Program-made: the position numbers and the translations under genes
The notes under the pieces: model-generated
Databases searched by the model: none
What the model saw: the letters and a program-made list of their open reading frames with translations, nothing else
Told to the model about the DNA's origin: nothing
NCBI GenBank assembly: GCA_018675335.1
Contig: JABGYH010000007.1
Coordinates: forward strand, 175,902 to 239,901
Length of the DNA: 64,000 nt
Source of the DNA: Candidatus Woesearchaeota archaeon
GTDB lineage: Archaea > Nanobdellota > Nanobdellia > Woesearchaeales > UBA11576
Direction of reading: 5' to 3'
Shown: in pieces, positions 1 through 64,000 of the stretch
Numbering within the stretch: position 1 is the first letter of the stretch
How the letters are laid out: each line of letters begins with the position of its first letter

Positions 1-95
1 AAAGAACAACAAAGAAAATAAAAAAAATTAAGACAACAAAAAAAATTAAAAAAATACAAAAATATTAAAAAAAAAATATTAAAAAAACCTAGTTT
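1..95 (-). terminator. U-rich termination region of thrS
   Basis: This stretch directly follows the stop codon of the threonyl-tRNA synthetase gene on the minus strand. It is almost pure A-runs on the plus strand, so the minus-strand transcript would carry several oligo-U tracts. Archaeal RNA polymerase is known to terminate on such tracts without a hairpin. The left part could also belong to an unseen neighbour. Confidence 0.5.
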
Positions 96-101
96 TTGAT
101 A

Positions 102-2030
102 TTATAATCTTTCATCAATTTCTTTTAAGATTTGTTCTATGAATTCAATTACTGGTTTCTCCCCGTGAACAACATTATCCCTAGTTCTTATGTTTACAGT
201 ATGACTCTCTTGTTCTTTATCTCCAACAACCAAAATATAGTTAAATTGGTCAAGTTGCGCAGCTCTAACTTTTTTAGGAATAGACTCAGATCGTTCATCA
301 ATTTCAACCCTGACTTTATTTTTGTTAAACTCTTCTTTGAGTTTTTTTGCGTAATCAATATGTCTATCCGCCACAGTTAAAATTTTAACTTGGTTAGGAT
401 TTAACCAAAGAGGGAATTTTCCTTTATAGTGCTCGATTAAAAGTGCAAGAGTTCTTTCATAACAACCAATTGAAGATCTGTGAACTATCATAGGTCTTTT
501 TTTCACTCCATCAGTATCAACATAAGTCATGTCAAATCTTTCCGGTAATGCAAAATCAATTTGAATAGTTATTAACGTATCTTCTTTTCCGTAAACATTT
601 TTTGTCTGAATGTCTAGCTTAGGACCATAAAATGCAGCTTCGCCCTCTGCTTCAACATAATCAAGATTAAGATCGTCTAGAATTTTTTTCATTGCTTTTT
701 GTGAACCTTCCCAAGCTTTCGGATTATCAATATATTTTCCACCCTCTTTATTAGGATCCCACTTTGAAAATCTATACCAAATTATATCGTCAATCTTAAG
801 AGTCTTCATAATATAATTTACTAAATCAACAACTTCCTTAAACTCATGTTCCAATTGATCTGGCCTACAAACAATATGACCTTCGGATAGCGTAAACTGA
901 CGTATCCTAGTTAGACCATGCATCTCCCCTGATTCTTCCTTTCTAAAAAGAGGAGAAGTTTCATTGTACCTTATAGGAAGATCCCTATAACTCCTAGACT
1001 CAGCATTATAGATAATAAATTGAAATGGACAAGTCATAGGTCTTAGCGCGAGAATATCACCATCATTAGTTATTTGAAACATTCCATCCTTATAGTGTTC
1101 CCAGTGACCTGAGACTTTGTATAACTCACTTTTTGCCATGACAGGAGTTTTTGTAAGCAAGTAACCCCTGCTTTCTTCTTCATCTTCAATCCAACGTTGA
1201 AGAATTTGCAATATCTTACTGCCTTTTGGCATCATTAACGGAAGTCCTTGACCAATAATATCACTAGTTGTAAAAAGACTCATTTGTCTTCCAACTTTAT
1301 TATGGTCATTTTTTTCTGCTTCTTCAATTTGTCTTAATTTTTCTTTTAATGGTTTTTTATCAGGAAAAGAAATCCCATAAATTCTTTGAAGTTGTTTATT
1401 TTTTGCATCTCCTCTCCAATAAGCTCCTGCAATTTTAGTTAATTTTGAAGCTTTCAGTTTACTTGTGTTTGGAACGTGCGGACCTTTACACATATTAATA
1501 AAATCTCCTTGCTCATAAAATGAAACTTCAGTTTCTCCTTTTTCCTTTAACTCTTCAACAAGTTCAAGAGTATATTTGTACCCTTTCTTTTTTAAAAAAT
1601 CAACAGCTTCTTCAATTGGTTTAACTATTTTTTTTATTTCAATTCTTTCTTTTACTATTTTTTTCATTTCTTGCTCTATTTCAGGAAGATTATCAATATT
1701 AATTTGAGTCTCACAATCAAAGTCATGATAATAACCACTTTCAATTGCAGGACCAATACCCGGAATTGCACCATATAATCTAGATAATGCATGCATTAAA
1801 AGATGTGTTGCTGAGTGTTGAAAAATTTCCACTCCCTCCGAATCTCTAAAAGTAATGATTTGAATTTTTGAATCTGTTGTGATTGTAGTAGTTAAATCTA
1901 ATAATTTGTCGTTTGCTTTAACTGCAAGTGCTGCTTGCTCAAGTCCAGGACTAATTCCTCTTGCGATATCGAGTCCACAGACTTTTTCGTATTCTTTTAT
2001 GTTCCCATCAGGGAAGGTTATTTTTACCAT
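102..2030 (-). CDS. thrS: Threonyl-tRNA synthetase, bacterial type
   Basis: This cytoplasmic class II synthetase charges tRNA-Thr with threonine. The 642-residue protein begins with a TGS domain (about residues 1-62). It is followed by the N2 editing domain, with HSATH near residue 73 and CKGPH near residue 181, then the catalytic core (RPMTCP, the RxE region, and the motif-3 arginine in HRSSIGCYER) and a C-terminal anticodon-binding domain. Most archaeal ThrRS instead carry a D-aminoacyl-deacylase-like editing domain, so this copy is of the bacterial type and was probably acquired by transfer. The start at 2030 is supported by an AGGTGATT ribosome binding site. The 240-base leader region contains two overlapping inverted repeats. 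Confidence 0.96.
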   Translation of the reverse strand: MVKITFPDGNIKEYEKVCGLDIARGISPGLEQAALAVKANDKLLDLTTTITTDSKIQIITFRDSEGVEIFQHSATHLLMHALSRLYGAIPGIGPAIESGYYHDFDCETQINIDNLPEIEQEMKKIVKERIEIKKIVKPIEEAVDFLKKKGYKYTLELVEELKEKGETEVSFYEQGDFINMCKGPHVPNTSKLKASKLTKIAGAYWRGDAKNKQLQRIYGISFPDKKPLKEKLRQIEEAEKNDHNKVGRQMSLFTTSDIIGQGLPLMMPKGSKILQILQRWIEDEEESRGYLLTKTPVMAKSELYKVSGHWEHYKDGMFQITNDGDILALRPMTCPFQFIIYNAESRSYRDLPIRYNETSPLFRKEESGEMHGLTRIRQFTLSEGHIVCRPDQLEHEFKEVVDLVNYIMKTLKIDDIIWYRFSKWDPNKEGGKYIDNPKAWEGSQKAMKKILDDLNLDYVEAEGEAAFYGPKLDIQTKNVYGKEDTLITIQIDFALPERFDMTYVDTDGVKKRPMIVHRSSIGCYERTLALLIEHYKGKFPLWLNPNQVKILTVADRHIDYAKKLKEEFNKNKVRVEIDERSESIPKKVRAAQLDQFNYILVVGDKEQESHTVNIRTRDNVVHGEKPVIEFIEQILKEIDERL

Positions 2031-2070
2031 ACAATCACCTTATATTTCGTTGTTTTATTCATTTAATAAG

Positions 2071-2100
2071 TATGTCGACATATCTCTTAATAGAGGATAT
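2071..2100 (-). promoter_or_regulatory. Overlapping inverted repeats in the thrS leader
   Basis: A perfect 12-bp palindrome, TATGTCGACATA (2071-2082), overlaps an 8-bp bulged hairpin (ATATCTCT at 2080-2087 pairing with AGAGGATAT at 2092-2100). The two cannot form together in one RNA. They lie 40-70 bases before the thrS start codon. The role is unknown; a protein operator or a leader RNA switch are both possible. Confidence 0.35.
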
Positions 2101-2274
2101 TTTTTCTAATGTACAATTACTTAAAAAACGCAGTACGTAAAGTACCAGAATTAAGAATGCATATTTGATTTAAATAATTTGTGGTAGGATAGGAATATTA
2201 CCCTTTAAAGAGAGAAATAAGAGAACTACTGTTTTTGGCTATCCTCAATTGCTATACAAAATTAGTTTTTCTAT

Positions 2275-3252
2275 TTAGAGCCAACTCTCTTTTTTGAAAT
2301 ACCAACGCATGGCTAGAATTGAAACTATCATAGTAATCAATGCAAATGCGTAACCATATTTCCAATATAATTCAGGCATAAACTTAAAATTCATACCATA
2401 AACTCCACTAATTAAAGTTGGAACCAGAATGTATGATGCCATAACAGTTAAACGCTTCATAACAATATTAAGATTATTAGAAACAGAAGATAAATAAATA
2501 TCAATAATTCCAGTAAGAATATCTCGTAATGTTTCTCCAGAATCAATTAATTGAGTTATGTCGTGATACAAATCCCTAAATTTTAAAGTTTCTTTTTTAG
2601 AAAATGCTGCAAGATAACCTTTTTCAATTGCAGTAATAACTTCTCTATTTGCAATTAAAGTTTTATGGAAATAAATTAACGATTTTTTTATACGAAAAAT
2701 TCTATTAATGTGTGCAGATTCTGCTTTTTTAAAAACTTCATTTTCCACAGTATCAATATCTAAATCAAACGTGTCTAAAAAATGAAAAAAGTCAGCAAGC
2801 ATTTCATCTAAAATTAAATGAATTAAAGAAACGTGAGAGTTCATAAAATTAGGTTTTACTTCTATTTTTTTGTAAACCCTATTAATTGCACCAAATTCTT
2901 GTTTACGAATTGTTACTACTTTCTTTTTTTTAGTTATAAAAAAAGACATCGATGCTGTTTCAACTTCAAAATTTTTATGCGGCCCATGATGAATTCTTTT
3001 CTGCTCATGCGGAGCACCAAAAACAATCAATGAAAAGTCATCTTCATCATAAACCTTCGGGCGTTCATTAGACCCTGAATAATCTTTAAGATCAACTAAA
3101 GGAATTTTTGACGCTTCAGAAACTAGAACTAATTCTTCACTAGATGGATTAACTAAATCAAACCAAATAAACTCTTGAGAAGAAAACTCTTTAGATGAAT
3201 ATTGATTAGTCTTGCTAACAACCCCTCTTTTTTTATGAAAAACATTAAGCAT
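2275..3252 (-). CDS. corA: CorA-type magnesium transporter
   Basis: This is a pentameric divalent-cation channel of the plasma membrane. The 325-residue protein has a long soluble N-terminal domain rich in helices and two C-terminal membrane segments (about residues 263-285 and 295-317). The hallmark selectivity motif YGMN follows the first segment, in the context SGVYGMNF. The length is normal for the family. The start at 3252 lies about 27 bases downstream (minus strand) of a TATATAAA box, so the message is probably leaderless. It runs in the same direction as thrS but is separated by 240 bases. Confidence 0.93.
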   Translation of the reverse strand: MLNVFHKKRGVVSKTNQYSSKEFSSQEFIWFDLVNPSSEELVLVSEASKIPLVDLKDYSGSNERPKVYDEDDFSLIVFGAPHEQKRIHHGPHKNFEVETASMSFFITKKKKVVTIRKQEFGAINRVYKKIEVKPNFMNSHVSLIHLILDEMLADFFHFLDTFDLDIDTVENEVFKKAESAHINRIFRIKKSLIYFHKTLIANREVITAIEKGYLAAFSKKETLKFRDLYHDITQLIDSGETLRDILTGIIDIYLSSVSNNLNIVMKRLTVMASYILVPTLISGVYGMNFKFMPELYWKYGYAFALITMIVSILAMRWYFKKESWL

Positions 3253-3275
3253 ACACTATAAAAAGGATCGAGGAG

Positions 3276-3283
3276 TATATAAA
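3276..3283 (-). promoter_or_regulatory. TATA box for corA
   Basis: The sequence TATATAAA (read on plus) is centred 27.5 bases before the corA start codon. This is the spacing expected for a leaderless archaeal transcript. Confidence 0.6.
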
Positions 3284-3370
3284 TATTACGCAATATGGAA
3301 TTAAATTAAAAAATTAAAAGGAAAAACTAATTTAAACAATTATTCATCTCAAAAATGTAACAACACAATG

Positions 3371-3378
3371 TTTAAATA
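3371..3378 (+). promoter_or_regulatory. TATA box for the MATCAP-like gene
   Basis: TTTAAATA is centred about 26.5 bases before the ATG at 3401. There is no ribosome binding site in between, which fits a leaderless message. Confidence 0.6.
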
Positions 3379-3400
3379 AATTAAAAAAACAAAAAATAAC

Positions 3401-4498
3401 ATGATAAGTAAGTTTGATCACACAGAAGGAACTGAACAATTAAAAAAAATAGATGAACAATTATTTGAAATTGGAAAACAAATACAGTTTGCACTCATTA
3501 ATCCCACCAACATAGAACATGAAAAAAAAATAGTTTTATCAGATTCGGATTATAATCCATTATTTGAATATGAAGATGTAGATTTTGAATCAACTATTGC
3601 AGAAATTGAAAGTATTAACTCACATAATTCAATTATGGGCAACATATTTGAAAAGAAACGAATAGGAATTTTAAATCGAGCAAAGGCAATTCAATCACGC
3701 GGAACTTCCCAATTTACGAAACATGGCCTTAATAGTTTTGGTCAAGGCACTAAAGGACTAATTGATGATGCAAAAAAATTGTTAGATGTAACTCAGACTG
3801 AAACTGGAAAAACGGAGAGTTCACTTACGGCAGTACACCAATTACATGCAGAAGTAAAACATTACGGTTTTGATTATCTTGTTGATCATGTTGACATGAG
3901 TGCGTCTGCCATGGTTCAACCTTCAAAAAGAATAGTTTTACTGAATAAAAATATGAGGTATAGTCAAAGATTTATCAAACAATTAATAGTTCATGAAATA
4001 GGCACGCACGTATTAAGGGCAGAAAATGGAAGACTTCAACCCTACAAAATATTTGCTACTGGCTTTCCTAATTATCTCGCAACAGAAGAAGGATTTGCAG
4101 TTTATAATGAAGAACGATGCGGCCTTCTTGACAAAAGAGTATTACAAAAATATGCTGCAAGAGCAATTGCAACAGATATGGCACTTGATAAAAGTTTTTC
4201 TGAAATTTATAATTATTTACAAACTTACATGAGTAAAGATTGGGCATTTCAATTTGCATTACGAGCTAAAAGAGGACTGGGCGATTCAAGCAAACCCGGC
4301 GGGTGCACTAAAGACTATGTTTATTTAGATGGATACCTCAAAGTCAAGGGATTTATTGAAGGAGGAGGATCCATTAAAGACTTATATTATGGAAAAATAG
4401 GACTTGAACATGTTGATGATGTAAAAAAGATACCCGGAATTAAAACACCCAAATTTCTACTTAGAAAAGACTTGTTTAAAGCACTAACCGAATTCTAA
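3401..4498 (+). CDS. MATCAP/DUF1704-like zinc metallopeptidase
   Basis: This 365-residue protein matches the tyrosine/glutamate carboxypeptidase MATCAP family (DUF1704), whose eukaryotic members trim tubulin tails. What I see is the HEIGTH motif at residues 198-203 followed by R at 206, NG then QP, and LATEEG with Glu229/Glu230. These are the expected zinc ligands and the family signature. There is no signal peptide, so it should act in the cytoplasm. The substrate in an archaeon is unknown. The gene stands alone between divergently oriented corA and pth2, with its own TATA box and probably a leaderless message. Confidence 0.8.
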   Translation: MISKFDHTEGTEQLKKIDEQLFEIGKQIQFALINPTNIEHEKKIVLSDSDYNPLFEYEDVDFESTIAEIESINSHNSIMGNIFEKKRIGILNRAKAIQSRGTSQFTKHGLNSFGQGTKGLIDDAKKLLDVTQTETGKTESSLTAVHQLHAEVKHYGFDYLVDHVDMSASAMVQPSKRIVLLNKNMRYSQRFIKQLIVHEIGTHVLRAENGRLQPYKIFATGFPNYLATEEGFAVYNEERCGLLDKRVLQKYAARAIATDMALDKSFSEIYNYLQTYMSKDWAFQFALRAKRGLGDSSKPGGCTKDYVYLDGYLKVKGFIEGGGSIKDLYYGKIGLEHVDDVKKIPGIKTPKFLLRKDLFKALTEF

Positions 4499-4515
4499 AG
4501 ACTTTTTGAGGAAAA

Positions 4516-4523
4516 TTTAAATA
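4516..4523 (+). promoter_or_regulatory. TATA box for pth2
   Basis: TTTAAATA is centred 26.5 bases before the ATG at 4546, consistent with a leaderless transcript. Confidence 0.6.
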
Positions 4524-4545
4524 AAATTATAAATAAAGTAATATT

Positions 4546-4950
4546 ATGAAGAGAATAATACAAGCCGTGGGAAGATTAGTTAGAAAAATGAATGCAGAAG
4601 AAATGAAATTAGTTATTTTAGTTAGAAATGATCTAAAACTGCCAAAAGGAAAAATTGGCGCACAATGTGGACATGCAGCAGTTGAAGCAGTATTAAAACA
4701 ATTAGATAAATCTAAAGATAAAGTTCGTAAATGGCGACAAGAAGGTCAAAAAAAAATTGTTTTGAAAATAAATTCAGAAGGAGACTTACTAAAATATATG
4801 CAACAGGCAAAAGATCAAGGCATAAATACTGCACTCATAACTGATGCGGGAAGAACAGTTGTTGAACCTGGAACTAAAACTTGTCTTGCAATAGGACCTG
4901 ACCTGGAAACTGAAATTGATCTTGTAACGGGAAAATTAAGCCCATTATAA
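4546..4950 (+). CDS. pth2: Peptidyl-tRNA hydrolase, Pth2 type
   Basis: Pth2 releases tRNA from prematurely dropped peptidyl-tRNA. The family motif K-GK-AQ-HA is visible in LPKGKIGAQCGHAAVEAV, together with the second signature ITDAGRT and the conserved C-terminal IGPDLETEIDLVTGKL. The core is the usual 115 residues. The chosen ATG adds about 18 basic residues and is supported by a TATA box at leaderless spacing; an internal ATG in front of KLVILVRN would give the standard length. It is followed 63 bases later by a small basic protein gene on the same strand. Confidence 0.94.
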   Translation: MKRIIQAVGRLVRKMNAEEMKLVILVRNDLKLPKGKIGAQCGHAAVEAVLKQLDKSKDKVRKWRQEGQKKIVLKINSEGDLLKYMQQAKDQGINTALITDAGRTVVEPGTKTCLAIGPDLETEIDLVTGKLSPL

Positions 4951-5013
4951 CTCACACTCCATTTTTAAAATTCATCAGTTATTTAAAAAAACATTAACCA
5001 AAAAGAGGTAAAA

Positions 5014-5226
5014 ATGAAACCCGATTCTAAAAAAATAAAGGAAATGGAAAAAGAAGATGAATACTTATTAGACGAAGAAGAACTTGAAAAAACAGACAGA
5101 AAATTTAAACGAATGACAAACAAATTATCTAAACTAATCACAAAGAAAAAAATAAGTAAACCAGTTCTAAAAAGAGTTCAATCAAATCGAAAAAGTAGAA
5201 TAAAACTATTAAAAAAGAAAAGATAA
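5014..5226 (+). CDS. Small charged protein, unknown function
   Basis: This 70-residue protein has a Glu/Asp-rich first third and a very Lys/Arg-rich remainder, with no cysteines and no membrane segment. It has a good GAGGT ribosome binding site ending five bases before the ATG. The charge pattern suggests binding to nucleic acid or ribosomes, but I do not recognise a family. It may be co-transcribed with pth2 just upstream. Confidence 0.6.
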   Translation: MKPDSKKIKEMEKEDEYLLDEEELEKTDRKFKRMTNKLSKLITKKKISKPVLKRVQSNRKSRIKLLKKKR

Positions 5227-5248
5227 CAAAGTTTGTTATGTTTATCCC

Positions 5249-6007
5249 TCAAATATTTACTTTATTAGCTTTTTTCCACAGTTTAATAAAAGTAGCTTGC
5301 AAACTTTCTAAAAGTGCAGGATTTTTACTAAATAAAGTTAATCTTTCTTCTTCACGACGATGATCTTGAACTCCCAATAAAAATTCTTGATTATCTTTAA
5401 TTAATAAACTTAAAAGTTCAGGAGAATTAAGTTGTCTAATGTCCGCACCTAACAAAATACATTCAGTAACATTTTTCTTGTTTTGAGATGTTATTTTTTT
5501 GATAATTATTTTAACTTTTACTTTTCGATTCAACGCTTTATACAGTGCAAGATTAGATGAATATTTACCCACAAATAATGGTGCGATTTGAATTAATTCT
5601 TTTTTTGCTGATGATCTCATAAAAATAAGTGCATTCATGTGTTCATCCCTTCCCGTAAAAATTAAAACAGAAGGATCCTTTTTTTTAATATTAAATTTTT
5701 TAGGAATAACACCTAAATTATCTATTTGCGTAAGTTTATTGTTTAAATTTTCTTTTTTTTGATTTATGAATAATTTTAAAGAATCTTTAATATCTTCAAT
5801 TTTGTATGTTTTTGGAGAAGTTGGAATTACTTTAACAAAATTATATTCTTTTAACTCTTGAATAATTGAATAAATTCTACCTTTTGGAACTTGAGTATTT
5901 TTGTAAATGTCCTTAGCACTGGCAGAATCTACGGTTGAGAGATATAAAATAGTTTCTTTTTCATATTTGTTCAAATTTAATGAATCTAAAACTTGCGAAA
6001 GCTCCAT
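5249..6007 (-). CDS. TrmB-like transcriptional regulator
   Basis: The 252-residue protein begins with a winged helix of the TrmB type (residues 1-75), seen in the phrasing LNKYEKETILYLSTVDSASAKDIYKNTQVPKGRIY. It continues into a phospholipase-D-like sensor domain without obvious catalytic HKD motifs. TrmB proteins are archaeal repressors or activators that respond to sugars or other small molecules; the ligand here is unknown. It is divergently transcribed from the HD-domain gene at 6074. The two starts share one TATA box, and a perfect 14-bp palindrome sits just before this start codon, suggesting autoregulation and control of the neighbour. Confidence 0.85.
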   Translation of the reverse strand: MELSQVLDSLNLNKYEKETILYLSTVDSASAKDIYKNTQVPKGRIYSIIQELKEYNFVKVIPTSPKTYKIEDIKDSLKLFINQKKENLNNKLTQIDNLGVIPKKFNIKKKDPSVLIFTGRDEHMNALIFMRSSAKKELIQIAPLFVGKYSSNLALYKALNRKVKVKIIIKKITSQNKKNVTECILLGADIRQLNSPELLSLLIKDNQEFLLGVQDHRREEERLTLFSKNPALLESLQATFIKLWKKANKVNI

Positions 6008-6008
6008 A

Positions 6009-6022
6009 AACTTTTAAAAGTT
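6009..6022. promoter_or_regulatory. Palindromic operator candidate
   Basis: AACTTTTAAAAGTT is a perfect 14-bp palindrome. It lies between the shared TATA box and the start codon of the TrmB-like gene, one base upstream of that ATG. Bound protein here would block transcription of the regulator itself. Confidence 0.45.
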
Positions 6023-6030
6023 GTTTTACA

Positions 6031-6038
6031 TATATAAA
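6031..6038. promoter_or_regulatory. Shared TATA box of the TrmB-like and HD genes
   Basis: TATATAAA is centred 27.5 bases from the minus-strand start at 6007 and about 39 bases from the plus-strand start at 6074. The plus gene has a GGTGAT ribosome binding site and thus a short leader. One box could serve both directions. Confidence 0.5.
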
Positions 6039-6073
6039 AGTTTCTTTGTGTTTCTGAGTTTTGGTGATAAAAC

Positions 6074-6670
6074 ATGGGAGAATACGAACCCAAAACAGAT
6101 GAACAAAAATATTACTCAATAGACTCACTAGTGAAAATGATTGATGAACCCAATCAAACAAGTTGTAGACAATTTTTAGATGAAAATAAAGAGTTACTTA
6201 GAACTGCAAGAGGCTCTAAAGCAAATCACCAATATTGGGAAGGAGGATATACCCACCACATTACAGAAATTATGAATATTGGTGTTCAACTTTATCCTAC
6301 ATTAAATAGGTTGCGAACTTTGCCATTCACACTTTCTGATGTTTTAATTGGATTATTTTTACACGATATAGAAAAACCTTGGAAGTATGAATTACGCGAA
6401 AATTGCGAAGTCAAAATAAAACCTGAAATGAAAGATCGAAATTATATCAAACAATTTGGACGCGAAAAGATCAAAGAATATGGATTTAAATTAACAGAAG
6501 ATCACTTTAATGCAATTGATTATGCTGAAGGCGAAATAGGCGTTTGGACTCCTGGCAAAAGAACCATGAAACCTATAGCTGCATTTGTTCACATGTGCGA
6601 CGTATGGAGTGCCCGAGGCTGGCATGATGAACCAAAAGAAAGAAGTGAAAAAACAAATTGCAAGTGGTAA
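6074..6670 (+). CDS. HD-domain phosphohydrolase-like protein
   Basis: The 198-residue soluble protein has a His pair in YTHHITE, an HD doublet in LFLHDIEKPWKY and a later HMCD motif (FVHMCDVWSA). These are the metal-binding pattern of the HD superfamily. Members hydrolyse phosphates of nucleotides or cyclic dinucleotides; the substrate here cannot be assigned. The start is backed by GGTGAT five bases upstream. It is divergent from a TrmB-like regulator, which may control it. Confidence 0.8.
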   Translation: MGEYEPKTDEQKYYSIDSLVKMIDEPNQTSCRQFLDENKELLRTARGSKANHQYWEGGYTHHITEIMNIGVQLYPTLNRLRTLPFTLSDVLIGLFLHDIEKPWKYELRENCEVKIKPEMKDRNYIKQFGREKIKEYGFKLTEDHFNAIDYAEGEIGVWTPGKRTMKPIAAFVHMCDVWSARGWHDEPKERSEKTNCKW

Positions 6671-6767
6671 ATTTAATTTAGGCAAAATAGGGATTTTAAG
6701 TAAAATATTGAGAGAATAGAATTTAGCTGAATGAAATATAATTAAACCATAAATAACAAACTAGAAC

Positions 6768-7601
6768 TTACTTAACAAATACTTTTTTACCATTTTTTAA
6801 CTCAATACCATGCGGACGAAGACCTAAACTTTTGATTTGAACTTGTTTGCCATTAACTTCAACAACATCACCTAACGAAAAAGTTCTAGGACGAAACATA
6901 ATACACATACGATAAATATCTCTGCTAGTTTGATGATTATGAGAAAAAAGTTTTTTAGAAGTTTTTAGTTCCCCACCAAACTTACGTTTAAGCTTTTCAC
7001 CAATTTCTCTTAAATATTTATTAGAAGTTAGATAAAAATCAACCCCATTTTTAACTAATGACTCTTTGTTAGCAAATGCACCTTTATATTCGCTACTCGC
7101 AACATCTTCTTTTACAAAATTCACGATCTCATCAGTTACTTCACGCAATTGAAGAACTCCTTCAAAATATTGAGTTCCTTTTTTAGAACAATGCGCACAA
7201 TACGTAAAATCAAGAAATGCAGGAATTACAAACTCAACTTCTAATCCTTCATAACTTACTGTTGCGTCAAGCTCTATTTCTTGCCTTAATCCTGGCTTAT
7301 TGTATTGAATATCTCCAATATTAGGTAAAAGACTTATTTCCAAATTTTGAGGATTGACAATTTTTAATAAAGCAGACTTAACAATTGCTTTATCTAATTC
7401 ATCATATGCACTCCAAATACCCCTATACATAAATTTTTTACACTCAACGCAAACTTTAATTGCAACTTCTTTAAAAGTAACATCCAAATTATCTAAAGCA
7501 CACCCCTTACAAAATGTAGCTTTTTTTGACTTTTCATCAGAAGGCAGGTCTTTCCCACATTTAGGACAAAACCGCCTAGACTTTAACCCTGAAAATTTCA
7601 T
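6768..7601 (-). CDS. nmd3: NMD3-like 60S/50S ribosome export and assembly factor
   Basis: Archaeal NMD3 homologues bind the large ribosomal subunit during maturation. The 277-residue protein begins with an NMD3 zinc region: RFCPKCGKDL, FCKGCA, a further CVECKKF and YCAHCSKKG, which together make paired zinc ribbons. The C-terminal part (FGGELKTSKKLFSHNHQTSRD) is typical of the family, and a short beta domain closes the protein. It faces the signal peptidase gene across a 220-base divergent promoter region. Confidence 0.92.
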   Translation of the reverse strand: MKFSGLKSRRFCPKCGKDLPSDEKSKKATFCKGCALDNLDVTFKEVAIKVCVECKKFMYRGIWSAYDELDKAIVKSALLKIVNPQNLEISLLPNIGDIQYNKPGLRQEIELDATVSYEGLEVEFVIPAFLDFTYCAHCSKKGTQYFEGVLQLREVTDEIVNFVKEDVASSEYKGAFANKESLVKNGVDFYLTSNKYLREIGEKLKRKFGGELKTSKKLFSHNHQTSRDIYRMCIMFRPRTFSLGDVVEVNGKQVQIKSLGLRPHGIELKNGKKVFVK

Positions 7602-7820
7602 ATAGTTGCAAAACAGAACTTAATTTATAAAGGTTTTTGAAAAGAAGCATAATTGAACAGCATTAATAATAATTACCCAGTTTAAAAATAATACTCTGTA
7701 TACTGATTAATACAAAAATCTTATTTAAAAACTAATACTAAACCAATACCCAAGATATGCCACCAGCATTTAAATACTGCAACAGAAATATTTATAAAGA
7801 TTTTATTTAGAAAAAAGGAT

Positions 7821-8489
7821 ATGAAAAAAGGGATGAGCCTTAAAAACGCCAAAAGAATCTGGAAAAAAGTTTGGTATTTTATCTGGGAAGACGATAGTTG
7901 GCTCAGCTGGGCAGTTAATGTAATTCTGGCATTTGTACTCATAAAATTCATAATCTATCCTATTTTAGGACTGATCTTGAGCACTTCATACCCAATAGTC
8001 GCAGTAGTTTCTGGAAGTATGGAGCATGATGGCAACTTCGATCAATGGTGGGAAAGTGGAGCATATTGCGATTCACTTAGCCAAAACACAATCACAGTAT
8101 GCAATCAAGAATTACATTATTCAAAATACGAAATTACTAAAGAACAATTCAAAGAATATAGATATAAAAATGGATTTAACAAAGGAGATATAATGCTCAT
8201 TTATGGCTCAGCTCCCGAAAAATTAAAACAAGGAGATGTGTTAGTTTTTGAAGCAGGAAAATCAAATCCAATAATTCATCGAATTGTAAAAGTTAATGAA
8301 TACTCCGATTCGGTTGAATCACAAATAACATTCACTACAAAAGGCGATCACAATCCCACTTCATCAAATTTTGAAAAACAAATATCATCTGATTTTGTCA
8401 TCGGCAAAGCAGTATTTAGAATCCCATATTTAGGATATATCAAAATATGGTTTGTAGAAGGATTACAAAAAATAGGAATCATAAAATAA
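7821..8489 (+). CDS. Signal peptidase I, archaeal/ER type
   Basis: This membrane serine protease removes signal peptides from exported proteins. The 222-residue protein has an N-terminal membrane segment (residues about 30-58), then the catalytic serine in VSGSMEH near residue 68, IIHRIVK, and the box E region TKGDHNP. In this archaeal/ER class a His replaces the bacterial Lys, and the HRI and GDHN elements fit that. A second hydrophobic stretch near the end (IPYLGYIKIWFVEG) may anchor the C-terminus. The gene would process the large surface proteins encoded at 55.9-63.4 kb. AAAGGAT precedes the ATG. Confidence 0.93.
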   Translation: MKKGMSLKNAKRIWKKVWYFIWEDDSWLSWAVNVILAFVLIKFIIYPILGLILSTSYPIVAVVSGSMEHDGNFDQWWESGAYCDSLSQNTITVCNQELHYSKYEITKEQFKEYRYKNGFNKGDIMLIYGSAPEKLKQGDVLVFEAGKSNPIIHRIVKVNEYSDSVESQITFTTKGDHNPTSSNFEKQISSDFVIGKAVFRIPYLGYIKIWFVEGLQKIGIIK

Positions 8490-8575
8490 ATCAAAAAAAA
8501 AGAATAAAATAGAATATTTAAAACTAATAAAATAAAAAGATTAAAAAAATAATCAAATAAACAGGTGACTTGAAA

Positions 8576-8893
8576 ATGTTATTTTGCCCAAAATGTGGAG
8601 CACTACTTATGCCCAAAAAAGATGGAAACAGAAAAATAATGGCATGTAGTTGTGGATATAAATCTGAGCATGAAATGAAACCAAGACTCTCAGAAAAACA
8701 AAAACACGACGATCAAGAAATTGAAGTAGTAGACTCAGAAATTGAAATATTGCCATTAACTAAAGCCGACTGTGATAAGTGCGGATGTGAAGATGCATAT
8801 TTTTGGTTAGTACAGACCCGATCAAGTGATGAACCAGAAACTAAATTTTTAAAGTGTAAAAACTGCAAACACACTTGGAGAGATTATAGTTAA
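8576..8893 (+). CDS. tfs: Transcription factor S (TFIIS/RPB9-like)
   Basis: TFS stimulates RNA cleavage by backtracked archaeal RNA polymerase. The N-terminal zinc ribbon (CPKCG at residues 4-8, CSCG near 25) and the C-terminal ribbon (CDKCGC, CKNCKHTW) are complete. The functional loop RSSDEPET carries the acidic pair needed for cleavage. I place the start at ATG 8576, seven bases after AGGTGA, giving 105 residues, the usual length; an upstream TTG at 8570 is less likely. The DUF167 gene follows with no gap. Confidence 0.95.
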   Translation: MLFCPKCGALLMPKKDGNRKIMACSCGYKSEHEMKPRLSEKQKHDDQEIEVVDSEIEILPLTKADCDKCGCEDAYFWLVQTRSSDEPETKFLKCKNCKHTWRDYS

Positions 8894-9166
8894 ATGGCCA
8901 TAACTGAATGTGAACAGTTTAGTGCAAATACAGTTATTGAAAAACTTAAAAATCAACGAGTAAAAATAATTGTTAAACCAAATGCACCTAAAACTAAAAT
9001 ACTTTTTTGGGATTCCCAAAAACAAGCTTTTAAAATTGCAGTTGCTGCAGTGCCTGATAAAGATCGAGCAAACACTGCAATAATTAAATTTTTTTCTAAA
9101 CTTCTAAAATGCAAAGTAACCATTATTTCTGGACTTAAATCAAGAGAGAAAATAATTCAGATTTAA
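8894..9166 (+). CDS. DUF167 (YggU-like) protein
   Basis: The 90-residue protein fits the DUF167/YggU family, with the core VKPNAPKTKI, IAVAAVPDKDRANTAI and the closing GLKSREKIIQI. Its function is not established in any organism. The ATG immediately follows the tfs stop codon, so the two are certainly co-transcribed and probably translationally coupled. Confidence 0.88.
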   Translation: MAITECEQFSANTVIEKLKNQRVKIIVKPNAPKTKILFWDSQKQAFKIAVAAVPDKDRANTAIIKFFSKLLKCKVTIISGLKSREKIIQI

Positions 9167-9223
9167 TATAATTATCAGATATTGATGGAAACATTAATAA
9201 ATTTCTAAAAACTTCCTCAGCCC

Positions 9224-9697
9224 ATGGAAGAACATTTGAAAAGCAGACCTAATAAAACTATTTTTTCAACTGAAAACACCCATCAGCTTAGAAATAAAGC
9301 CATCAAAAAACTAAAAAACAAATTATTACCAGATAATAAAATAATTAAAATTATATTAATTGGCTCATCTGTTAAATACCAATTTGGAGAATACGAACCA
9401 CCTGGATTTAGAGGAAGTTTGTTTTCTGATTTTGATTTCATTATTTTTGTTGAACCAGACTTTATAATTCCCCCCTGGCTTGACAAAGAACCAGATGGAA
9501 AACCATTTTCCGAAGATAGCATGAATTTAGCGTATCGAAATAAAAAATTTATTGATAATAAATACGATGCAGAAGTATTCTTCATTAGAAAACCCAATAT
9601 GGAAAATTTAAAAATTCAAGAATTAGGAGAACAAGCAGGAATCCCTATGACTTCAAATTCTAAACACAAACAGTTAATTATTTATGAGAAAAAGTAA
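9224..9697 (+). CDS. Nucleotidyltransferase-fold protein
   Basis: This 157-residue protein has the pol-beta nucleotidyltransferase signature GSS followed by SDFDFIIF (around residues 48-78) and a later acidic residue in YDAEVFF. It resembles the minimal MNT/KNT-type enzymes that transfer NMP groups to proteins or small molecules. No HEPN partner gene lies next to it, so a classic MNT-HEPN toxin pair is not indicated. The target is unknown. Confidence 0.7.
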   Translation: MEEHLKSRPNKTIFSTENTHQLRNKAIKKLKNKLLPDNKIIKIILIGSSVKYQFGEYEPPGFRGSLFSDFDFIIFVEPDFIIPPWLDKEPDGKPFSEDSMNLAYRNKKFIDNKYDAEVFFIRKPNMENLKIQELGEQAGIPMTSNSKHKQLIIYEKK

Positions 9698-9753
9698 ATA
9701 AAACACAAATAATGGCCAATATTTATTAAAATTAATTAAAACAGAAAAAGAAT

Positions 9754-10857
9754 TTATTTATTATTAGTCTTAGCATAATACTTAGCATCGTACTTTTGAA
9801 CATCATCAATTAAATCTGTTCCTTGCCAATCTTTAACCCAATCCGAAACTATAAACGTTTTTGTTGATCCATCTTCTTGAGAACAAATAACTCTACCAAT
9901 CCCCGCATTAATAATTAATTTTTTACAAATAAAACAAGGATGCATATCAATTGGTTTTCTTTGACCCTCATAAATTCGAATACCGCTTAAAAATAAATCT
10001 GATTCTAAAATTGATGCGCCAGATCTTGCAGCATTAATAATTGCATTCATCTCAGAATGAACACTTCTACAAAGTTCATAACGCTGCCCTGACGGAATCT
10101 TTAATCTGCGCCTCAGACAAAAACCTCGCTCAACACAACTATCAGTTTTTCTAGGTGCCCCAATATAACCTGTTGCAATAATTTGATCGTCTTTTACAAT
10201 AACACTTCCAAATTGCACGCTCAAACAAGTGGATCTTGTTGCAATCTCACTTGCAATATTAAGATAATACTGCTCTTTAGTTGGCCGCACGGATTTAACT
10301 AATTTAACATTTAAATCATTTAATAATGAATCAACTTTATTGTGAAGCTCATCTTCCCCTGCATTGTTAAGAATCGTAATTTTTGCTAATTTAATAACTA
10401 ACCCTATTTGTTGCCCTGCACCCGATTTTGCAAACTCCCGTTTTTCAAGAGACTTAAATTCTTTTAGAGTTTTTGCATCCCCTGCATTATTCCTTTTAGT
10501 CATACGATCAAATCTAATCTTTACAGGAGCATCAACATTAATTAAAAAGAAATTTTTATGTTTTTTAAGTTTTTTAGCCTCATCAGAATGTCTAATTGAA
10601 GAAATAACATATCTTTCCCCTGGAACTTTATTTACTTTTCTTAATGCTCTTTCTGCCAGAACACCATAACCATAATTTTTTCGCAATTCATTCCCCAACT
10701 CAATTAAATTATCCCTAGTAATTGGTTGTTTGCGTAATTTAAGCTCTTCCCTAATTATGTCTGACAAAGAAAGATGAATAAAACCTTTTGCAACTAAATA
10801 CTCTGCAACAGAATCTTTTCCCGCACAATTCGTACCAGTTAGGCCAATAACAATCAT
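9754..10857 (-). CDS. Deoxycytidylate deaminase with N-terminal P-loop kinase-like domain
   Basis: The C-terminal half converts dCMP to dUMP, feeding thymidylate synthesis. Zinc ligands are visible in VHSEMNAI (His and catalytic Glu) and MHPCFICKK (two Cys). The N-terminal half (residues 1-180) has a P-loop, GLTGTNCAGKDS, and resembles dephospho-CoA or nucleoside-phosphate kinases. The same two-domain layout occurs in fungal dCMP deaminase. A TATA box at 10881-10888 predicts a leaderless message. The gene is divergent from thyX, so dCMP deaminase, ThyX and Tmk form a coherent dTMP/dTDP pathway group. Confidence 0.92.
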   Translation of the reverse strand: MIVIGLTGTNCAGKDSVAEYLVAKGFIHLSLSDIIREELKLRKQPITRDNLIELGNELRKNYGYGVLAERALRKVNKVPGERYVISSIRHSDEAKKLKKHKNFFLINVDAPVKIRFDRMTKRNNAGDAKTLKEFKSLEKREFAKSGAGQQIGLVIKLAKITILNNAGEDELHNKVDSLLNDLNVKLVKSVRPTKEQYYLNIASEIATRSTCLSVQFGSVIVKDDQIIATGYIGAPRKTDSCVERGFCLRRRLKIPSGQRYELCRSVHSEMNAIINAARSGASILESDLFLSGIRIYEGQRKPIDMHPCFICKKLIINAGIGRVICSQEDGSTKTFIVSDWVKDWQGTDLIDDVQKYDAKYYAKTNNK

Positions 10858-10880
10858 ACAAAAATATGAAATGTAAAGAG

Positions 10881-10888
10881 TATAAATA
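10881..10888 (-). promoter_or_regulatory. TATA box for dCMP deaminase
   Basis: TATAAATA (plus-strand reading) is centred 27.5 bases from the minus-strand start at 10857, as expected for a leaderless message. Confidence 0.55.
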
Positions 10889-11012
10889 GTTTTCGCACTT
10901 AGAGATACTACCCCTGATCAAGTATGCCCCCATTTGCAATACCTATATAAATCGAAAAAACTCCGACGAGAATACCTGACTTACTTAGTCATTAATGCGA
11001 GACAAAATAAAG

Positions 11013-11020
11013 TTTAAATA
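11013..11020 (+). promoter_or_regulatory. Probable TATA box for thyX
   Basis: TTTAAATA lies about 160 bases before the thyX ATG. If used, transcription starts near 11043 and the message has a leader of about 134 bases. Confidence 0.4.
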
Positions 11021-11107
11021 AAATCTCAATTGTTTATTATAATACTAAATTATAATACGAAAAAGAAAAAGTCTACTTAGACAATTCTAATTTAAAAAAA
11101 GGACCTT

Positions 11108-11129
11108 TAGTTTATAAAAAAATAAACTA
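11108..11129 (+). other. Hairpin in the thyX leader
   Basis: TAGTTTAT and ATAAACTA form a perfect 8-bp stem around a loop of six A residues, 47 bases before the thyX start codon. The stem is A/U-rich and may be weak. No protein or ligand is suggested by the sequence. Confidence 0.3.
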
Positions 11130-11176
11130 ACTTAATCCCGCACAAAAATAATAAAAAAAGAGGTAAGGTGGTTTAA

Positions 11177-12796
11177 ATGGTATTCACTTCAGAAGAAAAA
11201 GCAATATTAAATGTATTTTTTACAAACACAGATAAAGATATTTTTGCAGTTCGACCTTGGATGCCCGAACAAGAAATTGCAATTTTATTTGCACGATACA
11301 GCAGAAATCCAAAAGATCTAAGAAGAACATTTCTTGATGAATTATATGTTAAAAGTGACGTGTTACAAAAAGTTTGTGATGTCGTAACAACACATCCTGA
11401 ATTATTACAAGTAGATCATCCAAAAACTAGATCATTTTTTAAAAAATTTTTACAAGACTTCGGCCATAATTCGGTAGCAGAACTTGGAACAGGACATATT
11501 GCAGTAGAAGGAGTATCAAATATAGTCACAAAAATTCTTGAAAGAAGATTGGTATCCCCACTTGAAAAATCAACAAGATATGTTTGGTTTGATCAAAATA
11601 GTTTATTTATGGAACCAACAATCATGAAGTCATCACACGCCACAAGATATCAAACCGCAGTTTCAGGTTTAATGTCAACTTATCAAACCCTAATTGATCC
11701 AATGATTGCATTTTTACATGCCAAACACAAAGATGATCCTGCAATTGCAAGACAACTTGCTGCAGGAAAAAAACCAAAAATATTATTCAGGCCTCAAGCA
11801 TGCGATGTTTTAAGATATTTACTTCCAGGAGCCACACAAACTAATGTTGGAATTACTGGCCATGCACGAGCACTTGATACACTAATAGTTAACATGTTAT
11901 CTCAACCACTACAAGAATCAAGAGATGTTGCAAGAGATATGCACGATGAATTAAAACTTGTTCTCCCTTATTTAATTGCATATAGCTCAGCGCATTTTGA
12001 TCAAGGAATCGACAATGGATATTTTGCCCAAACACCTGAACTGTTAAATGATCTTGCAAAAGAAATCATAGGAGTAGCAGAAGATATTCCCCAAGTTGAT
12101 CCAGTAGAATTAGTTTATCATGATCCCGACGGAGAAGATAAAGTAATTGCTGCAATGCTATATGATCTACGCGATATGCATTTACCAAAATCGGAATTAT
12201 TACGTCGAGTTAAAGCAATGAGCGAAACTGATAAAGACCGACTAGTAGATACATTTTTTCAACATCGAGTTCAACCAAATCTATTTAATCCAGATTCTGA
12301 ATTTGCACACCAACCATTAAGAGCGCTTGAAGATGCAATCGTTGACTTTGATGTCCTTATGGATTATGGCGCATATCGAGATTTGCAAAGACATAGGGCA
12401 GGAACATACCGAGTTCAAAGACTAACAACACTTCATGGTTATGATGTTCCCGAACAAATTATTGACGCAGGATTTGAGCAAATATATAGAGAAGTAATCG
12501 AACAAGCAGCAGACGCACATAACATAATTCATGCAGATCTACCTGAAGAAGCACAATATGTAGTCCCATTCGCATTTAAAGTGAGATACAATATGCGAAT
12601 GAATCTTAGAAGCGCATTTTACATGGTAGAACTACGAACAAAACCAGGCGGACATATTTCATATAGAAAAATTGCAAAAGATATGGCGGATCACATAACC
12701 CAAGTTTATCCTAGAATTGGAAAACAATTTCACATGATACTCGACGGACTTGATGAAGGATCAATTAGTCGAGTTGATGCAAAAAGTAAGGAATAA
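11177..12796 (+). CDS. thyX: FAD-dependent thymidylate synthase, tandem-domain form
   Basis: ThyX makes dTMP from dUMP using methylene-THF and FAD. Usual ThyX has 220-250 residues; this one has 539 and contains two ThyX folds. The first (about residues 70-270) has GHNSVAELG, then ERRLVSPLEKSTRYVWF in place of the RHR-S-RY motif, and a C-terminal NVGITGHARALD. The second (about 340-530) keeps QRHRAGTYRVQRLT and NLRSAFYMVELR. Only the second copy has the canonical RHR, so the first may be structural. Ribosome binding site GAGGTAAGGTGG. Thymidylate kinase follows 57 bases later. Confidence 0.9.
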   Translation: MVFTSEEKAILNVFFTNTDKDIFAVRPWMPEQEIAILFARYSRNPKDLRRTFLDELYVKSDVLQKVCDVVTTHPELLQVDHPKTRSFFKKFLQDFGHNSVAELGTGHIAVEGVSNIVTKILERRLVSPLEKSTRYVWFDQNSLFMEPTIMKSSHATRYQTAVSGLMSTYQTLIDPMIAFLHAKHKDDPAIARQLAAGKKPKILFRPQACDVLRYLLPGATQTNVGITGHARALDTLIVNMLSQPLQESRDVARDMHDELKLVLPYLIAYSSAHFDQGIDNGYFAQTPELLNDLAKEIIGVAEDIPQVDPVELVYHDPDGEDKVIAAMLYDLRDMHLPKSELLRRVKAMSETDKDRLVDTFFQHRVQPNLFNPDSEFAHQPLRALEDAIVDFDVLMDYGAYRDLQRHRAGTYRVQRLTTLHGYDVPEQIIDAGFEQIYREVIEQAADAHNIIHADLPEEAQYVVPFAFKVRYNMRMNLRSAFYMVELRTKPGGHISYRKIAKDMADHITQVYPRIGKQFHMILDGLDEGSISRVDAKSKE

Positions 12797-12853
12797 ATTA
12801 AAATATATTTATTCTAAATAGTTATGATAAAGAAGAGTAAACGAGGTTTGAAA

Positions 12854-13693
12854 ATGACATATAATCCAGAATCAGGAATGGGAATTTACTTGGCAATGGA
12901 AGGAATTGATGGATCTGGTCAAGGAACTATTGTGAAAGGAATTGAAGAGTGGTTTGCGCAAAAAGGTTTGAGAACTTTTAATTTAACCGAGGCTTGGCAA
13001 GATGGTGTTGGAGGCGCAGTTTTAAGAGACATTTATGGAACAACAGATGTTTGTCCAGCATATGAAGATTTAAAAAAATACTTTGCAGATTCAGGAATTA
13101 AATTAGACTCAATTATTCTATGTGAACCCACTTTTGAAGGAGTTGGATTAAAAATTCGCAACCATGCAACACATGAAATTGAAGGACTCGACGTTAGTGC
13201 AGAAGATACTGCTGCATTATATGCTTACAATAGAGGAATATTAATTCCCAAAACAATTCTTCCAGCTTTACAAGATGGAGTTCATGTGATTAGTGAAAGA
13301 AGTTTTGTTACAAGCGTAGTATATCAATCAATACAAGATGATGGCGATTTAGAAGTTGAAAGAATTGTTCAAATACCTGGCAACGTGCTTGCGATAAGAA
13401 ACCGGCCTGATGTATACATAATCTGCGATTTAGATGGCCTGACTGCAGTTAAACGTCTTGCAATGAGAAAAAAACAAGATAAATGTAAGTTTGAGAACGC
13501 ACCATTTTTAGACGCTGCAAATACTAAATATCAATCAAAATGGTTACGCGAAATGCTTAGCGGATATGGCTGCAAAGTTGTTTACTTAAGTACAAGAGAT
13601 CCTAGAGGTCCGAAAGACACAGAAAGATTTAGCGTAGAAATTATTGAACAAGCACTAGAAGGCAGATTAGTTAGTGGTGCTAGGTTTGAGTAA
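12854..13693 (+). CDS. tmk: Thymidylate kinase family protein
   Basis: Thymidylate kinase phosphorylates dTMP to dTDP. The 279-residue protein starts with a TMPK-type P-loop region, MEGIDGSGQGT, then CEPTFEG (the conserved EPT of the family) and ISERSFVTSVVYQ, the DR-motif equivalent. The P-loop lysine is replaced by Gln, which is unusual and may lower or alter activity. I start at ATG 12854 because GAGGT lies six bases upstream; a further 10 codons are open to 12824. Its position behind thyX supports the assignment despite the substitution. It is longer than typical Tmk (about 210). Confidence 0.82.
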   Translation: MTYNPESGMGIYLAMEGIDGSGQGTIVKGIEEWFAQKGLRTFNLTEAWQDGVGGAVLRDIYGTTDVCPAYEDLKKYFADSGIKLDSIILCEPTFEGVGLKIRNHATHEIEGLDVSAEDTAALYAYNRGILIPKTILPALQDGVHVISERSFVTSVVYQSIQDDGDLEVERIVQIPGNVLAIRNRPDVYIICDLDGLTAVKRLAMRKKQDKCKFENAPFLDAANTKYQSKWLREMLSGYGCKVVYLSTRDPRGPKDTERFSVEIIEQALEGRLVSGARFE

Positions 13694-13759
13694 GTTTGAT
13701 TTATTTGCAAAATAGAAATAGTGAAGAAAAAAATCTTCAAAATATTTTTTTAAATTATT

Positions 13760-13843
13760 TTATTCTTCTTCTTCAGATTTAGAAAATTCAGATAATGTTG
13801 TATTTTTAACAATCGCGTCATAACTAATTTTGCTTGGACTCAT
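13760..13843 (-). CDS. Possible 27-residue peptide with acidic tail
   Basis: A short ORF begins MSPSKISYD and ends in EEEE before a TAA. It has an excellent GAGGTG ribosome binding site seven bases before the ATG, and a TATA-like TTTATAAG lies farther upstream near 14010. The message would carry a leader with a GC-rich hairpin (13888-13913). I do not recognise the peptide. It could be a real small protein or a chance ORF in a non-coding RNA. Confidence 0.4.
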   Translation of the reverse strand: MSPSKISYDAIVKNTTLSEFSKSEEEE

Positions 13844-13887
13844 AAAAAAACACCTCTATTTTTTTAAAAAGAAATTAAAATAAGCCA

Positions 13888-13913
13888 GCAGAACCCTGAA
13901 ATCAGGGCCCTGC
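13888..13913. other. GC-rich hairpin
   Basis: GCAG-AA-CCCTGA-AA-TCAGGG-CC-CTGC folds into a 10-bp stem with a small internal loop and a two-base turn. It is strikingly GC-rich for this AT-rich DNA. On the minus strand it lies in the leader of the small ORF; on the plus strand it is 190 bases downstream of tmk. Confidence 0.5.
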
Positions 13914-14233
13914 ATCCCTCTTTTTGTAACCCCTTTGAAATTGAAATATTTGTGATATACAAAAACTTTCAAAAAAAAGTTTTCATAACATAAAACAAAA
14001 TGAGCAAACTTATAAATAATTTGCAAGTAAAACATAACAATGCAAACATATATACTCTGTTGCGATATCATTTGCGAGTGAACATAACCTGAGTATATAA
14101 AAAAAATTATATAAACATTAAATAAAACCTACAAAAAATATTCTCGACGAGATTAGTTTAAAAACAAATTGGAAACAGATTGAAAATATATTAAAAAAAC
14201 ACTAAACCGGAAAATCAAGTGAACTAACATAAT

Positions 14234-14248
14234 CACTTAACCTAAGTG
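14234..14248 (-). terminator. Hairpin after the stop of the 166-residue protein gene
   Basis: CACTTA-ACC-TAAGTG is a perfect 6-bp inverted repeat one base past the stop codon at 14250 of the minus-strand gene. It may mark the message end, though it lacks a T-run on the minus strand. Confidence 0.35.
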
Positions 14249-14249
14249 T

Positions 14250-14750
14250 TTAATTCGCAGTAAAATCCATCATAGAAGTTGCTTTGTGTTCAACAATCTC
14301 TTTTGACTCTGCATCTATCTTAATATTTAATGTCTTAAGAGATTGAGTCATAAAAGTTACATTCCAAACTAGTCCTTGTTTAATATGTTGAAGAATAACA
14401 AATTTTTTCATTGGAAGATCTGCAGAATATTTTTCCTGTTGAAGTGCGCTTGCAAGCCCTATTGCTTCTTCAAACTCAAGATTTATTTTTGAAAGATCAA
14501 GCTCAAGAATTGGATGAGTTGGATCTTTAAAAATTTCTTGATCACTATTAATTTTAATATCATCACCGGAAACTAAAAAAGTAGTCATACGGTTATTGTC
14601 AGCAGTATAATACCCAATATCATAATTTATCAAAGTAGGATTATCACAAATAAAAAATATATGTGCTAGCAAAGTATCCTTATGAGACTCTTTCCAAGCT
14701 ATAAACTCAGAATTGTTAGCTAATTTATCAATTAAATCTTTGATTTTCAT
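14250..14750 (-). CDS. Conserved-looking soluble protein, unknown function
   Basis: The 166-residue protein has no membrane segment, signal peptide or cysteine cluster beyond a single Cys. The C-terminal stretch (WNVTFMTQSLKTLNIKID followed by SKEIVEHK) resembles a PepSY-like beta-alpha-beta unit, but I would not rely on that. It is divergent from the TYW1 gene with a TATTTAAA/TTTAAATA box shared by both directions; the spacing of 27 bases suggests a leaderless message. Confidence 0.6.
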   Translation of the reverse strand: MKIKDLIDKLANNSEFIAWKESHKDTLLAHIFFICDNPTLINYDIGYYTADNNRMTTFLVSGDDIKINSDQEIFKDPTHPILELDLSKINLEFEEAIGLASALQQEKYSADLPMKKFVILQHIKQGLVWNVTFMTQSLKTLNIKIDAESKEIVEHKATSMMDFTAN

Positions 14751-14774
14751 AATTTAAATAAGAAATAAATAACA

Positions 14775-14782
14775 TTTAAATA
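14775..14782. promoter_or_regulatory. Shared TATA box of the 166-residue protein and TYW1 genes
   Basis: TTTAAATA is centred about 28 bases from the minus-strand start at 14750 and about 39 bases from the plus-strand start at 14818. A second such shared box occurs at 6031-6038. Confidence 0.5.
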
Positions 14783-14817
14783 AGTTTTGGAAAATAATAA
14801 CCCTGGGTAAAAATAAA

Positions 14818-15750
14818 ATGAACAAAGAAATAACAAAAAAACTTGAAAAACAAGGGTATAGGTTTTTAGGAGAACATAGCGCACTAAAAATATGTAGTTG
14901 GACTAAGAGAAGCATTAGAGATGAAGGACATTGTTATAAACAAAAATTTTATGGTATTAGAAGTCACAAATGTGCACAAATTTCTACAACAGTTAACTTT
15001 TGCGATATGGCTTGCGAGTATTGTTGGCGAGAACGATATAATGAACCATTTACAACAGTAGATATCCCTTCAGAATTATTAGATAAAATTGATAAAACTC
15101 AAACAGACTTACTAATAGGCCTTGGCGGAACAGATAAATCTAACAAACAAACATTAGAAGATGCAAAACATCCAGTTCACATCGCAATTAGTTTAACTGG
15201 AGAGACATTATATTATCCCAAATTAAATGAAATGATCAAACTCATTAAAGAAAGAGGAATGACTAGTTTTGTTGTAACAAATGGAATGTTGCCTGATGTT
15301 TTAAAAGAAATTACTCTGCCAACTCAACTATACATATCGCTCGATTCACCTAATGAAGAAATTCATAAAAAATTATGCAATCCAACCCACAAAGATAGCT
15401 GGGAACGATTAATGAAAAGCTTAGATATCATGCGAGAAAGACATGACGAAGGACGCATGAGCTTGAGAATAACAATTGTTAAAGGAATCAATCTAACTCA
15501 GCCTGAAAAATATGCTGAGCTCATAGAAAAATCAAATGCGCATTTTATTGAAGTTAAAGCATATATGTTTGTTGGTGCAAGCAGAGAACGACTAGTTCTA
15601 GAAAATATGCCCCACCATGATGAAGTAAAAGCATTTGCCAAAGAAATATGCAAACATTGCGATTACAAACTCATTGATGAACAACAAGAAAGTAGAGTTG
15701 TTCTTTTAATGAAAGAAGACTTTGATGGAAGAATAATGAAATTTGAATAA
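14818..15750 (+). CDS. taw1: TYW1-like radical SAM enzyme, wyosine tRNA synthesis
   Basis: TYW1/Taw1 forms the tricyclic 4-demethylwyosine at G37 of tRNA-Phe from N1-methylguanosine and pyruvate. The radical SAM cluster motif CX3CX2C is visible in CDMACEYCW near residue 62, preceded by conserved Cys residues (CYKQKFYGIRSHKC) that bind the second cluster. GETLYYPKL and SLDSPNEE are typical of the family. The 310-residue length matches archaeal Taw1, which lacks the flavodoxin domain of yeast Tyw1. Confidence 0.93.
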   Translation: MNKEITKKLEKQGYRFLGEHSALKICSWTKRSIRDEGHCYKQKFYGIRSHKCAQISTTVNFCDMACEYCWRERYNEPFTTVDIPSELLDKIDKTQTDLLIGLGGTDKSNKQTLEDAKHPVHIAISLTGETLYYPKLNEMIKLIKERGMTSFVVTNGMLPDVLKEITLPTQLYISLDSPNEEIHKKLCNPTHKDSWERLMKSLDIMRERHDEGRMSLRITIVKGINLTQPEKYAELIEKSNAHFIEVKAYMFVGASRERLVLENMPHHDEVKAFAKEICKHCDYKLIDEQQESRVVLLMKEDFDGRIMKFE

Positions 15751-15803
15751 TAAAAACTATTTTAAAATTATTTAAACACAACAATAAAACTAACAATAAA
15801 AAA

Positions 15804-16214
15804 ATGAGACGAGAAAAAGTAGAAAAAATTATGCCCATTATTTTTAGTGTAGTTTCTATTTGTTTATTCATCCAATTTTGGAGTTTGAATAATATTTGGA
15901 AAATACTTATCGCAACATTAGGCCTGATTATTTGGTGGATTGGACGAATACAATTAGGAGATTCTTTCACTGCACTTCCAAAAGCCAAAAAACTTGTAAG
16001 TCATGGAATATATTCAAAAATAAGACATCCCCTCTACGTAGGAATTTGCATTAATTTAATCGGGATTGGGCTCTTAATTAATTCAATCGCATTTTGGATT
16101 TTAGGATTGTTTGTCGGATGTATTTTATTTATACGTTCAAATGAAGAAGAAAAAATTATGATTAAAAAATTTAAGAAAAAATATATTAAATATAAAGAAA
16201 CTACTTGGTTTTAA
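15804..16214 (+). CDS. Isoprenylcysteine methyltransferase-family membrane protein
   Basis: The 136-residue membrane protein has about four hydrophobic segments and the ICMT/phospholipid methyltransferase signature, YSKIRHPLYVG followed by an EEEK acidic stretch. These proteins are SAM-dependent methyltransferases whose substrates in archaea are mostly unknown. It probably has its own promoter: TTTAAACA about 30 bases before the ATG. It converges with the phosphoesterase gene. Confidence 0.8.
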   Translation: MRREKVEKIMPIIFSVVSICLFIQFWSLNNIWKILIATLGLIIWWIGRIQLGDSFTALPKAKKLVSHGIYSKIRHPLYVGICINLIGIGLLINSIAFWILGLFVGCILFIRSNEEEKIMIKKFKKKYIKYKETTWF

Positions 16215-16226
16215 TTAATACACGCA

Positions 16227-16823
16227 TCAAATCACAAATATTTTACCCTTTGGTCCTGGATTTGAAAGACGAGTTGGACCAATTTTTTGTTTTCTGCACG
16301 CAGTTTCATGAATGTGTCCTGATACTGCAAGAAGCGGTTTATGCTCAAAAATAAATTCTGTATAAGATGCACAACCAACATGATCCCCATACAAATCATC
16401 TAATTTAGTTCCAAATGGTGGTCCGTGAGTTAGCAAAATAACTTTATCATCTTTCTTAATTTTTTTCATTGACTTTTTAGCGAATTTTTCAAAAGCAGTA
16501 TCTTCTTGAGAAAAACCTCCTCCACCCCAAGCAATAAAAACATAATTATCAATACGGTGCGCTTTTTTATGAAGAAAAGTAATATTATCATATGGTGCAC
16601 AAGCCTTTTTCATAATATAATCACTTTCGTGATTTCCATGAAGCATTAGAATTGGTTTTTTAAGATTTGCAACTCGTTTAACTAAATAATCCAATCCATC
16701 TTCAAATAAAGATAAATCACCCAAACAAATAATTAAATCAGGATTACGTTTTTTCACAATAGATCTTAAACTCTTAAGTGCACTTAAAGAACCGTGAAGA
16801 TCAACAAAAACTAGTAGTTTCAT
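16227..16823 (-). CDS. Calcineurin-like metallophosphoesterase
   Basis: The 198-residue protein shows the full metallophosphoesterase motif set: VDLHG near the N-terminus (the first position usually reads DxHG), LGDLS, GNHES, THGPP and SGHIHE. These ligate two metals in the active site. Such small archaeal enzymes hydrolyse phosphodiesters, but the natural substrate cannot be read from sequence. No signal peptide is present. Confidence 0.88.
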   Translation of the reverse strand: MKLLVFVDLHGSLSALKSLRSIVKKRNPDLIICLGDLSLFEDGLDYLVKRVANLKKPILMLHGNHESDYIMKKACAPYDNITFLHKKAHRIDNYVFIAWGGGGFSQEDTAFEKFAKKSMKKIKKDDKVILLTHGPPFGTKLDDLYGDHVGCASYTEFIFEHKPLLAVSGHIHETACRKQKIGPTRLSNPGPKGKIFVI

Positions 16824-17076
16824 GATCTGAAAGATTGATAAAAGTTTTATAAATGTTTTGTTTATAAATTAATCATAACTTAATCACAAATAAAAAATAA
16901 ATTTTATTGAAAAAAATTACATTAAATTATCCGCATGAGTGTGCATAATGTACTCAGTTGAGTCGATCAAACTAACCTAAAATTAGAACTAAAAAACTCA
17001 CCCAAGTAAAAAAAAAATAAGCAGAGTAAAAAAATAAGAAAACTATATAAATAAAAGATGGATAATTAGATGAAAA

Positions 17077-17496
17077 ATGATTAAACGTAAAAAAAGAGGA
17101 AAACTTCTAGAAGAATTAGAAGCAACGCACAATCAAATAAAGCACTTAGATAACAAACTCGAAAATATGAGAGATAGACACAATCAAATAATAAGTGCGC
17201 ATAAAGAAGATAATTTTTATAAGAAACTTCACCAACAAAGAACTGAAAAAAAACAACTTAATAATGCAATCCTGCCTGGAATTGTAATAACATTATTAAT
17301 GATAAGTGGAATAATTTCTTTACTTTATACTGGAGGAGGGATTACGGGAAGTACCGTTTCTGATTTAGAAAAAGACGACTCGTATGATCTAGGCATTAAA
17401 AACTTTGCAAAATATTTCTTATCTGGCGCATTTTTTATCATTTTATGTATTGCAGGACTGATGTTTGTAGTTCATATGAACAGCGAACGTAAATAA
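17077..17496 (+). CDS. Coiled-coil protein with two membrane segments
   Basis: The 139-residue protein has a basic N-terminus, a coiled coil (about residues 8-63) and two hydrophobic segments (about 66-84 and 112-132) separated by a short Gly/Thr-rich loop. It is probably inserted in the membrane with its coiled coil in the cytoplasm. No family is recognised. A TATATAAA box about 29 bases upstream fits a leaderless message. The next gene begins 17 bases after its stop, so the two probably share a message. Confidence 0.6.
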   Translation: MIKRKKRGKLLEELEATHNQIKHLDNKLENMRDRHNQIISAHKEDNFYKKLHQQRTEKKQLNNAILPGIVITLLMISGIISLLYTGGGITGSTVSDLEKDDSYDLGIKNFAKYFLSGAFFIILCIAGLMFVVHMNSERK

Positions 17497-17513
17497 AGAA
17501 GTTAGGAGTTTTT

Positions 17514-17840
17514 ATGTTTAAACGTTACATACTTAAAAATAATATAAAACAAGGACCCTATTTTTATCACAATTTTAAAACAACTGATGGCAAAGTAAAA
17601 TCAATATATTTAGGAAAAGATCAAATTAAAGCACAAAAAAAATTAGAGAAATTAAAAGAATATCTTAATTTAAGAAAAAAAGAAGTAAAAAAACAAAAAG
17701 TTATGATACCTACAGAACAGGTTGATCATACCCATAACCAAGTTGAAAAAAAAATTATGAAAAATAAAACAGATATTTCATTAGAAGAAATACACGATTT
17801 ACTTTCTGAACTAGATCAAATAAATAAAAAATTAAAATAA
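17514..17840 (+). CDS. Small basic protein, unknown function
   Basis: The 108-residue protein begins with a short beta-rich segment (GPYFYHNFKTTDGKVKSIYLG), which resembles the leading part of archaeal DUF-type proteins that read YGPYYY...KSIYLG. It is followed by a lysine-rich helical stretch and a helical tail. Function unknown. The ATG is preceded by TTAGGAGTTTTT, a good ribosome binding site, and the upstream membrane protein gene ends 17 bases before it. Confidence 0.55.
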   Translation: MFKRYILKNNIKQGPYFYHNFKTTDGKVKSIYLGKDQIKAQKKLEKLKEYLNLRKKEVKKQKVMIPTEQVDHTHNQVEKKIMKNKTDISLEEIHDLLSELDQINKKLK

Positions 17841-17874
17841 AAAATAGTATGCAATTTAATTATTTTAAAAAAAA

Positions 17875-18807
17875 TTAAATTAATTCTCCACTTACAGAAA
17901 TTACTTTTTTAACTAAAGGAATATCTTTACCAGATAATTCTATTGCAGATACTACTGATGAATACAACCCTTGACAACAAGGAACTTCCATTACTGCAAC
18001 AGTTATGCTTTTAATATTATTTTGTTTGAATATCTCAACAAACTTTTCTTGATACTCCAAAATATTATCTAATTTGGGACAACCAATTGCAACAGAACGA
18101 CCTTTAATTAACTCCTGATGAATTGAGGGGAATGCAAAAGGAACACAATCCGCACAGATCAATAAATCTGAATTATTAAAAAAAGGCGCATGCGGTGGAA
18201 GAAGTTTTAATTGAACTGGCCATTGAGTCAGACAAGAAACATCATTTTGCAAAATAGATTGTGACAAAGAAGATTTTGATAAATCAGATAAATTAAGATT
18301 TGCAGAGTTACTATCTTGTTTACGCGGAGCTAATTTTCTTAATTGAGACCCAGGACACCCACATGGAAGATCAGGTTCACCAGGTTCTGAATTAGAACAA
18401 GAATCATTAGCAGAATCACTAGTTTGATCTTGTTGAGATAATGTAGTTAATTCATCAAATATTTCGGGTTGATTAAGTTTAAGATAATCTAATGCAGTAT
18501 TAAAAAATTCAGTAGCACCATGTTCTTTTAAGTGATTTACATGTGCTTTAACAACATTAGCACCTTGAGGGATTAATAACTCCAATACTTTAACTTCATC
18601 ATAAGGCTCTGCCTCTCTTTCTTCAATAGTTATTGCATCTTCAGGACAATGCCCGATACACGCACCAAGACCATCACAAAAAAGATCGCTAATCAATCTA
18701 GCCTTATTATCTATAATTTGAAGTGCACCCTCTTGACAATTAGGAACGCACACACCACAACCAGTACACTTTGATTCGTTAATTAAAACGATTTTTCTTT
18801 TTACCAT
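17875..18807 (-). CDS. 4Fe-4S ferredoxin-domain protein
   Basis: The 310-residue protein begins with two 4Fe-4S motifs, CTGCGVCVPNC (residues 14-24) and CDGLGACIGHCP. These are followed by a helical region, a Ser/Asn/Asp-rich linker with a CGCPGS cysteine cluster, and a C-terminal domain with CADCVPFAF and VPCCQGL. This layout matches archaeal iron-sulfur proteins often annotated as ferredoxin, whose partner is unknown. I start at 18807 because GGAAG lies upstream of that ATG; the ORF is open to 18831. Confidence 0.85.
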   Translation of the reverse strand: MVKRKIVLINESKCTGCGVCVPNCQEGALQIIDNKARLISDLFCDGLGACIGHCPEDAITIEEREAEPYDEVKVLELLIPQGANVVKAHVNHLKEHGATEFFNTALDYLKLNQPEIFDELTTLSQQDQTSDSANDSCSNSEPGEPDLPCGCPGSQLRKLAPRKQDSNSANLNLSDLSKSSLSQSILQNDVSCLTQWPVQLKLLPPHAPFFNNSDLLICADCVPFAFPSIHQELIKGRSVAIGCPKLDNILEYQEKFVEIFKQNNIKSITVAVMEVPCCQGLYSSVVSAIELSGKDIPLVKKVISVSGELI

Positions 18808-18869
18808 GAACTTCCTTTGCAACACATTCATTAAAAAAGCTTTACTTATAGACTAAAAGAATTCAAAAC

Positions 18870-18965
18870 TAGGATATATTAAAAGTGAAAAAAAAATTAA
18901 ATAACAAATAACTAAAAAATAAAAAAAAATTATAAAAAAATAAAAAATAAAAAAATTACACAATT
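18870..18965 (-). terminator. U-rich termination region of the DsbA-like gene
   Basis: A series of A-runs on plus (T-runs on minus) directly follows the stop codon of the thioredoxin-fold gene that ends at 18970. This fits archaeal oligo-U termination. Confidence 0.5.
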
Positions 18966-18969
18966 AATT

Positions 18970-20001
18970 TTATGCTAACTTAGCTAATTCTGCTTCAATT
19001 ACTTGTTCGAACGCTTCAAAAGGTTGAGCTCCTACAAGTTTTTGACCATTTACAAAAAATGCAGGCGTACCAGAAACTCCTGCCGCAGAACCATCAGCCA
19101 TATCAGCTTTTACTTCATCTGCAAACTTACTTGTGTCAAGACATTCATCAAATAATCCTTGATCCAAACCAAGTTCACTTGCATACTTTTTAAAAGAAGA
19201 AACTCCTCCAGAAACCCCATTGTCAAACAATTTGTCATGCATTTCCCAATATTGTCCTTGATCGCCAGCACATTCTGCTGCTTCTGCTGCTTTTTGAGCT
19301 TGAGAGTGGAATCCTAATGGTAAATCTCGATAAACAAGTTTGACTATTCCAGTATCAATATATTTTTCTTCAATTAACGGAAGAGTTTGACTATAAAACT
19401 TAGCGCAAAAAGAACACTCAAAATCACTAAACTCAATAATAGTTATTGGCGCATTTGGATCTCCTTTAACTGCATCATCATCAACAGACACGTCAACAAA
19501 TTGAGATGGAGGTGTTTGAGTTTTTTGCGGTGCAGGAGGTGCGTTTAATGAAATTGCACCAGTAAATAAATATTCACCAGATTTATCCGTATAAACCTCA
19601 ACTGGTTGTCCATCAATTAATAACTCTAATTTATACAACCCATCTTCTTCAGATTTTGAAACTAATTTTGCCAAAACTCCCCCAGAAAGTAAATTATTAT
19701 TAATTACGCTCACTGCTTTTGTCGCAACAGAATCTAATGGTGCATTTGCCCCACCAGAATTTAAATTTGATTCTGAATTAGAATTTGAACCTGAATTAAA
19801 TAAACCCCCCGAACTAAAAACAGAAATTCCTAAAATAATAATTAAGACAACTGTCGCATACATCCAATAATTTTTTGATTTAGCATGAGAATTTGATTGA
19901 TTATCTTCAGAATCACCATCAGCAATATGACTTGAATTTTTGTTATGATTATAACCTGATCCGTGTTTATGAGATTTATGTGTTTTATTTTTTTTTGACA
20001 T
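18970..20001 (-). CDS. Membrane-anchored DsbA-like thioredoxin-fold protein
   Basis: The 343-residue protein has a His/Lys/Asn-rich N-terminus, one membrane anchor (residues about 46-66), a Ser/Asn/Gly linker, and a DsbA/DSBA-like thioredoxin domain (about 165-340) with the redox motif CSFC in FSDFECSFCAKFY. The domain should face outside and oxidise or isomerise disulfides in exported proteins, such as the cysteine-rich surface proteins at 57.6-61.8 kb. The C-terminal cis-Pro region reads GVSGTPAFFVNG. RBS AGGAGG precedes the ATG. Confidence 0.9.
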   Translation of the reverse strand: MSKKNKTHKSHKHGSGYNHNKNSSHIADGDSEDNQSNSHAKSKNYWMYATVVLIIILGISVFSSGGLFNSGSNSNSESNLNSGGANAPLDSVATKAVSVINNNLLSGGVLAKLVSKSEEDGLYKLELLIDGQPVEVYTDKSGEYLFTGAISLNAPPAPQKTQTPPSQFVDVSVDDDAVKGDPNAPITIIEFSDFECSFCAKFYSQTLPLIEEKYIDTGIVKLVYRDLPLGFHSQAQKAAEAAECAGDQGQYWEMHDKLFDNGVSGGVSSFKKYASELGLDQGLFDECLDTSKFADEVKADMADGSAAGVSGTPAFFVNGQKLVGAQPFEAFEQVIEAELAKLA

Positions 20002-20171
20002 CTAACATACCTCCTAAAAAAAGAAATTGTTTAAAATTAACAATTCATAAAAATGTCATCATAAATACTAAGAACTTCTTGTTTTTTATATACCTTTTTG
20101 GCATTAAAAATAGGACTATAACGTTTGAAGTTTTTAAAATATAGCAATACACCGTTTAGAATATGATTTAA

Positions 20172-20205
20172 CGCACAATTTATTTTAACACGTAATTTTT
20201 GTGCG
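20172..20205 (-). terminator. Hairpin after the VWA gene
   Basis: CGCACAA and TTGTGCG form a perfect 7-bp stem around a 20-base AT-rich loop, ten bases past the VWA stop codon. It may protect or end the message of the MoxR/VWA operon. Confidence 0.4.
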
Positions 20206-20214
20206 CCCTTTAGT

Positions 20215-21429
20215 TTAACCTATATTTTGATAATCCTCAAGAACAATTTTACCAATCTCATCCAAATTTTTCACCAGATAAAATTTACCACCGCCAATTT
20301 CTGCGATCTTTTGCCCAAACTTCTCACTATCTTTCTCAACATTAATTCCTACAAGACTTACAGTTATTCCTTGCGCCTTAGCAATAGAGACTGCAGCCAA
20401 AGTATCTTTTTCAGGATTCTCCCCAGTTGTTGGCAGCGCATCAGAAATTAATAAAAGATGTTTAGTTACATCAGTACCTGGAAACAATTCAATAGATTTG
20501 TTAATTGTAACGGGAAAATTAGTTTCAGATGATGCTTTAACTCTAGTTATCTCTCTTAGAATTAAACCAAAATTTTTTGTTGGACGAATGAAATGCTTAA
20601 CTTCTGAACCGAATGTGATTAAACCCACACTGTCTTTTTCTTGAATTGCTTTATACGCCAATGCAACTCCTGCCCGCTTACACATGGAAACTTTCGACCC
20701 CTTCATACTACCCGACGAATCAAGAGCATAAACTAAACAAACTTCACCTTTACTTCGCCTACTAAATGTTTTTAAATCTTGAAATGATAATTTAGAATGA
20801 TTTCGCCTAATAGCATTTTTAACCGACTGGCGAATTGCAATATCTTTGTAACGATCTCCCTTCTTAAACATTTTAGTATCATTCTTGTCCCCATAAATAT
20901 TATGTTTTTTGTGAACTTTTTCTCCCCTTAACCCTTTAGGTATTAGATTGTCTAAACTAGAAGTATACAAAACTAAAGATGCAAGTTCAATACCTTTATC
21001 AGTTATTAAACCTTCACGATCAACAAGCTTTTGAAATTTTAATTTATCAAAAGTTTCTTGAATTCTTTTTTTAATATCTCTTTGAAACTCAGGAATTTTA
21101 GCATTTTTTTCAATATAATCCGGATCATAACCAGTAAATTGTCGAATGATTGAGGCACCAAAAATTTGCTTTGCAGTTTTAAAATTTTTAACAAGTCTTT
21201 CAAACATCAAATCAGGAGTAAAAGAAGATAAACCTTGATTAATTGATTCCTCCAAAAGTTTACCTTGATCAATTTTTTCTTGATCATTTTCTAAAACAGA
21301 ATTCATAAGACCCTTATGCACGTCTTGCTTTTTGAGATTACCAGAAAGTTCTTCAATATTTTCTTTTTCTTTAATCTTAACTTTTTTGTCTTTTTTTGAC
21401 TTTAACTTACCCAACACCCCCGGACTCAT
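20215..21429 (-). CDS. VWA-domain protein (BchD/CoxE-like)
   Basis: The 404-residue protein carries a C-terminal von Willebrand factor A domain (about residues 225-400) with a full MIDAS, DSSGSMKGS, and the downstream Thr and Asp residues. The N-terminal 220 residues are helical and charged. Its start overlaps the AAA ATPase gene by 23 bases, so the two are translationally coupled. Such MoxR/VWA or ChlI/ChlD-like pairs act as metal chelatase or chaperone motors. No tetrapyrrole genes are in view, so a chaperone role is the more careful guess. Confidence 0.87.
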   Translation of the reverse strand: MSPGVLGKLKSKKDKKVKIKEKENIEELSGNLKKQDVHKGLMNSVLENDQEKIDQGKLLEESINQGLSSFTPDLMFERLVKNFKTAKQIFGASIIRQFTGYDPDYIEKNAKIPEFQRDIKKRIQETFDKLKFQKLVDREGLITDKGIELASLVLYTSSLDNLIPKGLRGEKVHKKHNIYGDKNDTKMFKKGDRYKDIAIRQSVKNAIRRNHSKLSFQDLKTFSRRSKGEVCLVYALDSSGSMKGSKVSMCKRAGVALAYKAIQEKDSVGLITFGSEVKHFIRPTKNFGLILREITRVKASSETNFPVTINKSIELFPGTDVTKHLLLISDALPTTGENPEKDTLAAVSIAKAQGITVSLVGINVEKDSEKFGQKIAEIGGGKFYLVKNLDEIGKIVLEDYQNIG

Positions 21430-22444
21430 TGTTGGAGATATTATTACGCTCCATAAATCCGCGAAGTTGTTCTTTTAAAAATTCAACAGGAGATTGAAGA
21501 TATTGAATAGATGGTTTAAGTTTAATACGATGACTTAAAACAGAAATAATCGCATCATACACATCAGAAAAATCAGCTTTAGCTTTTCCCTTAAGAAGTG
21601 CATTAGTTCCTGCTCGCTCAAATAAACCAAGAGTCGCCCTTACACTCGGAACTTTCTCAAGTTTATCAGATTCTCTTAACGTGCGTACAAAATCAACAAG
21701 AGTTGACGTAAGCTTAGGTGGAACTTCAACAAAAGCTTTGCCGTGCTGGTTAATTATCTTAACTTCAAGATCATGAGTTTCAGGATATTCCATATAAGTT
21801 ACATCAAAACGATCAAGAAGAACATCACTTAATTGTTCTGTCGAGGAATCACACGGGTTCATTGTTGCAATAAAAATAAAATTTGCTTCCAAATCAATAT
21901 TGTATGAACCAATAGTTGCAACCCTCTCTTGTAAAACTTGAAGAAGTGCATTTTGTAATTTTTCAGGACAACGATTAAGCTCGTCGAAAAAAAGGATGCC
22001 ATTGTTTGCTTTGAAAATTTTTCCAGGAGTAAATGCTTCAACACTTAACGGTCCAAACTTAAGCGCTTTAATTGGATCAATATCACCAATAAGATCTTCA
22101 GCTGTTAAATCTGGCGAACCTTGAACTCGCACAAAACGTTGAAGACCTGCTATTTTTTTTGTTTCCTGCTTTGTTGATGCAGCTTTACAATCCGGACACA
22201 CAGGAGAATGCGGTGAACAATTAAATCCACAATCATTAACTTCAACTTCTGGAAGCAATTCTGCAACATTTTTTGCTAACGTTGTCTTACCAATACCTGG
22301 CGGACCAATTATTAATATGTGACGATCTGCTGCCAATGCACTTTTTAGTTCTGACTTTACTTTGACTTGTCCTATGACTTCATTGAACGGATCCTTTGTG
22401 GAAAGAAAAACACTCGTTAATTGTTTAGATAAATTTGATACCAT
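21407..22444 (-). CDS. MoxR/ChlI-type AAA+ ATPase
   Basis: The 345-residue ATPase has Walker A (IGPPGIGKT, around residue 48), Walker B (ILFFDELNR), sensor 1 (FIATMNP) and the arginine finger region (LLDRFDV). Between Walker A and B sits a Cys-rich insert (CGFNC, CPDC), a possible zinc knuckle like that in archaeal magnesium chelatase-type subunits. It partners the VWA protein encoded downstream with overlapping ends. Magnesium chelatase subunit I is the closest named family, yet chlorophyll synthesis is not expected here. Confidence 0.9.
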   Translation of the reverse strand: MVSNLSKQLTSVFLSTKDPFNEVIGQVKVKSELKSALAADRHILIIGPPGIGKTTLAKNVAELLPEVEVNDCGFNCSPHSPVCPDCKAASTKQETKKIAGLQRFVRVQGSPDLTAEDLIGDIDPIKALKFGPLSVEAFTPGKIFKANNGILFFDELNRCPEKLQNALLQVLQERVATIGSYNIDLEANFIFIATMNPCDSSTEQLSDVLLDRFDVTYMEYPETHDLEVKIINQHGKAFVEVPPKLTSTLVDFVRTLRESDKLEKVPSVRATLGLFERAGTNALLKGKAKADFSDVYDAIISVLSHRIKLKPSIQYLQSPVEFLKEQLRGFMERNNISNNESGGVG

Positions 22445-22543
22445 TTTAAAAGCCCAAAGAACAGTGGTTTATATACTTTATCGATAAGACTTATAAAGTA
22501 TTGAATGCTGAAACCCACCAAAATTCCATATTTAGAGGAAATA

Positions 22544-22551
22544 TTTATAAA
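22544..22551 (+). promoter_or_regulatory. TATA box for the nucleotidyltransferase gene at 22576
   Basis: TTTATAAA is centred about 28 bases before the ATG and there is no ribosome binding site, as in a leaderless message. Confidence 0.5.
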
Positions 22552-22575
22552 TAAGCGATTTTTTGTTACTATTTA

Positions 22576-23451
22576 ATGGTTGCAAAACTCATAAATGAGC
22601 TAAGTAGAGAATATGGCGTTTCCGAAAGAAAATTCTATGTTTCAGATAGTGAACTCGATCGTGAAATCTATATCAAAAACTTGCATGGCCTACTTATGAA
22701 CCCATTTGTAAAAGACAGATTATTACGCTCAAAACAAGAAATATTCAAAGAAGCTTCTGCATTTGATGAAATGATACAAAGTGTTACTTATTTAGTTGCA
22801 ACAATGTATTCATCAGAAGAAGATTTTGCTTCAATTGGAGATTTTAATTCTATGTGGGCTCAAACACAAAGTTATGTTCGAGATGAATCTACCATAACCC
22901 GCGATTCAACAAGAATACGTGAAGGACTCGTAGAAATACTATCTGATGTTTCAGACGATTTAGATGAACAAGATGTTATTCCTTTACTTTATGGCTCTGT
23001 AAAATATGGCGACGCCAATAGATACTCTGATTTAGATATTTTATTCTTAATACCAAGTGAAACTAGTAGACCTGATGTACGAGCATTAATTGATGATGTT
23101 GATCAAATTATTAGTCACGAATTTGAAGGAAAAAATATGATACGCGATGATATGGATCCTGCAACAAGTGCAATTAGTTTAGGGCACCTTCATTCAAAAA
23201 TTGTAAAAATGAAAAATGGCGAGACTTCAAAACTTGCAGATTATACAATCAAAGGAAATGAAATGTACCCATTAAATTGGATTTTAGAAGGTGACGTTCT
23301 TGTTAAATTAGATGACGCGCAAGAAGATTTAGATTTTGTAAAAGCCGAATTATTAGAAGCAGTTAAAACAGATCCATTTTTAGAATTTGTGATGAGCTAT
23401 CACTTATATCGAACAATTCAAAAACGAGAAGAAAATAAAGATAGAAAATAA
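22576..23451 (+). CDS. Pol-beta-like nucleotidyltransferase domain protein
   Basis: The 291-residue protein contains the motif YGSVKYGDANRYSDLDILFL (about residues 138-157), with the GS and DxD pattern of pol-beta nucleotidyltransferases. A helical N-terminal region of about 110 residues and a C-terminal region flank it. It has no relation in length to the short MNT-type protein at 9224. Substrate unknown. The message is probably leaderless. Confidence 0.72.
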   Translation: MVAKLINELSREYGVSERKFYVSDSELDREIYIKNLHGLLMNPFVKDRLLRSKQEIFKEASAFDEMIQSVTYLVATMYSSEEDFASIGDFNSMWAQTQSYVRDESTITRDSTRIREGLVEILSDVSDDLDEQDVIPLLYGSVKYGDANRYSDLDILFLIPSETSRPDVRALIDDVDQIISHEFEGKNMIRDDMDPATSAISLGHLHSKIVKMKNGETSKLADYTIKGNEMYPLNWILEGDVLVKLDDAQEDLDFVKAELLEAVKTDPFLEFVMSYHLYRTIQKREENKDRK

Positions 23452-23487
23452 ATTTAGTTATCTTGTTTAAATAATATTGTTTAAATT

Positions 23488-24105
23488 CTACTTTTTTAAT
23501 TTTACTTTTTTATGCGAGGGAACTTGTTGTTTTTTCTTTAAGTATTTGTAGCCAAAGAAAATCGCAACAGCAATTAAAACTATTCCCAGAGTAATTATAT
23601 TAAAATATTTTTCTAGAAACTGAACAATAACTTGACCATATAACATAATCAAAATCGCAACTATAAAAAATCGAGCTCCTCTAGAAAAGAAAGATACAAT
23701 AAAAAACTTCCAAAAATTAATATAAAATAAACCTGCAGAAATTGTAAAAATCTTATAAGGAATTGGTGAAAAACCTGCAATACCTACCGCCCACACACCA
23801 TGTTTGTCAAACAATTTGTGAACTTTTTCTATTTTCTTTTTACTGAAAAACTTTTCAAGAACAGTCTTCTCCCCTACAAAACCAATAAAATAACCAAATG
23901 CACCACCCAATGCAGAACCAATTGTACAAATAAATGCATACAACAAAGCTAATTCTGGAGATGCCACACACAAAACAATAAGTAAAACGTCAGGCGGAAT
24001 TGGAAAAAAACTAGACTCAATAAATGCAAGAATAAATAAACCCCAATAACCAAGAGGCGCAAATATTTCCAAAGTCCAATTCATAATTGATGAAAAAATA
24101 CTCAT
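23488..24105 (-). CDS. DedA/VTT-family membrane protein
   Basis: The 205-residue polytopic protein belongs to the DedA (VTT/SNARE-associated) family, related to lipid scramblases and flippases. Visible features are the FAPLGYWGLFILAFIESSFFPIPP start, the GSALGGAFGYFIGF segment and the later FSPIPYKIFTISAG loop. It ends in a Lys-rich tail. I start at ATG 24105 as the only credible in-frame ATG before the first helix; a GTG at 24138 directly after the upstream gene's stop would extend it by 11 residues. It is probably an operon with the nucleotidyltransferase gene. Confidence 0.88.
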   Translation of the reverse strand: MSIFSSIMNWTLEIFAPLGYWGLFILAFIESSFFPIPPDVLLIVLCVASPELALLYAFICTIGSALGGAFGYFIGFVGEKTVLEKFFSKKKIEKVHKLFDKHGVWAVGIAGFSPIPYKIFTISAGLFYINFWKFFIVSFFSRGARFFIVAILIMLYGQVIVQFLEKYFNIITLGIVLIAVAIFFGYKYLKKKQQVPSHKKVKLKK

Positions 24106-24139
24106 TTTAAATTTTAGATCTAACTTACATATTTGCACA

Positions 24140-24901
24140 TCAAATATTTAGTTTACCTTCCTCTGCCAATTTATTAACTTCCTCGTATTGTTCTTTATTA
24201 CCAATATCAAACCAGGTCTCTTCAAAAACTAAACAATATAATTCTTTTGATTCTGCAAGATATTTGGCAAATTCACCCCAATTATCAGGAAACGATTGAT
24301 CATAAAAACCTGCTAATAATTTAATATCTTCTTTTTTAAGATAATAAATCATTGTTGCAGCTAAAGACGATTTAGGATGTTGTGGTTTTTCTTCAAATCC
24401 TGTAACTTTATAATTATCATCAATTAATACAACTCCAAATTTTTTAGCGAGTTTTTTAGGATCTTTAAGATCAAATCCTGCAAGCACTGAAGAATTCTTT
24501 TCTTTTGCTAAATTTTTAAGACAATTTAGATCAAAACCAAATACATTATCTCCTGCAAGCATTAACACATCGGAATCAATACCGCCTTCTTTTACTGCAA
24601 AATTAATATCCCCAACTGCTCCAAGACGATCTTCATTAGATTTAGTATTATCGTTAAGTACATGAATTTTAATTTTTAAATCAGTTTTTGATTTAAATTC
24701 ATCTAACCATCCAATAAACTGAGAATAAAATTTATCATTAGAAACTATAAAAATCTCATCAACTTCAGGCACATTTAGAACTTTTTCTAAAACATGTTCA
24801 AGTATTGGCGTGCCATTAATTTTTAATAATGCTTTAGGCAAGTTTTCAGTTAACGGATATAACCTGGTCGCATAACCTGCTAAAGGTAAAATAACTTTCA
24901 T
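24140..24901 (-). CDS. Sugar-phosphate nucleotidyltransferase
   Basis: The 253-residue enzyme starts with the classic nucleotide-binding motif of glucose-1-phosphate nucleotidyltransferases, in ILPLAGYATRLYPLTENLPKALL. It then shows the VLMLAGDNVFG metal-binding Asp and FEEKPQHPKSS. Such enzymes make dTDP- or UDP-glucose for surface glycans. The exact nucleotide and sugar are not resolvable. The DedA-like gene follows it on the same strand. RBS AGGTGTGATTT precedes the ATG. Confidence 0.9.
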   Translation of the reverse strand: MKVILPLAGYATRLYPLTENLPKALLKINGTPILEHVLEKVLNVPEVDEIFIVSNDKFYSQFIGWLDEFKSKTDLKIKIHVLNDNTKSNEDRLGAVGDINFAVKEGGIDSDVLMLAGDNVFGFDLNCLKNLAKEKNSSVLAGFDLKDPKKLAKKFGVVLIDDNYKVTGFEEKPQHPKSSLAATMIYYLKKEDIKLLAGFYDQSFPDNWGEFAKYLAESKELYCLVFEETWFDIGNKEQYEEVNKLAEEGKLNI

Positions 24902-24966
24902 AAATCACACCTCAAAAAGTAAAAATAAATTAGCAATAAGTTTATTTAATCACTCAATCTTTTTAT

Positions 24967-25064
24967 TATAATTGTCCAAACACAATCGATTCACCACAAT
25001 TGGAACATTACAATTGTTCAACCACAATTGCTTTATCACAATCGCTTCATCACAATCTTTTTAA
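24967..25064. repeat. 14-bp tandem array, seven units
   Basis: Seven back-to-back 14-base units follow the pattern CACAATTGNTTCAT with variation, covering exactly 98 bases (units start at 24967, 24981, 24995, 25009, 25023, 25037, 25051). The stop codon of the CCA-adding enzyme lies at 25036-25038, so two units encode its last residues and five lie beyond it. Confidence 0.75.
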
Positions 25065-26868
25065 CTTTGTCTAAAATAAGTTCATCAGTTTTCACAACAT
25101 TTCTGATAAAGGAAATAGGATTTTTAAAATCTCTTTTTACATCAGCACAAATACGACCATTTTCTTCGAAAGTTTTAGCGTGCTTTCGCTTAAAATCTTC
25201 CACATGAAAAGTTTCACTTAATGGAGGCCCAATTCTAGTTGTTGACGAAGAAATATCCGCAGGAGGAAACACAAACCAAAATAATGCAGGATCAGTTTTA
25301 TTCCACTCCCACCCACAATCAATTAATTCAAAATCATTAAACTTAACTTGATTTTTTATTGAAGTGAAAACTTTTAATAATTTAGCGCCCACGACATCAG
25401 ACTTTCCTTCTAATGGTTTTGATTCAAGAATCACTAATGAATTTTTACCTGCATCTTTTTTTAACCCAGGAATTGTTATTGGAGTTAATTTAAAAAATGA
25501 TTTTGAGGGAGTTGTTAAAAAATTCTTTGCAGCTTGCCTAAATAATTCAAATTTTTCCAATGACAGTGCTGCTGCAGCATTACGATCTTTAAGGACTGGA
25601 TCTATAACTACCAAGGGAGAATCTAATTTAGAAATATTAAGTTCTTTAAGTGCTAAATACGGTTTTCCTTTAAAATAATTTTCAGCATCAACAACTTCTT
25701 TTGTCGACCAACCAAGAGATGCTTTTAATAGATTTACAAATCCTTTGTAATGAATCGTTAAAATATCTAAAACATGTCCTGAAAAACCCTGAATATATGA
25801 TTCTGCACCATAAACTTTTTGAGACTTACAAAACATTTTAGCCAAACGAATATCTTTAGTATAACCCGCACGATTTGCGACCCAAGTAACATGCATAGGA
25901 CTCATATCAGTAACATTAACTGCATCTTCAGGAATCGAAATATCAAGTACTGGAACTATCTCGTAACAATAAGTTTTCATAATTTGAAAATAGTCTCGAC
26001 TACCATGAACTGGATTTGGACGAAAAGGACGAAGCGCTCTTAATAATAAAGAAGAAATATCATAATTTTTATATGAAACATCAAACTTAACAAAAATATC
26101 ACAATCATGATCACCTTTAAGATTAGTTCCTTTAGCGATTGATCCACCTAAAACTGCAACTGCTTTAAGATTATTTTTTTTCAATTCGTAATTTATTTTA
26201 GTGATAAATTCATTTACTTCTTTTAGTATTTTTTTTTCAGAAGGCGTTACTCTCTTTAAAACAGTAGCAAAAATTGATTCTATCTCTTTTAAGTCAATTT
26301 TTTTGAAATCAACAAAAATTCTATTTTTATTAAATGGCTTTTTATGAAATCTAGAATCTGTTTTTCTATATCTAGGATTCGAACGTGAATTATTACGATT
26401 AAAATTATTATTATTATTATTATTAGAATTATTCCGGTTAGGTGTAAATTTTTTATTATTACTGTTTGGATTAGGAGTGCGATTATGAACTGAAGCAGGA
26501 TTTGATGCCAAAACAGGACGCGCAGTAGAGGCAGTTTTACGTGAATTTGTCACATTAGCTGAATTAGTATTAGCAGCAGAGTTAGACTTAACATAATTCG
26601 GTTTGGTAGAATTGTATTTAGGTTTATTCGCACCATGATTATTGCGATTAGTTGAAAATGTAGGTTTAGTTTGAGAATTAATACTAGCATTATTTTCAGA
26701 AACTGACGGCGCAACTGAATTAGTTGATGTGGCTGCCAAAGTAGGTTTTTTAATGGGTTTTTTAATTGGTTTATTAATTGGTTTAGCCTTGATTTTATTA
26801 GGAGTTTTTCTTTGAGAACTCCTTAAACTTTGTTTCCCACCCGAATTTCTTGTATTTTCAGATCCCAT
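25036..26868 (-). CDS. cca: Archaeal CCA-adding enzyme with long low-complexity N-terminus
   Basis: The enzyme adds or repairs the CCA end of tRNA without a template. Residues about 190-610 match class I archaeal CCA-adding enzymes, with the active site GGSIAKGTNLKGDHDCDIF carrying GS and DxD. The normal length is 420-450 residues. The first about 180 residues form an Asn/Ser/Lys/Pro-rich extension with a run of Asn codons near residue 155, a basic region that may bind RNA or be disordered. The C-terminus ends in a 14-bp tandem repeat. Ribosome binding is not obvious; the ATG at 26868 is the only in-frame start before the extension. Confidence 0.93.
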   Translation of the reverse strand: MGSENTRNSGGKQSLRSSQRKTPNKIKAKPINKPIKKPIKKPTLAATSTNSVAPSVSENNASINSQTKPTFSTNRNNHGANKPKYNSTKPNYVKSNSAANTNSANVTNSRKTASTARPVLASNPASVHNRTPNPNSNNKKFTPNRNNSNNNNNNNFNRNNSRSNPRYRKTDSRFHKKPFNKNRIFVDFKKIDLKEIESIFATVLKRVTPSEKKILKEVNEFITKINYELKKNNLKAVAVLGGSIAKGTNLKGDHDCDIFVKFDVSYKNYDISSLLLRALRPFRPNPVHGSRDYFQIMKTYCYEIVPVLDISIPEDAVNVTDMSPMHVTWVANRAGYTKDIRLAKMFCKSQKVYGAESYIQGFSGHVLDILTIHYKGFVNLLKASLGWSTKEVVDAENYFKGKPYLALKELNISKLDSPLVVIDPVLKDRNAAAALSLEKFELFRQAAKNFLTTPSKSFFKLTPITIPGLKKDAGKNSLVILESKPLEGKSDVVGAKLLKVFTSIKNQVKFNDFELIDCGWEWNKTDPALFWFVFPPADISSSTTRIGPPLSETFHVEDFKRKHAKTFEENGRICADVKRDFKNPISFIRNVVKTDELILDKVKKIVMKRL

Positions 26869-27041
26869 AAATATTGAAAGAACCTCGGTCTTTTTATATA
26901 TTTTACGTATGAATAGTAATTAAAAGTTAAAAAAAGAAGTTAATTAACTGATTAAAAGAATAATTCACACTAACTTAAACATATTAGGAAATATAAAAAA
27001 ACAGCATAAAAATAAAAGAATACTGCAGAATTAAAAAAATA

Positions 27042-27392
27042 TTACAAAATTAAAAGAATAATTCCCACTAAAACTAAAATAATTCCTAAAATTATGCCTA
27101 CAACTGCCAAAATAGTTGTTTGTTCTTGCTTTTTAAACCAAACTGGCAAATTTTTTAGAAAAGAACCAGTGTTTTTAAAATCCTTAAAAAAATTCCCAAA
27201 TGATTTCATATAAACCTTAAAATCAAACGGTTTTTTGTTTATATTTGCAGACGAAGTTTTCGTTTGAGCAGTTCCTGCCACATTTGGATTAGAACGACTT
27301 GACATTTGTTGATTATTTTGGAACTGAACATTACTCGGATTTGCCCTGCGAATTTGTTGTTGTGCACTATTTGCCGGAAGTTGTTGAACCAT
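27042..27392 (-). CDS. Tail-anchored Gln/Asn-rich protein
   Basis: The 116-residue protein has a Gln/Asn/Ser-rich N-terminal half (about residues 1-50), a basic aromatic middle (KSFGNFFKDF), and a single C-terminal membrane segment (about 93-115) ending in a hydrophobic run. It would sit in the membrane with its N-terminal part in the cytoplasm. GAGGT precedes the ATG. It lies 76 bases downstream of the VirB11-like ATPase gene on the same strand and may be a partner in the 27-37 kb secretion-like cluster. No family recognised. Confidence 0.6.
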   Translation of the reverse strand: MVQQLPANSAQQQIRRANPSNVQFQNNQQMSSRSNPNVAGTAQTKTSSANINKKPFDFKVYMKSFGNFFKDFKNTGSFLKNLPVWFKKQEQTTILAVVGIILGIILVLVGIILLIL

Positions 27393-27467
27393 ATTATTTT
27401 TAATACCTCTTACAATTTATGAATAAATATGTCATAACATAAAAATAATTAATTACCTTAGCAGTTA

Positions 27468-29783
27468 TTATTTGTTATCATTATACGACTTATTAATTTT
27501 TCTTTTTTTGAGATCCCGATCAAACCAAGTTTGCCACTCAAAAAAAATCTGTTTAGCATCTAACTTTCCAGTTTCGTTCTTAACTTTTTCAGTCATCAAA
27601 TGGAAAACATCATTACACTTTATCACAAATGGTGCTTCAAACATTTCATCATCCCCAGTTTCGATTGCTTTTTCAGTAATGTAACCTTTAATCTTTCCTC
27701 TAAGCTCAACATTATCCCAAACCGCATCCCAATCACCTGCAAAGTCAGGAATATTTGCAGCAATAAGTTTTAAAACATCACTATTCCCGTCTAAAAGATC
27801 GTCAGTTGGCACTAATTGATCTGTTTTTGAATCGTATTTCATTAAATCTACAAATCCCCCTTCTAACAAAGGATCATCATTCCAAGTTTTTCTAACTTCA
27901 GTAATTTGAGTTATTCTTCTCCACTTATGTAAACCATCCGGACTTTTAATTGGAGTTGCAATAATAATTATATCTGTTGCTTTGAAACTTGTTTTAGGAA
28001 CTCCAATATCATTAACAACTCTGTCAAATAAACCATACGGTGAATCTGCGTGAATCGTCCCTGCAACAACATTTGCCGCAGCACCAACACGCATTGCTTC
28101 ATAAAGTGCTTTTGCTTCAGCAGATCTAACTTCACCAACAATTAATGCTGAATCTCCCAGCCTAAGTGTTGCACGAATACCGTCTGCAGCACTCATTTCA
28201 CTACTACCTTTAGCAAGAGCAGATGCAACTTTCATTGGTTGAATATTAAAACCTAAATGCCTCATAGAATCTGTTGGAAGCTCTAATGTATCTTCAACAG
28301 TAATAACCCTATACCGCCTCATAATCTCAATAAGAAGCCCTGTCAAAAATGCAGTTTTACCTGAACTTCTAGTACCACAAATCATCATTGATCTAGTACC
28401 ATCAACAATAAATGATAATAACCCTGCTGCAAGAGGATTAAGTGTTTTATATTTTATGAATAATGGAAGAGTCCAAGGACGATCCCTATGTCTCCTAAAA
28501 GAAAATGCTAAACCTGACGGATCTAATGGCTCAGTAATTGTTGAAACTCTAACTCTTGCTCCAGGAATTTCAAGTTCAGTATCTAAAATAACATTAGCCT
28601 CGTCAAGTGGCCGTCCAGAAATCATTCTTAATTTTGTAGCCCAACTTTCCGCTTCAGTTTTAGTTGGAATAACATTAGTAATACAATCTGAATACTCCCC
28701 ATGAACTAAAAAAATAGGAATTCTTCCTTGAGGAGAATTAACAGAAATATCTTGAATTTCTTCATCTTGCAGTAAAACTTCAACCAACCCAAACCCAACC
28801 GTATACCTTACTAAAATTCGAGCAAGTTTTTTAACAACACTCTCAGGAAAATTCATCCCTCTATACGCAGAAAGTTCTTCGATTAAGTCTTTACCTACGC
28901 TCACAAAAACTTCTCTCATACGAGCAGGATCTGTAAATTCTTGTCTTGTTGGTTTATGTTCTGCAAGAATATTTCTTGCCAAATCGAGAAGTTCATATTC
29001 TTCTTCTGACAACTTAAATTCAGGAGGCATTATGTGATATAAATATTGGACTGATTCAGGCATCCTAAACACAGTAACTTCAGTATCTTCGCCCACTGTG
29101 TAGTTAGCCATTTCTTCGCCACCTTCAGGATAATCCGCCATTAATTTTGTATACATAAAATCAGGCTTGATGAATGGATGAAAAAACTTACGATAAACTT
29201 CCCTATCATGAATTTTATAACCTGCAAGGAATGGTTTTGCCGCAGTAATTAATTTTGTTTTATCAAGAAGCCCAATAACAAAAGTTAACATCTCAAAATA
29301 AACTTCAAAACAAGGAATTAATTTTTCCTCAAGAAGTTTTTCATAATTAATATGTTCTCGTCTCAATACCCGTTTTAATTCAACATACGCCCCAACAGGA
29401 TCTGACTTCATAGTTCTAAAAACAATATTTTGAATTTCAGTGTACCACTTATTTGCAAAAATTTTACCTTCTGGCACTACTAAAAATTTTTGGTACTCGA
29501 ATTTATCTTTAGATCTGCTAACTTGATCAAAAACAAACGCAATTTCTTTAATAAGGTTAACTTGATTTGCATCATATTCATACTCCCTACTTTGAGAAAA
29601 AACAATTTTAGTGGTTTCCGGAGATTCAATAAGATTATCACAAGTTTTACTCATTACAATACCAGAATTTTCTAAAGATGGAACTATAGCAGCACCATCA
29701 TAATTAATACGCATGATGTTATCTTCGCCTTCATGAATTAGTTCATAACCAAACAAAGGTACTTTAGTTCCAAAAACTCCCAT
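27468..29783 (-). CDS. VirB11/GspE-like type II/IV secretion ATPase
   Basis: This cytoplasmic hexameric ATPase powers assembly or transport machines such as archaeal pili, archaella or secretion systems. In the 771-residue protein the N-terminal 290 residues form a specific recognition region. The RecA-like core follows, with Walker A GTRSSGKT at residues 470-477, the Asp box in LIVGEVRSAEAKALYEAM and the His box GTIHAD. The family's normal length is 500-600. It is preceded by AGTGGTGATTT, itself duplicated. No pilin gene is next to it; instead come a HerA-like ATPase, small membrane proteins and coiled-coil proteins. Confidence 0.93.
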   Translation of the reverse strand: MGVFGTKVPLFGYELIHEGEDNIMRINYDGAAIVPSLENSGIVMSKTCDNLIESPETTKIVFSQSREYEYDANQVNLIKEIAFVFDQVSRSKDKFEYQKFLVVPEGKIFANKWYTEIQNIVFRTMKSDPVGAYVELKRVLRREHINYEKLLEEKLIPCFEVYFEMLTFVIGLLDKTKLITAAKPFLAGYKIHDREVYRKFFHPFIKPDFMYTKLMADYPEGGEEMANYTVGEDTEVTVFRMPESVQYLYHIMPPEFKLSEEEYELLDLARNILAEHKPTRQEFTDPARMREVFVSVGKDLIEELSAYRGMNFPESVVKKLARILVRYTVGFGLVEVLLQDEEIQDISVNSPQGRIPIFLVHGEYSDCITNVIPTKTEAESWATKLRMISGRPLDEANVILDTELEIPGARVRVSTITEPLDPSGLAFSFRRHRDRPWTLPLFIKYKTLNPLAAGLLSFIVDGTRSMMICGTRSSGKTAFLTGLLIEIMRRYRVITVEDTLELPTDSMRHLGFNIQPMKVASALAKGSSEMSAADGIRATLRLGDSALIVGEVRSAEAKALYEAMRVGAAANVVAGTIHADSPYGLFDRVVNDIGVPKTSFKATDIIIIATPIKSPDGLHKWRRITQITEVRKTWNDDPLLEGGFVDLMKYDSKTDQLVPTDDLLDGNSDVLKLIAANIPDFAGDWDAVWDNVELRGKIKGYITEKAIETGDDEMFEAPFVIKCNDVFHLMTEKVKNETGKLDAKQIFFEWQTWFDRDLKKRKINKSYNDNK

Positions 29784-29976
29784 TAAATCACCACTTTTAA
29801 AAAATCACCACTTTGAAATAAACAAATATTGATTTATAATTAATATGCACGACTTACATACAACTCATAAAACAGGATAATTTAAATAAATTTAAATATC
29901 CACTTTAAATATAAATTTAAATATAAATAAATATCTATAATAAAATAATAAGCTAATTATATAAAATTAACTCAAA

Positions 29977-30654
29977 ATGGTAGATCAACAAAATATGCAA
30001 ACACCACCAGGAATGCCACCCCCACAAACTGGACCAGGAGGGATGCCAGCAGGAATGCAACCAAGTGGAGCTCCAAAAAAAGGAGGATTTAGTCTATTTG
30101 GCCCTTCAAAAAAACCAGGTGCGATGGCAGGAGGTCCAAAAACTGATTATGCAGGAGAGATCAATAATCTAAGCCGACGACTTATGACCTTGGAAGAACG
30201 ATATACCAACTTACGAAAAAAAACACAAGTTACAGATCAAAACATGTTAAATAATAATAAAAAAATTATGACTGAAATTGGCGCAATACATGAAGAGATG
30301 AAAGAACTAAAAAAAGAAATGACTGATTTAACAGATAAAATGAAAATCATGGTTCGTGAATTAAAAGATTGCGCAAAACGAAATGAAGTTCAGTCACTAG
30401 CAAAATATGTTGATTTATGGAATCCCATAAACTTTGTAACACGAGATGCAGTACTTCGAATAATCAAAGATGAAGTTGAATCACAATTTAAAGATCTTAA
30501 CATAAAAATGCAAGAAGAAGCATTCATAAAAGAACAAATAAAAATCGAAATGCGCGAATTAAAAAATAATAATTTAGACAATAATTCTACTCAATTAAAA
30601 CAAAATGAGAAAAAAATTATTACTGAAGATGGAAAAGAAGTAATAATAGAATAA
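29977..30654 (+). CDS. Coiled-coil protein with Pro/Gly-rich head
   Basis: The 225-residue protein has an N-terminal segment rich in Pro, Gly and Met (residues 1-60) with the basic-aromatic patch PKKGGFSLFGPSKKPG, then a coiled coil (about 65-125) and a second helical coil ending in a charged tail. It is probably cytoplasmic. A second protein of the same design is encoded at 34032. Divergent from the VirB11-like ATPase gene; it may be an adaptor of the same machine. The glutamine amidotransferase gene starts two bases after its stop. Confidence 0.65.
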   Translation: MVDQQNMQTPPGMPPPQTGPGGMPAGMQPSGAPKKGGFSLFGPSKKPGAMAGGPKTDYAGEINNLSRRLMTLEERYTNLRKKTQVTDQNMLNNNKKIMTEIGAIHEEMKELKKEMTDLTDKMKIMVRELKDCAKRNEVQSLAKYVDLWNPINFVTRDAVLRIIKDEVESQFKDLNIKMQEEAFIKEQIKIEMRELKNNNLDNNSTQLKQNEKKIITEDGKEVIIE

Positions 30655-30656
30655 AA

Positions 30657-31208
30657 ATGATTTTAGTTGTATGTTGTGGTAGTAAGAGAGTTAAAGAAAT
30701 ATCTCAAATGGCCAAGAAAACCGGCCATAAAGTCATTTTACGAAAGCCAGAAAATATCCAACTTAGCGAGAAGATTACTGGAATTGTCATTAGTGGTTCG
30801 CCAGTAATGATTGGCAAGCATATTTTGGAATATAAAAAGAAATTTGCATTCTTAAAAAAAATAAAAATTCCAATTTTTGGCATTTGTTTTGGACACCAAG
30901 TTGTAGGGGTCGTGTTTGGATCTAAAGTATCAACAGGTAATGAAATTAAATGTTGGGAAACAATAAACATACTTAAAAAAAGAAAGTTATTTTTGAATTT
31001 GAATAAACAAGAAAAATTAAAACAAGACCACCGTGAACAAATCACACTTCCAAAAAATTTTGAATTATTAGCAAAATCGAAAAGTTCAAATGTTGAAGCT
31101 ATGAAACATAAAACAAAAGAAATTTATGGAGTGCAATTCCACCCAGAAATAAGTGGAGACATTGGAAAAAAAATAATGAAAAATTTTTATGAAATATGCG
31201 AAAAATAG
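30657..31208 (+). CDS. Class I glutamine amidotransferase (GMP synthase-like glutaminase)
   Basis: The 183-residue protein resembles the glutaminase subunit of archaeal GMP synthase. The nucleophile elbow GICFGHQ carries the catalytic Cys (about residue 79) and VQFHPEIS the catalytic His/Glu pair. The bacterial-type synthetase half is not in this window. The ATG overlaps the stop region of the preceding gene by two bases of spacing, so it is co-transcribed with the coiled-coil gene. Alternatives are other stand-alone class I glutaminases. Confidence 0.85.
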   Translation: MILVVCCGSKRVKEISQMAKKTGHKVILRKPENIQLSEKITGIVISGSPVMIGKHILEYKKKFAFLKKIKIPIFGICFGHQVVGVVFGSKVSTGNEIKCWETINILKKRKLFLNLNKQEKLKQDHREQITLPKNFELLAKSKSSNVEAMKHKTKEIYGVQFHPEISGDIGKKIMKNFYEICEK

Positions 31209-31237
31209 AAAAGTTACATAATAATAAAGGTAAAACT

Positions 31238-31519
31238 ATGAAAAAAGCAAAACAAGATATAACTCAATTAAAAAAAGAAATTAAATTGATTAAAATAAGA
31301 AATAAAAAAGTAGAATCTGATAAAGCTTGGGAAACAAGCTGGACTCGAAAATTATTAATCGTTATTTTAACATATCTTGTAATAGTTATCTTTTTTTATT
31401 TTGCAACACTACCGTCTCCTTGGATTAATGCAATTGTTCCTTCAGTCGCATTTGTGTTATCAACACTTACAATCCCCATTTTTAAGAAATTATGGATTGA
31501 AAAAATTTATAAAAAATAA
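31238..31519 (+). CDS. Small two-helix membrane protein with coiled coil
   Basis: The 93-residue protein begins with a short coiled coil (residues 1-35) and continues with two membrane segments (about 41-60 and 66-85). I place the start at ATG 31238 with AAAGGT upstream rather than at 31196, which would overlap the preceding gene. Function unknown. It resembles the membrane protein at 17077 in design. Confidence 0.55.
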   Translation: MKKAKQDITQLKKEIKLIKIRNKKVESDKAWETSWTRKLLIVILTYLVIVIFFYFATLPSPWINAIVPSVAFVLSTLTIPIFKKLWIEKIYKK

Positions 31520-31590
31520 TGTTAATTTAGTTATGAGCTATTTTTCTAAACAAAATACATTTAAACCTCTGTCCCAGCTGCAACACTACT

Positions 31591-31830
31591 ATGACTCAAA
31601 TCAAACTATATCAATTTGAACAATGCCCCTTCTGTGAAAAAATCCGACTTAAATTAGAACAACTCAAAATAGATTATGAAAAAATAAATGTTAGCTTTGA
31701 TTTCAAAGATAAATTAAGACAAGAACTTAAAGAAAAAAGTAACGTCGGAACAGTTCCAGTAATTGAAATTGAAGGGAAGTTTATTGGAGAATCGGATTTA
31801 ATTTTAAAATATTTAGATGAACACTTTTAG
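31591..31830 (+). CDS. Glutaredoxin-like protein
   Basis: The 79-residue protein has the redox pair CPFC at the N-terminus (FEQCPFCEKIRLKLEQL) and the cis-proline region VGTVPVIEIEG. It matches glutaredoxin or NrdH-like proteins that transfer reducing equivalents. It has TTTAAACC about 28 bases before the ATG and no ribosome binding site, so it is probably leaderless. The electron donor is not encoded nearby. Confidence 0.9.
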   Translation: MTQIKLYQFEQCPFCEKIRLKLEQLKIDYEKINVSFDFKDKLRQELKEKSNVGTVPVIEIEGKFIGESDLILKYLDEHF

Positions 31831-31855
31831 ATATTTAACATAATTAATTTAAGGA

Positions 31856-33457
31856 CTAATCATCCTTGATTGCACTAGGACTAGCACCGCCATGCCAAGT
31901 AAATCTAGGCCTAATACGAATTTTATGAATTTTCTCATTTAAATCATCAAAAATAACTGCACTTCCCTTCAGACTTGGAAGTTCATTCATAGCACGAGAA
32001 ATACCGTGCTCCATATAACTTTGAGCAAGAAGCCCTAATGCTTGCATATCTAATCTTGCAGTAATACGATGCGCAATAACCGTATCTAATTGAGTCATAA
32101 CATCAGTATGAATTTTACCTGGTTGTTGAGTTGCAACAATTAAAGAAATACCTGGTTGACGACCTTCTCGCATAATAATTACTAATGGTTCTGTTGCAGC
32201 ATTAGCATCTTCAGGTTTGAGGGGTAAAAACTCGTGAGCCTCATCAATAACTAACCAAACAAGTGGCATTTCTTGCTTTTTTTCCGAATCCACAGATTTT
32301 TGATCGATAAAATATTTTTCCATATACTTAATTTCGTTAAGTTCCTCACCTTTACGAAAAGACATTCGAGAAATAAATAAATGTTTCGACACAATACCCA
32401 CAACTAATGTTTTAACATCCCAGCCACCAGGCATTGTAGCATAACAACTTACATCCAAAACAGTAATTTGTCCACCTTTAGCAAGATCTTGAAGAGGGGT
32501 TCCGTGATCTGTAAAAACTCCCCAAGCAGTAGCTGTTTTAAACATATTTTTAACTGCATTTTTAACTTCAACTGAAGTATCTTTTTCATCATCAAGAAAT
32601 TTAAAGATATCATCAAAATTAAATTTAGCTTTTTGTTCTGTAAGCTCTTCCACAATTTTAGAAATAAAAATACCTTCGGGAGAATACTTATCTTGATGAA
32701 ATGCAGCACACCAATCATCAGCTTCAACTTCAAAAATATTAATTGAAAACGGAAAGTCAGTACGAATTCCCTTTTTTTTATAATCATAATAAAACTTTTC
32801 AGGAGTATAAATCACAATATCTACTGGGTGCGGATCAATTCCATATGGCTCTAGAAGCTTATGCTCTTTTTTATTCGCATGCCCCATAGTCCAATAAATA
32901 CCCATAGTATCTAAAAGAATTATTGATAAATTTTGTTTAACCTCTTCTTCCAATAAAGATAAACCTTCTGCAATAACCCCCATAGTATATGATTTTCCAC
33001 CACCCCGCTTACCACAAATAAGCATTACGTGAGCATTTGAAATATCCAAATAAAGATTATCACCCATAAAAATTTTATCTCCCTTATCAACATATTTTTT
33101 CCCTAAAAGAAGCGCACCTTTAGTCCCATATTTTTTTAAATCAGCCATACTACGACCCGCAACAATAGGCATGTGATCTGGATCAAGAATGGGTTTTGAT
33201 GATTTTGGTTTTTCAGAAGTGTTTGAATAGGATGAATTGTTTGTTTGTTCAGACGCAGTTGTTTGTTCTGATGCTTTACTTTCTTCACCTTCAACCTGTT
33301 CTTTAGAAGAATTATCCCCTTCAGATGAATTAGAATCAACACTTTTAGACAAGGTAGCTTCATCAAAATAATTAGTTTTCTCACTAGAATTAGAATCCAC
33401 TTTAGTCTCATTAGAACTATCTTCTTTAGTCGACTGATCCTCTGAAATAAAAACCAC
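31856..33457 (-). CDS. HerA/VirB4-like ATPase
   Basis: The 533-residue protein has a Ser/Glu/Asn-rich acidic head (residues 1-90) and a HerA/FtsK-fold ATPase domain with Walker A GKRGGGKS (149-156), Walker B LVWLVIDEAHEF and the sensor region VATQQPGKI. Relatives move DNA, secrete substrates or help repair; here it sits in a membrane-protein cluster rather than with the Mre11-Rad50-NurA genes typical of HerA. There is no in-frame ATG near the start: GTG at 33457 overlaps a GAGGTG, so the true start codon is uncertain. Confidence 0.85.
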   Translation of the reverse strand: MVFISEDQSTKEDSSNETKVDSNSSEKTNYFDEATLSKSVDSNSSEGDNSSKEQVEGEESKASEQTTASEQTNNSSYSNTSEKPKSSKPILDPDHMPIVAGRSMADLKKYGTKGALLLGKKYVDKGDKIFMGDNLYLDISNAHVMLICGKRGGGKSYTMGVIAEGLSLLEEEVKQNLSIILLDTMGIYWTMGHANKKEHKLLEPYGIDPHPVDIVIYTPEKFYYDYKKKGIRTDFPFSINIFEVEADDWCAAFHQDKYSPEGIFISKIVEELTEQKAKFNFDDIFKFLDDEKDTSVEVKNAVKNMFKTATAWGVFTDHGTPLQDLAKGGQITVLDVSCYATMPGGWDVKTLVVGIVSKHLFISRMSFRKGEELNEIKYMEKYFIDQKSVDSEKKQEMPLVWLVIDEAHEFLPLKPEDANAATEPLVIIMREGRQPGISLIVATQQPGKIHTDVMTQLDTVIAHRITARLDMQALGLLAQSYMEHGISRAMNELPSLKGSAVIFDDLNEKIHKIRIRPRFTWHGGASPSAIKDD

Positions 33458-33707
33458 CTCTTATAAATTAAAATAATAAATTATTAGTTATATAAATGTT
33501 TCTGAAATAAATAAAATTGAACTTCAAAAACGAACTTATAAAATAAACTTTAAAATAAGAATAATCTATTACTCAAAAAAAGGAACATTTAAAAAAACAA
33601 CTGCACTAACCAATACCCACAGTAAAGTAACTGATAAATATAAACAATTAACAATAAAATAATTTTAAAATAAAAAAAAGAAGTGACATTAATAACAACT
33701 ATAGAGC

Positions 33708-33962
33708 ATGATAACAATGAGTGAAGAAGAAGTACAAAGTATGATTCTGGTTTTAAAAAAACAAGGATTAAGCAATAATCAAATAATAAATTTTTTACAA
33801 ATACAGGGTACAGATTATTCAAAAATATATAAAGGATTTTATGAAATAGATTTAACACAAAAGATTCCAGTACCTGATGCTGAAGACATCAACAAAATAT
33901 ATGAATGCGAAAATGAATTAATTGAAGAGCATGAGTCACAAGAAGCAGAATTTGAAGAATAA
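33708..33962 (+). CDS. Small acidic protein
   Basis: The 84-residue protein has a predicted three-helix N-terminal part (about residues 1-45, with KKQGLSNNQIINFLQ) and an acidic C-terminal tail rich in Glu. It could fold like a small UBA-type or adaptor domain, but I recognise no family. It lies 70 bases before the second Pro/Gly-rich coiled-coil gene on the same strand, facing away from the HerA-like ATPase gene. Confidence 0.6.
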   Translation: MITMSEEEVQSMILVLKKQGLSNNQIINFLQIQGTDYSKIYKGFYEIDLTQKIPVPDAEDINKIYECENELIEEHESQEAEFEE

Positions 33963-34031
33963 CTCAATCAATTTTTAAAAAAATAATTAATACCCATAAT
34001 TTTAATCATAAAAAAAAGAAGGTGATATTTA

Positions 34032-34514
34032 ATGGCTGATTATCCTCAAGGAATGCCCCCTGGGCAAGGATATCCTCAAGGGCAACCAATGCCTCAAGGA
34101 AACATGCCTCCCCCTCCTGCAGGTTATCCTCCTCAAGGAGATCCAGGAAATTCTGGAGCAGACTATGGCGGTGGAGAAAATACTGAAGAAAGAATTGAAG
34201 AGTTAGTAGAAGCAATAATTGATGAGAAATGGAAAGAACTAACTGCCAATATTAGTCGAATTATTGATTGGAAAGATAAAACTGAAGCAAGAATTACTAA
34301 AATTGAAGCAGACTTTCAAAATCTAAAAGATAATTTTGATAAACTACACACAGGAATTTTAGAAAAAGTAGGAGAATACGACCACCACATAATGGATGTT
34401 GGTACTGAAGTTAAAGCACTAGAAAAAGTATTTCAAAAAGTTCTCCCCGGATTTTTAGATAACATCAATGAATTATCCAGAATAACTGATGATTTGAAAA
34501 AGATTAAAAAATAA
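34032..34514 (+). CDS. Coiled-coil protein with Pro/Gly/Gln-rich head
   Basis: The 160-residue protein begins with a Pro/Gly/Gln-rich segment (residues 1-45, repeated PQG motifs) followed by a helical coiled-coil region (about 55-155). It has the same design as the protein at 29977. The ribosome binding site is AGGTGATATTTA before the ATG. The neighbours are HerA- and VirB11-type ATPases and the three paralogous membrane proteins. Confidence 0.65.
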   Translation: MADYPQGMPPGQGYPQGQPMPQGNMPPPPAGYPPQGDPGNSGADYGGGENTEERIEELVEAIIDEKWKELTANISRIIDWKDKTEARITKIEADFQNLKDNFDKLHTGILEKVGEYDHHIMDVGTEVKALEKVFQKVLPGFLDNINELSRITDDLKKIKK

Positions 34515-34648
34515 TTTTAAAACTTTTTTCATTTTTTTATTTCTTTTTTTATAATTTAAAATAAGGTGTATTCTACAATTATCTAAATAATATTTAATTA
34601 GAATTAATCTTGATTTGTAACTTCAGCTATTAATAAATCTCAAACGGT

Positions 34649-35218
34649 TTAACTAGACTTACCAGCCAATAAACGAATAGTAAACGATCCTAGAATTAAA
34701 ATAAACACCATACCTATAACTTTAGGGTGAAAAATTAATGCGCCCACATTACTATTAAAATTGCCCGTATCAACAGTTAAGTCTTCTCCTTGAACACCCG
34801 TAACATTTTCTTCTTCAGAAAATGGCAGAAGTGAACCACCATATACTGCAGAGATTGCACCAATAAAAATAATTAAACCCACTGCCAGAATAAACCAATG
34901 TGCAGTTTCCCAATCTTTACTCATATAAGTCGTTATGGAATCATCATTAACACCCATAAATTTCAAACTAACAATAATCATGAAGAAAAAAATGAACATT
35001 AAAACAAACCAAGGAGCCATAATATTGATAACTTCAACTACTCCTGGAACAATTATTAACATTAAAGCAATACAAAAAGCAATTATTGATTGTAACCCTT
35101 TACTATCCCCAAAAATTTTAGTTTTTTGTAAAACTCCAAATAATAGAACAAACACTAGAAGAATTGGAAGAATAACTCCAAAGTAATTGATTAACCCAAT
35201 ATCTAAAAATGATGCCAT
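34649..35218 (-). CDS. Polytopic membrane protein, paralogue A
   Basis: The 189-residue protein has about five hydrophobic segments. Its start resembles the proteins at 35295 and 36129: a first helix with ILPILLVFVLLFGVLQKT then a Gly-Asp/Ser loop and a second helix. The third-to-fifth helices run to a short cytoplasmic end. It is last of the three adjacent paralogous genes on the minus strand, with GAGGT before the ATG. It might be the membrane channel or platform of the secretion-like cluster, though its sequence gives no catalytic clue. Confidence 0.65.
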   Translation of the reverse strand: MASFLDIGLINYFGVILPILLVFVLLFGVLQKTKIFGDSKGLQSIIAFCIALMLIIVPGVVEVINIMAPWFVLMFIFFFMIIVSLKFMGVNDDSITTYMSKDWETAHWFILAVGLIIFIGAISAVYGGSLLPFSEEENVTGVQGEDLTVDTGNFNSNVGALIFHPKVIGMVFILILGSFTIRLLAGKSS

Positions 35219-35294
35219 TAATGAACCTCTTTAAAACATATTTGAAAATGAAAACTAAATGAAAATAAAAAATAAGTGAAAATAAAAAAAATAT

Positions 35295-35879
35295 TTAATT
35301 GCTACCATCAAATAACTCTTTGAATTGATCACCAGTTTTTTTGATAACTCCTTCGTCATTAGGATTGCCTGGTTCTTTAACAATAAACCATACAACTAAA
35401 GCAAAAACACCAATTACAATTAGTAATGCTTGCGTATCAGGATCATCTAACCACCAAAGCCAATCAGGCCAATATTGTAACCAATTAGCAGCTCTTGCGA
35501 AAATGAAAAACACTAAAGCAAATGCGCCAAAAGCGATCCAACCAGATAAAGATGAACCCCATTGAGCCTTTCCACCAAACAGACCAACAACCAAAAAGAC
35601 CATAACAATCGCGACTAAGACAATACTTACACTAGGTAATGCCTTATTAATTATTGAAACCACATCTCCATTCGCAGGATAATATCCTAGAACATGCGGA
35701 ATTACTGTCGCCAACGCCAACACAAGAGCAATAACTACATTGTACTGTTTCTTATCACCTAATGGTTGGGTCTTTTGCATGATTGCAAAAACAACTGTAA
35801 AAATAAGTAAGAAAGGGAGTAGTACATCACTTAAGCCCATGTATTCAAGCCTATAAATGACGTCTTGGAAACCTACCAT
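35295..35879 (-). CDS. Polytopic membrane protein, paralogue B
   Basis: The 194-residue protein has five to six hydrophobic segments and shares the N-terminal pattern LLPFLLIFTVVFAIMQKT with paralogues A and C. The GGAGGT ribosome binding site eight bases before the ATG is the strongest in this region. A Trp-rich stretch (WLQYWPDWLWWLDD) lies in the loop before the last helix, possibly at the outer membrane face. Confidence 0.65.
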   Translation of the reverse strand: MVGFQDVIYRLEYMGLSDVLLPFLLIFTVVFAIMQKTQPLGDKKQYNVVIALVLALATVIPHVLGYYPANGDVVSIINKALPSVSIVLVAIVMVFLVVGLFGGKAQWGSSLSGWIAFGAFALVFFIFARAANWLQYWPDWLWWLDDPDTQALLIVIGVFALVVWFIVKEPGNPNDEGVIKKTGDQFKELFDGSN

Positions 35880-36128
35880 ATTATTACCTCCTTTTAAAAA
35901 TCGAAATTAAATTTTTTATTTGTTAATTAAAATATTAAAATTTATTTTAAAAAAATTGAATTAAAATATATTTTATGTTAAATTAATGATTATTAGTATT
36001 TATATTTATCCTTTTTATAAGATTTGATTTTATAAGTTTTGATTTAAAAATTTGTTTTAAAGATTTAATTTAAAAATTTGGATTTAAATAAATTTCATTA
36101 ATCCTTGACTATAGATCATAAAATAAAT

Positions 36129-36686
36129 TTAATCTTTTTTATCTGCTGCATCTTTTGGAGACTTTACAATAAAATACATGAAAACAATAACTAAAATCAT
36201 CAAAGCAATCGACCCCACAATATTTGAGTCCCAATGATTAATTAAATATGCCCACGAAGGTTCTAACCAACCAAGTGCATTCATAAAAATTAAAATAATA
36301 CCTATAAGCATTGCAATCATAAATGATGTTCTCCACCATCCTTCTTTAAGATATGCAACCTCTCCCTCTTTCATAAATGATCCTATTAAAATAAGAAAAC
36401 AAACTGAAACTAGAAGCAATAAAACCATGTGAGCTAATGCCTGATTAATAATCGCTACAAGACGAGTTGATGCTACAACTAAAAATGCAATCACAAATGC
36501 AGCCATAGAATTAAGATTTTTACGAGTATATTCTACATCTTTAATTTTTTCAGAACCAAATACTTGCGACTTTTCAAGTATTGCAAATACTATCGTAAAA
36601 ACAAGAATGAAAGGGAGAATAACATCATAAACTCCTAGATCCCCAAAAAACTCTATAATTCCGCGGAATACACTTTGCTGTGGCAT
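36129..36686 (-). CDS. Polytopic membrane protein, paralogue C
   Basis: The 185-residue protein begins MPQQSVF and shares the first-helix pattern ILPFILVFTIVFAILEKS with paralogues A and B, and has about five membrane segments. I use ATG 36686, matching the paralogues' length, although the frame stays open to 36770. TATATAAA lies about 25-30 bases upstream of this ATG, as for a leaderless message. A 250-base AT-rich gap separates it from paralogue B. Confidence 0.65.
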   Translation of the reverse strand: MPQQSVFRGIIEFFGDLGVYDVILPFILVFTIVFAILEKSQVFGSEKIKDVEYTRKNLNSMAAFVIAFLVVASTRLVAIINQALAHMVLLLLVSVCFLILIGSFMKEGEVAYLKEGWWRTSFMIAMLIGIILIFMNALGWLEPSWAYLINHWDSNIVGSIALMILVIVFMYFIVKSPKDAADKKD

Positions 36687-36922
36687 AGAGAGGACATAGG
36701 TTTTGAATAGTATATAAATGTTTCGATTTAAAAAGGCGTTGAAAAACAGCATAAAAATGCTTGTGCGCACCGCACGTTCGGAAACGAAGCAAAAAACTGA
36801 CTTAAATAGCGTAAAAGTCCGTAACGACCTAGCAGTAATTACTTATCGGAATGTTTATAAATCATGTGTTGCTTAAACAGCAGTGAAAATCAATTAAAAA
36901 TACGAAAATAAATATTGAAACT

Positions 36923-39763
36923 ATGAAATCCACAAAAAAAGCAGATTTTGAAACTGCCAGAATAAATGAAATCTCAAATGAAGTTGGAGAATTTTATAGG
37001 CAAATCATCTCAGGAAATGACTTAACTACTGATATGATCAGCCAAACAAGAGAACTATTAGATAATCTAGATTTCGAACTTTCAAAAGAAGAAGAACGAT
37101 TTGACCATTTAATAGGTGAATTTTCAGAATTTTATATTTGCGCACTATTACAATTACCTATAACCGACTTTAAAAAAACAACTCAAGGAAATGCAACAAA
37201 ATATGAAAGTTATCAACAAAGCAAAGGACTACGAACATTATATTCCAGACTTAAACTAATACGAAAAGTAAAAAAGAAATTTCTATCATCATTTAGATTT
37301 GATAAAATTCAAGGAGATACTAAAGGGATAAGAATTATTCGAGATCACCCCGATACTCCTGAAGTAGATTTTTTTCATGCAGCAAAACAAGAAGACACTT
37401 CATATTTAGAAAGAATCGTTAAAGCCAATCCAAAAACTTGGCAATACACCCCATTTGATATAAATAATTATGAAAGAGGAGATTTTAAAGAATTATTTGC
37501 CAAATTACTTGATATACACCAAGATCAAAACGAAACAGAATTTGATATTGACTTAGTAAGAGCATATGTTTCTCAAGATATAACTTATATGAATGCATGC
37601 ATCACAGAATTTAGAAAAAAAGTTAAACGTACAACAAAATATTTTCAGCGTAAAACAGAACATGAAAAAAAAGGAAGAGATGCAAAAAGAGGATTCAAAG
37701 AAGATCAACAGTTAGAATGCTTAGAACATTTAGTTGGAATGAATGATCAATTACCTGGGCGAAACGTGAAAAATCCTGACGCATACTTCGCACAAATTTT
37801 AAAAATATATGAAGCTAGCATACCTCACCCAAATAAAACTACCAGCTTACAAAAAATTTTAGAAAGAGGCACAGTAACTGGAGCTAAACGGCTAATTGAA
37901 GACAGAGTTCATTTATGGCAATATTCACCAGTAGATTTTGATGAATTATTCAAACAAGACTTCGATTTAGCGTTTAGAAAACTACTCAATATTTATGTTC
38001 ACAATTTTGAAGAGGCCAATTCCGATCAAGTAAAAACAGATATTGAAACAATAATTGATACTTGTGAATTAATACAGTTTAATGTTGTAAAACTAAATCC
38101 AGTAACATACGTCAGTTCTCAATTACAACCTGATGAACCTTCCCGAACACAGTTTACAATTGCTAGTCGAGAATATAGAAAATCAATTGAAGACGTATTG
38201 GATGTGAAAATAGATATTGTCAAAGCAGACAATAAAAAATCTGCCGCAGCTAAATTCGCAGGACTTTTAAAAATTTACAAAGCAAAAAAAGTTAGTGCAG
38301 CAGAGACTGCAGCGAAAGGCTTGATGCGAAACTTATTTTATTTTGAAAGAGAAATCTCCAAAAATCAATTGAGCACACCCTCTGCCACCAATCCAGAAGA
38401 TACAGATCCAATTGCAGCCCAGGAAATAGAACGTGAAAAATATGTTTTTTGTAGAGAAGGTGATTTAATCCTCATCCTTCGTGCGCAACAAAACAATCCC
38501 CAATATTTAGAAGATGCAACACTATTTTTCCAAAAAATACTTGTAGGAAGAAAGCAAACACAAACTGATTCATTAATATTCTCATTAAGCGAACTTCCCG
38601 GACAAAAAAAACAAGCAAATAGTTTTGCGATAGTTCCAAAAGATGTCCCTGCAGGATACTTGCCAGTAAAAGTTAATGATATGTCTCAATTATCAACCTT
38701 ACTCTTACTAAGAAAGGCCAAAAAACAACCTGCACCCTACAAAGATTACACTGCCCACCCGAAAAAAAATGGGTATAAAGGACGACACGCATATTTTGAA
38801 CGAACAGTTACAGAAGATCAATTAGATGGAACAACTACTGAAACAGTAGATTTAATTGAACTACAATATAGAACTAGTTTAGAACATTTTATTGATGAAG
38901 TTGGAAGTGCCAGTTATCAAGATTACTCTAGCGATGTTGAACGAAATCACAATTTTAGTGACGCCGAACTCGAAAAAATTATTGAATTAAGTTTAAGCGC
39001 AGATTTAAGTCCTCATCAAATAAAAAACGAAAAACGAAAACGAATGAAAAATTTTAGACGATACGACGCAATAATTGATACAATAATTTTAAACAAATAT
39101 GCTGAAAAAATTCAACGAGTATACACAGATTTACTTTTAGAAGAAGATCTTGAAATAGTTGAACAAAAAATGGGGCTTTTAGTCACATTAAGGAAAAATT
39201 TAATCAAAGACTTTCAAGAACAAATAGAAACAGATGATCCCGCAAATAAAATTCGACAAAGAATTACAGATTTAACTCGAAAAATGCAAGAATTGCCCCA
39301 AGAATTTATTCTTCGCGCAGGACTCAAAGCTTACGAAAGATATGATAAAGCAAGCGTTATAATCGGAGTTTTACGACAAGAACCATTAGTCCAACATGGA
39401 CAAGAAAAATTAGTTGAACATAGTTATGATTTTTATAAATATTTAACTTTATGTGCTTTCACTCGAGCATATTTAGGTCAACGAAACCTTAATCAAGCAC
39501 AAACCCGAGTTGGAACTGCACTTTTACAAGCAGCAGAAACTTGTGCCAATTGTAAAGACGATTTAAAAGAAGTCGAACGAAGAACAGTACTTGAAAAGTC
39601 CATGGGAACATATTTTGAAAACCACACAGGAAAAATTAGTAGAGACTTAATACGCCCGCCAACAATAGAAAAAGGACGACTTGTTGATGAACTTGATCGC
39701 CTTAGAAGATATAGAGTTGATAACAACCAAGAAATCATAGATTACGTTGTGGATAACAGCTAA
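36923..39763 (+). CDS. Large protein with RelA/SpoT-like synthetase signature
   Basis: The 946-residue protein is mostly helical and contains a RelA/SpoT (RSH) synthetase signature. YKDYTAHPKKNGYKGRH (606-622) matches the family's KDYI-PK-NGY-S-H motif. ELQYRT (646-651) matches EIQIRT, with Glu646 at the catalytic position, and EHFIDEVGSASY matches the following helix. The N-terminal part of the fold (Arg and Asp motifs) is not evident, so activity is uncertain. Two internal repeats with a WQY(T/S)P motif lie near residues 172 and 332. I do not recognise the rest. Archaeal RSH-like proteins are rare. It faces away from the membrane-protein cluster. Confidence 0.6.
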   Translation: MKSTKKADFETARINEISNEVGEFYRQIISGNDLTTDMISQTRELLDNLDFELSKEEERFDHLIGEFSEFYICALLQLPITDFKKTTQGNATKYESYQQSKGLRTLYSRLKLIRKVKKKFLSSFRFDKIQGDTKGIRIIRDHPDTPEVDFFHAAKQEDTSYLERIVKANPKTWQYTPFDINNYERGDFKELFAKLLDIHQDQNETEFDIDLVRAYVSQDITYMNACITEFRKKVKRTTKYFQRKTEHEKKGRDAKRGFKEDQQLECLEHLVGMNDQLPGRNVKNPDAYFAQILKIYEASIPHPNKTTSLQKILERGTVTGAKRLIEDRVHLWQYSPVDFDELFKQDFDLAFRKLLNIYVHNFEEANSDQVKTDIETIIDTCELIQFNVVKLNPVTYVSSQLQPDEPSRTQFTIASREYRKSIEDVLDVKIDIVKADNKKSAAAKFAGLLKIYKAKKVSAAETAAKGLMRNLFYFEREISKNQLSTPSATNPEDTDPIAAQEIEREKYVFCREGDLILILRAQQNNPQYLEDATLFFQKILVGRKQTQTDSLIFSLSELPGQKKQANSFAIVPKDVPAGYLPVKVNDMSQLSTLLLLRKAKKQPAPYKDYTAHPKKNGYKGRHAYFERTVTEDQLDGTTTETVDLIELQYRTSLEHFIDEVGSASYQDYSSDVERNHNFSDAELEKIIELSLSADLSPHQIKNEKRKRMKNFRRYDAIIDTIILNKYAEKIQRVYTDLLLEEDLEIVEQKMGLLVTLRKNLIKDFQEQIETDDPANKIRQRITDLTRKMQELPQEFILRAGLKAYERYDKASVIIGVLRQEPLVQHGQEKLVEHSYDFYKYLTLCAFTRAYLGQRNLNQAQTRVGTALLQAAETCANCKDDLKEVERRTVLEKSMGTYFENHTGKISRDLIRPPTIEKGRLVDELDRLRRYRVDNNQEIIDYVVDNS

Positions 39764-40356
39764 GAAATTATTTTAATTCTGCGACTTTTAGGCACAAAAT
39801 TAAGAAACGACTTTTTATCCTTATTTGAAAATTTGCCAACACATAAAAAATCAGTTTTATACTTAACAATAACATAGCCAGAATAATTTGAAATCGCATC
39901 TTCTGAAAGATCATCAAACGATAAATCAAAACCTAAAATCCATTCTTTAACTTGTGCTTCAGACAATTCCAAAATATTTTTTGTTGCAATAGATCCAATT
40001 ATTTGAGATCCCTCCATAGAAAGACGAATCTCATTTCGATCAAGAGTTGCAAAATAAAGTCCCATTTTTTCAAGTCTAAAAAAACTCATTTCATCAGATA
40101 ATACATCAAATCCCCGAGAAATTAGAAAAAGTTTATTTTTAGAATTAATAATTAATGCAACCTCGCCAAAACATTCTTCTTCAGATAAGTTATTTTGTTC
40201 AAGCACAGAATCATTTAATTTTGTTAAATTTGTTTTAAAACTTAAATTATCAAAATTAACATTACAGCCCCATTGAGAATTAATTAAATTAATAACATTC
40301 TTTTTTTCTTTAGAATTAAGAATATGATAAGATCCTTGTTTTTTTTTGATATTCAT
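39760..40356 (-). CDS. PUA-domain RNA-binding protein (Nip7/RsmF-tail-like)
   Basis: The 198-residue protein ends in a probable PUA domain (about residues 125-198) with SGYVIVKYKTDFLCVGK followed by NFVPKSRRI, the closing pattern seen in Nip7- and NOL1-associated PUA domains. The N-terminal part is a small alpha/beta domain like the pre-PUA domain of such proteins. It probably takes part in ribosome or tRNA maturation. It overlaps the end of the RelA-like gene by four bases and follows aIF5B by 36 bases on the same strand. Confidence 0.7.
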   Translation of the reverse strand: MNIKKKQGSYHILNSKEKKNVINLINSQWGCNVNFDNLSFKTNLTKLNDSVLEQNNLSEEECFGEVALIINSKNKLFLISRGFDVLSDEMSFFRLEKMGLYFATLDRNEIRLSMEGSQIIGSIATKNILELSEAQVKEWILGFDLSFDDLSEDAISNYSGYVIVKYKTDFLCVGKFSNKDKKSFLNFVPKSRRIKIIS

Positions 40357-40392
40357 TTTTATGTAGGCCAGCCAATAGGGAAGTTAATAAAA

Positions 40393-42159
40393 TTATATTC
40401 CCCAAACAGGATTCTGCTCTCGTTTAATCATCGCAATTTCCTTAAGTAATTCCCGTTCAGGATTGGATAATAATTCTTTAAACTCTTTTAATTTAATAAA
40501 ATCTTTTTCAGGCATAGATACAAACAAATTTTCACCTTCCACAATTTGCCTGCCCACAGTTACTCCTGGAAGAGAAATTGCAACTTGACTTCCTTCATCT
40601 ACAGATTGAACAGAATCTTTTTCTTTTTGAATGCTTTTAACTAACGCAACCTCAACCCCATTTTCTTTCATAAGCATAACATTTGTTGAAAGTTTTCCAA
40701 TTAATAAATCAACACCTACAATTGCAGGATTGCTCTGACGAAAAATATAATTAGGAATTAGCCTAAGTTTACAAGGCCTTGTTAGCGAACCAATTTTTTC
40801 AAGCTCATACTTACGTTTTTCTTCAGCTAACCATGCTTCATAATTTTCGATAAGTTTGTAAATAATATCATTTGCAAGAATTTTAACTTTTGCTGAAACT
40901 TTAATAACGTCCTCAGCAGGATTAAGATTAAATGCGAGGATTACTGCAGATAACGGATCTTGTTCAAGATTTGATTCTGCATCAATAACATCTTTTTTAG
41001 AAATATCTCCAACAGATGCTTTTCTAATAGTGACGCCCCTATCTCTTAACATACTTGAAAGCGCTTCTAATGAACCAATAGTATCTGCCTTAATAATAAT
41101 TCCTTCTTTATCTGTTTGAACTAAAATATCATTAAGTTCTTGGTTCATCTCATCAGCAATTAATTGAGTATCTTTTTTATCACAAGATCTAACTGGCATA
41201 CCTGCAACAATCCCATTCATATCAGGACAGGAAATTTTAACACCAGTTGCTGCAACTACTTCTTTTGTGGATTTAAACTTGGTTTTTTTATCCCTCATCT
41301 CAGCTAAATCTGCAGGCAACATTAATGCTCTAACTTTAGTAATAATAGAACCATTAACTCCCCCAATAACTAATGAATCATTAACTTTTAACGTACCATC
41401 ATAAACAATTACATCCATTGTTTTTCCTAAACCTTTCTCTTCTTTAACTTCTAAAATTGTTCCTTTAGCAGGTTGAGAACTATCAAACTCCAGTCGATCA
41501 CCTAAAAAACGTTGAGCAAGACCTGTTATCATCATCATCAATTCAGAAATACCCTCTCCAGTCTTAGCACTAACCGGAACAATACCAATTTGTTTAGTAA
41601 AATCTGCAACTCGATCAAAACGATCACTATCAAAACCGAACTCAGAAATTTTTCCAACTAGAGTATAAAATTTATTTTCAAACTCAGTAATTACAGACGG
41701 TTGTTGTGAAGTCAAATTTTTCATAACAGGACCTGAATTTGATTTCCATCCCGAAACTAAATCAAGTTTATTTGCGGCAATAATAAAAGGAGTTTTATAA
41801 AATTTTAAAATTTCTATTGATTCGATAGTTTGAGGTTTAAACCCCTCATTAATATCTACAACTAAAATTGCAATATCTGCTAAGTTACCGCCTCGCTTTC
41901 TCAAACTTGAAAACGCTGCGTGACCAGGAGTATCAATAAATAACAAACCAGGAATCGTAAAATCCATATTCATCGCTTTTAGAAGATCGCCACACTTATT
42001 TTTTATAACAGATAATGGAATAATTGAAGCTCCAATTGCCTGAGTAATTGCACCTGCTTCTGTTGCTATTATACACGTACCTCTAATACAATCAAGAATA
42101 GATGATTTACCATGATCAACATGTCCTAAAACTGAACAAATAGGTGAACGAATAGCCAT
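40393..42159 (-). CDS. infB: Translation initiation factor aIF5B
   Basis: aIF5B/IF2 is the GTPase that joins the ribosomal subunits at initiation. The 588-residue protein has the G1 motif GHVDHGKSS (residues about 12-20), DTPGH, AANKLD and the SAKTGEG motif. The beta-barrel domain II, the central domain and the C-terminal domain follow. The length matches archaeal aIF5B (590-600 residues). No intein is present. The PUA-protein gene lies downstream on the same strand. Confidence 0.97.
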   Translation of the reverse strand: MAIRSPICSVLGHVDHGKSSILDCIRGTCIIATEAGAITQAIGASIIPLSVIKNKCGDLLKAMNMDFTIPGLLFIDTPGHAAFSSLRKRGGNLADIAILVVDINEGFKPQTIESIEILKFYKTPFIIAANKLDLVSGWKSNSGPVMKNLTSQQPSVITEFENKFYTLVGKISEFGFDSDRFDRVADFTKQIGIVPVSAKTGEGISELMMMITGLAQRFLGDRLEFDSSQPAKGTILEVKEEKGLGKTMDVIVYDGTLKVNDSLVIGGVNGSIITKVRALMLPADLAEMRDKKTKFKSTKEVVAATGVKISCPDMNGIVAGMPVRSCDKKDTQLIADEMNQELNDILVQTDKEGIIIKADTIGSLEALSSMLRDRGVTIRKASVGDISKKDVIDAESNLEQDPLSAVILAFNLNPAEDVIKVSAKVKILANDIIYKLIENYEAWLAEEKRKYELEKIGSLTRPCKLRLIPNYIFRQSNPAIVGVDLLIGKLSTNVMLMKENGVEVALVKSIQKEKDSVQSVDEGSQVAISLPGVTVGRQIVEGENLFVSMPEKDFIKLKEFKELLSNPERELLKEIAMIKREQNPVWGI

Positions 42160-42246
42160 AATAAGCTCAAAGATGGGAAATGTTTTTAAAAGTTTCCATC
42201 AACAATATAAATAAAACTGCTTGTTTGATATCAGCATCATAAAAAA

Positions 42247-43302
42247 ATGATAAATGAAAATGGAATAAAAATTAAAGGAAAAGCAAAGAAAACAGTAGAT
42301 AAAAAAATGGAAACATTCTACAATCCAATAATGAAACTAAATAGAGATTTAAGTGTTCTATTACTAAATTCCATACCAGATGATCAAATGCAAATTGGCC
42401 TGCCTTTAGCAGGAAGTGGTATACGCGGATTAAGATTTTTGAAAGAATTAAACAAAGGAAAAATTCGCAACATTTGGTTTAATGATTATAAAGAAAATTA
42501 TGAAATTGAACTTTGTGCTAATTTAGACTTAAATAAAATTGAAAAAGCTGATTCAATCAATATTTGTAATAGAGAAGCCAATAAATTTTTGTTAAACTTA
42601 AATGGACTAGATTATATTGACATCGATCCGTTTGGAACGCCCAATCCTTTTTTAGATAGTTCTATTAAAAAAATTAGCCGAGATGGAATAATTGCAATTA
42701 CTGCAACAGATACTAGTTCTCTTGCAGGCGCATATCCTAAAGTTTGCAAAAGAAAATACTGGGCAACACCAAGTCATCAAGATGACAAACATGAAATTGC
42801 AGTTCGCATTTTGATTCGAAAAGTTCAAATGATAGGAGTTCAATATGAAAAAGCAATGATCCCAATTTTTAGTTATTCAAAAGATCATTACGTGCGTATT
42901 TTTTTTAGAAGCTACAAAGGAAAGAAAAAATGCGATAATGTAGTTAAACAATGGCAAATGAAAGGAAATTTTGGACCTTTATGGAGTGGAAAATTGTGGG
43001 ATTTTGAACTTGTGAAAAAAATGTTTAAAGAAAATTCTAAAACTGGACTAGTTGATATTAATTGGTTACAGCTGATTAAAGAAGAAAGCGTTGTTGAAGA
43101 AAAAGATGAAACTGCAGACATTTATTCAATTGTTGAACTTTGCCAAAAACTAAAAATTAACACCCCAAAATTTGAGTTGGTCATTAAAAAAGTAAAGAAA
43201 AAAGGATTTGAAATTTCTAGAACCCATTTTAATGATAATTGCATGAGAAGCAATATTTCCGAAGAGGAATTGGCGGCAGTGTTGAAAACTTTGAAAAATT
43301 AG
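42247..43302 (+). CDS. trm1: tRNA (guanine-26-N2) dimethyltransferase Trm1
   Basis: Trm1 dimethylates G26 of tRNA with SAM. The 351-residue protein shows the SAM-binding motif LPLAGSGIRGLRF, the catalytic motif DIDPFGTP and the motif TATDTSSLAG, as expected for the family. The C-terminal domain is present. It is divergent from aIF5B. A TATAAATA box 27-40 bases upstream of the ATG and no obvious ribosome binding site suggest a leaderless or short-leader message. Confidence 0.95.
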   Translation: MINENGIKIKGKAKKTVDKKMETFYNPIMKLNRDLSVLLLNSIPDDQMQIGLPLAGSGIRGLRFLKELNKGKIRNIWFNDYKENYEIELCANLDLNKIEKADSINICNREANKFLLNLNGLDYIDIDPFGTPNPFLDSSIKKISRDGIIAITATDTSSLAGAYPKVCKRKYWATPSHQDDKHEIAVRILIRKVQMIGVQYEKAMIPIFSYSKDHYVRIFFRSYKGKKKCDNVVKQWQMKGNFGPLWSGKLWDFELVKKMFKENSKTGLVDINWLQLIKEESVVEEKDETADIYSIVELCQKLKINTPKFELVIKKVKKKGFEISRTHFNDNCMRSNISEEELAAVLKTLKN

Positions 43303-43329
43303 AATTCTAATTAGTTCAATAAAAAAATT

Positions 43330-43929
43330 TTAAATAATCTTCATTAATTGTGATGCTATGACTCTCTTACCTGATTCTGTAAGTTCAAAGTAATTAACAC
43401 TTTGAAACGTTTCTCGCTTAATTAAATTAATTTTTTCTAATTTAGAACAAGTTCTTAATACAATCGAACGTTTTTTTTCAGGAAACTCACTCGGATACAC
43501 ATCTTGAGTTAGTGCTAGAAGCTGAACTGACTTGCCAGTTTCACGATAAATTTTCCAACAAATAACAAGAATTTTTTTTTCTAAATCAGTCAAATCATAT
43601 TCGACTTTAAACGGTTTTGGTTTTTCAAGCTTATCATAAAAAATTTTGTGCACATGATCAAAAGACTCAGTAAAAATTTTACCTTTATTTGTTAACGTAA
43701 TAATAACTTGATCAGAATCATTTCTATCTGAAGTTATAAGCTGAGACTCACAAAGAAGATCAATAGCACTAAATGGTTTATTAAATAACGAAAGTTTGGT
43801 TTTAATATCAGTTAATTTAACAAAATGAGAAGATTTAAACACATATTCTGTGTCATAAAGTAATTTAAGAATATTAATTGCCTGATTATCATTCAAAATT
43901 TTTCTTAAGCACGGCGGTTTTTTAGTCAT
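43330..43929 (-). CDS. Winged-helix DNA-binding protein
   Basis: The 199-residue protein seems to contain two winged-helix domains (about residues 8-75 and 115-195), judged from the pattern of helices and the closing YFELTESGKRVIASQL. It has no sensor domain. I use ATG 43929 because GGGAG lies five bases upstream. It is divergent from orc1/cdc6 across the candidate origin, which makes a role in replication or local regulation plausible but unproven. Confidence 0.65.
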   Translation of the reverse strand: MTKKPPCLRKILNDNQAINILKLLYDTEYVFKSSHFVKLTDIKTKLSLFNKPFSAIDLLCESQLITSDRNDSDQVIITLTNKGKIFTESFDHVHKIFYDKLEKPKPFKVEYDLTDLEKKILVICWKIYRETGKSVQLLALTQDVYPSEFPEKKRSIVLRTCSKLEKINLIKRETFQSVNYFELTESGKRVIASQLMKII

Positions 43930-44255
43930 AATACTCCCTTTTATCATATGTGGCTCCTAGTTGTTTAACTCAAACCAGCAATCCCACCCACATAGTAAAC
44001 TAAACAGAGGAAATCACATAAAAATATTGTTGTTTCCAAATAGATATAATGAAACGAAGAAAAGAAATTAGGTATACTGTAGTGAAGAAAAAAAATTAGG
44101 TATAATGCAGTGAAGAAAAGAAATAGAGCCTAAAGGAATAAACGGAAATAAAGGAACAAAAAACAAAATATTTAAATATGAAACAGTTTCTTTTTAATAA
44201 AACATTAAAACGAAAATTATGTTAAAATTAAAAAATTAAAATTTTTTATGCTTAA
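43930..44255. other. Candidate replication origin region
   Basis: The 326-base gap before orc1/cdc6 has no ORF. It holds TTGTTTCCAAAT (44029-44040), similar to the mini-ORB core, three 28-bp direct repeats (44043-44128), and a GAAACAGTTTC palindrome near 44180. The region is AT-rich and contains several A-tracts that could ease unwinding. Archaeal origins usually lie next to orc1/cdc6 genes. Confidence 0.45.
44043..44128. repeat. Three 28-bp direct repeats upstream of orc1/cdc6
   Basis: Units share the pattern TATAAT...GAAGAAAAGAAATTAG, with the GAAGAAA core at 44056, 44084 and 44112, an exact 28-bp spacing. They could be iterons bound by Orc1/Cdc6 or a regulatory array of the gene. Confidence 0.7.
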
Positions 44256-45449
44256 ATGGGGTGGACAGAAATAGCAACAAAGAAATTAACATTTGCAAGT
44301 GTACTCATGAATCCAGTATACAAAGATAGAAACGAACTTTTTTCTTTAGTACCAAAAAAAGGACTAGTCCACAGAATAGAAGAAAAAAATGAAGTTATTA
44401 TGGAACTTGCACCAATTCTTATGAATAGCGCAGTAAATTGTGTTTTCTTATACGGAACACCCGGCACAGGAAAAACTGCAATGATAACTGAACTCACCGA
44501 AGAATTAACAAAAGAAGCAAAAAAAAGAAAAATTGATTTAACAAAAGCATATGTTAACTGTAGCGAAAACAGAACAGAAACAACAATTCTTATCGACATA
44601 TTAAATCAAATTGGAGATCGCGAATATCCTAGACTAGGTTGGACTCGAACCAAAGCATTAAGTGAATTTAAAAAAATAATCAAAGAAACTGAAATGAATC
44701 TTCTCATAATTCTTGATGAAGCAGATTATGCATTAAAAGAAAGTGGAGATGATATTCTTTACAGATTAAGTAGAATTAATCAAAAAATTAAGTCTAATGT
44801 TTCAACACTCTTAATTTCAAACGATATTCGAGTTTCAGATTATATCAAACCAAGAACTGCATCAACTGCAGGAAGAGTAAAAATATTATTCGCACCATAC
44901 AACCATGAAGAATTAAGAGACATATTAAGTGCACGCGTTAAATATGCGTTTCAACCAAAAGTTGTGAAAAAAATAGTAATCGATAAAATTGCAGAAATAG
45001 AAGCAAATCGAGGTGGAGATGCAAGAAAAGCACTCGAATTATTAGATACTTGCGGAAAACTTGCACTTGCACAGAAAAAAAATCAAATAACTTTAGAGTT
45101 AGTTAATGAAGCAGATACTGCACTTGAAAAAGATACAATTCTTAATACAATTTCAACACTTGCAAAACATCAAAAATTATTATTCTTAACAATTCTTCAA
45201 CAAAAAGAAAAAGATTTAGAAGGAACTTCAATATATCATAAATATAAAGAAACTTGCTCTAAACAAAATATAACTAACTTATCAGTTAGAAGAATTAGGA
45301 CATTCTTAGTAGAATTTGATGAACTTGGACTTTTAAAACAAGAAGTTACTTGGCTTAGAACTTTGAAAAAGAAAAGTCGATCAATCAAAGTTGAAATAGA
45401 TAGTGGAATTAAGAAAAAAGCAATAAAAATGATTAGAGATAGTTTGTAA
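44256..45449 (+). CDS. cdc6: Orc1/Cdc6 replication initiator
   Basis: Orc1/Cdc6 binds origin repeats and loads the MCM helicase. The 397-residue protein has Walker A YGTPGTGKT (about residues 68-76), Walker B LLIILDEAD, a sensor-1 LLISND and sensor-2 region, and a C-terminal winged helix (about 300-390). The frame may begin a few codons later, at an ATG before NPVYKDR, but the first ATG is used here. Only one copy is in view. Three 28-bp repeats lie upstream. Confidence 0.95.
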   Translation: MGWTEIATKKLTFASVLMNPVYKDRNELFSLVPKKGLVHRIEEKNEVIMELAPILMNSAVNCVFLYGTPGTGKTAMITELTEELTKEAKKRKIDLTKAYVNCSENRTETTILIDILNQIGDREYPRLGWTRTKALSEFKKIIKETEMNLLIILDEADYALKESGDDILYRLSRINQKIKSNVSTLLISNDIRVSDYIKPRTASTAGRVKILFAPYNHEELRDILSARVKYAFQPKVVKKIVIDKIAEIEANRGGDARKALELLDTCGKLALAQKKNQITLELVNEADTALEKDTILNTISTLAKHQKLLFLTILQQKEKDLEGTSIYHKYKETCSKQNITNLSVRRIRTFLVEFDELGLLKQEVTWLRTLKKKSRSIKVEIDSGIKKKAIKMIRDSL

Positions 45450-45456
45450 AAAAGTT

Positions 45457-46209
45457 TTAACTGCTTTTACCACTCATTTCTTTTTCCCATCGAGCCAATA
45501 ACTCAACATGATTTGAATATAAGTCAGAAGAATAATTTGGTGCTGCATTAAATATATCAAATTCAGACCAATTAGAATCAAAAGAAATTCTATTTACTGA
45601 TCTTGTTACTATTTCTTCAGGAGATAACCAATACTGAGTATTCGCAAAAGGTCTTAATCTTGATTCATTTTCAGTTCTCACCGAACTCAGATTAAAAAAA
45701 CATCCTGAAACTTGTTCATTTTCTGCAACTTTTTGTTGCACATATTTTCGTAACACATTTTTAGAATATGAGTATGATCTCCAAAATGGCACATTAAAAG
45801 AATCACTAATCGACCCAAATGCGACCAAACACAATTTTGTTTTAGACTGATTAATTCGATTTATTAATGGCTCTGCAATGTTTTTGAATGTGTCAACATT
45901 AGATGAACATACAACCGAATCAAGTTCTTGAAAATCACTCTCAAATTTAAATTTACCAACTGGATGAATATAAACAATTTTATCTATTCCACTTAAATCA
46001 ATATTTTGAATGCAAGACTGAGTCGTTTTAGAATCCAATAAATCAATTTGGCAATATTTAACAAATCTATTTTTTATCTTAGGCGCAACTCTAGAAATAC
46101 CCACAATTTGCAAAGTATCCCGATTCTCTCGATTATTAGCATACTGCGAAACATATGCTTTACCCAAAAAACCAGTTACACCAGTTATTATTACAAGTTC
46201 ATTTACCAT
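45457..46209 (-). CDS. SDR-family NAD(P)-dependent protein
   Basis: The 250-residue protein has the Rossmann glycine motif GVTGFLGK (residues 9-16) and a YSYSKN (YxxxK) catalytic pair about residue 145, the signature of short-chain dehydrogenases. The substrate is not identified. It converges with orc1/cdc6, whose stop codon is seven bases away. The gene is divergent from the winged-helix protein at 46301. Confidence 0.8.
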   Translation of the reverse strand: MVNELVIITGVTGFLGKAYVSQYANNRENRDTLQIVGISRVAPKIKNRFVKYCQIDLLDSKTTQSCIQNIDLSGIDKIVYIHPVGKFKFESDFQELDSVVCSSNVDTFKNIAEPLINRINQSKTKLCLVAFGSISDSFNVPFWRSYSYSKNVLRKYVQQKVAENEQVSGCFFNLSSVRTENESRLRPFANTQYWLSPEEIVTRSVNRISFDSNWSEFDIFNAAPNYSSDLYSNHVELLARWEKEMSGKSS

Positions 46210-46300
46210 CCATTAGTGGCCACCACAAGGCATTATCTATGTTTGGTTCAACATAAATTAAACCAAAAAGTTTAAAAAGATAGTTAATCTATTTAGTTTA

Positions 46301-47173
46301 ATGGCGATTAATTTAACATTTCCACTTGGAAAAAATAAAGACAACATTAAGAACTTAGTATTTAGCATTTTAACAAAAGAATATCCATTAAAAATTATTG
46401 ATTTAACCAATTTTATAAGAAAAAGATATGGTAAAAGTGTAACATTCCAAGCAGTAAGAAAAGCAATCCTGCAACTCGTTGATGAAAAAGTTCTTGAAAG
46501 ACGAGAACATAAATTCCAAATAAATAAAAAATGGGTTTTAGAAAGTAAAAAAACATTAGATCAACTATATTCTGACCTTAACAAAGAAAAAATACACCCC
46601 ACAGGAATTGATTCAATTCAAGGCAACGTATCAGTATTTGCATTCGATTCACTAAATGACTTGATGAAATTTTGGGAAGACTTAATTGATGACTGGTTTG
46701 AGACTTTTAAACTCGGAGATCCAAATATTAATTGTTATCAAGGTGCGCATGGCTGGGAAGGACTAATGCATCCCGACCGAGAAAGAATAATGATGAGCAG
46801 ACTAAAAGAAAAAGGAATAAAATCATTCGCATTTAGCACAGGAAATACTTCTCTTGACAAATATGTTTGGAAATTTTATAAAAGCATAGGACTAAAAGTA
46901 GGACTTCACCCGTCCACCACAACATTTGATAGAGGATATTATGTTGTAACATACGGAGAAACAATAATCCAAACCCAATACCCCCCAACAATAATTAAAC
47001 TGTTAGATAAATTTTTTAAAAAATCCAAATCGATTGATCATCTCAACCTAAAAGAACTATCAGAAATTATCAATAAAAAAATAAAAATCAAATTAACAGT
47101 AATTAAAAATTTAGAAATGGCCAAACAAATCAATAAATCAATAATAAATCAAATTAAAGAATCAAAATTATAA
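46301..47173 (+). CDS. Winged-helix regulator with PLD-like sensor, TrmB-like
   Basis: The 290-residue protein has an N-terminal winged helix (about residues 20-75) and a C-terminal domain (about 105-230) reminiscent of the phospholipase-D-like sensor of TrmB and relatives, without visible HKD motifs. It seems to be an archaeal transcription regulator with unknown ligand. A TTTAAAAAG element about 28 bases upstream of the ATG and no ribosome binding site suggest a leaderless message. Confidence 0.65.
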   Translation: MAINLTFPLGKNKDNIKNLVFSILTKEYPLKIIDLTNFIRKRYGKSVTFQAVRKAILQLVDEKVLERREHKFQINKKWVLESKKTLDQLYSDLNKEKIHPTGIDSIQGNVSVFAFDSLNDLMKFWEDLIDDWFETFKLGDPNINCYQGAHGWEGLMHPDRERIMMSRLKEKGIKSFAFSTGNTSLDKYVWKFYKSIGLKVGLHPSTTTFDRGYYVVTYGETIIQTQYPPTIIKLLDKFFKKSKSIDHLNLKELSEIINKKIKIKLTVIKNLEMAKQINKSIINQIKESKL

Positions 47174-47265
47174 CCCAAATAACTAAAAAAAAATATAGAA
47201 ATTGATAAAAATAAAAAATTTAAAAATTCTAAATAAATATTAATGTAAAATTATGATGCGTGAAG

Positions 47266-47541
47266 TTAACCTAACGCTCGCCTTACATCAATAACTTCAG
47301 CGGAATTAACATCTTCAAGTTCTTCAATTTGTTTTTCCATCGCTTCAGTAGAACCAAGTTTCTCATCCCTAACAAAAATTAGATCTAATGCTTTAATTCC
47401 AAAAGCTATTGGAGTTATTATAGTTTTACCAATTTCTGCTTCGAAACTTTGAATGATAGTATCTGCTTTACCTTTTAATTCATCCAAATTAACTTCTGGA
47501 GAAATAGGCATAAGTCTTAACGTAACAATTACATCTGCCAT
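47266..47541 (-). CDS. ef1b: Elongation factor 1-beta (aEF1B)
   Basis: aEF1B exchanges GDP for GTP on EF1A. The 91-residue protein (MADVIVTLRLMPISPEV at the start) has the family length and closes with EDVNSAEVIDVRRALG. I place the start at ATG 47541, which has GAGGAGGTTTTC upstream; the longer frame to 47607 only covers the end of the adjacent zinc-ribbon gene. The two genes are 19 bases apart and co-transcribed. Confidence 0.95.
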   Translation of the reverse strand: MADVIVTLRLMPISPEVNLDELKGKADTIIQSFEAEIGKTIITPIAFGIKALDLIFVRDEKLGSTEAMEKQIEELEDVNSAEVIDVRRALG

Positions 47542-47560
47542 TATGAAAACCTCCTCATTT

Positions 47561-47737
47561 TTAGTTAGGCCCGTCAAATTTACATTTAGGGCACGTGTAT
47601 TTAGCAACTAATTTACGGCAATTTGGACAACGAGTAATCTCACTATCCCCACAATTAGGACACGGAAAACGTGCAGTACCTGCTAAATTACTTACTTTCT
47701 TTTTACATGAAATACAATAAACATCTTGGTCAGCCAT
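47561..47737 (-). CDS. Small double zinc-ribbon protein (HVO_2753-like)
   Basis: This 58-residue protein carries eight cysteines in four pairs: CISC, CPNC, CPNC and CPKC, enough for two zinc sites. It matches the small archaeal zinc-finger family represented by HVO_2753, which is encoded beside EF1-beta in many archaea, as here. The ribosome binding site GGAGG sits eight bases before the ATG. Its role is not fully known; in Haloferax a relative is needed for swarming and biofilm formation. Confidence 0.9.
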   Translation of the reverse strand: MADQDVYCISCKKKVSNLAGTARFPCPNCGDSEITRCPNCRKLVAKYTCPKCKFDGPN

Positions 47738-47941
47738 GCTGAAAACCTCCTAAAATATAATAGATTTTAGGAAAATCAGGTTATTTATAAAGGTAACTGA
47801 GCGCTTAAAAGGAAATACTGCCCAAAATAACGATAATTTACACAATTAAGCTCCAAATGATAAAAATTATAAATCCAACCAATACCATTCTCAAGTCCTA
47901 AGAAGGAACATTTAATAATACAATAACTGAACCTTAAAACA

Positions 47942-48673
47942 ATGATAATTGGAACAGATCTATCAGGAACACTCATTAAAGAGCAGGCAGCAGCAATAGG
48001 CCATAAAGACTGGTTCAGATTAATGTCAACCTTGCTTGAAGACCCAAGTGTTGCTTTAATGGGAAATAATCCAAATTATTTTTTAGAAGTATTTGGGGTA
48101 ATGTCAAGATATACTGGACTCAATCCCGCCATTGATTCTGAAAAAAAGCTAATGACTAAACTTGCACGAAATTTATTTCAAATGTGTTTTTTAAAATCTG
48201 CCAAACAAGCTGCAGCAAAAAATAATTTAGGTTACTTCGAATATTTAGATTTATTAAAAACGTTGAAAACACAAAAGAAGGATTGTAAAATTGCACTAAT
48301 AACTACAACCCCCCAAGATATTGTAAATCCACTACTAAAACTTATTGATTGTGAAAAGTTATTTGATCACATTTGCAAAAGTGATTTGAGTAACAAACCC
48401 AACAAAAAAGAATTACTCGACCAATTTCAAAAACAAAATGGAAAACTCACTTTTTATGTTGGTAATGAATATTCAGATTATGTTGCTTGCACTCAACTAG
48501 GAATTACTTGTTTTCTCATAAATTTTGACTCAGAAAAATACAAAAAGTCAATAACTTCTACAAATCCTAAAAATAATACCAATTTAAAAGAACAAATAAA
48601 AATCCCCCCACAAAATATTTGTAAAACAATTACTGAACTAAAAGAAAAAATTGAGACCCTAACAACTATTTGA
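47942..48673 (+). CDS. HAD-superfamily hydrolase-like protein
   Basis: The 243-residue protein begins with the HAD nucleophile motif DLSGTL (residues 6-11), has a Ser/Thr motif in ALITTTPQ and the acidic motif FYVGNEYSDYVAC. The cap region is helical. It probably hydrolyses a phosphate ester; the substrate is unknown. The ATG is about 31 bases from a TTTAATAA element, and no ribosome binding site is seen. Confidence 0.78.
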   Translation: MIIGTDLSGTLIKEQAAAIGHKDWFRLMSTLLEDPSVALMGNNPNYFLEVFGVMSRYTGLNPAIDSEKKLMTKLARNLFQMCFLKSAKQAAAKNNLGYFEYLDLLKTLKTQKKDCKIALITTTPQDIVNPLLKLIDCEKLFDHICKSDLSNKPNKKELLDQFQKQNGKLTFYVGNEYSDYVACTQLGITCFLINFDSEKYKKSITSTNPKNNTNLKEQIKIPPQNICKTITELKEKIETLTTI

Positions 48674-48679
48674 CTCGTT

Positions 48680-48785
48680 AATTAAAAAATTGAAATTTAA
48701 AAAATTGAAAAAAAAATCAAGATACAAAAAAATAACAAAAAAGATAGAAGAAAAATAAACTAAAAAAAATAAAAAATAAAAAAAA
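48680..48785 (-). terminator. U-rich termination region of the EF-like gene
   Basis: Repeated A-runs on plus (T-runs on minus) directly follow the stop codon of the minus-strand gene at 48786. The plus-strand HAD gene ends just upstream, so the region separates convergent genes. Confidence 0.5.
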
Positions 48786-49082
48786 TCAGACTCTCTTGTA
48801 AATCTTATCTCCAGATCTTACTTTATCAAGAACTTTTATTCCAAGATCGTCCCCTGACTTTGCTTCTTGAACTGCAACTTTCTTAATTTGCATACTAGTT
48901 ACAGATTGTTCATAATTAGTTGTTGATCCTTTAAATAAAATATTATCACCAACTTTTAAATCACCCGTTAGTTGAATTGCGGCAACACCCACCCCACTAA
49001 AAAAAGAACTCACAGATCCAATCAACTGCAGATTTTCTTCAGGCAAACATTCATCAGATTCACAAGACATATCATCAACCAT
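48786..49082 (-). CDS. EF-Tu domain-2-like protein
   Basis: The 98-residue protein has a beta-barrel pattern typical of domain 2 of translation factors: GVAAIQLTGDLKVGDNILF, then VTSMQIKK and SGDDLGIKV. It matches a group of short archaeal proteins annotated as translation elongation factor-like. There is no GTPase domain. I start at ATG 49082, six bases after GAGGGG; the open frame extends eight codons farther to 49106. Confidence 0.75.
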   Translation of the reverse strand: MVDDMSCESDECLPEENLQLIGSVSSFFSGVGVAAIQLTGDLKVGDNILFKGSTTNYEQSVTSMQIKKVAVQEAKSGDDLGIKVLDKVRSGDKIYKRV

Positions 49083-49378
49083 ACTTATCCCCTCATAACT
49101 TAGCAATTAGCAAAGTAATCACGCCGTAAAAAAATATAAAAATATCCTCCCCTCAATCACCCCCCTACGCAAGAATGATATAAATAATTTTCGGATGCAT
49201 ACACGTTAAATTTAACTTTTTTAAGAATTATTATGCAGTTTACTTTAAAAAATTTTAGAATATACTAAAGTTACACTACTTAATTTACACTACTTAAAAT
49301 ATTTTACTATTTTTTAAGAGTTATAAAAGTTTATAAAATAAACAATATAATATATTATTATTACGGGGGTAATACAGC
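49083..49378. other. Intergenic region before the giant coiled-coil gene
   Basis: No ORF is evident. It has a TATATAAATA near 49178, a tandem TTACACTACTTA repeat near 49270-49295, and a TTTATAAAATA box near 49330 that would place the transcription start about 25 bases before the coiled-coil gene. GGGGGT precedes that ATG. Confidence 0.4.
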
Positions 49379-52300
49379 ATGGTTAATAATATGGACTTTG
49401 ACAATCTTGCTAATCAAATGGATGAAGTTTTAGGAGAGGCACCTAATCCCGCAAATCAACAACCAATTGCAGGACAAAACCCTAACTACGACGGAAGCCA
49501 AGTAAGTACGATCAATCAAATTTCTCAGAATAAACGAAAAAAAGGATTTTTCTCATTTTTTTTCAAACACAAAACTGAAGAAGAAAACACCAAAATAAAC
49601 GAAAAGAGCAGTGTAACTAACCCCTCTGACGAAAAATCTAACCAAAATAAGTCAGATTCAAATAAATTAAAAAGTAGTGTAACTACAAAGTCCCAAAATT
49701 CCACTAGTAATGAACGTAAATTAACTGAACGAGAGAAAATATTAAGCAAAAAAGAAGAACTATTAACTAAATTATCCCAAGCAGTAAATCATAAACGAGA
49801 AATGATTACTCAAAAAGAGACTGAAGCTAATCAAACCCTAAAAGACGCAAAAGAATTGAAAAGATCAGCAGACATAGAACACAAAGAAATTCTAATCAAA
49901 CTCAAAAAAATTCATGAAACCTCACGCGATGCTCTAAAAGACAAAGAGCTTATTGAAAAAGACGTGGGAAAACTTAATCGTCGAAAACAAGAACTAGAAG
50001 AAGAAATTCTCCTTAATTCAGCCAGATTAACTGAATTACAACAAAAATGCACAATTGAAAATAAAAATTTGATAAAACTTACTGCTCCCGTTGATGTAGA
50101 CACATTACCTCACGCTAAAAAACTAACTAAACGAAAAGAAGCACTAGATCAAAAAGAAACACTACTAAAAAAATTAGCAGGAGCGATCAAAACTAAACAA
50201 TCAAAAATTGACGTTACTGAAAAAAAATTACTCTCTGAAAAAGAAAAATTAGAACGCAAAAAACTTCAAATAGAATCTGTAGAAGATGAATTACAAAGAA
50301 GAGATCAAATAATTCAACTTAGAATACAAGAAATTGATAAAGATAAGGAAGGCGCATACAATCAAATACTTGAATTACAAAAAAGAAAAGATGAACTACA
50401 CAAAGAAATTCTAGATCAAGACGATGTACTACACTTAACTAAAGAAAAAATAGAACAAGCAAAACAAGAATACGCTAAATATGAAATTAACAAGAAAGAA
50501 CTAGACTCTATGATGCTTGCTATGAGTACTGATTCAGTAAATAACGCGCAATCTGATGAAGAACTAATCCCTCTTCCTCCAGGACATGAAAATTCGTCCC
50601 AAAATCGCCTCGGAGCGTTAAAACATTTAGCTGAGAAAAAAATACTCCCTTCAAGCGCAGAGTTAGAAGAACAACAGGAAATGATTGCAAATGACATTGA
50701 GCAAAGAAAAAAATGGATGGAACAAGAAGAAGAAAAATTCAAAAAAAGAGAAATAGAAATTGAAAAACGAGAAGATGATATTCTAAAACAAATTACCACC
50801 ATGGAAGGTGAAGTTAGTAATTTACGAAAATTAAAAGAAGATTTAGTAAAAAGTATTGATAATCTTAATTCTAAAAAAGAACAATTACAAGAAAAAATTA
50901 AAGAAAGATTAGAAAAATTAGACTCAATTACAAAACTTATCAAAACGAAACAAAGTGAATTTAATATCGACGATAAGAAAAAAGAATTACTACAATTACA
51001 AGAAAAAATTTCAGAACTAGATTCAAAAATAGATGTGCGAAAAAAAGAACTTATGCAAGATGAAGATCAGTTAATAAATAAAGAAAAAGAATTGCATGAA
51101 AAAGAACAAGCAATCAAAATAAGAGAAGAAAGTATACTTGAACTCAAAAAAGATTTTGTAACCGAAAGACAACAAGAAGAACTTAAACTAAAAGAAATAA
51201 AAGACGAAGTCCAAAGTCTATCCGATAGACGGCATCAATTTGAAGCAGAACTAACTGATGCGCGAAATAATTTAGAAGAAATAAAAAAACTTGCTCAATT
51301 AAAACAAGCAGAATTTATTGAGATGGGAAATCAAAAAGAAGATTTGACTTCTCGAGAAGAAATAATTAAACAAAAAGAATTAGACTTATCCACACTCGAA
51401 CAAAAAAATCAAAATCAAAAAAGAATTTTAGAACAAAAAGAAGAAGATTTGAAAGACATAAATAAGCTTCTTAAAGAAAAACAAGATATGCTCATCAATA
51501 GAGAAAATAAACTAAATAAAGACATACAAATATTTAATAAAAATGTTGAAAAAACAGAAAAACGACGAGCACAGATAGAAGAAAAAATAACTAAAAGAAA
51601 ACTCGCAATCGAAGAGCTTGAACGAATAAAACTTTTACGTGAAAAAGAAATAAAAGAAAAAGAGAAAGTAATTGAATCAAAAATTAAAGAAAAAATGAAA
51701 GAGGTTGAGACACTCAAACTCCAACATAGAAAACAGATGATCCTAGAAAGTAAACAAGCAGTAGAAAATAACAAAATACTATCTGCAAAAGAAGATGAAT
51801 TGTTAATGACATTAAAAAGAATGGAACTTGACAAAGCACTTCTAGATCAAAAAGAACAAGAAATAACTGAAACTGTTAAAAAATTAGAAGATGATAAATA
51901 CTTAATATCAAGTAAGGAAGACAGCATTGTTGAAAAAATTGATAAACTTGAATTACTAGAACCGTCACTAAAAGCACGAGAAGAACGATTACATCATTAT
52001 GAACAACAATTAGAATCCAAAAAAGAAGAACAAGAACACGAATATTCACATAAAATTGACAAAATTGAAGACTTACAAAAACAAAGAATGAAAGAACTTG
52101 ATAAAATTGAAAATAAACTTCTTAAAACACTTGACAAAGTACAAATAAAAGAAGAAAAACTCAAACAAGTAAAAGAATTACGAATGAGTGTTGGAGTATT
52201 ACAAAGAAAAATTGATGAATTAGGTGATGTTATCACCACACAAGTGTCAGAAATAGAAACTAAAAAAGAAAAAATAGAAGAGTTAAATGCACTAGCACTA

Positions 52301-52696
52301 AGAGATACTGGAATCAAATTAGATCTTGAACGCAAACAAAAAGAATTAGAAGCAAAAGAACAAGAAATATTTGAAAAAGAAGATGCGCTTCTTATGGAAA
52401 AGAAACAAATAGAAGATGAAAGCAAACTAATCGATAATAAAAATTTCTCAAAATACGTTGAACAAGAATTACGCAGATATAAAACAGGAGTTGCAGGTGC
52501 CACACACGATGATGTACGCCAATTAATTAATCATACAAAAGAATTAATTAAAATTGGTAAATTAACTGATGCAGCAACAAATTATGGCAAAATAGGCAAC
52601 ATTTATGAAAATTTAGATCTAGGTGTGTCTGAAAAGAAAAGGCTATACTACGCAATTCTCGAGCTCAAAACAGATATTGAACTTGCGCACTTGTAA
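49379..52696 (+). CDS. Giant coiled-coil protein with basic-aromatic N-terminal patch
   Basis: The 1105-residue protein is dominated by a highly charged coiled coil (about residues 115-1030) with recurrent LxxKE/EKEE heptads and no ATPase head, so it is not an SMC or Rad50. The N-terminal 115 residues are low-complexity and include KKGFFSFFFKHK, a likely membrane-contact or protein-contact patch. The last 65 residues (from about 1040) form a compact helical module. It probably acts as a scaffold or filament. The shadow ORFs on the other strand reflect the Glu/Lys codon bias of the coiled coil. Confidence 0.8.
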   Translation: MVNNMDFDNLANQMDEVLGEAPNPANQQPIAGQNPNYDGSQVSTINQISQNKRKKGFFSFFFKHKTEEENTKINEKSSVTNPSDEKSNQNKSDSNKLKSSVTTKSQNSTSNERKLTEREKILSKKEELLTKLSQAVNHKREMITQKETEANQTLKDAKELKRSADIEHKEILIKLKKIHETSRDALKDKELIEKDVGKLNRRKQELEEEILLNSARLTELQQKCTIENKNLIKLTAPVDVDTLPHAKKLTKRKEALDQKETLLKKLAGAIKTKQSKIDVTEKKLLSEKEKLERKKLQIESVEDELQRRDQIIQLRIQEIDKDKEGAYNQILELQKRKDELHKEILDQDDVLHLTKEKIEQAKQEYAKYEINKKELDSMMLAMSTDSVNNAQSDEELIPLPPGHENSSQNRLGALKHLAEKKILPSSAELEEQQEMIANDIEQRKKWMEQEEEKFKKREIEIEKREDDILKQITTMEGEVSNLRKLKEDLVKSIDNLNSKKEQLQEKIKERLEKLDSITKLIKTKQSEFNIDDKKKELLQLQEKISELDSKIDVRKKELMQDEDQLINKEKELHEKEQAIKIREESILELKKDFVTERQQEELKLKEIKDEVQSLSDRRHQFEAELTDARNNLEEIKKLAQLKQAEFIEMGNQKEDLTSREEIIKQKELDLSTLEQKNQNQKRILEQKEEDLKDINKLLKEKQDMLINRENKLNKDIQIFNKNVEKTEKRRAQIEEKITKRKLAIEELERIKLLREKEIKEKEKVIESKIKEKMKEVETLKLQHRKQMILESKQAVENNKILSAKEDELLMTLKRMELDKALLDQKEQEITETVKKLEDDKYLISSKEDSIVEKIDKLELLEPSLKAREERLHHYEQQLESKKEEQEHEYSHKIDKIEDLQKQRMKELDKIENKLLKTLDKVQIKEEKLKQVKELRMSVGVLQRKIDELGDVITTQVSEIETKKEKIEELNALALRDTGIKLDLERKQKELEAKEQEIFEKEDALLMEKKQIEDESKLIDNKNFSKYVEQELRRYKTGVAGATHDDVRQLINHTKELIKIGKLTDAATNYGKIGNIYENLDLGVSEKKRLYYAILELKTDIELAHL

Positions 52697-52708
52697 ACCT
52701 AATACAAC

Positions 52709-52716
52709 TATAAATT
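52709..52716 (+). promoter_or_regulatory. TATA box for the 103-residue membrane protein
   Basis: TATAAATT is centred about 28 bases before the ATG at 52741, consistent with a leaderless message. Confidence 0.5.
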
Positions 52717-52740
52717 AACTTTAATCATTAACATAATAAA

Positions 52741-53052
52741 ATGGCAGACAGTTTAATAGGTAATATATTTGAATTTATTATTGGATTTTTTCTAATTCCC
52801 CTATTATTATTTGGCATTAAATTTATCATAGTAGTAGTTTTTGGAGTATCTAGTGGATTAAGTGGTGCAGAATTTAGTAAAACTGATATTGGAGGCTATT
52901 TTGTGATAGTCGCATATATTCTTAGAATTATAACACTACTAATTTTATTTAAACTCAAAAAAGTAATGGCTGCAGGTCTGCTAATAAATACTATACTAAC
53001 AATCATACTAGACTATATTGTGGGCACTCCCGACATATTTAATATGAGTTAA
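52741..53052 (+). CDS. Small membrane protein, unknown function
   Basis: The 103-residue protein has about three hydrophobic segments (residues 8-37, 52-69 and 74-95) separated by short loops. No catalytic residues or family signature can be seen. It lies 44 bases after the giant coiled-coil gene on the same strand but has its own TATA box, so it may or may not belong with it. Confidence 0.6.
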   Translation: MADSLIGNIFEFIIGFFLIPLLLFGIKFIIVVVFGVSSGLSGAEFSKTDIGGYFVIVAYILRIITLLILFKLKKVMAAGLLINTILTIILDYIVGTPDIFNMS

Positions 53053-53073
53053 ATACTGATTTTAATTTTCCAG

Positions 53074-53460
53074 CTAAGACTGCAATGATTCCCAATATTT
53101 CAGTTGTCGATAATTTATTTGGTCAGAAAAATTCAATGCATCTTGTTGTGACGCATCCCTAAGACAAATATGACGAAATCCTTCAGGTAATTCAGACGTT
53201 CTTCTTTCTTTAAGAGAATGATATTCTCGCGACCTCATTTCAAGAAACAACCAATTCCAAAATCCATTTTCATCCCTATTCGCAGAAGTTTTCATCAGGC
53301 AATCAATTGCATCATTAACTGCTGCTTCTAATAAACCTGTTTTTGATGGATCGTTTAAATTAAAATATGTACCTTGAATTTTTTCTCTTCCTAGTCTTTC
53401 AATCTCATCATTCTCAAAGAATATATAGACATCATTATTTGGTTGTATGTATCCTAACAT
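53074..53460 (-). CDS. Soluble protein, unknown function
   Basis: The 128-residue protein shows an acidic N-terminal half with one possible alpha/beta core and a Trp/Phe-containing middle (FWNWLFLEM). No motif is recognised. I use ATG 53460 because a TATATAAA-like box on the minus strand is centred 26.5 bases before it; the ORF extends four codons to 53472. Confidence 0.55.
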   Translation of the reverse strand: MLGYIQPNNDVYIFFENDEIERLGREKIQGTYFNLNDPSKTGLLEAAVNDAIDCLMKTSANRDENGFWNWLFLEMRSREYHSLKERRTSELPEGFRHICLRDASQQDALNFSDQINYRQLKYWESLQS

Positions 53461-53679
53461 AATTATATGCATTATTCATAAATTTATATAATTACCGAAA
53501 GCTTGAAACTCATCCAATTAATTCATTCTGCTCAGGCACATTGCACGCCCCATTTTTTTCCAGACAAAGTTATTATTAATTAAAGGAGAAAAAACCCTAT
53601 CTTAATTAAAATGTTAAACAATAGAATAAAATTTAGCACAATATAAAATTTAAGAAAAAAAATTAAATGAAAAATAGAA

Positions 53680-53871
53680 TTATTCTTTTTTGCTAAACTC
53701 AGTATATTGACATTTTCCACAAACAGATCTGTCTTTATGTTGAGCTAGAAAAAAACCAACACCACATTTAGGGCAAAACTTATTTTTACGAACAAGTTTA
53801 TCACCAGAAACTTCATAACTTTTATATTTGTGAGAGGTAGTTTTTGTTTTTGTATCTTTCTTCTTAGCCAT
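53680..53871 (-). CDS. rps27ae: Ribosomal protein eS31 (S27Ae)
   Basis: The 63-residue small-subunit protein has a basic N-terminus and a complete zinc ribbon, CPKC...CGKC (residues about 33-53). The length is typical. It is part of the conserved PIN-rpo7-spt4-rps24e-rps27ae cluster, which is transcribed on the minus strand. The spacing from eS24 is 39 bases. Confidence 0.95.
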
Positions 53872-53910
53872 AATAAATCACCATTAATTAATAAATGTTA
53901 AAGAGTTAAA

Positions 53911-54276
53911 TTACTCTTCTTTTTTCTCCTCTTTAGATTCTTCTACAGGAGCTTTCGCATCTGCCACAGTTTCTTCTTTAGCAGGAGCTTTTGGTTCCTC
54001 AAGTTTATGTTTCTTAAGCAAATACGAATGTTCAATTTTTTCCATTTCTGCTTTATCAGAATAAATATGAGCAATAATTTTTGCTTTACTAGATCCAAAT
54101 CGAGGATAAATATGCTTAATAATTGTTAAAGCTTTTTCAACACCTAACTTTTTAGAAATTTCAGTACGAATATCTACTCTAGATGGAGTAGGTCCATTAA
54201 AATCTAACATTGCAGTAATTCTCTTTCGAGAAAGTAAGGGTGTATCTCGTTCTTTCAAAATTTTTAAATCCATCAT
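53911..54276 (-). CDS. rps24e: Ribosomal protein eS24
   Basis: The 121-residue small-subunit protein matches eS24 (DIRTEISKKLGVEKALTIIKHIYPRFGSSKAKIIAHIY) over about residues 1-95. The C-terminal extension is Lys/Glu/Ala-rich and longer than usual. Two ATGs lie in tandem at the start behind AGGTGA, and the second would suit the spacing equally well. Confidence 0.95.
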   Translation of the reverse strand: MMDLKILKERDTPLLSRKRITAMLDFNGPTPSRVDIRTEISKKLGVEKALTIIKHIYPRFGSSKAKIIAHIYSDKAEMEKIEHSYLLKKHKLEEPKAPAKEETVADAKAPVEESKEEKKEE

Positions 54277-54349
54277 ATCTCACCTAAAATAAACATATTG
54301 AATCACGAAAAATAATATCAACTGTTCATATAATCATAGTGCATTAAAA

Positions 54350-54538
54350 TTATCTACACTTAATTGCATATTCTCCTTTTATAGTTATGCCAATTTTTTG
54401 TGCAATCTCAGATTTATTTGCGTCAACCACAAAAATTCTTCCTTGCCAATTCGTTGAAAAATTAGAGTTTTTACAAATAGGACATTCTCCACCGTCCACA
54501 AAAAGTTTACAAGTTTTACAACATTTTTTTTTAGCCAT
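54350..54538 (-). CDS. spt4: Transcription elongation factor Spt4
   Basis: Spt4 partners Spt5 on RNA polymerase. The 62-residue protein has the zinc ribbon CCKTCKLFV...CPIC (about residues 5-21), followed by the WQGRIFVVDANKSEIAQKIGI core. It lies between rpo7 and rps24e, the standard archaeal order. Confidence 0.95.
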   Translation of the reverse strand: MAKKKCCKTCKLFVDGGECPICKNSNFSTNWQGRIFVVDANKSEIAQKIGITIKGEYAIKCR

Positions 54539-54578
54539 TTTTTATCAGATTGAATATTACTAAGTTATTTTTTTAAAA

Positions 54579-55154
54579 TTATTTTTTCTTAACTTCTTTT
54601 TTAACTTTATCTCCCTCTTTGTTCTGACGTGCTTCTATCCACTCACTTTTACCAAGTAAATCTTGACGCATAGTCAAACCAATTTTAGGATTTGATAAGT
54701 CTTTATAGCTTACTGCAACAATTCTTGCAATACATCTATCTCCAACTTTTAATGTTTGCTTTGATTCTTTACCACTTAAAACTTTATCTTTTGAAAATGA
54801 AACAAAATCATCCATAGTTTGTGAAACGTGAATCATACCTTCGATCGGGCCCATTGAAATAAATGCTCCAAAATCAGCAATATCTCTAATGTTACCTGCA
54901 ATTACTTCTTGCAACTCAGGCCTAAATGCTAATAATTCAAATGTAGTATCAAAATAAGCTGCACCATCTCCCGCAATAATTAATCCTTCCCGGATATCAT
55001 TAACACCTGCAACATCAATAACAATGCCTAAATCTTTCGATATAAACCCATCATATTTCTTTTTGATTCGTTGAATTACCGCTTCTTCGGTTTTTAAGTC
55101 GAAAATCTTTGGCGGAACACGAATGTGATCGTTTACTTTTACTTTATAAAACAT
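54579..55154 (-). CDS. rpo7: RNA polymerase subunit Rpo7 (RpoE')
   Basis: Rpo7 forms the stalk of RNA polymerase with Rpo4. The 191-residue protein has the N-terminal RNP-like domain (residues 1-80) and a C-terminal S1 domain (about 85-165) with FGAFISMGPIEGMIHVSQ. It starts with AAAGGTGTTTAAATATG, so the message has a ribosome binding site. The length matches archaeal Rpo7. Upstream lies a PIN-domain protein. Confidence 0.96.
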   Translation of the reverse strand: MFYKVKVNDHIRVPPKIFDLKTEEAVIQRIKKKYDGFISKDLGIVIDVAGVNDIREGLIIAGDGAAYFDTTFELLAFRPELQEVIAGNIRDIADFGAFISMGPIEGMIHVSQTMDDFVSFSKDKVLSGKESKQTLKVGDRCIARIVAVSYKDLSNPKIGLTMRQDLLGKSEWIEARQNKEGDKVKKEVKKK

Positions 55155-55193
55155 ATTTAAACACCTTTCAGACTAATGAGGGTGGAAACCCCT

Positions 55194-55592
55194 CTAAATA
55201 AATTCTAAATAATTCATCTGCCTTAAAACTATCAACTGAGAGTTTAAAACCTTTATTCTTCGCTTTAAACCCGCATCTTGAGTCGCAACCGCGAATCTAC
55301 CCTCTTTTAATAGGTTTAGGATCAGTTGATCAACATTTAAATGCTTTTCTGTTTTTAAAACACTTACTTGATTTGATTTAATTTTTGCGCGCACCAAAGT
55401 CAAACCTAACTTTGCAGCTTCACGATTTTTACCTGCCTGCCCCTCAATTATTCCTTCTAACTCATCAATAGTTTTGTCAATAATGAAGAGCTCAAATACT
55501 CCCGGAACAATCCTATTAAACTCAGAAAAAATATCCACGCCAAACTGATACGGAATTAAAAAAAAATTAGTATCAACAATTATCTTAATCAT
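55194..55592 (-). CDS. PIN-domain protein, Fcf1/Utp24-like
   Basis: The 132-residue protein has the PIN nuclease pattern: VDTNFFLIPYQFGVDIF at the N-terminus, conserved acidic residues in DKTIDELE and VATQDAGLKRR near the C-terminus. In archaea this PIN protein commonly precedes rpo7 and is linked to rRNA processing (Fcf1/Utp24/VapC9-like). The conserved neighbourhood supports that over a toxin role. No antitoxin gene is adjacent. Confidence 0.85.
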   Translation of the reverse strand: MIKIIVDTNFFLIPYQFGVDIFSEFNRIVPGVFELFIIDKTIDELEGIIEGQAGKNREAAKLGLTLVRAKIKSNQVSVLKTEKHLNVDQLILNLLKEGRFAVATQDAGLKRRIKVLNSQLIVLRQMNYLEFI

Positions 55593-55913
55593 AATTCACA
55601 ATAAAACAACACTCATTTTTAATATTATTGATTTTAAATTTAGTTAAATAATAAATCTACTGGCATTCTCTTCGAGACAATTAAACCCCTAACGCACAGA
55701 AATAAATCTAAAATCAAAAGAAAAAAATCATAACTGAAAAAAAAATTATTAAAATTAGAATAATTAAAAAAATAAACTGCAAACTAGGAAAATTTAATTA
55801 ATAAAAAAATAACATCTCAGATCAGAAAATACCAGAAAAAAAATAAAAAAAAATAAAAAAAAAGATGATCTGGATAAAAAATTTAGGCCAGTCGGCCAAG
55901 TTTAACTACCAGT
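55593..55913. other. Intergenic A-rich region
   Basis: The 321-base gap contains the promoter of the PIN-rpo7 cluster at its left end and long A-runs at its right end, which on minus are the U-rich termination tracts of the surface protein gene at 55914. No ORF or RNA gene is evident. Confidence 0.5.
55838..55903 (-). terminator. Terminator of the membrane-anchored surface protein gene
   Basis: On the minus strand a short GGCC-GACT-GGCC hairpin (55887-55898) is followed by three T-runs of eight to nine bases interrupted by single A residues (55841-55865). This lies 15-75 bases past the stop codon at 55914 and fits a strong oligo-U terminator. Confidence 0.6.
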
Positions 55914-57233
55914 TCAGTAATAAGTCTGACCGCCTAGTTCTTCATCATCTTCATCATCTTCTTCGTTACGCTTTTTGAAAGCAATAACAAGTCCAACAAT
56001 AATTAAGATAATTACTAAAACGATTAAAGCGATTTCAAGACCTCTCTTCAAACTACTACCATCCCCAGCTTCAGAGTCATCACCTTCAACAACATTAGCA
56101 CTAAGAGCTACTTGCTCCATTAAAGCACCAGTTGAATCTTTGATGTCCACTGAGAACATTTTTTCCCCAGCAGCTGCACTTTCTCTAGCACTTAGATAAA
56201 CATAAACACTTTTTGTTTCTCCGCCTGCAAGAGTAACTGTTTGAAGAGGACTTACTTTAACTGTAGCCCAATCATCAGCACCATTAACTCCAACAACATA
56301 TGTTTTAGTTGCTGCACTAGGATTTGTAAAAGTTATTGGGTAAATAACTCCGCCTTCTCCTTTAACAACATCTTGTGATGCTACACCAACAGTAACTTGA
56401 GTTTGTGCTGGCGCAGGTGTTGTAGTTTGAGTTGTGGTGGTTGAAGTTGTTGATTGTGCTTGACAAAGCTCAGATTCAACAACATAAATGCTAACAGATT
56501 CAGTAGCAACATAATCATCATCATGATATGAAACTAATACTTCACCATTATAAGTTCCAGCTTGAGTACAAGTAGGAATTCTAATATAAAGTTCTTCTGA
56601 AACTTTGTTATCATCTTCTTCTATATCAACATAATCAGGAAGTGCTTCTAAACCAAGTTCTGCAATTTTGAACTCAATTTTTACATCTTCTTCATCGATT
56701 TGACCATAGTTTTTAAGATTTACAAGAGCTCGAACAGATCGTCCTGCAACAACTTCGTGAGAAGGATCGACATCAACATCTTTGATAACAATACTGTGAC
56801 GTACTGGATCAACTTTTAATTCGAAAACTTCCTCTAAGGTGTCACTGTCTCTATCTGAAACTTGCACTCTTAATTTATAGTGATCTTCATCCATGTTTCC
56901 AGGAAACTTTAATTTTAAAGTTTTAATTTTGGAAACATTTTCTTCCATATCAAAAACATCAGATGTTTCACTTACTTTGTTAGGGTGGTCGTAACCAGAA
57001 AGTCTAACATTAAGTTCAACATTATCTAAATCTTTAAGCGGTGTAATTTTAACTTTTACTTCAAAAGAAGCATCTCTATCTAGACTTAAAACATTATCAG
57101 TTCCCTGATCTAAATTGTCACCATCAACTTTAACCCAGTCAACGGATGCATCAAGCGCACTAACTGTTCCAAGCACTAAAATACTAACAACAAAAAGCAG
57201 CAAAATGCTTAATAATCTCTTTGATTTTGCCAT
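55914..57233 (-). CDS. Membrane-anchored surface protein, S-layer/CARDB-like
   Basis: The 439-residue protein has a signal peptide (about residues 1-26), several beta-sandwich domains rich in Asp and Val, a Thr-rich linker with a TTSTTTTQTTTPAPAQ stretch (about 268-283), and a C-terminal membrane helix (about 403-424) followed by an acidic cytoplasmic tail. It resembles archaeal COG1361-type surface proteins. The RBS GGAGGATG lies before the ATG. It is followed downstream by a U-rich terminator and upstream by a 350-base promoter region. Confidence 0.82.
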   Translation of the reverse strand: MAKSKRLLSILLLFVVSILVLGTVSALDASVDWVKVDGDNLDQGTDNVLSLDRDASFEVKVKITPLKDLDNVELNVRLSGYDHPNKVSETSDVFDMEENVSKIKTLKLKFPGNMDEDHYKLRVQVSDRDSDTLEEVFELKVDPVRHSIVIKDVDVDPSHEVVAGRSVRALVNLKNYGQIDEEDVKIEFKIAELGLEALPDYVDIEEDDNKVSEELYIRIPTCTQAGTYNGEVLVSYHDDDYVATESVSIYVVESELCQAQSTTSTTTTQTTTPAPAQTQVTVGVASQDVVKGEGGVIYPITFTNPSAATKTYVVGVNGADDWATVKVSPLQTVTLAGGETKSVYVYLSARESAAAGEKMFSVDIKDSTGALMEQVALSANVVEGDDSEAGDGSSLKRGLEIALIVLVIILIIVGLVIAFKKRNEEDDEDDEELGGQTYY

Positions 57234-57584
57234 TCTTATTCATCCTCCAAATCATCTTTTTTTAGTATTATGCGGTTTGGATCATAAGGCCTAAAAACCT
57301 TAAAATAGGTTTAATAAAAAAAAACCCCCAACGACTTAAAATTTCTAAAAAAAATTCTAATATCGTCAAACATTAATCACGGGTTCTATTTAAACCTTTC
57401 GATTATTTTGTTATTTCGCAGTAGCTAATCTCTTTAACTTTTGTTCAGTCGTTAAAGTTCGTATCTACTTGATCACTAACCGTGCCCCTTTTTGTCAAAA
57501 AAAAATATTTTAAAAATTAAATAATTTTAAAAAATTATGAAAAAATATAAAAAAAATTTGAATTTAAAAAAACTAAAATAATAA
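57234..57584. other. Promoter and terminator region between surface genes
   Basis: The 351-base gap has no ORF. Its right end carries T-runs (minus) that follow the stop codon of the 1397-residue gene. A TATTTAAA at 57387-57394 would start the next minus-strand message near 57364, giving a 130-base leader with an AACCT/AGGTT hairpin. Confidence 0.45.
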
Positions 57585-60500
57585 TTATCTTATTTCCAAA
57601 GTTCTGTATTTAACTCTGTGAATGTCGTCGTTATGAACTACAATTCTAACATCGTAAACTCCAGGAGTTGCCCACTGAGGAATATCAAAAACTAAGTTTG
57701 AATTATAATTTTCGCCAGATTCTAATTCATGAAGTTTATCAGTTGCCATAACATCTAATTCTTCAACATAAATTCTAACTTTAATATCTTCAATATCATA
57801 GTCAAGATTATTTTCAAAAGATATAGTTGAACTAACTAAATCTCCAGGCATCAAAACCGCACCACCAAATAAATTATTGAAATTAATTTTGTTAACAAAA
57901 ACATCATCTAAATCAACAAACGGTGTTAAATAATCTATATCCCAAACTTGTTCGAAACCTTCGGAATCATCATTGCCATTCATACAATTTGGATCTTGCA
58001 GATCAATTAAACCATCACCATCATTATCGATATTATCACTACATTGAGGTCCAACAATAACATGAAATTCATCATTGTCTTGAAGGTTTTCACAACCAGG
58101 ATCTAACAGATCGATTAAACCATCAGAATCATTATCAATCCCATCTGAACAAGCAGAATTTCCAGGATTCCAATTATCTTCAGAATCATCAGTTGCATTA
58201 TCACAATCAGAATCGTCTAAATCAACAAATCCGTCACCATCATTATCAACATTATCACTACATTGAGTATTACCAGGATTCCAATTATTTTCAGAATCAT
58301 CAGTTGCATTATCACAATCAGAATCGTCTAAATCAACATACCCATCAAAATCGTTATCCAATCCATCACTGCAAGCAAATGTTGGAATTATAATATCAGT
58401 TTCATCATCATCTTCAGCACTGCTACAACCAGGATCTTCTAAATCAGTTAAATTGTCAAAATCATTATCAATACCATCAGAACATTGAGGTAAAACAATT
58501 GGTTCTTCTAAAACTAATACAACTGCTTGAGTTGATGCTTGCGCACCATCATCGTCAACAACAATTAATTGAATAGTATAATTACCCAGCTCATTTAATG
58601 TTTTATTGAATGCGACAGGAATTCCTGAAATTAATAAATCTTGATCAAAAAATTCTCCATCATCATGAATAATCCAACTATAAGAAGTTATTTCTCCATC
58701 AGAATCATAACTGCCAGATCCATCAATAGCAACAACTAAAGGCACATAACCTTGAGATGGAGTTACATTAAGAACTGCCACAGGAGCTAAATTTTGTTGA
58801 ACTTGATTTGTTTCATCATCATCATCAGCACTACTACACCCAGGATCCGCAGGGAAGTCAACTAAATTATCAAAATCATTATCTATCCCGTCAGAACATT
58901 GAGGTAAAACAACAATAACTTCAGTATTAATAGTAACTTCAATTGAATCTGTATCCAAATCAAGATCGCTTAGTACTAAAGTAATATTTGCCGAACCAGA
59001 CTCTAAAGGAGTTATGGTTAAAACATCAGTAACATCAACAACAACATCAACAATATCAGACACTTCAATAACATTCCAAGTTAAGTTATCACCTGAATCT
59101 TCAACATCAGATTCATACGGAGTTAATGAGATTGTAGTTTCTTGATCAAAAACAACATTTTCAAATTCTCCAACTAATCCCTGATCAATTACTGGAAGAT
59201 TATTTAGAATAGATAATTCAACAACTTCTTCAGCACCACTACCATCTTCAAAATTAAATGCAAAAGTGAATACTTGACTACTACCTAAAAAATCATGAGT
59301 AGGTGGAATTTGCAATGCATAATAATAGTAAGTAGATTGAGCTTGAGCATAATCATCAACTAAAAAATCAACCATTCCCCCAGGAGGACTTACTAAAGAA
59401 GCATCAGTTACTAAATCCATAGTAGTTAAATTATCTGAGTCTAAAACTCTAAATTTAATATAAATAAATTCATTACGGAAAAATTCATTTGAGACAACAG
59501 AATAATCTGAATCAGAATAAACTGTTAAATCATCAATAACATATTTTTCTTCTAAAATATTATATGTGAAATTAGGAACCACATCTAAGTCAGCAATAAA
59601 GCCATCTTTTTGAGCAATTGCGTGAACTGTTTCTACACCTGGTGCTCCGACAGTATAAACTGCAGAACATGCTCCAGTTAAACTATCAGTAACACAAGTT
59701 CCTAAAATTTCGTCATTTGAATTTAAAATTGAAACACTAACTTCTCCTTCAGAAATATTATTTGCAGTAACATCCACAATACAACTTTGAGGTTTGTTCT
59801 CAATAACATTTTCAAAACAAGTTAAACCTTCAACATCTAATGCACCTACAACAACTATTTCTTTTGAAACATTAACTACTTCTTCTCCATCTGAAACAGA
59901 TAAAGTTACAGTATAAGTTTTTGGAGTAGAATAAACATATTCAGGATTTTGTTCATTTGAATCAACAACGCCATCACCATTAAAATCCCAACTAAAACTT
60001 AGCAGATCATTTTCAGGATCTGATACTTGAGATACGAATAAAACAGTTTCATAAACACCAGGAGTTACTGGTGCAAATATAAAATTAACAACAGGTGGTT
60101 GATTAACATTTTCAACATTTAAAACCCACGCATGTGAAACTTGATCTTTCCCATCAGATACAGTTACTACAACATCATAAGTTCCAGCAGAATCTAAATC
60201 TGAATTAAATTGATAATTAGCACTATTTCCTACAACATCACCTTCAAGAGTCCAAATATATTCAAGATTATTAACATCTTCTGAATCAGCATCAGTTGCA
60301 ACAACTGAAAAACTTTGCGATTCTCCTTCTTGAATTAAAGGATCATTTAACGGAGCGAACTCAGAAATAACTGGTACTCGATTTAAATCAGTAATTGTAA
60401 TTTGAACAGGAATTGAAGCGGATGCTCCTAATGAATCTTCAACACTAAATTGAACAACATAAACTCCTTCACTATCATAATCAGTTTGCCAAGTAAACAA

Positions 60501-61778
60501 ACCAGATTGAGCATTAAAATTTCCAAATGAAGCAGTAGTTGCAAATGTTAAATCATCATTATTTTGATCGAATGCATTTAATTGAATTTGAATAAGATCT
60601 GTTTCTTGACCAACAATATTTCCAGGATGCATCAAAACGGGCACTTGATTAAAATGAGTTTCATCATTATCTTGGGGAGAAGAACAACCAGGATCATTTT
60701 GATCAACATAATTGTCACCATCATTATCAATACCATCTTGACATTGAGTAGTTCCATCACCCTCAGAATCATCTTGAGCATTCACACAACCAGGATCAGC
60801 AAGATCGGTTACGCCATCTAAATCATTATCAATACCATCTTGACATTGAGTAGTTCCATCACCCTCAGAATCATCTTGAGCATTCGCACAACCAGGATCA
60901 TTCATATCGACAAGACCATCACCATCATTATCTTGATTATCTTGACATTGAGTAGTTGCATCAGATTCATCATTGTCCTGAAGATTTTCACAACCAGGAT
61001 CTAAAAGATCTGTTAAACCATCATTATCATTATCAATATTATCACTACACTGAGTATTTCCAGGATTCCAAATATTTTCAGAATCATCATCACTATTAGA
61101 ACAATCAGGATCACCTAAATCAACATACCCATCACCATCATTATCTTGATCATCAGAGCATTCAGAATTTCCTCCATTCCAAGGAGATTCAGAATTGTCT
61201 TGCAAAGAATTACAAGCAGGATCATCCAAATCAATATAACCATCTAAATCATTATCAATACCATCTTGACATTGAGCTTGAACATCCGATTCATCATTAT
61301 CAATTTTGTTAGCACAACCAAAATCTGCAGGGTGGTCTGTTGCACCATCATTATCATTATCAATACCATCATTACACTGCGCATTAGAAACAGTTAATTG
61401 AAGTGGATGCATATTTGTATGAACATTATCAGAAACAATAACATGAACAAAATAAGAACCAACACTAGAATAGTCGTTCGGATTAACAGGAACTGAAACA
61501 AAACCAGTTTGAGGATTTGTTGAAACGTCTTGATCATATAATGTTTTTATCAAGCTCCCATCATTGTGTAAAAGGTTCATTGTAACATGCGCCGTTCCAG
61601 AAGCAGAATAAAAAGCACCAGACGAAACAGTTATTGTTTCACCATTAAATATTGAGGTGCTAGTTACATCTGAGTCTTGACCCCAAAATGCACCATACGT
61701 TACTAGTCCGAAAACATTGCTGCTTAGCAAAGAAAAGACTAGAGCGATAACCATTAATAATGATAGTTTTTTGTTCAT
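57585..61778 (-). CDS. 1397-residue surface protein with Ca-binding repeats and PKD-like domains
   Basis: The protein has a signal peptide (about residues 1-24). Seven CSDGIDNDGDG-type acidic repeats (about 135-376) follow, then cadherin/PKD-like beta domains (about 380-750) and further beta domains. One more repeat lies near 960 beside a PKD-like domain, five more lie at 1098-1276, and a C-terminal CARDB-like domain closes the protein. The 13 repeats resemble thrombospondin type 3 calcium-binding units, each with two Cys and an Asp-rich loop. There is no C-terminal membrane helix. It probably forms a rigid, calcium-stabilised surface fibre or adhesin. The ribosome binding site is GGGTGG. The many Cys pairs agree with the DsbA-like protein. 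Confidence 0.85.
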   Translation of the reverse strand: MNKKLSLLMVIALVFSLLSSNVFGLVTYGAFWGQDSDVTSTSIFNGETITVSSGAFYSASGTAHVTMNLLHNDGSLIKTLYDQDVSTNPQTGFVSVPVNPNDYSSVGSYFVHVIVSDNVHTNMHPLQLTVSNAQCNDGIDNDNDGATDHPADFGCANKIDNDESDVQAQCQDGIDNDLDGYIDLDDPACNSLQDNSESPWNGGNSECSDDQDNDGDGYVDLGDPDCSNSDDDSENIWNPGNTQCSDNIDNDNDGLTDLLDPGCENLQDNDESDATTQCQDNQDNDGDGLVDMNDPGCANAQDDSEGDGTTQCQDGIDNDLDGVTDLADPGCVNAQDDSEGDGTTQCQDGIDNDGDNYVDQNDPGCSSPQDNDETHFNQVPVLMHPGNIVGQETDLIQIQLNAFDQNNDDLTFATTASFGNFNAQSGLFTWQTDYDSEGVYVVQFSVEDSLGASASIPVQITITDLNRVPVISEFAPLNDPLIQEGESQSFSVVATDADSEDVNNLEYIWTLEGDVVGNSANYQFNSDLDSAGTYDVVVTVSDGKDQVSHAWVLNVENVNQPPVVNFIFAPVTPGVYETVLFVSQVSDPENDLLSFSWDFNGDGVVDSNEQNPEYVYSTPKTYTVTLSVSDGEEVVNVSKEIVVVGALDVEGLTCFENVIENKPQSCIVDVTANNISEGEVSVSILNSNDEILGTCVTDSLTGACSAVYTVGAPGVETVHAIAQKDGFIADLDVVPNFTYNILEEKYVIDDLTVYSDSDYSVVSNEFFRNEFIYIKFRVLDSDNLTTMDLVTDASLVSPPGGMVDFLVDDYAQAQSTYYYYALQIPPTHDFLGSSQVFTFAFNFEDGSGAEEVVELSILNNLPVIDQGLVGEFENVVFDQETTISLTPYESDVEDSGDNLTWNVIEVSDIVDVVVDVTDVLTITPLESGSANITLVLSDLDLDTDSIEVTINTEVIVVLPQCSDGIDNDFDNLVDFPADPGCSSADDDDETNQVQQNLAPVAVLNVTPSQGYVPLVVAIDGSGSYDSDGEITSYSWIIHDDGEFFDQDLLISGIPVAFNKTLNELGNYTIQLIVVDDDGAQASTQAVVLVLEEPIVLPQCSDGIDNDFDNLTDLEDPGCSSAEDDDETDIIIPTFACSDGLDNDFDGYVDLDDSDCDNATDDSENNWNPGNTQCSDNVDNDGDGFVDLDDSDCDNATDDSEDNWNPGNSACSDGIDNDSDGLIDLLDPGCENLQDNDEFHVIVGPQCSDNIDNDGDGLIDLQDPNCMNGNDDSEGFEQVWDIDYLTPFVDLDDVFVNKINFNNLFGGAVLMPGDLVSSTISFENNLDYDIEDIKVRIYVEELDVMATDKLHELESGENYNSNLVFDIPQWATPGVYDVRIVVHNDDIHRVKYRTLEIR
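60719..60900. repeat. Near-identical 102-bp DNA repeats inside the surface gene
   Basis: Two copies of about 80 nearly identical bases occur 102 bp apart (starting near 60719 and 60821). They encode adjacent calcium-type repeat units. Similar long matches recur near 58180 and 58290. Such identity suggests recent duplication or gene conversion. Confidence 0.7.
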
Positions 61779-61895
61779 CTTTCAATCCACCCTATAATCA
61801 ATTTAAATTTTTAATATCAACTTAAATTTTTAATTTGAAACGTTATTTGAAATGTTAAATATAATTTTAAAAGTTTAAAAAAATTAAATAAAAAA

Positions 61896-63443
61896 TTAAA
61901 ATAAGTATTGTGCACCAACAAATCCACCATGATCGTCAGGTCCTTCTCCAACTCTTCCACGATATCCTGCTTCAATAAAAACAGTATCTAATAATCTATA
62001 CGCAAGACCTAATTTTAGTGCTGCGAGGAATCTAATATCTGTTGAGTGAGCCGAGATTGGATTACCTTCTGAAGCAACGTTTGCCGAGTCCCACACGTCT
62101 GCTAAATTTGCAGGCACTGTATTTGGCGCGAAAAATAATTTTTCATAAGTTGTAGTAGTTGTTTCATCTAAATCTATACCAATACCTAATCCCAGAGCAA
62201 AATATAAACCATGTTTGTCATTACCTAAAAATCTCAAGTCACTGGTAAACATTAAGTCTAGAAGCGTTGTATCTGTCGAGGTAAAATCTTTATGACCTCC
62301 ATAAAGGCCCATAGGATCTTCAGGATTCGGAGTTGAAATATCAGGAGTTCCAACAGAATCGCTACTTTTACCACCTGCAAGCATTAAGTCTAACCCAAAT
62401 AACCAGAATCCATTAAATTTAGGAAGATCAAGTTTAGCAGAAAGATATGCACCATGAGCACCACCACCAAATCCAGTATAACCTGCGCCAATTGGTAAAA
62501 ACCAATCACGATCAGATGTGACTTCTTTTGGAAGATCAACAGGAGCATCATCTTTTGGAAGATCAACAGGAGCATCATCTTTTGGAAGATCAACAGGAGC
62601 ATCATCTTTTGGCGCATATTGCATCACAAAATCAATAACTTGCTGAGGAACTTTTAATCCACCTGCTTCATACATCCCCAATATATAATTATTAGGAACC
62701 CGCACTAACATATTAGTAGGAATCATTAAATGATTATATTGAGTATCCCCATCAGAAAATTGCATCCATAATTTAGAATCACGAATTGCTCTCAAAGATT
62801 TACCACGAGTATCTTTCTTAGCAGAAGATACTATATCCCAAATATTACCATCAGTTGTAAAAACTAATTTAACTGTTTCAGGATCTAGTGTTCTATTGTA
62901 AGAAGGATTATCTGAATTTGCATAATTAAATAATACTAACGCCTTTGCAGGACCTGCAGTATCTTGATTTAATCTAAGTGCATTGAATAAATCTGCCCAT
63001 ACAGTATACTTAGATTTGGTTTTATAACCATCTGAAAGATTTACTGGACCTACTGCACCTTCAGGAATTAAATTTTGAACTGGTCCTGCTTTTCCAGGAG
63101 CTTGCATATAAACCCTAAGTTCAACAGGGAGAGTATCATTAACATCAGGAGTTGCTAAATTTGGCATTTGAACTGCTTGAGTATCCATAAAAAGAAAATG
63201 ATGTTCTGGCAGTACATCCATATCAGCATGAAGTAATTTTAGACCAGTTTGACAAACTGCACTCTCTAAACTTGCAACACAATGAGGTGCCAGTGCCTTT
63301 GCTCTTTGTTCAAATAATTGTTGCTGAGCTCCAGGAGTTGGAGGAACAGGACTTTTTTGCTTAGCTAAAGCATCTCCAGCATAGCCTAACGTTGCGATTG
63401 TAGCAGCAGCAGTAAGAAAAGTTGTAACACCTTTTGAATTCAT
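61896..63443 (-). CDS. Exported protein with outer-membrane-like beta-barrel C-terminus
   Basis: The 515-residue protein has a signal peptide (about residues 1-29), a globular middle (about 30-290), a 9-residue PVDLPKDDA tandem repeat near 300, and a C-terminal half (about 320-515) that alternates small and aromatic residues in the way of a beta-barrel. It ends with GAQYLF, a terminal Phe with Tyr at the third-last position. This is the sorting signal of bacterial outer-membrane proteins, unexpected in an archaeon. I start at ATG 63443 because GAGGTTTAAATAAA precedes it; the frame is open to 63512. Confidence 0.72.
   Translation of the reverse strand: MNSKGVTTFLTAAATIATLGYAGDALAKQKSPVPPTPGAQQQLFEQRAKALAPHCVASLESAVCQTGLKLLHADMDVLPEHHFLFMDTQAVQMPNLATPDVNDTLPVELRVYMQAPGKAGPVQNLIPEGAVGPVNLSDGYKTKSKYTVWADLFNALRLNQDTAGPAKALVLFNYANSDNPSYNRTLDPETVKLVFTTDGNIWDIVSSAKKDTRGKSLRAIRDSKLWMQFSDGDTQYNHLMIPTNMLVRVPNNYILGMYEAGGLKVPQQVIDFVMQYAPKDDAPVDLPKDDAPVDLPKDDAPVDLPKEVTSDRDWFLPIGAGYTGFGGGAHGAYLSAKLDLPKFNGFWLFGLDLMLAGGKSSDSVGTPDISTPNPEDPMGLYGGHKDFTSTDTTLLDLMFTSDLRFLGNDKHGLYFALGLGIGIDLDETTTTTYEKLFFAPNTVPANLADVWDSANVASEGNPISAHSTDIRFLAALKLGLAYRLLDTVFIEAGYRGRVGEGPDDHGGFVGAQYLF
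62525..62612. repeat. 27-bp tandem repeat
   Basis: About three and a third nearly exact 27-base units (core CTTTTGGAAGATC at 62525, 62552, 62579 and a fourth partial at 62606) encode the nine-residue unit PVDLPKDDA. Slippage could change its copy number and the length of the linker. Confidence 0.85.
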
Positions 63444-63757
63444 TTTATTTAAACCTCGTAAAATTGTTTTATTAAACATTAATAAGGATCTTATTCGTTT
63501 TAAACGATTCAAATAAGTTTAAAGCCCGTTCTACTATATAGATAGAGCTTTTTTCACTTATAAGTCTTTAAAAAACCCCCAATAAATATAATTAAGCGTA
63601 AAGTACCTAACAACTCGTTATTATATAAAATTTACGTTTTGTTGTTATTAAACGGGACTAAATGTGGGTCTTTATTATATAGTGAACAAATATCCATTAA
63701 TTTACTTGCATCTTCCGAGCAAGATATATAAATAATTCTCTTTTAAACAAAAAAAAT
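63444..63757. other. Divergent promoter region at the right edge
   Basis: The 314-base gap has no ORF. It contains a CGTTTTAAACG palindrome near 63498-63508, CTATATAG near 63530-63540, an ACTTATAAGT palindrome near 63558, and at 63725-63732 the TATA box of the flavoprotein gene. Confidence 0.4.
63725..63732 (+). promoter_or_regulatory. TATA box for the geranylgeranyl-reductase-like gene
   Basis: TATATAAA is centred about 29 bases before the ATG at 63758, and no ribosome binding site is seen, so the message is probably leaderless. Confidence 0.55.
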
Positions 63758-64000
63758 ATGTCCAAAAACCGCAATACTCCAAAACTTACTATATTAATCA
63801 TAGGTGCAGGACCCATAGGAAGCCATACTGGATTTGAACTAGCTAAAATTTACAAACAAACAAAAATACCAACACAAATATACTTATATGATAAAAAGAA
63901 AAAAATTGGAAGTCCAATACAATGCACAGGAATAATAACAAAAGATATCAAAAAATACATTAATTATAACGAGTTAAAACAAAAAAAAATAATTGTCAAT
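63758..64000 (+). CDS. Geranylgeranyl-reductase-like FAD protein, partial
   Basis: The first 81 residues are present and the frame is still open at the window edge. They show the FAD-binding glycine motif GAGPIGSHTGFELA, an acidic stretch in LYDKKKKIGSP and a Cys in IQCTGI, the pattern of archaeal geranylgeranyl (digeranylgeranylglycerophospholipid) reductases. Those enzymes saturate isoprenoid lipid chains. The partial sequence does not exclude another FAD oxidoreductase. Confidence 0.8.
   Translation, partial: MSKNRNTPKLTILIIGAGPIGSHTGFELAKIYKQTKIPTQIYLYDKKKKIGSPIQCTGIITKDIKKYINYNELKQKKIIVN

Follow-up and report, generated by a model that had tools for sequence, protein, structure and literature searches.

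The motor and base of a probable type IV filament machine in Woesearchaeota and their relatives

Woesearchaeota and their kin are widespread and mostly uncultivated archaea that live off other cells, which may be archaea or bacteria. A 64,000 nt stretch of a Candidatus Woesearchaeota genome (the window) contains a block, at positions 27042-36686, in which two P-loop ATPases are found together with three polytopic membrane proteins and two coiled-coil proteins; all the open reading frames called in this block are present. What do these genes build? A sequence-only reading had guessed at type IV secretion-like transfer of DNA or protein, driven by a VirB11/VirB4 motor pair. Comparison with relatives makes it very likely that the block belongs instead to a type IV filament machine of the Woesearchaeota/Nanoarchaeia, near-universal in the phylum, and encodes its motor and base.

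The first ATPase (27468-29783, minus strand) is 771 aa long, with conserved N- and C-terminal extensions. It matches Pfam PF00437 (T2SSE; E=4e-15) and PDB entry 2oap (E=5e-31), and its motifs are intact: the Walker A sequence GTRSSGKT, the Asp box, the Walker B sequence LIVGEVR and the His box. Against NCBIfam, it is far nearer to FlaI (E=3e-37) and TadA (2e-36) than to VirB11 (7e-17), all of these scores lying under the curated cut-offs, and it groups with FlaI, PilB and GspE2. Hence its description as VirB11/GspE-type was correct in recognising a secretion-type motor, but not as regards VirB11; the protein has the characteristics of the hexameric FlaI/PilB/GspE-type motors of the type IV filament superfamily. 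Orthologues, mostly single copy and mostly 45-70% identical over their full length, are present in 363 of the 378 genomes sampled across the class (185 of 191 good ones); an alignment of 44 sequences has a mean column identity of 63%. As nearly all members have kept the machine, with a motor conserved like housekeeping proteins, it must do something central.

The second ATPase (31856-33457, minus strand; 533 aa) is HerA/DUF87-like (PF01935, E=9e-12), whereas the VirB4 resemblance that had been proposed alongside was not upheld, the best VirB4 model giving E=0.66. A HerA gene is found nearby in only two of 37 sampled loci, although the HerA clade to which this copy belongs is kept in the locus in 11 of 12 sampled genomes; since nearly all lineages lack HerA at this place, it is a lineage-specific addition, and not a core member or core motor. 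The idea of two cooperating motors would suffer if each had unrelated standard partners elsewhere. This is the case for the motor ATPase, which goes with FlaJ and pilins, and partly so for HerA, the universal copy of which has other neighbours, the sister copy being the one that occupies this locus. A HerA-NurA repair pair was also considered and rejected, the commonest immediate neighbour of the universal HerA copies being a PpiC/SurA rotamase.

Two readings draw on this protein. Transfer of DNA or protein would accord with the presence in the window of two P-loop motors, close to which several small membrane proteins are encoded, with the persistence of this HerA clade in the locus, and with its weak matches to the DNA-import models CedD (E=1e-6) and CedB (E=0.004). 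Type IV filament machines also act in DNA uptake in bacteria, and an ATPase of the HerA/FtsK DNA-pump type embedded in the locus in the window's family could be the DNA motor of a competence pilus in some lineages; however, HerA is missing from the locus elsewhere, and the block is without a ComEC or DNA-receptor gene, making this second reading very improbable.

The remainder of the block is defined by its conservation. In 37 loci from 30 families, sampled by the position of the ATPase alone, the arrangement TM1>TM2>TM3> <CC2 <CC1 ATPase> FlaJ> recurs, where TM1-3 are the membrane proteins, CC1 and CC2 the coiled-coil proteins and FlaJ a platform protein. It is exact, including orientation, in 25 of these loci, the rest being variants; CC1 adjoins the ATPase in 35. 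Because order and orientation are kept to this extent in loci chosen only by ATPase position, the conservation is far beyond chance. Conservation of the gene set in relatives had been named as a check, and the proposal of a conserved machine in the membrane, to which the three membrane proteins and both coiled-coil proteins belong as integral parts, is supported.

In the window, the core subunits are TM1 (36129-36686, minus strand), for which a start at 36686 is most likely, rather than that of a longer GTG open reading frame; TM2 (35295-35879, minus strand); TM3 (34649-35218, minus strand), the most diverged of the three; CC2 (34032-34514, plus strand); and CC1 (29977-30654, plus strand), adjoining the ATPase and having a conserved C-terminal motif, WxPxNFVT. 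Both CC proteins have a Pro/Gly-rich head followed by a coiled coil and are predicted to be cytosolic. What had been read as a separate small acidic protein (33708-33962, plus strand) is the small helical N-terminal domain of CC2: the two open reading frames are in the same frame, with three in-frame stops between them, and are fused in relatives. The small protein with a tail anchor that is encoded downstream of the ATPase (27042-27392, minus strand) is confined to the same family (seven loci), and is a doubtful member. No relative has the glutaminase-like or the glutaredoxin gene in its locus, so that both are bystanders, as had been supposed; a gene encoding two transmembrane helices, likewise supposed to be a bystander, is shared outside this genome only with a genome of the same genus. 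A vWA and MoxR pair (20215-22444) is not among the conserved neighbours and was rejected as part of the machine, and a viral origin of the block was rejected, viral contigs being without relatives of it. In a scan of genome contigs, the best 80 of 555 matches were all from Woesearchaeota/Nanoarchaeia.

The three membrane proteins are genuinely paralogous, as had been suggested (profile-profile E=2e-39 and 8e-19), and the TM1 family is present in 85 of 93 genomes, including 57 of 59 high-quality ones. None of the three matches the Pfam and NCBIfam secretion models, a further point against a transfer system, and hhalign comparison with the platform family gives nothing to suggest that they are degenerate FlaJ proteins. 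The models of TM2 (AF2, pLDDT 81) and TM1 are only moderate (pTM 0.51 and 0.55), and in Foldseek searches neither matched the PDB, nor TM2 the viral structures. Profiles of TM2, CC1 and CC2 found only chance or coiled-coil matches among PDB sequences, and CC1 and CC2 resemble each other only through a weak coiled-coil match, so that mutual homology was rejected. With neither a known relative nor a matching fold for TM1-3, it is solely by gene order that they are placed in the machine.

The sequence-only reading noted that no pilin, prepilin peptidase or platform was in sight. The stretch itself indeed has no platform or pilin, but all three are encoded in the same genome. A platform protein of 690-766 aa adjoins the ATPase in 36 of 37 relatives' loci, following it; eight of 37 members of this family match T2SSF, the domain of FlaJ/PilC/GspF-type platforms, and the family aligns to a haloarchaeal secretion platform (hhalign 99.8%, E=4e-29). 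An orthologue is found in all ten genomes of the window's family, that of the window's own genome being on another contig (G000:C1:208853-211027). In nine genomes of other families, runs of genes encoding single transmembrane segments with class III signal motifs lie right behind FlaJ. The window's own contig has an orthologous operon of about 16 pilin-like genes (G000:C7:457-475 kb), the homology being evident both from profiles (E=4e-35 and 4e-23) and gene by gene; a motif scan with a purpose-written script marked 13 of its 19 open reading frames as pilin-like, whereas control loci gave 14 of 369. Two PF01478 prepilin peptidase genes score above the Pfam cut-off. A point against a single machine is that motor, platform and pilins are found in three separate places in this genome. 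With all these parts present, a motor outside the VirB11 family and no VirB4-like protein in the block, the case for type IV secretion or DNA transfer is largely refuted, and we consider it extremely improbable; nor was a relaxase found among the Pfam and NCBIfam matches of the block.

We infer that these parts, identified like their synteny and near-universality from sequence, assemble into one machine. The ATPase would drive the FlaJ/PilC-type platform, which would lift pilins, once cleaved by the prepilin peptidase, from the membrane into a filament. TM1, TM2 and TM3 would probably surround the platform as a hetero-oligomeric collar or anchor. The two CC proteins probably act as cytosolic rods tying the ATPase to this base, analogous to the coiled-coil FlaC/D/E of the archaellum. 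The archaellum shares with the block a FlaI-type ATPase, a platform and coiled-coil cytosolic accessory proteins. However, the block's ATPase scores only 128.5 bits with the archaellum-specific FlaI model, far under its curated cut-off of 550, and none of FlaH, FlaF and FlaG stood out among the conserved neighbour families of the locus. We know of no archaellum counterpart of TM1-3.

Other parallels are found in the literature. For most of their length, both the ATPase and the platform can be aligned with a haloarchaeal pair (hhalign 100% and 99.8%); the PilB3/PilC3-type pilus motors of haloarchaea make up clade 4F of Makarova et al. 2016 (PMC4858521). That study noted the clade 4F ATPase in nanoarchaea, where it found no cognate pilins, and a coiled-coil protein linked to this ATPase in haloarchaea. 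The haloarchaeal plasmid pair that we examined has no counterparts of TM1-3 or CC1/CC2 alongside, and comparison rejected the small neighbours of a haloarchaeal PilB/PilC pair as homologues of the CC proteins. In cluster 2 DPANN, Hamm et al. 2024 (Nat Commun; PMC11291902) described two type IV pilus-like loci that have CpaF and TadC together with coiled-coil proteins, of which 'locus 2' contains two. The likeness in gene kinds (CpaF/FlaI-type ATPase, TadC/FlaJ platform, two coiled-coil proteins) and in lineages (Woesearchaeota, Pacearchaeota, Nanoarchaeota) indicates that the block is very probably one of these two. The main text of that paper is silent on three paralogous membrane proteins, a large pilin operon, a lineage-specific HerA and pilin-hydrolase fusions. 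As far as our searches show, it is new that TM1-3 belong to the core, that the machine is linked to the large pilin operon and that pilins are fused to hydrolases.

These fusions bear on what the filament does. In the window's organism and several relatives, some pilin-like proteins carry muramidase, amidase, lytic transglycosylase or M23 peptidase domains. A pilin-headed protein of 1479 aa in the window's own genome has both a muramidase (PF11860, E=6e-34) and an amidase domain (PF01510, E=5e-17), and two other genomes have, inside FlaI-FlaJ-pilin operons, a 560 aa protein with SLT and amidase domains (G134) and a 773 aa M23 protein (G288). Of 17 amidase open reading frames inspected in the class, 11 are in pilin operons; ten of these have a pilin motif, found by script or by eye, and the other starts with a single transmembrane segment lacking the motif. 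The lytic transglycosylase proteins of the phylum are mostly without a pilin head. To our knowledge, archaea of this group produce no murein.

An ordinary adhesive or twitching pilus, for attachment to hosts or surfaces and with the hydrolase fusions being accidental, is quite conceivable, if on the doubtful side: the set of type IV pilus parts is complete, such pili have been proposed as DPANN attachment organelles (PMC6142677, PMC11291902), and most machine-bearing genomes are without an amidase-pilin, any amidase being found in just 24 of 281. This would leave to chance both the hydrolases of four kinds on the pilin heads of the operon in several families of a murein-free group and the zinc-ligand His and Asp positions, which 11 of the 12 domains aligned have conserved. 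Another reading is that of a type II secretion-like pump, in which a short endopilus pushes separate exoproteins, hydrolases among them, through the envelope. The roughly 16 different minor pilin-like genes in the own operon exceed the needs of a simple pilus, and this operon is adjoined by the gene of a large secreted protein (989 aa) that has a Sec-type signal as well as an amidase, but the covalent joining of hydrolases to pilin-like proteins in those 11 of 17 cases is not what is expected of free cargo. Such a pump would also want an outer membrane in which to seat a secretin, and we know of none in archaea of this type; we regard this reading as unlikely.

Use of the machine for cutting walls, in those lineages that have the fusions, appears fairly probable to us, and the fusions suggest that it may breach the walls of bacteria. 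The filament would show its wall-cutting enzymes to a bacterium touching the cell and make a local opening in its wall, so as to feed on it, attach to it or kill it. Because the fusions with amidases are in a minority of genomes, this cannot be the universal function of the machine. Whether it is a distinct, phylum-ancestral subclass of type IV filament, defined by an obligatory TM1-3 module unseen in other type IV filaments, and serving many lineages as a contact weapon or feeding needle through hydrolase-bearing minor pilins, is a proposition that we judge to be evenly poised. With peptidoglycan hydrolases of several kinds fused to pilins, bacteria would be the likely partner or prey, and TM1-3 provide marker genes and a concrete target for structural work.

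A comparable mode of action is known from the Kil system of Myxococcus xanthus (PMC8460266), a Tad-like machine for contact-dependent killing that makes local holes in the peptidoglycan of prey. It too is a type IV filament machine with parts split between gene clusters; however, it is of the bacterial Tad type, and the hypothesis there is of a hydrolase that is secreted as an enzyme in its own right, unlike the hydrolases found here within pilin-like proteins. The analogy is one of action and not of membership. Bacteria-killing peptidoglycan hydrolases have been reported in murein-free archaea, prominently in Nanoarchaeota (Strock et al. 2025; PMC12352652). That report names no pili or pilins; a candidate delivery machine is the addition made here, and the fusions would give such hydrolases a physical delivery route. 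A reservation about the filament reading is that the window's genome also has a second, more canonical type IV pilus locus (G000:C9:99.7-108 kb), which could share peptidase or pilins with the machine.

All of the open reading frames (ORFs) that the sequence-only reading had listed between 27042 and 36686 were found to be present. The reverse strand encodes three polytopic membrane proteins, correctly proposed to be paralogous (TM1, 36129-36686; TM2, 35295-35879; TM3, 34649-35218), a HerA-like ATPase (31856-33457) and a 771 aa secretion-type ATPase (27468-29783). A small tail-anchored protein (27042-27392), also on this strand, has counterparts only within the window's family. On the forward strand are the coiled-coil proteins CC1 (29977-30654) and CC2 (34032-34514), along with an acidic ORF of 84 aa (33708-33962). 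Whilst this last ORF is real, it is not an independent protein as first described: it shares a frame with CC2, from which it is separated by three stops, and the two form a single protein in relatives, including a genome of the same genus. Glutaminase-like and glutaredoxin genes, taken to be bystanders, indeed do not recur in the relatives' loci. The genome assembly is 1.7 Mb and 97% complete, and the nearest named relatives among the best 80 of 555 matches are Candidatus Woesearchaeota.

The 771 aa ATPase was detected in 363 of 378 genomes spread over the class (185 of the 191 good ones), mostly as a single, full length copy with 45-70% identity; the mean column identity across 44 aligned copies was 63%. 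A phylum-level draw yielded members of the same class only (58 of 60). Thirty-seven loci from 30 families were then selected by ATPase position alone and their neighbours assigned by iterated profiles. A FlaJ-like protein of 690-766 aa was found in 36, CC1 in 35 and CC2 in 33, and 30 loci had two or more TM genes; the exact order TM1> TM2> TM3> <CC2 <CC1 ATPase> FlaJ> occurred in 25. Of 93 genomes examined for the TM1 family itself, 85 have it, including 57 of the 59 good ones. A 946 aa protein with a weak RelA/SpoT match (36923-39763) adjoins the locus in the same genus only (40% identity).

The ATPase groups with FlaI, TadA and GspE2 (PDB 2oap, E = 5e-31), and its profile aligns with that of a haloarchaeal PilB-type ATPase with 100% probability. 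The FlaJ-like family, in which eight of 37 members match Pfam T2SSF, aligns lengthwise with the platform beside that same haloarchaeal ATPase (99.8%, E = 4e-29). All ten genomes of the window's family encode an ortholog, which in G004 is still at the ancestral place; in the window's own genome the gene has moved elsewhere (contig C1, 208853-211027), hence its absence from the window.

Nine genomes outside the window's order have pilin-like genes, mostly in rows on the same strand after the ATPase-FlaJ pair, encoding proteins in which a K[KR]?[GA] class III signal precedes a single transmembrane helix. Profiles of two of these pilins identified an operon at 457-475 kb of the window's own contig (E = 4e-35 and 4e-23), with three further matches near 1e-10 to 1e-4. 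It contains around 16 pilin-like genes, many individually similar to the FlaJ-linked pilins; a simple motif script scored 13 of its 19 ORFs as pilin-like, compared with 14 of the 369 from control loci. The genome also encodes two prepilin peptidases. Hence the reported lack of pilin, prepilin peptidase and platform holds for the stretch itself, but all are encoded elsewhere in the same genome. With motor, platform, pilins and peptidase found, the genome has the full set of genes that define a type IV filament machine, and membership of that superfamily is well supported. That the parts at three places form one machine, with the block as motor and base, would follow from their orthology with genomes in which they are contiguous. 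A separate, canonical type IV pilus locus, with a PilB3-type ATPase (PF23989), T2SSF proteins and pilins, lies on contig C9 (99.7-108 kb; L128). TM1-3 showed no relationship to the FlaJ-like platform, reached the cut-off of no Pfam or NCBIfam model and, in searches with predicted models of TM1 and TM2 of moderate quality, matched no known fold; their role in the machine is proposed solely from their fixed place beside the motor.

HerA had been read as half of a motor pair. The family is present in 56 of 59 relatives searched (38 of 38 good genomes), and its tree has two clades, each with 100/100 support. The commonest neighbour of the common clade is a PpiC/SurA rotamase, not NurA. The second lies within the machine's locus, between or beside CC1 and CC2, in 11 of 12 sampled cases, and is confined to a few families of the window's order. 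HerA is therefore a late, lineage-specific companion, and the pairing is not supported; a role for it as retraction motor or DNA motor is speculative. In L096 (G376) and L097 (G290), from two families, the common copy lies 3-5 kb from the locus, hinting at an old linkage predating the duplication. In many genomes both ATPases contain probable inteins, insertions several hundred residues long that fall at conserved sites and leave the ORF open; they lie near Walker A in HerA (G013, G016, G027, G029, G033, G040 and G047) and in the machine's ATPase (G008 (L037), G073, G132, G137, G169 and G234).

One gene of the genome's own pilin operon encodes a 1479 aa protein in which a pilin head is joined to two enzyme domains: an N-acetylmuramidase (PF11860, E = 6e-34) and, as the second, an N-acetylmuramoyl-L-alanine amidase (PF01510, E = 5e-17). 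The muramidase is present in the same-genus ortholog; in more distant genomes the counterpart is a plain short pilin. Within ATPase-FlaJ-pilin operons of other families, G134 has a pilin-headed SLT and amidase protein (560 aa; L108:15755-17437) and G288 a pilin-headed M23 peptidase (773 aa; L106:14215-16536). Amidase domains were found in 24 of 281 genomes class-wide, and 11 of the 17 ORFs inspected were inside pilin operons, ten having the pilin motif and one a one-helix start without it (scored by script; the window genome's and G134 proteins by eye). Of 12 aligned domains, 11 retain the zinc-ligand His and Asp positions. SLT domains occur more widely, in 108 of 281 genomes, but mostly without a pilin head. 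A second amidase protein (989 aa; L285:4690-7659, 472-490 kb of the contig), with a Sec-type signal and SGNH-like start, is encoded directly downstream of the pilin operon. Archaea of this group are not known to make murein, so the likely target would be bacteria. For lineages with fusions, attack on bacterial walls is the preferred interpretation, one we consider reasonably probable; it cannot be the machine's universal function.

The nearest analogue in action is the Kil apparatus of Myxococcus (PMC8460266). Clade 4F pilus ATPases were described in nanoarchaea without their pilins being located (Makarova et al. 2016, PMC4858521), and DPANN were described as having islands of rapidly evolving pilins (Makarova et al. 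2019, PMC6393860). Hamm et al. (2024, PMC11291902) reported two conserved loci of CpaF, TadC and coiled-coil proteins throughout cluster 2 DPANN, Woesearchaeota among them; matched by description rather than sequence, the locus studied here very probably corresponds to one of the two. Nanoarchaeota murein hydrolases are on record, with no pilus link drawn (PMC12352652, PMC9723730). The open-access literature searched yielded no mention of TM1-3 as core parts, of the large cognate pilin operon or of pilin-hydrolase fusions.

Elsewhere in the window, a vWA and MoxR-type ATPase gene pair (20215-22444), a combination tied to type IV pili in other archaea (PMC4858521), is not a conserved neighbour of the machine. 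A 1397 aa surface protein (57585-61778) has many CxDGIDNDxDGxxDxxDPGC calcium-binding-type repeats. A 538 aa secreted protein (61896-63512) combines DDAPVDLPK repeats with a C-terminal region, terminating in ...FVGAQYLF, whose resemblance to a bacterial outer-membrane barrel is surprising in an archaeon.
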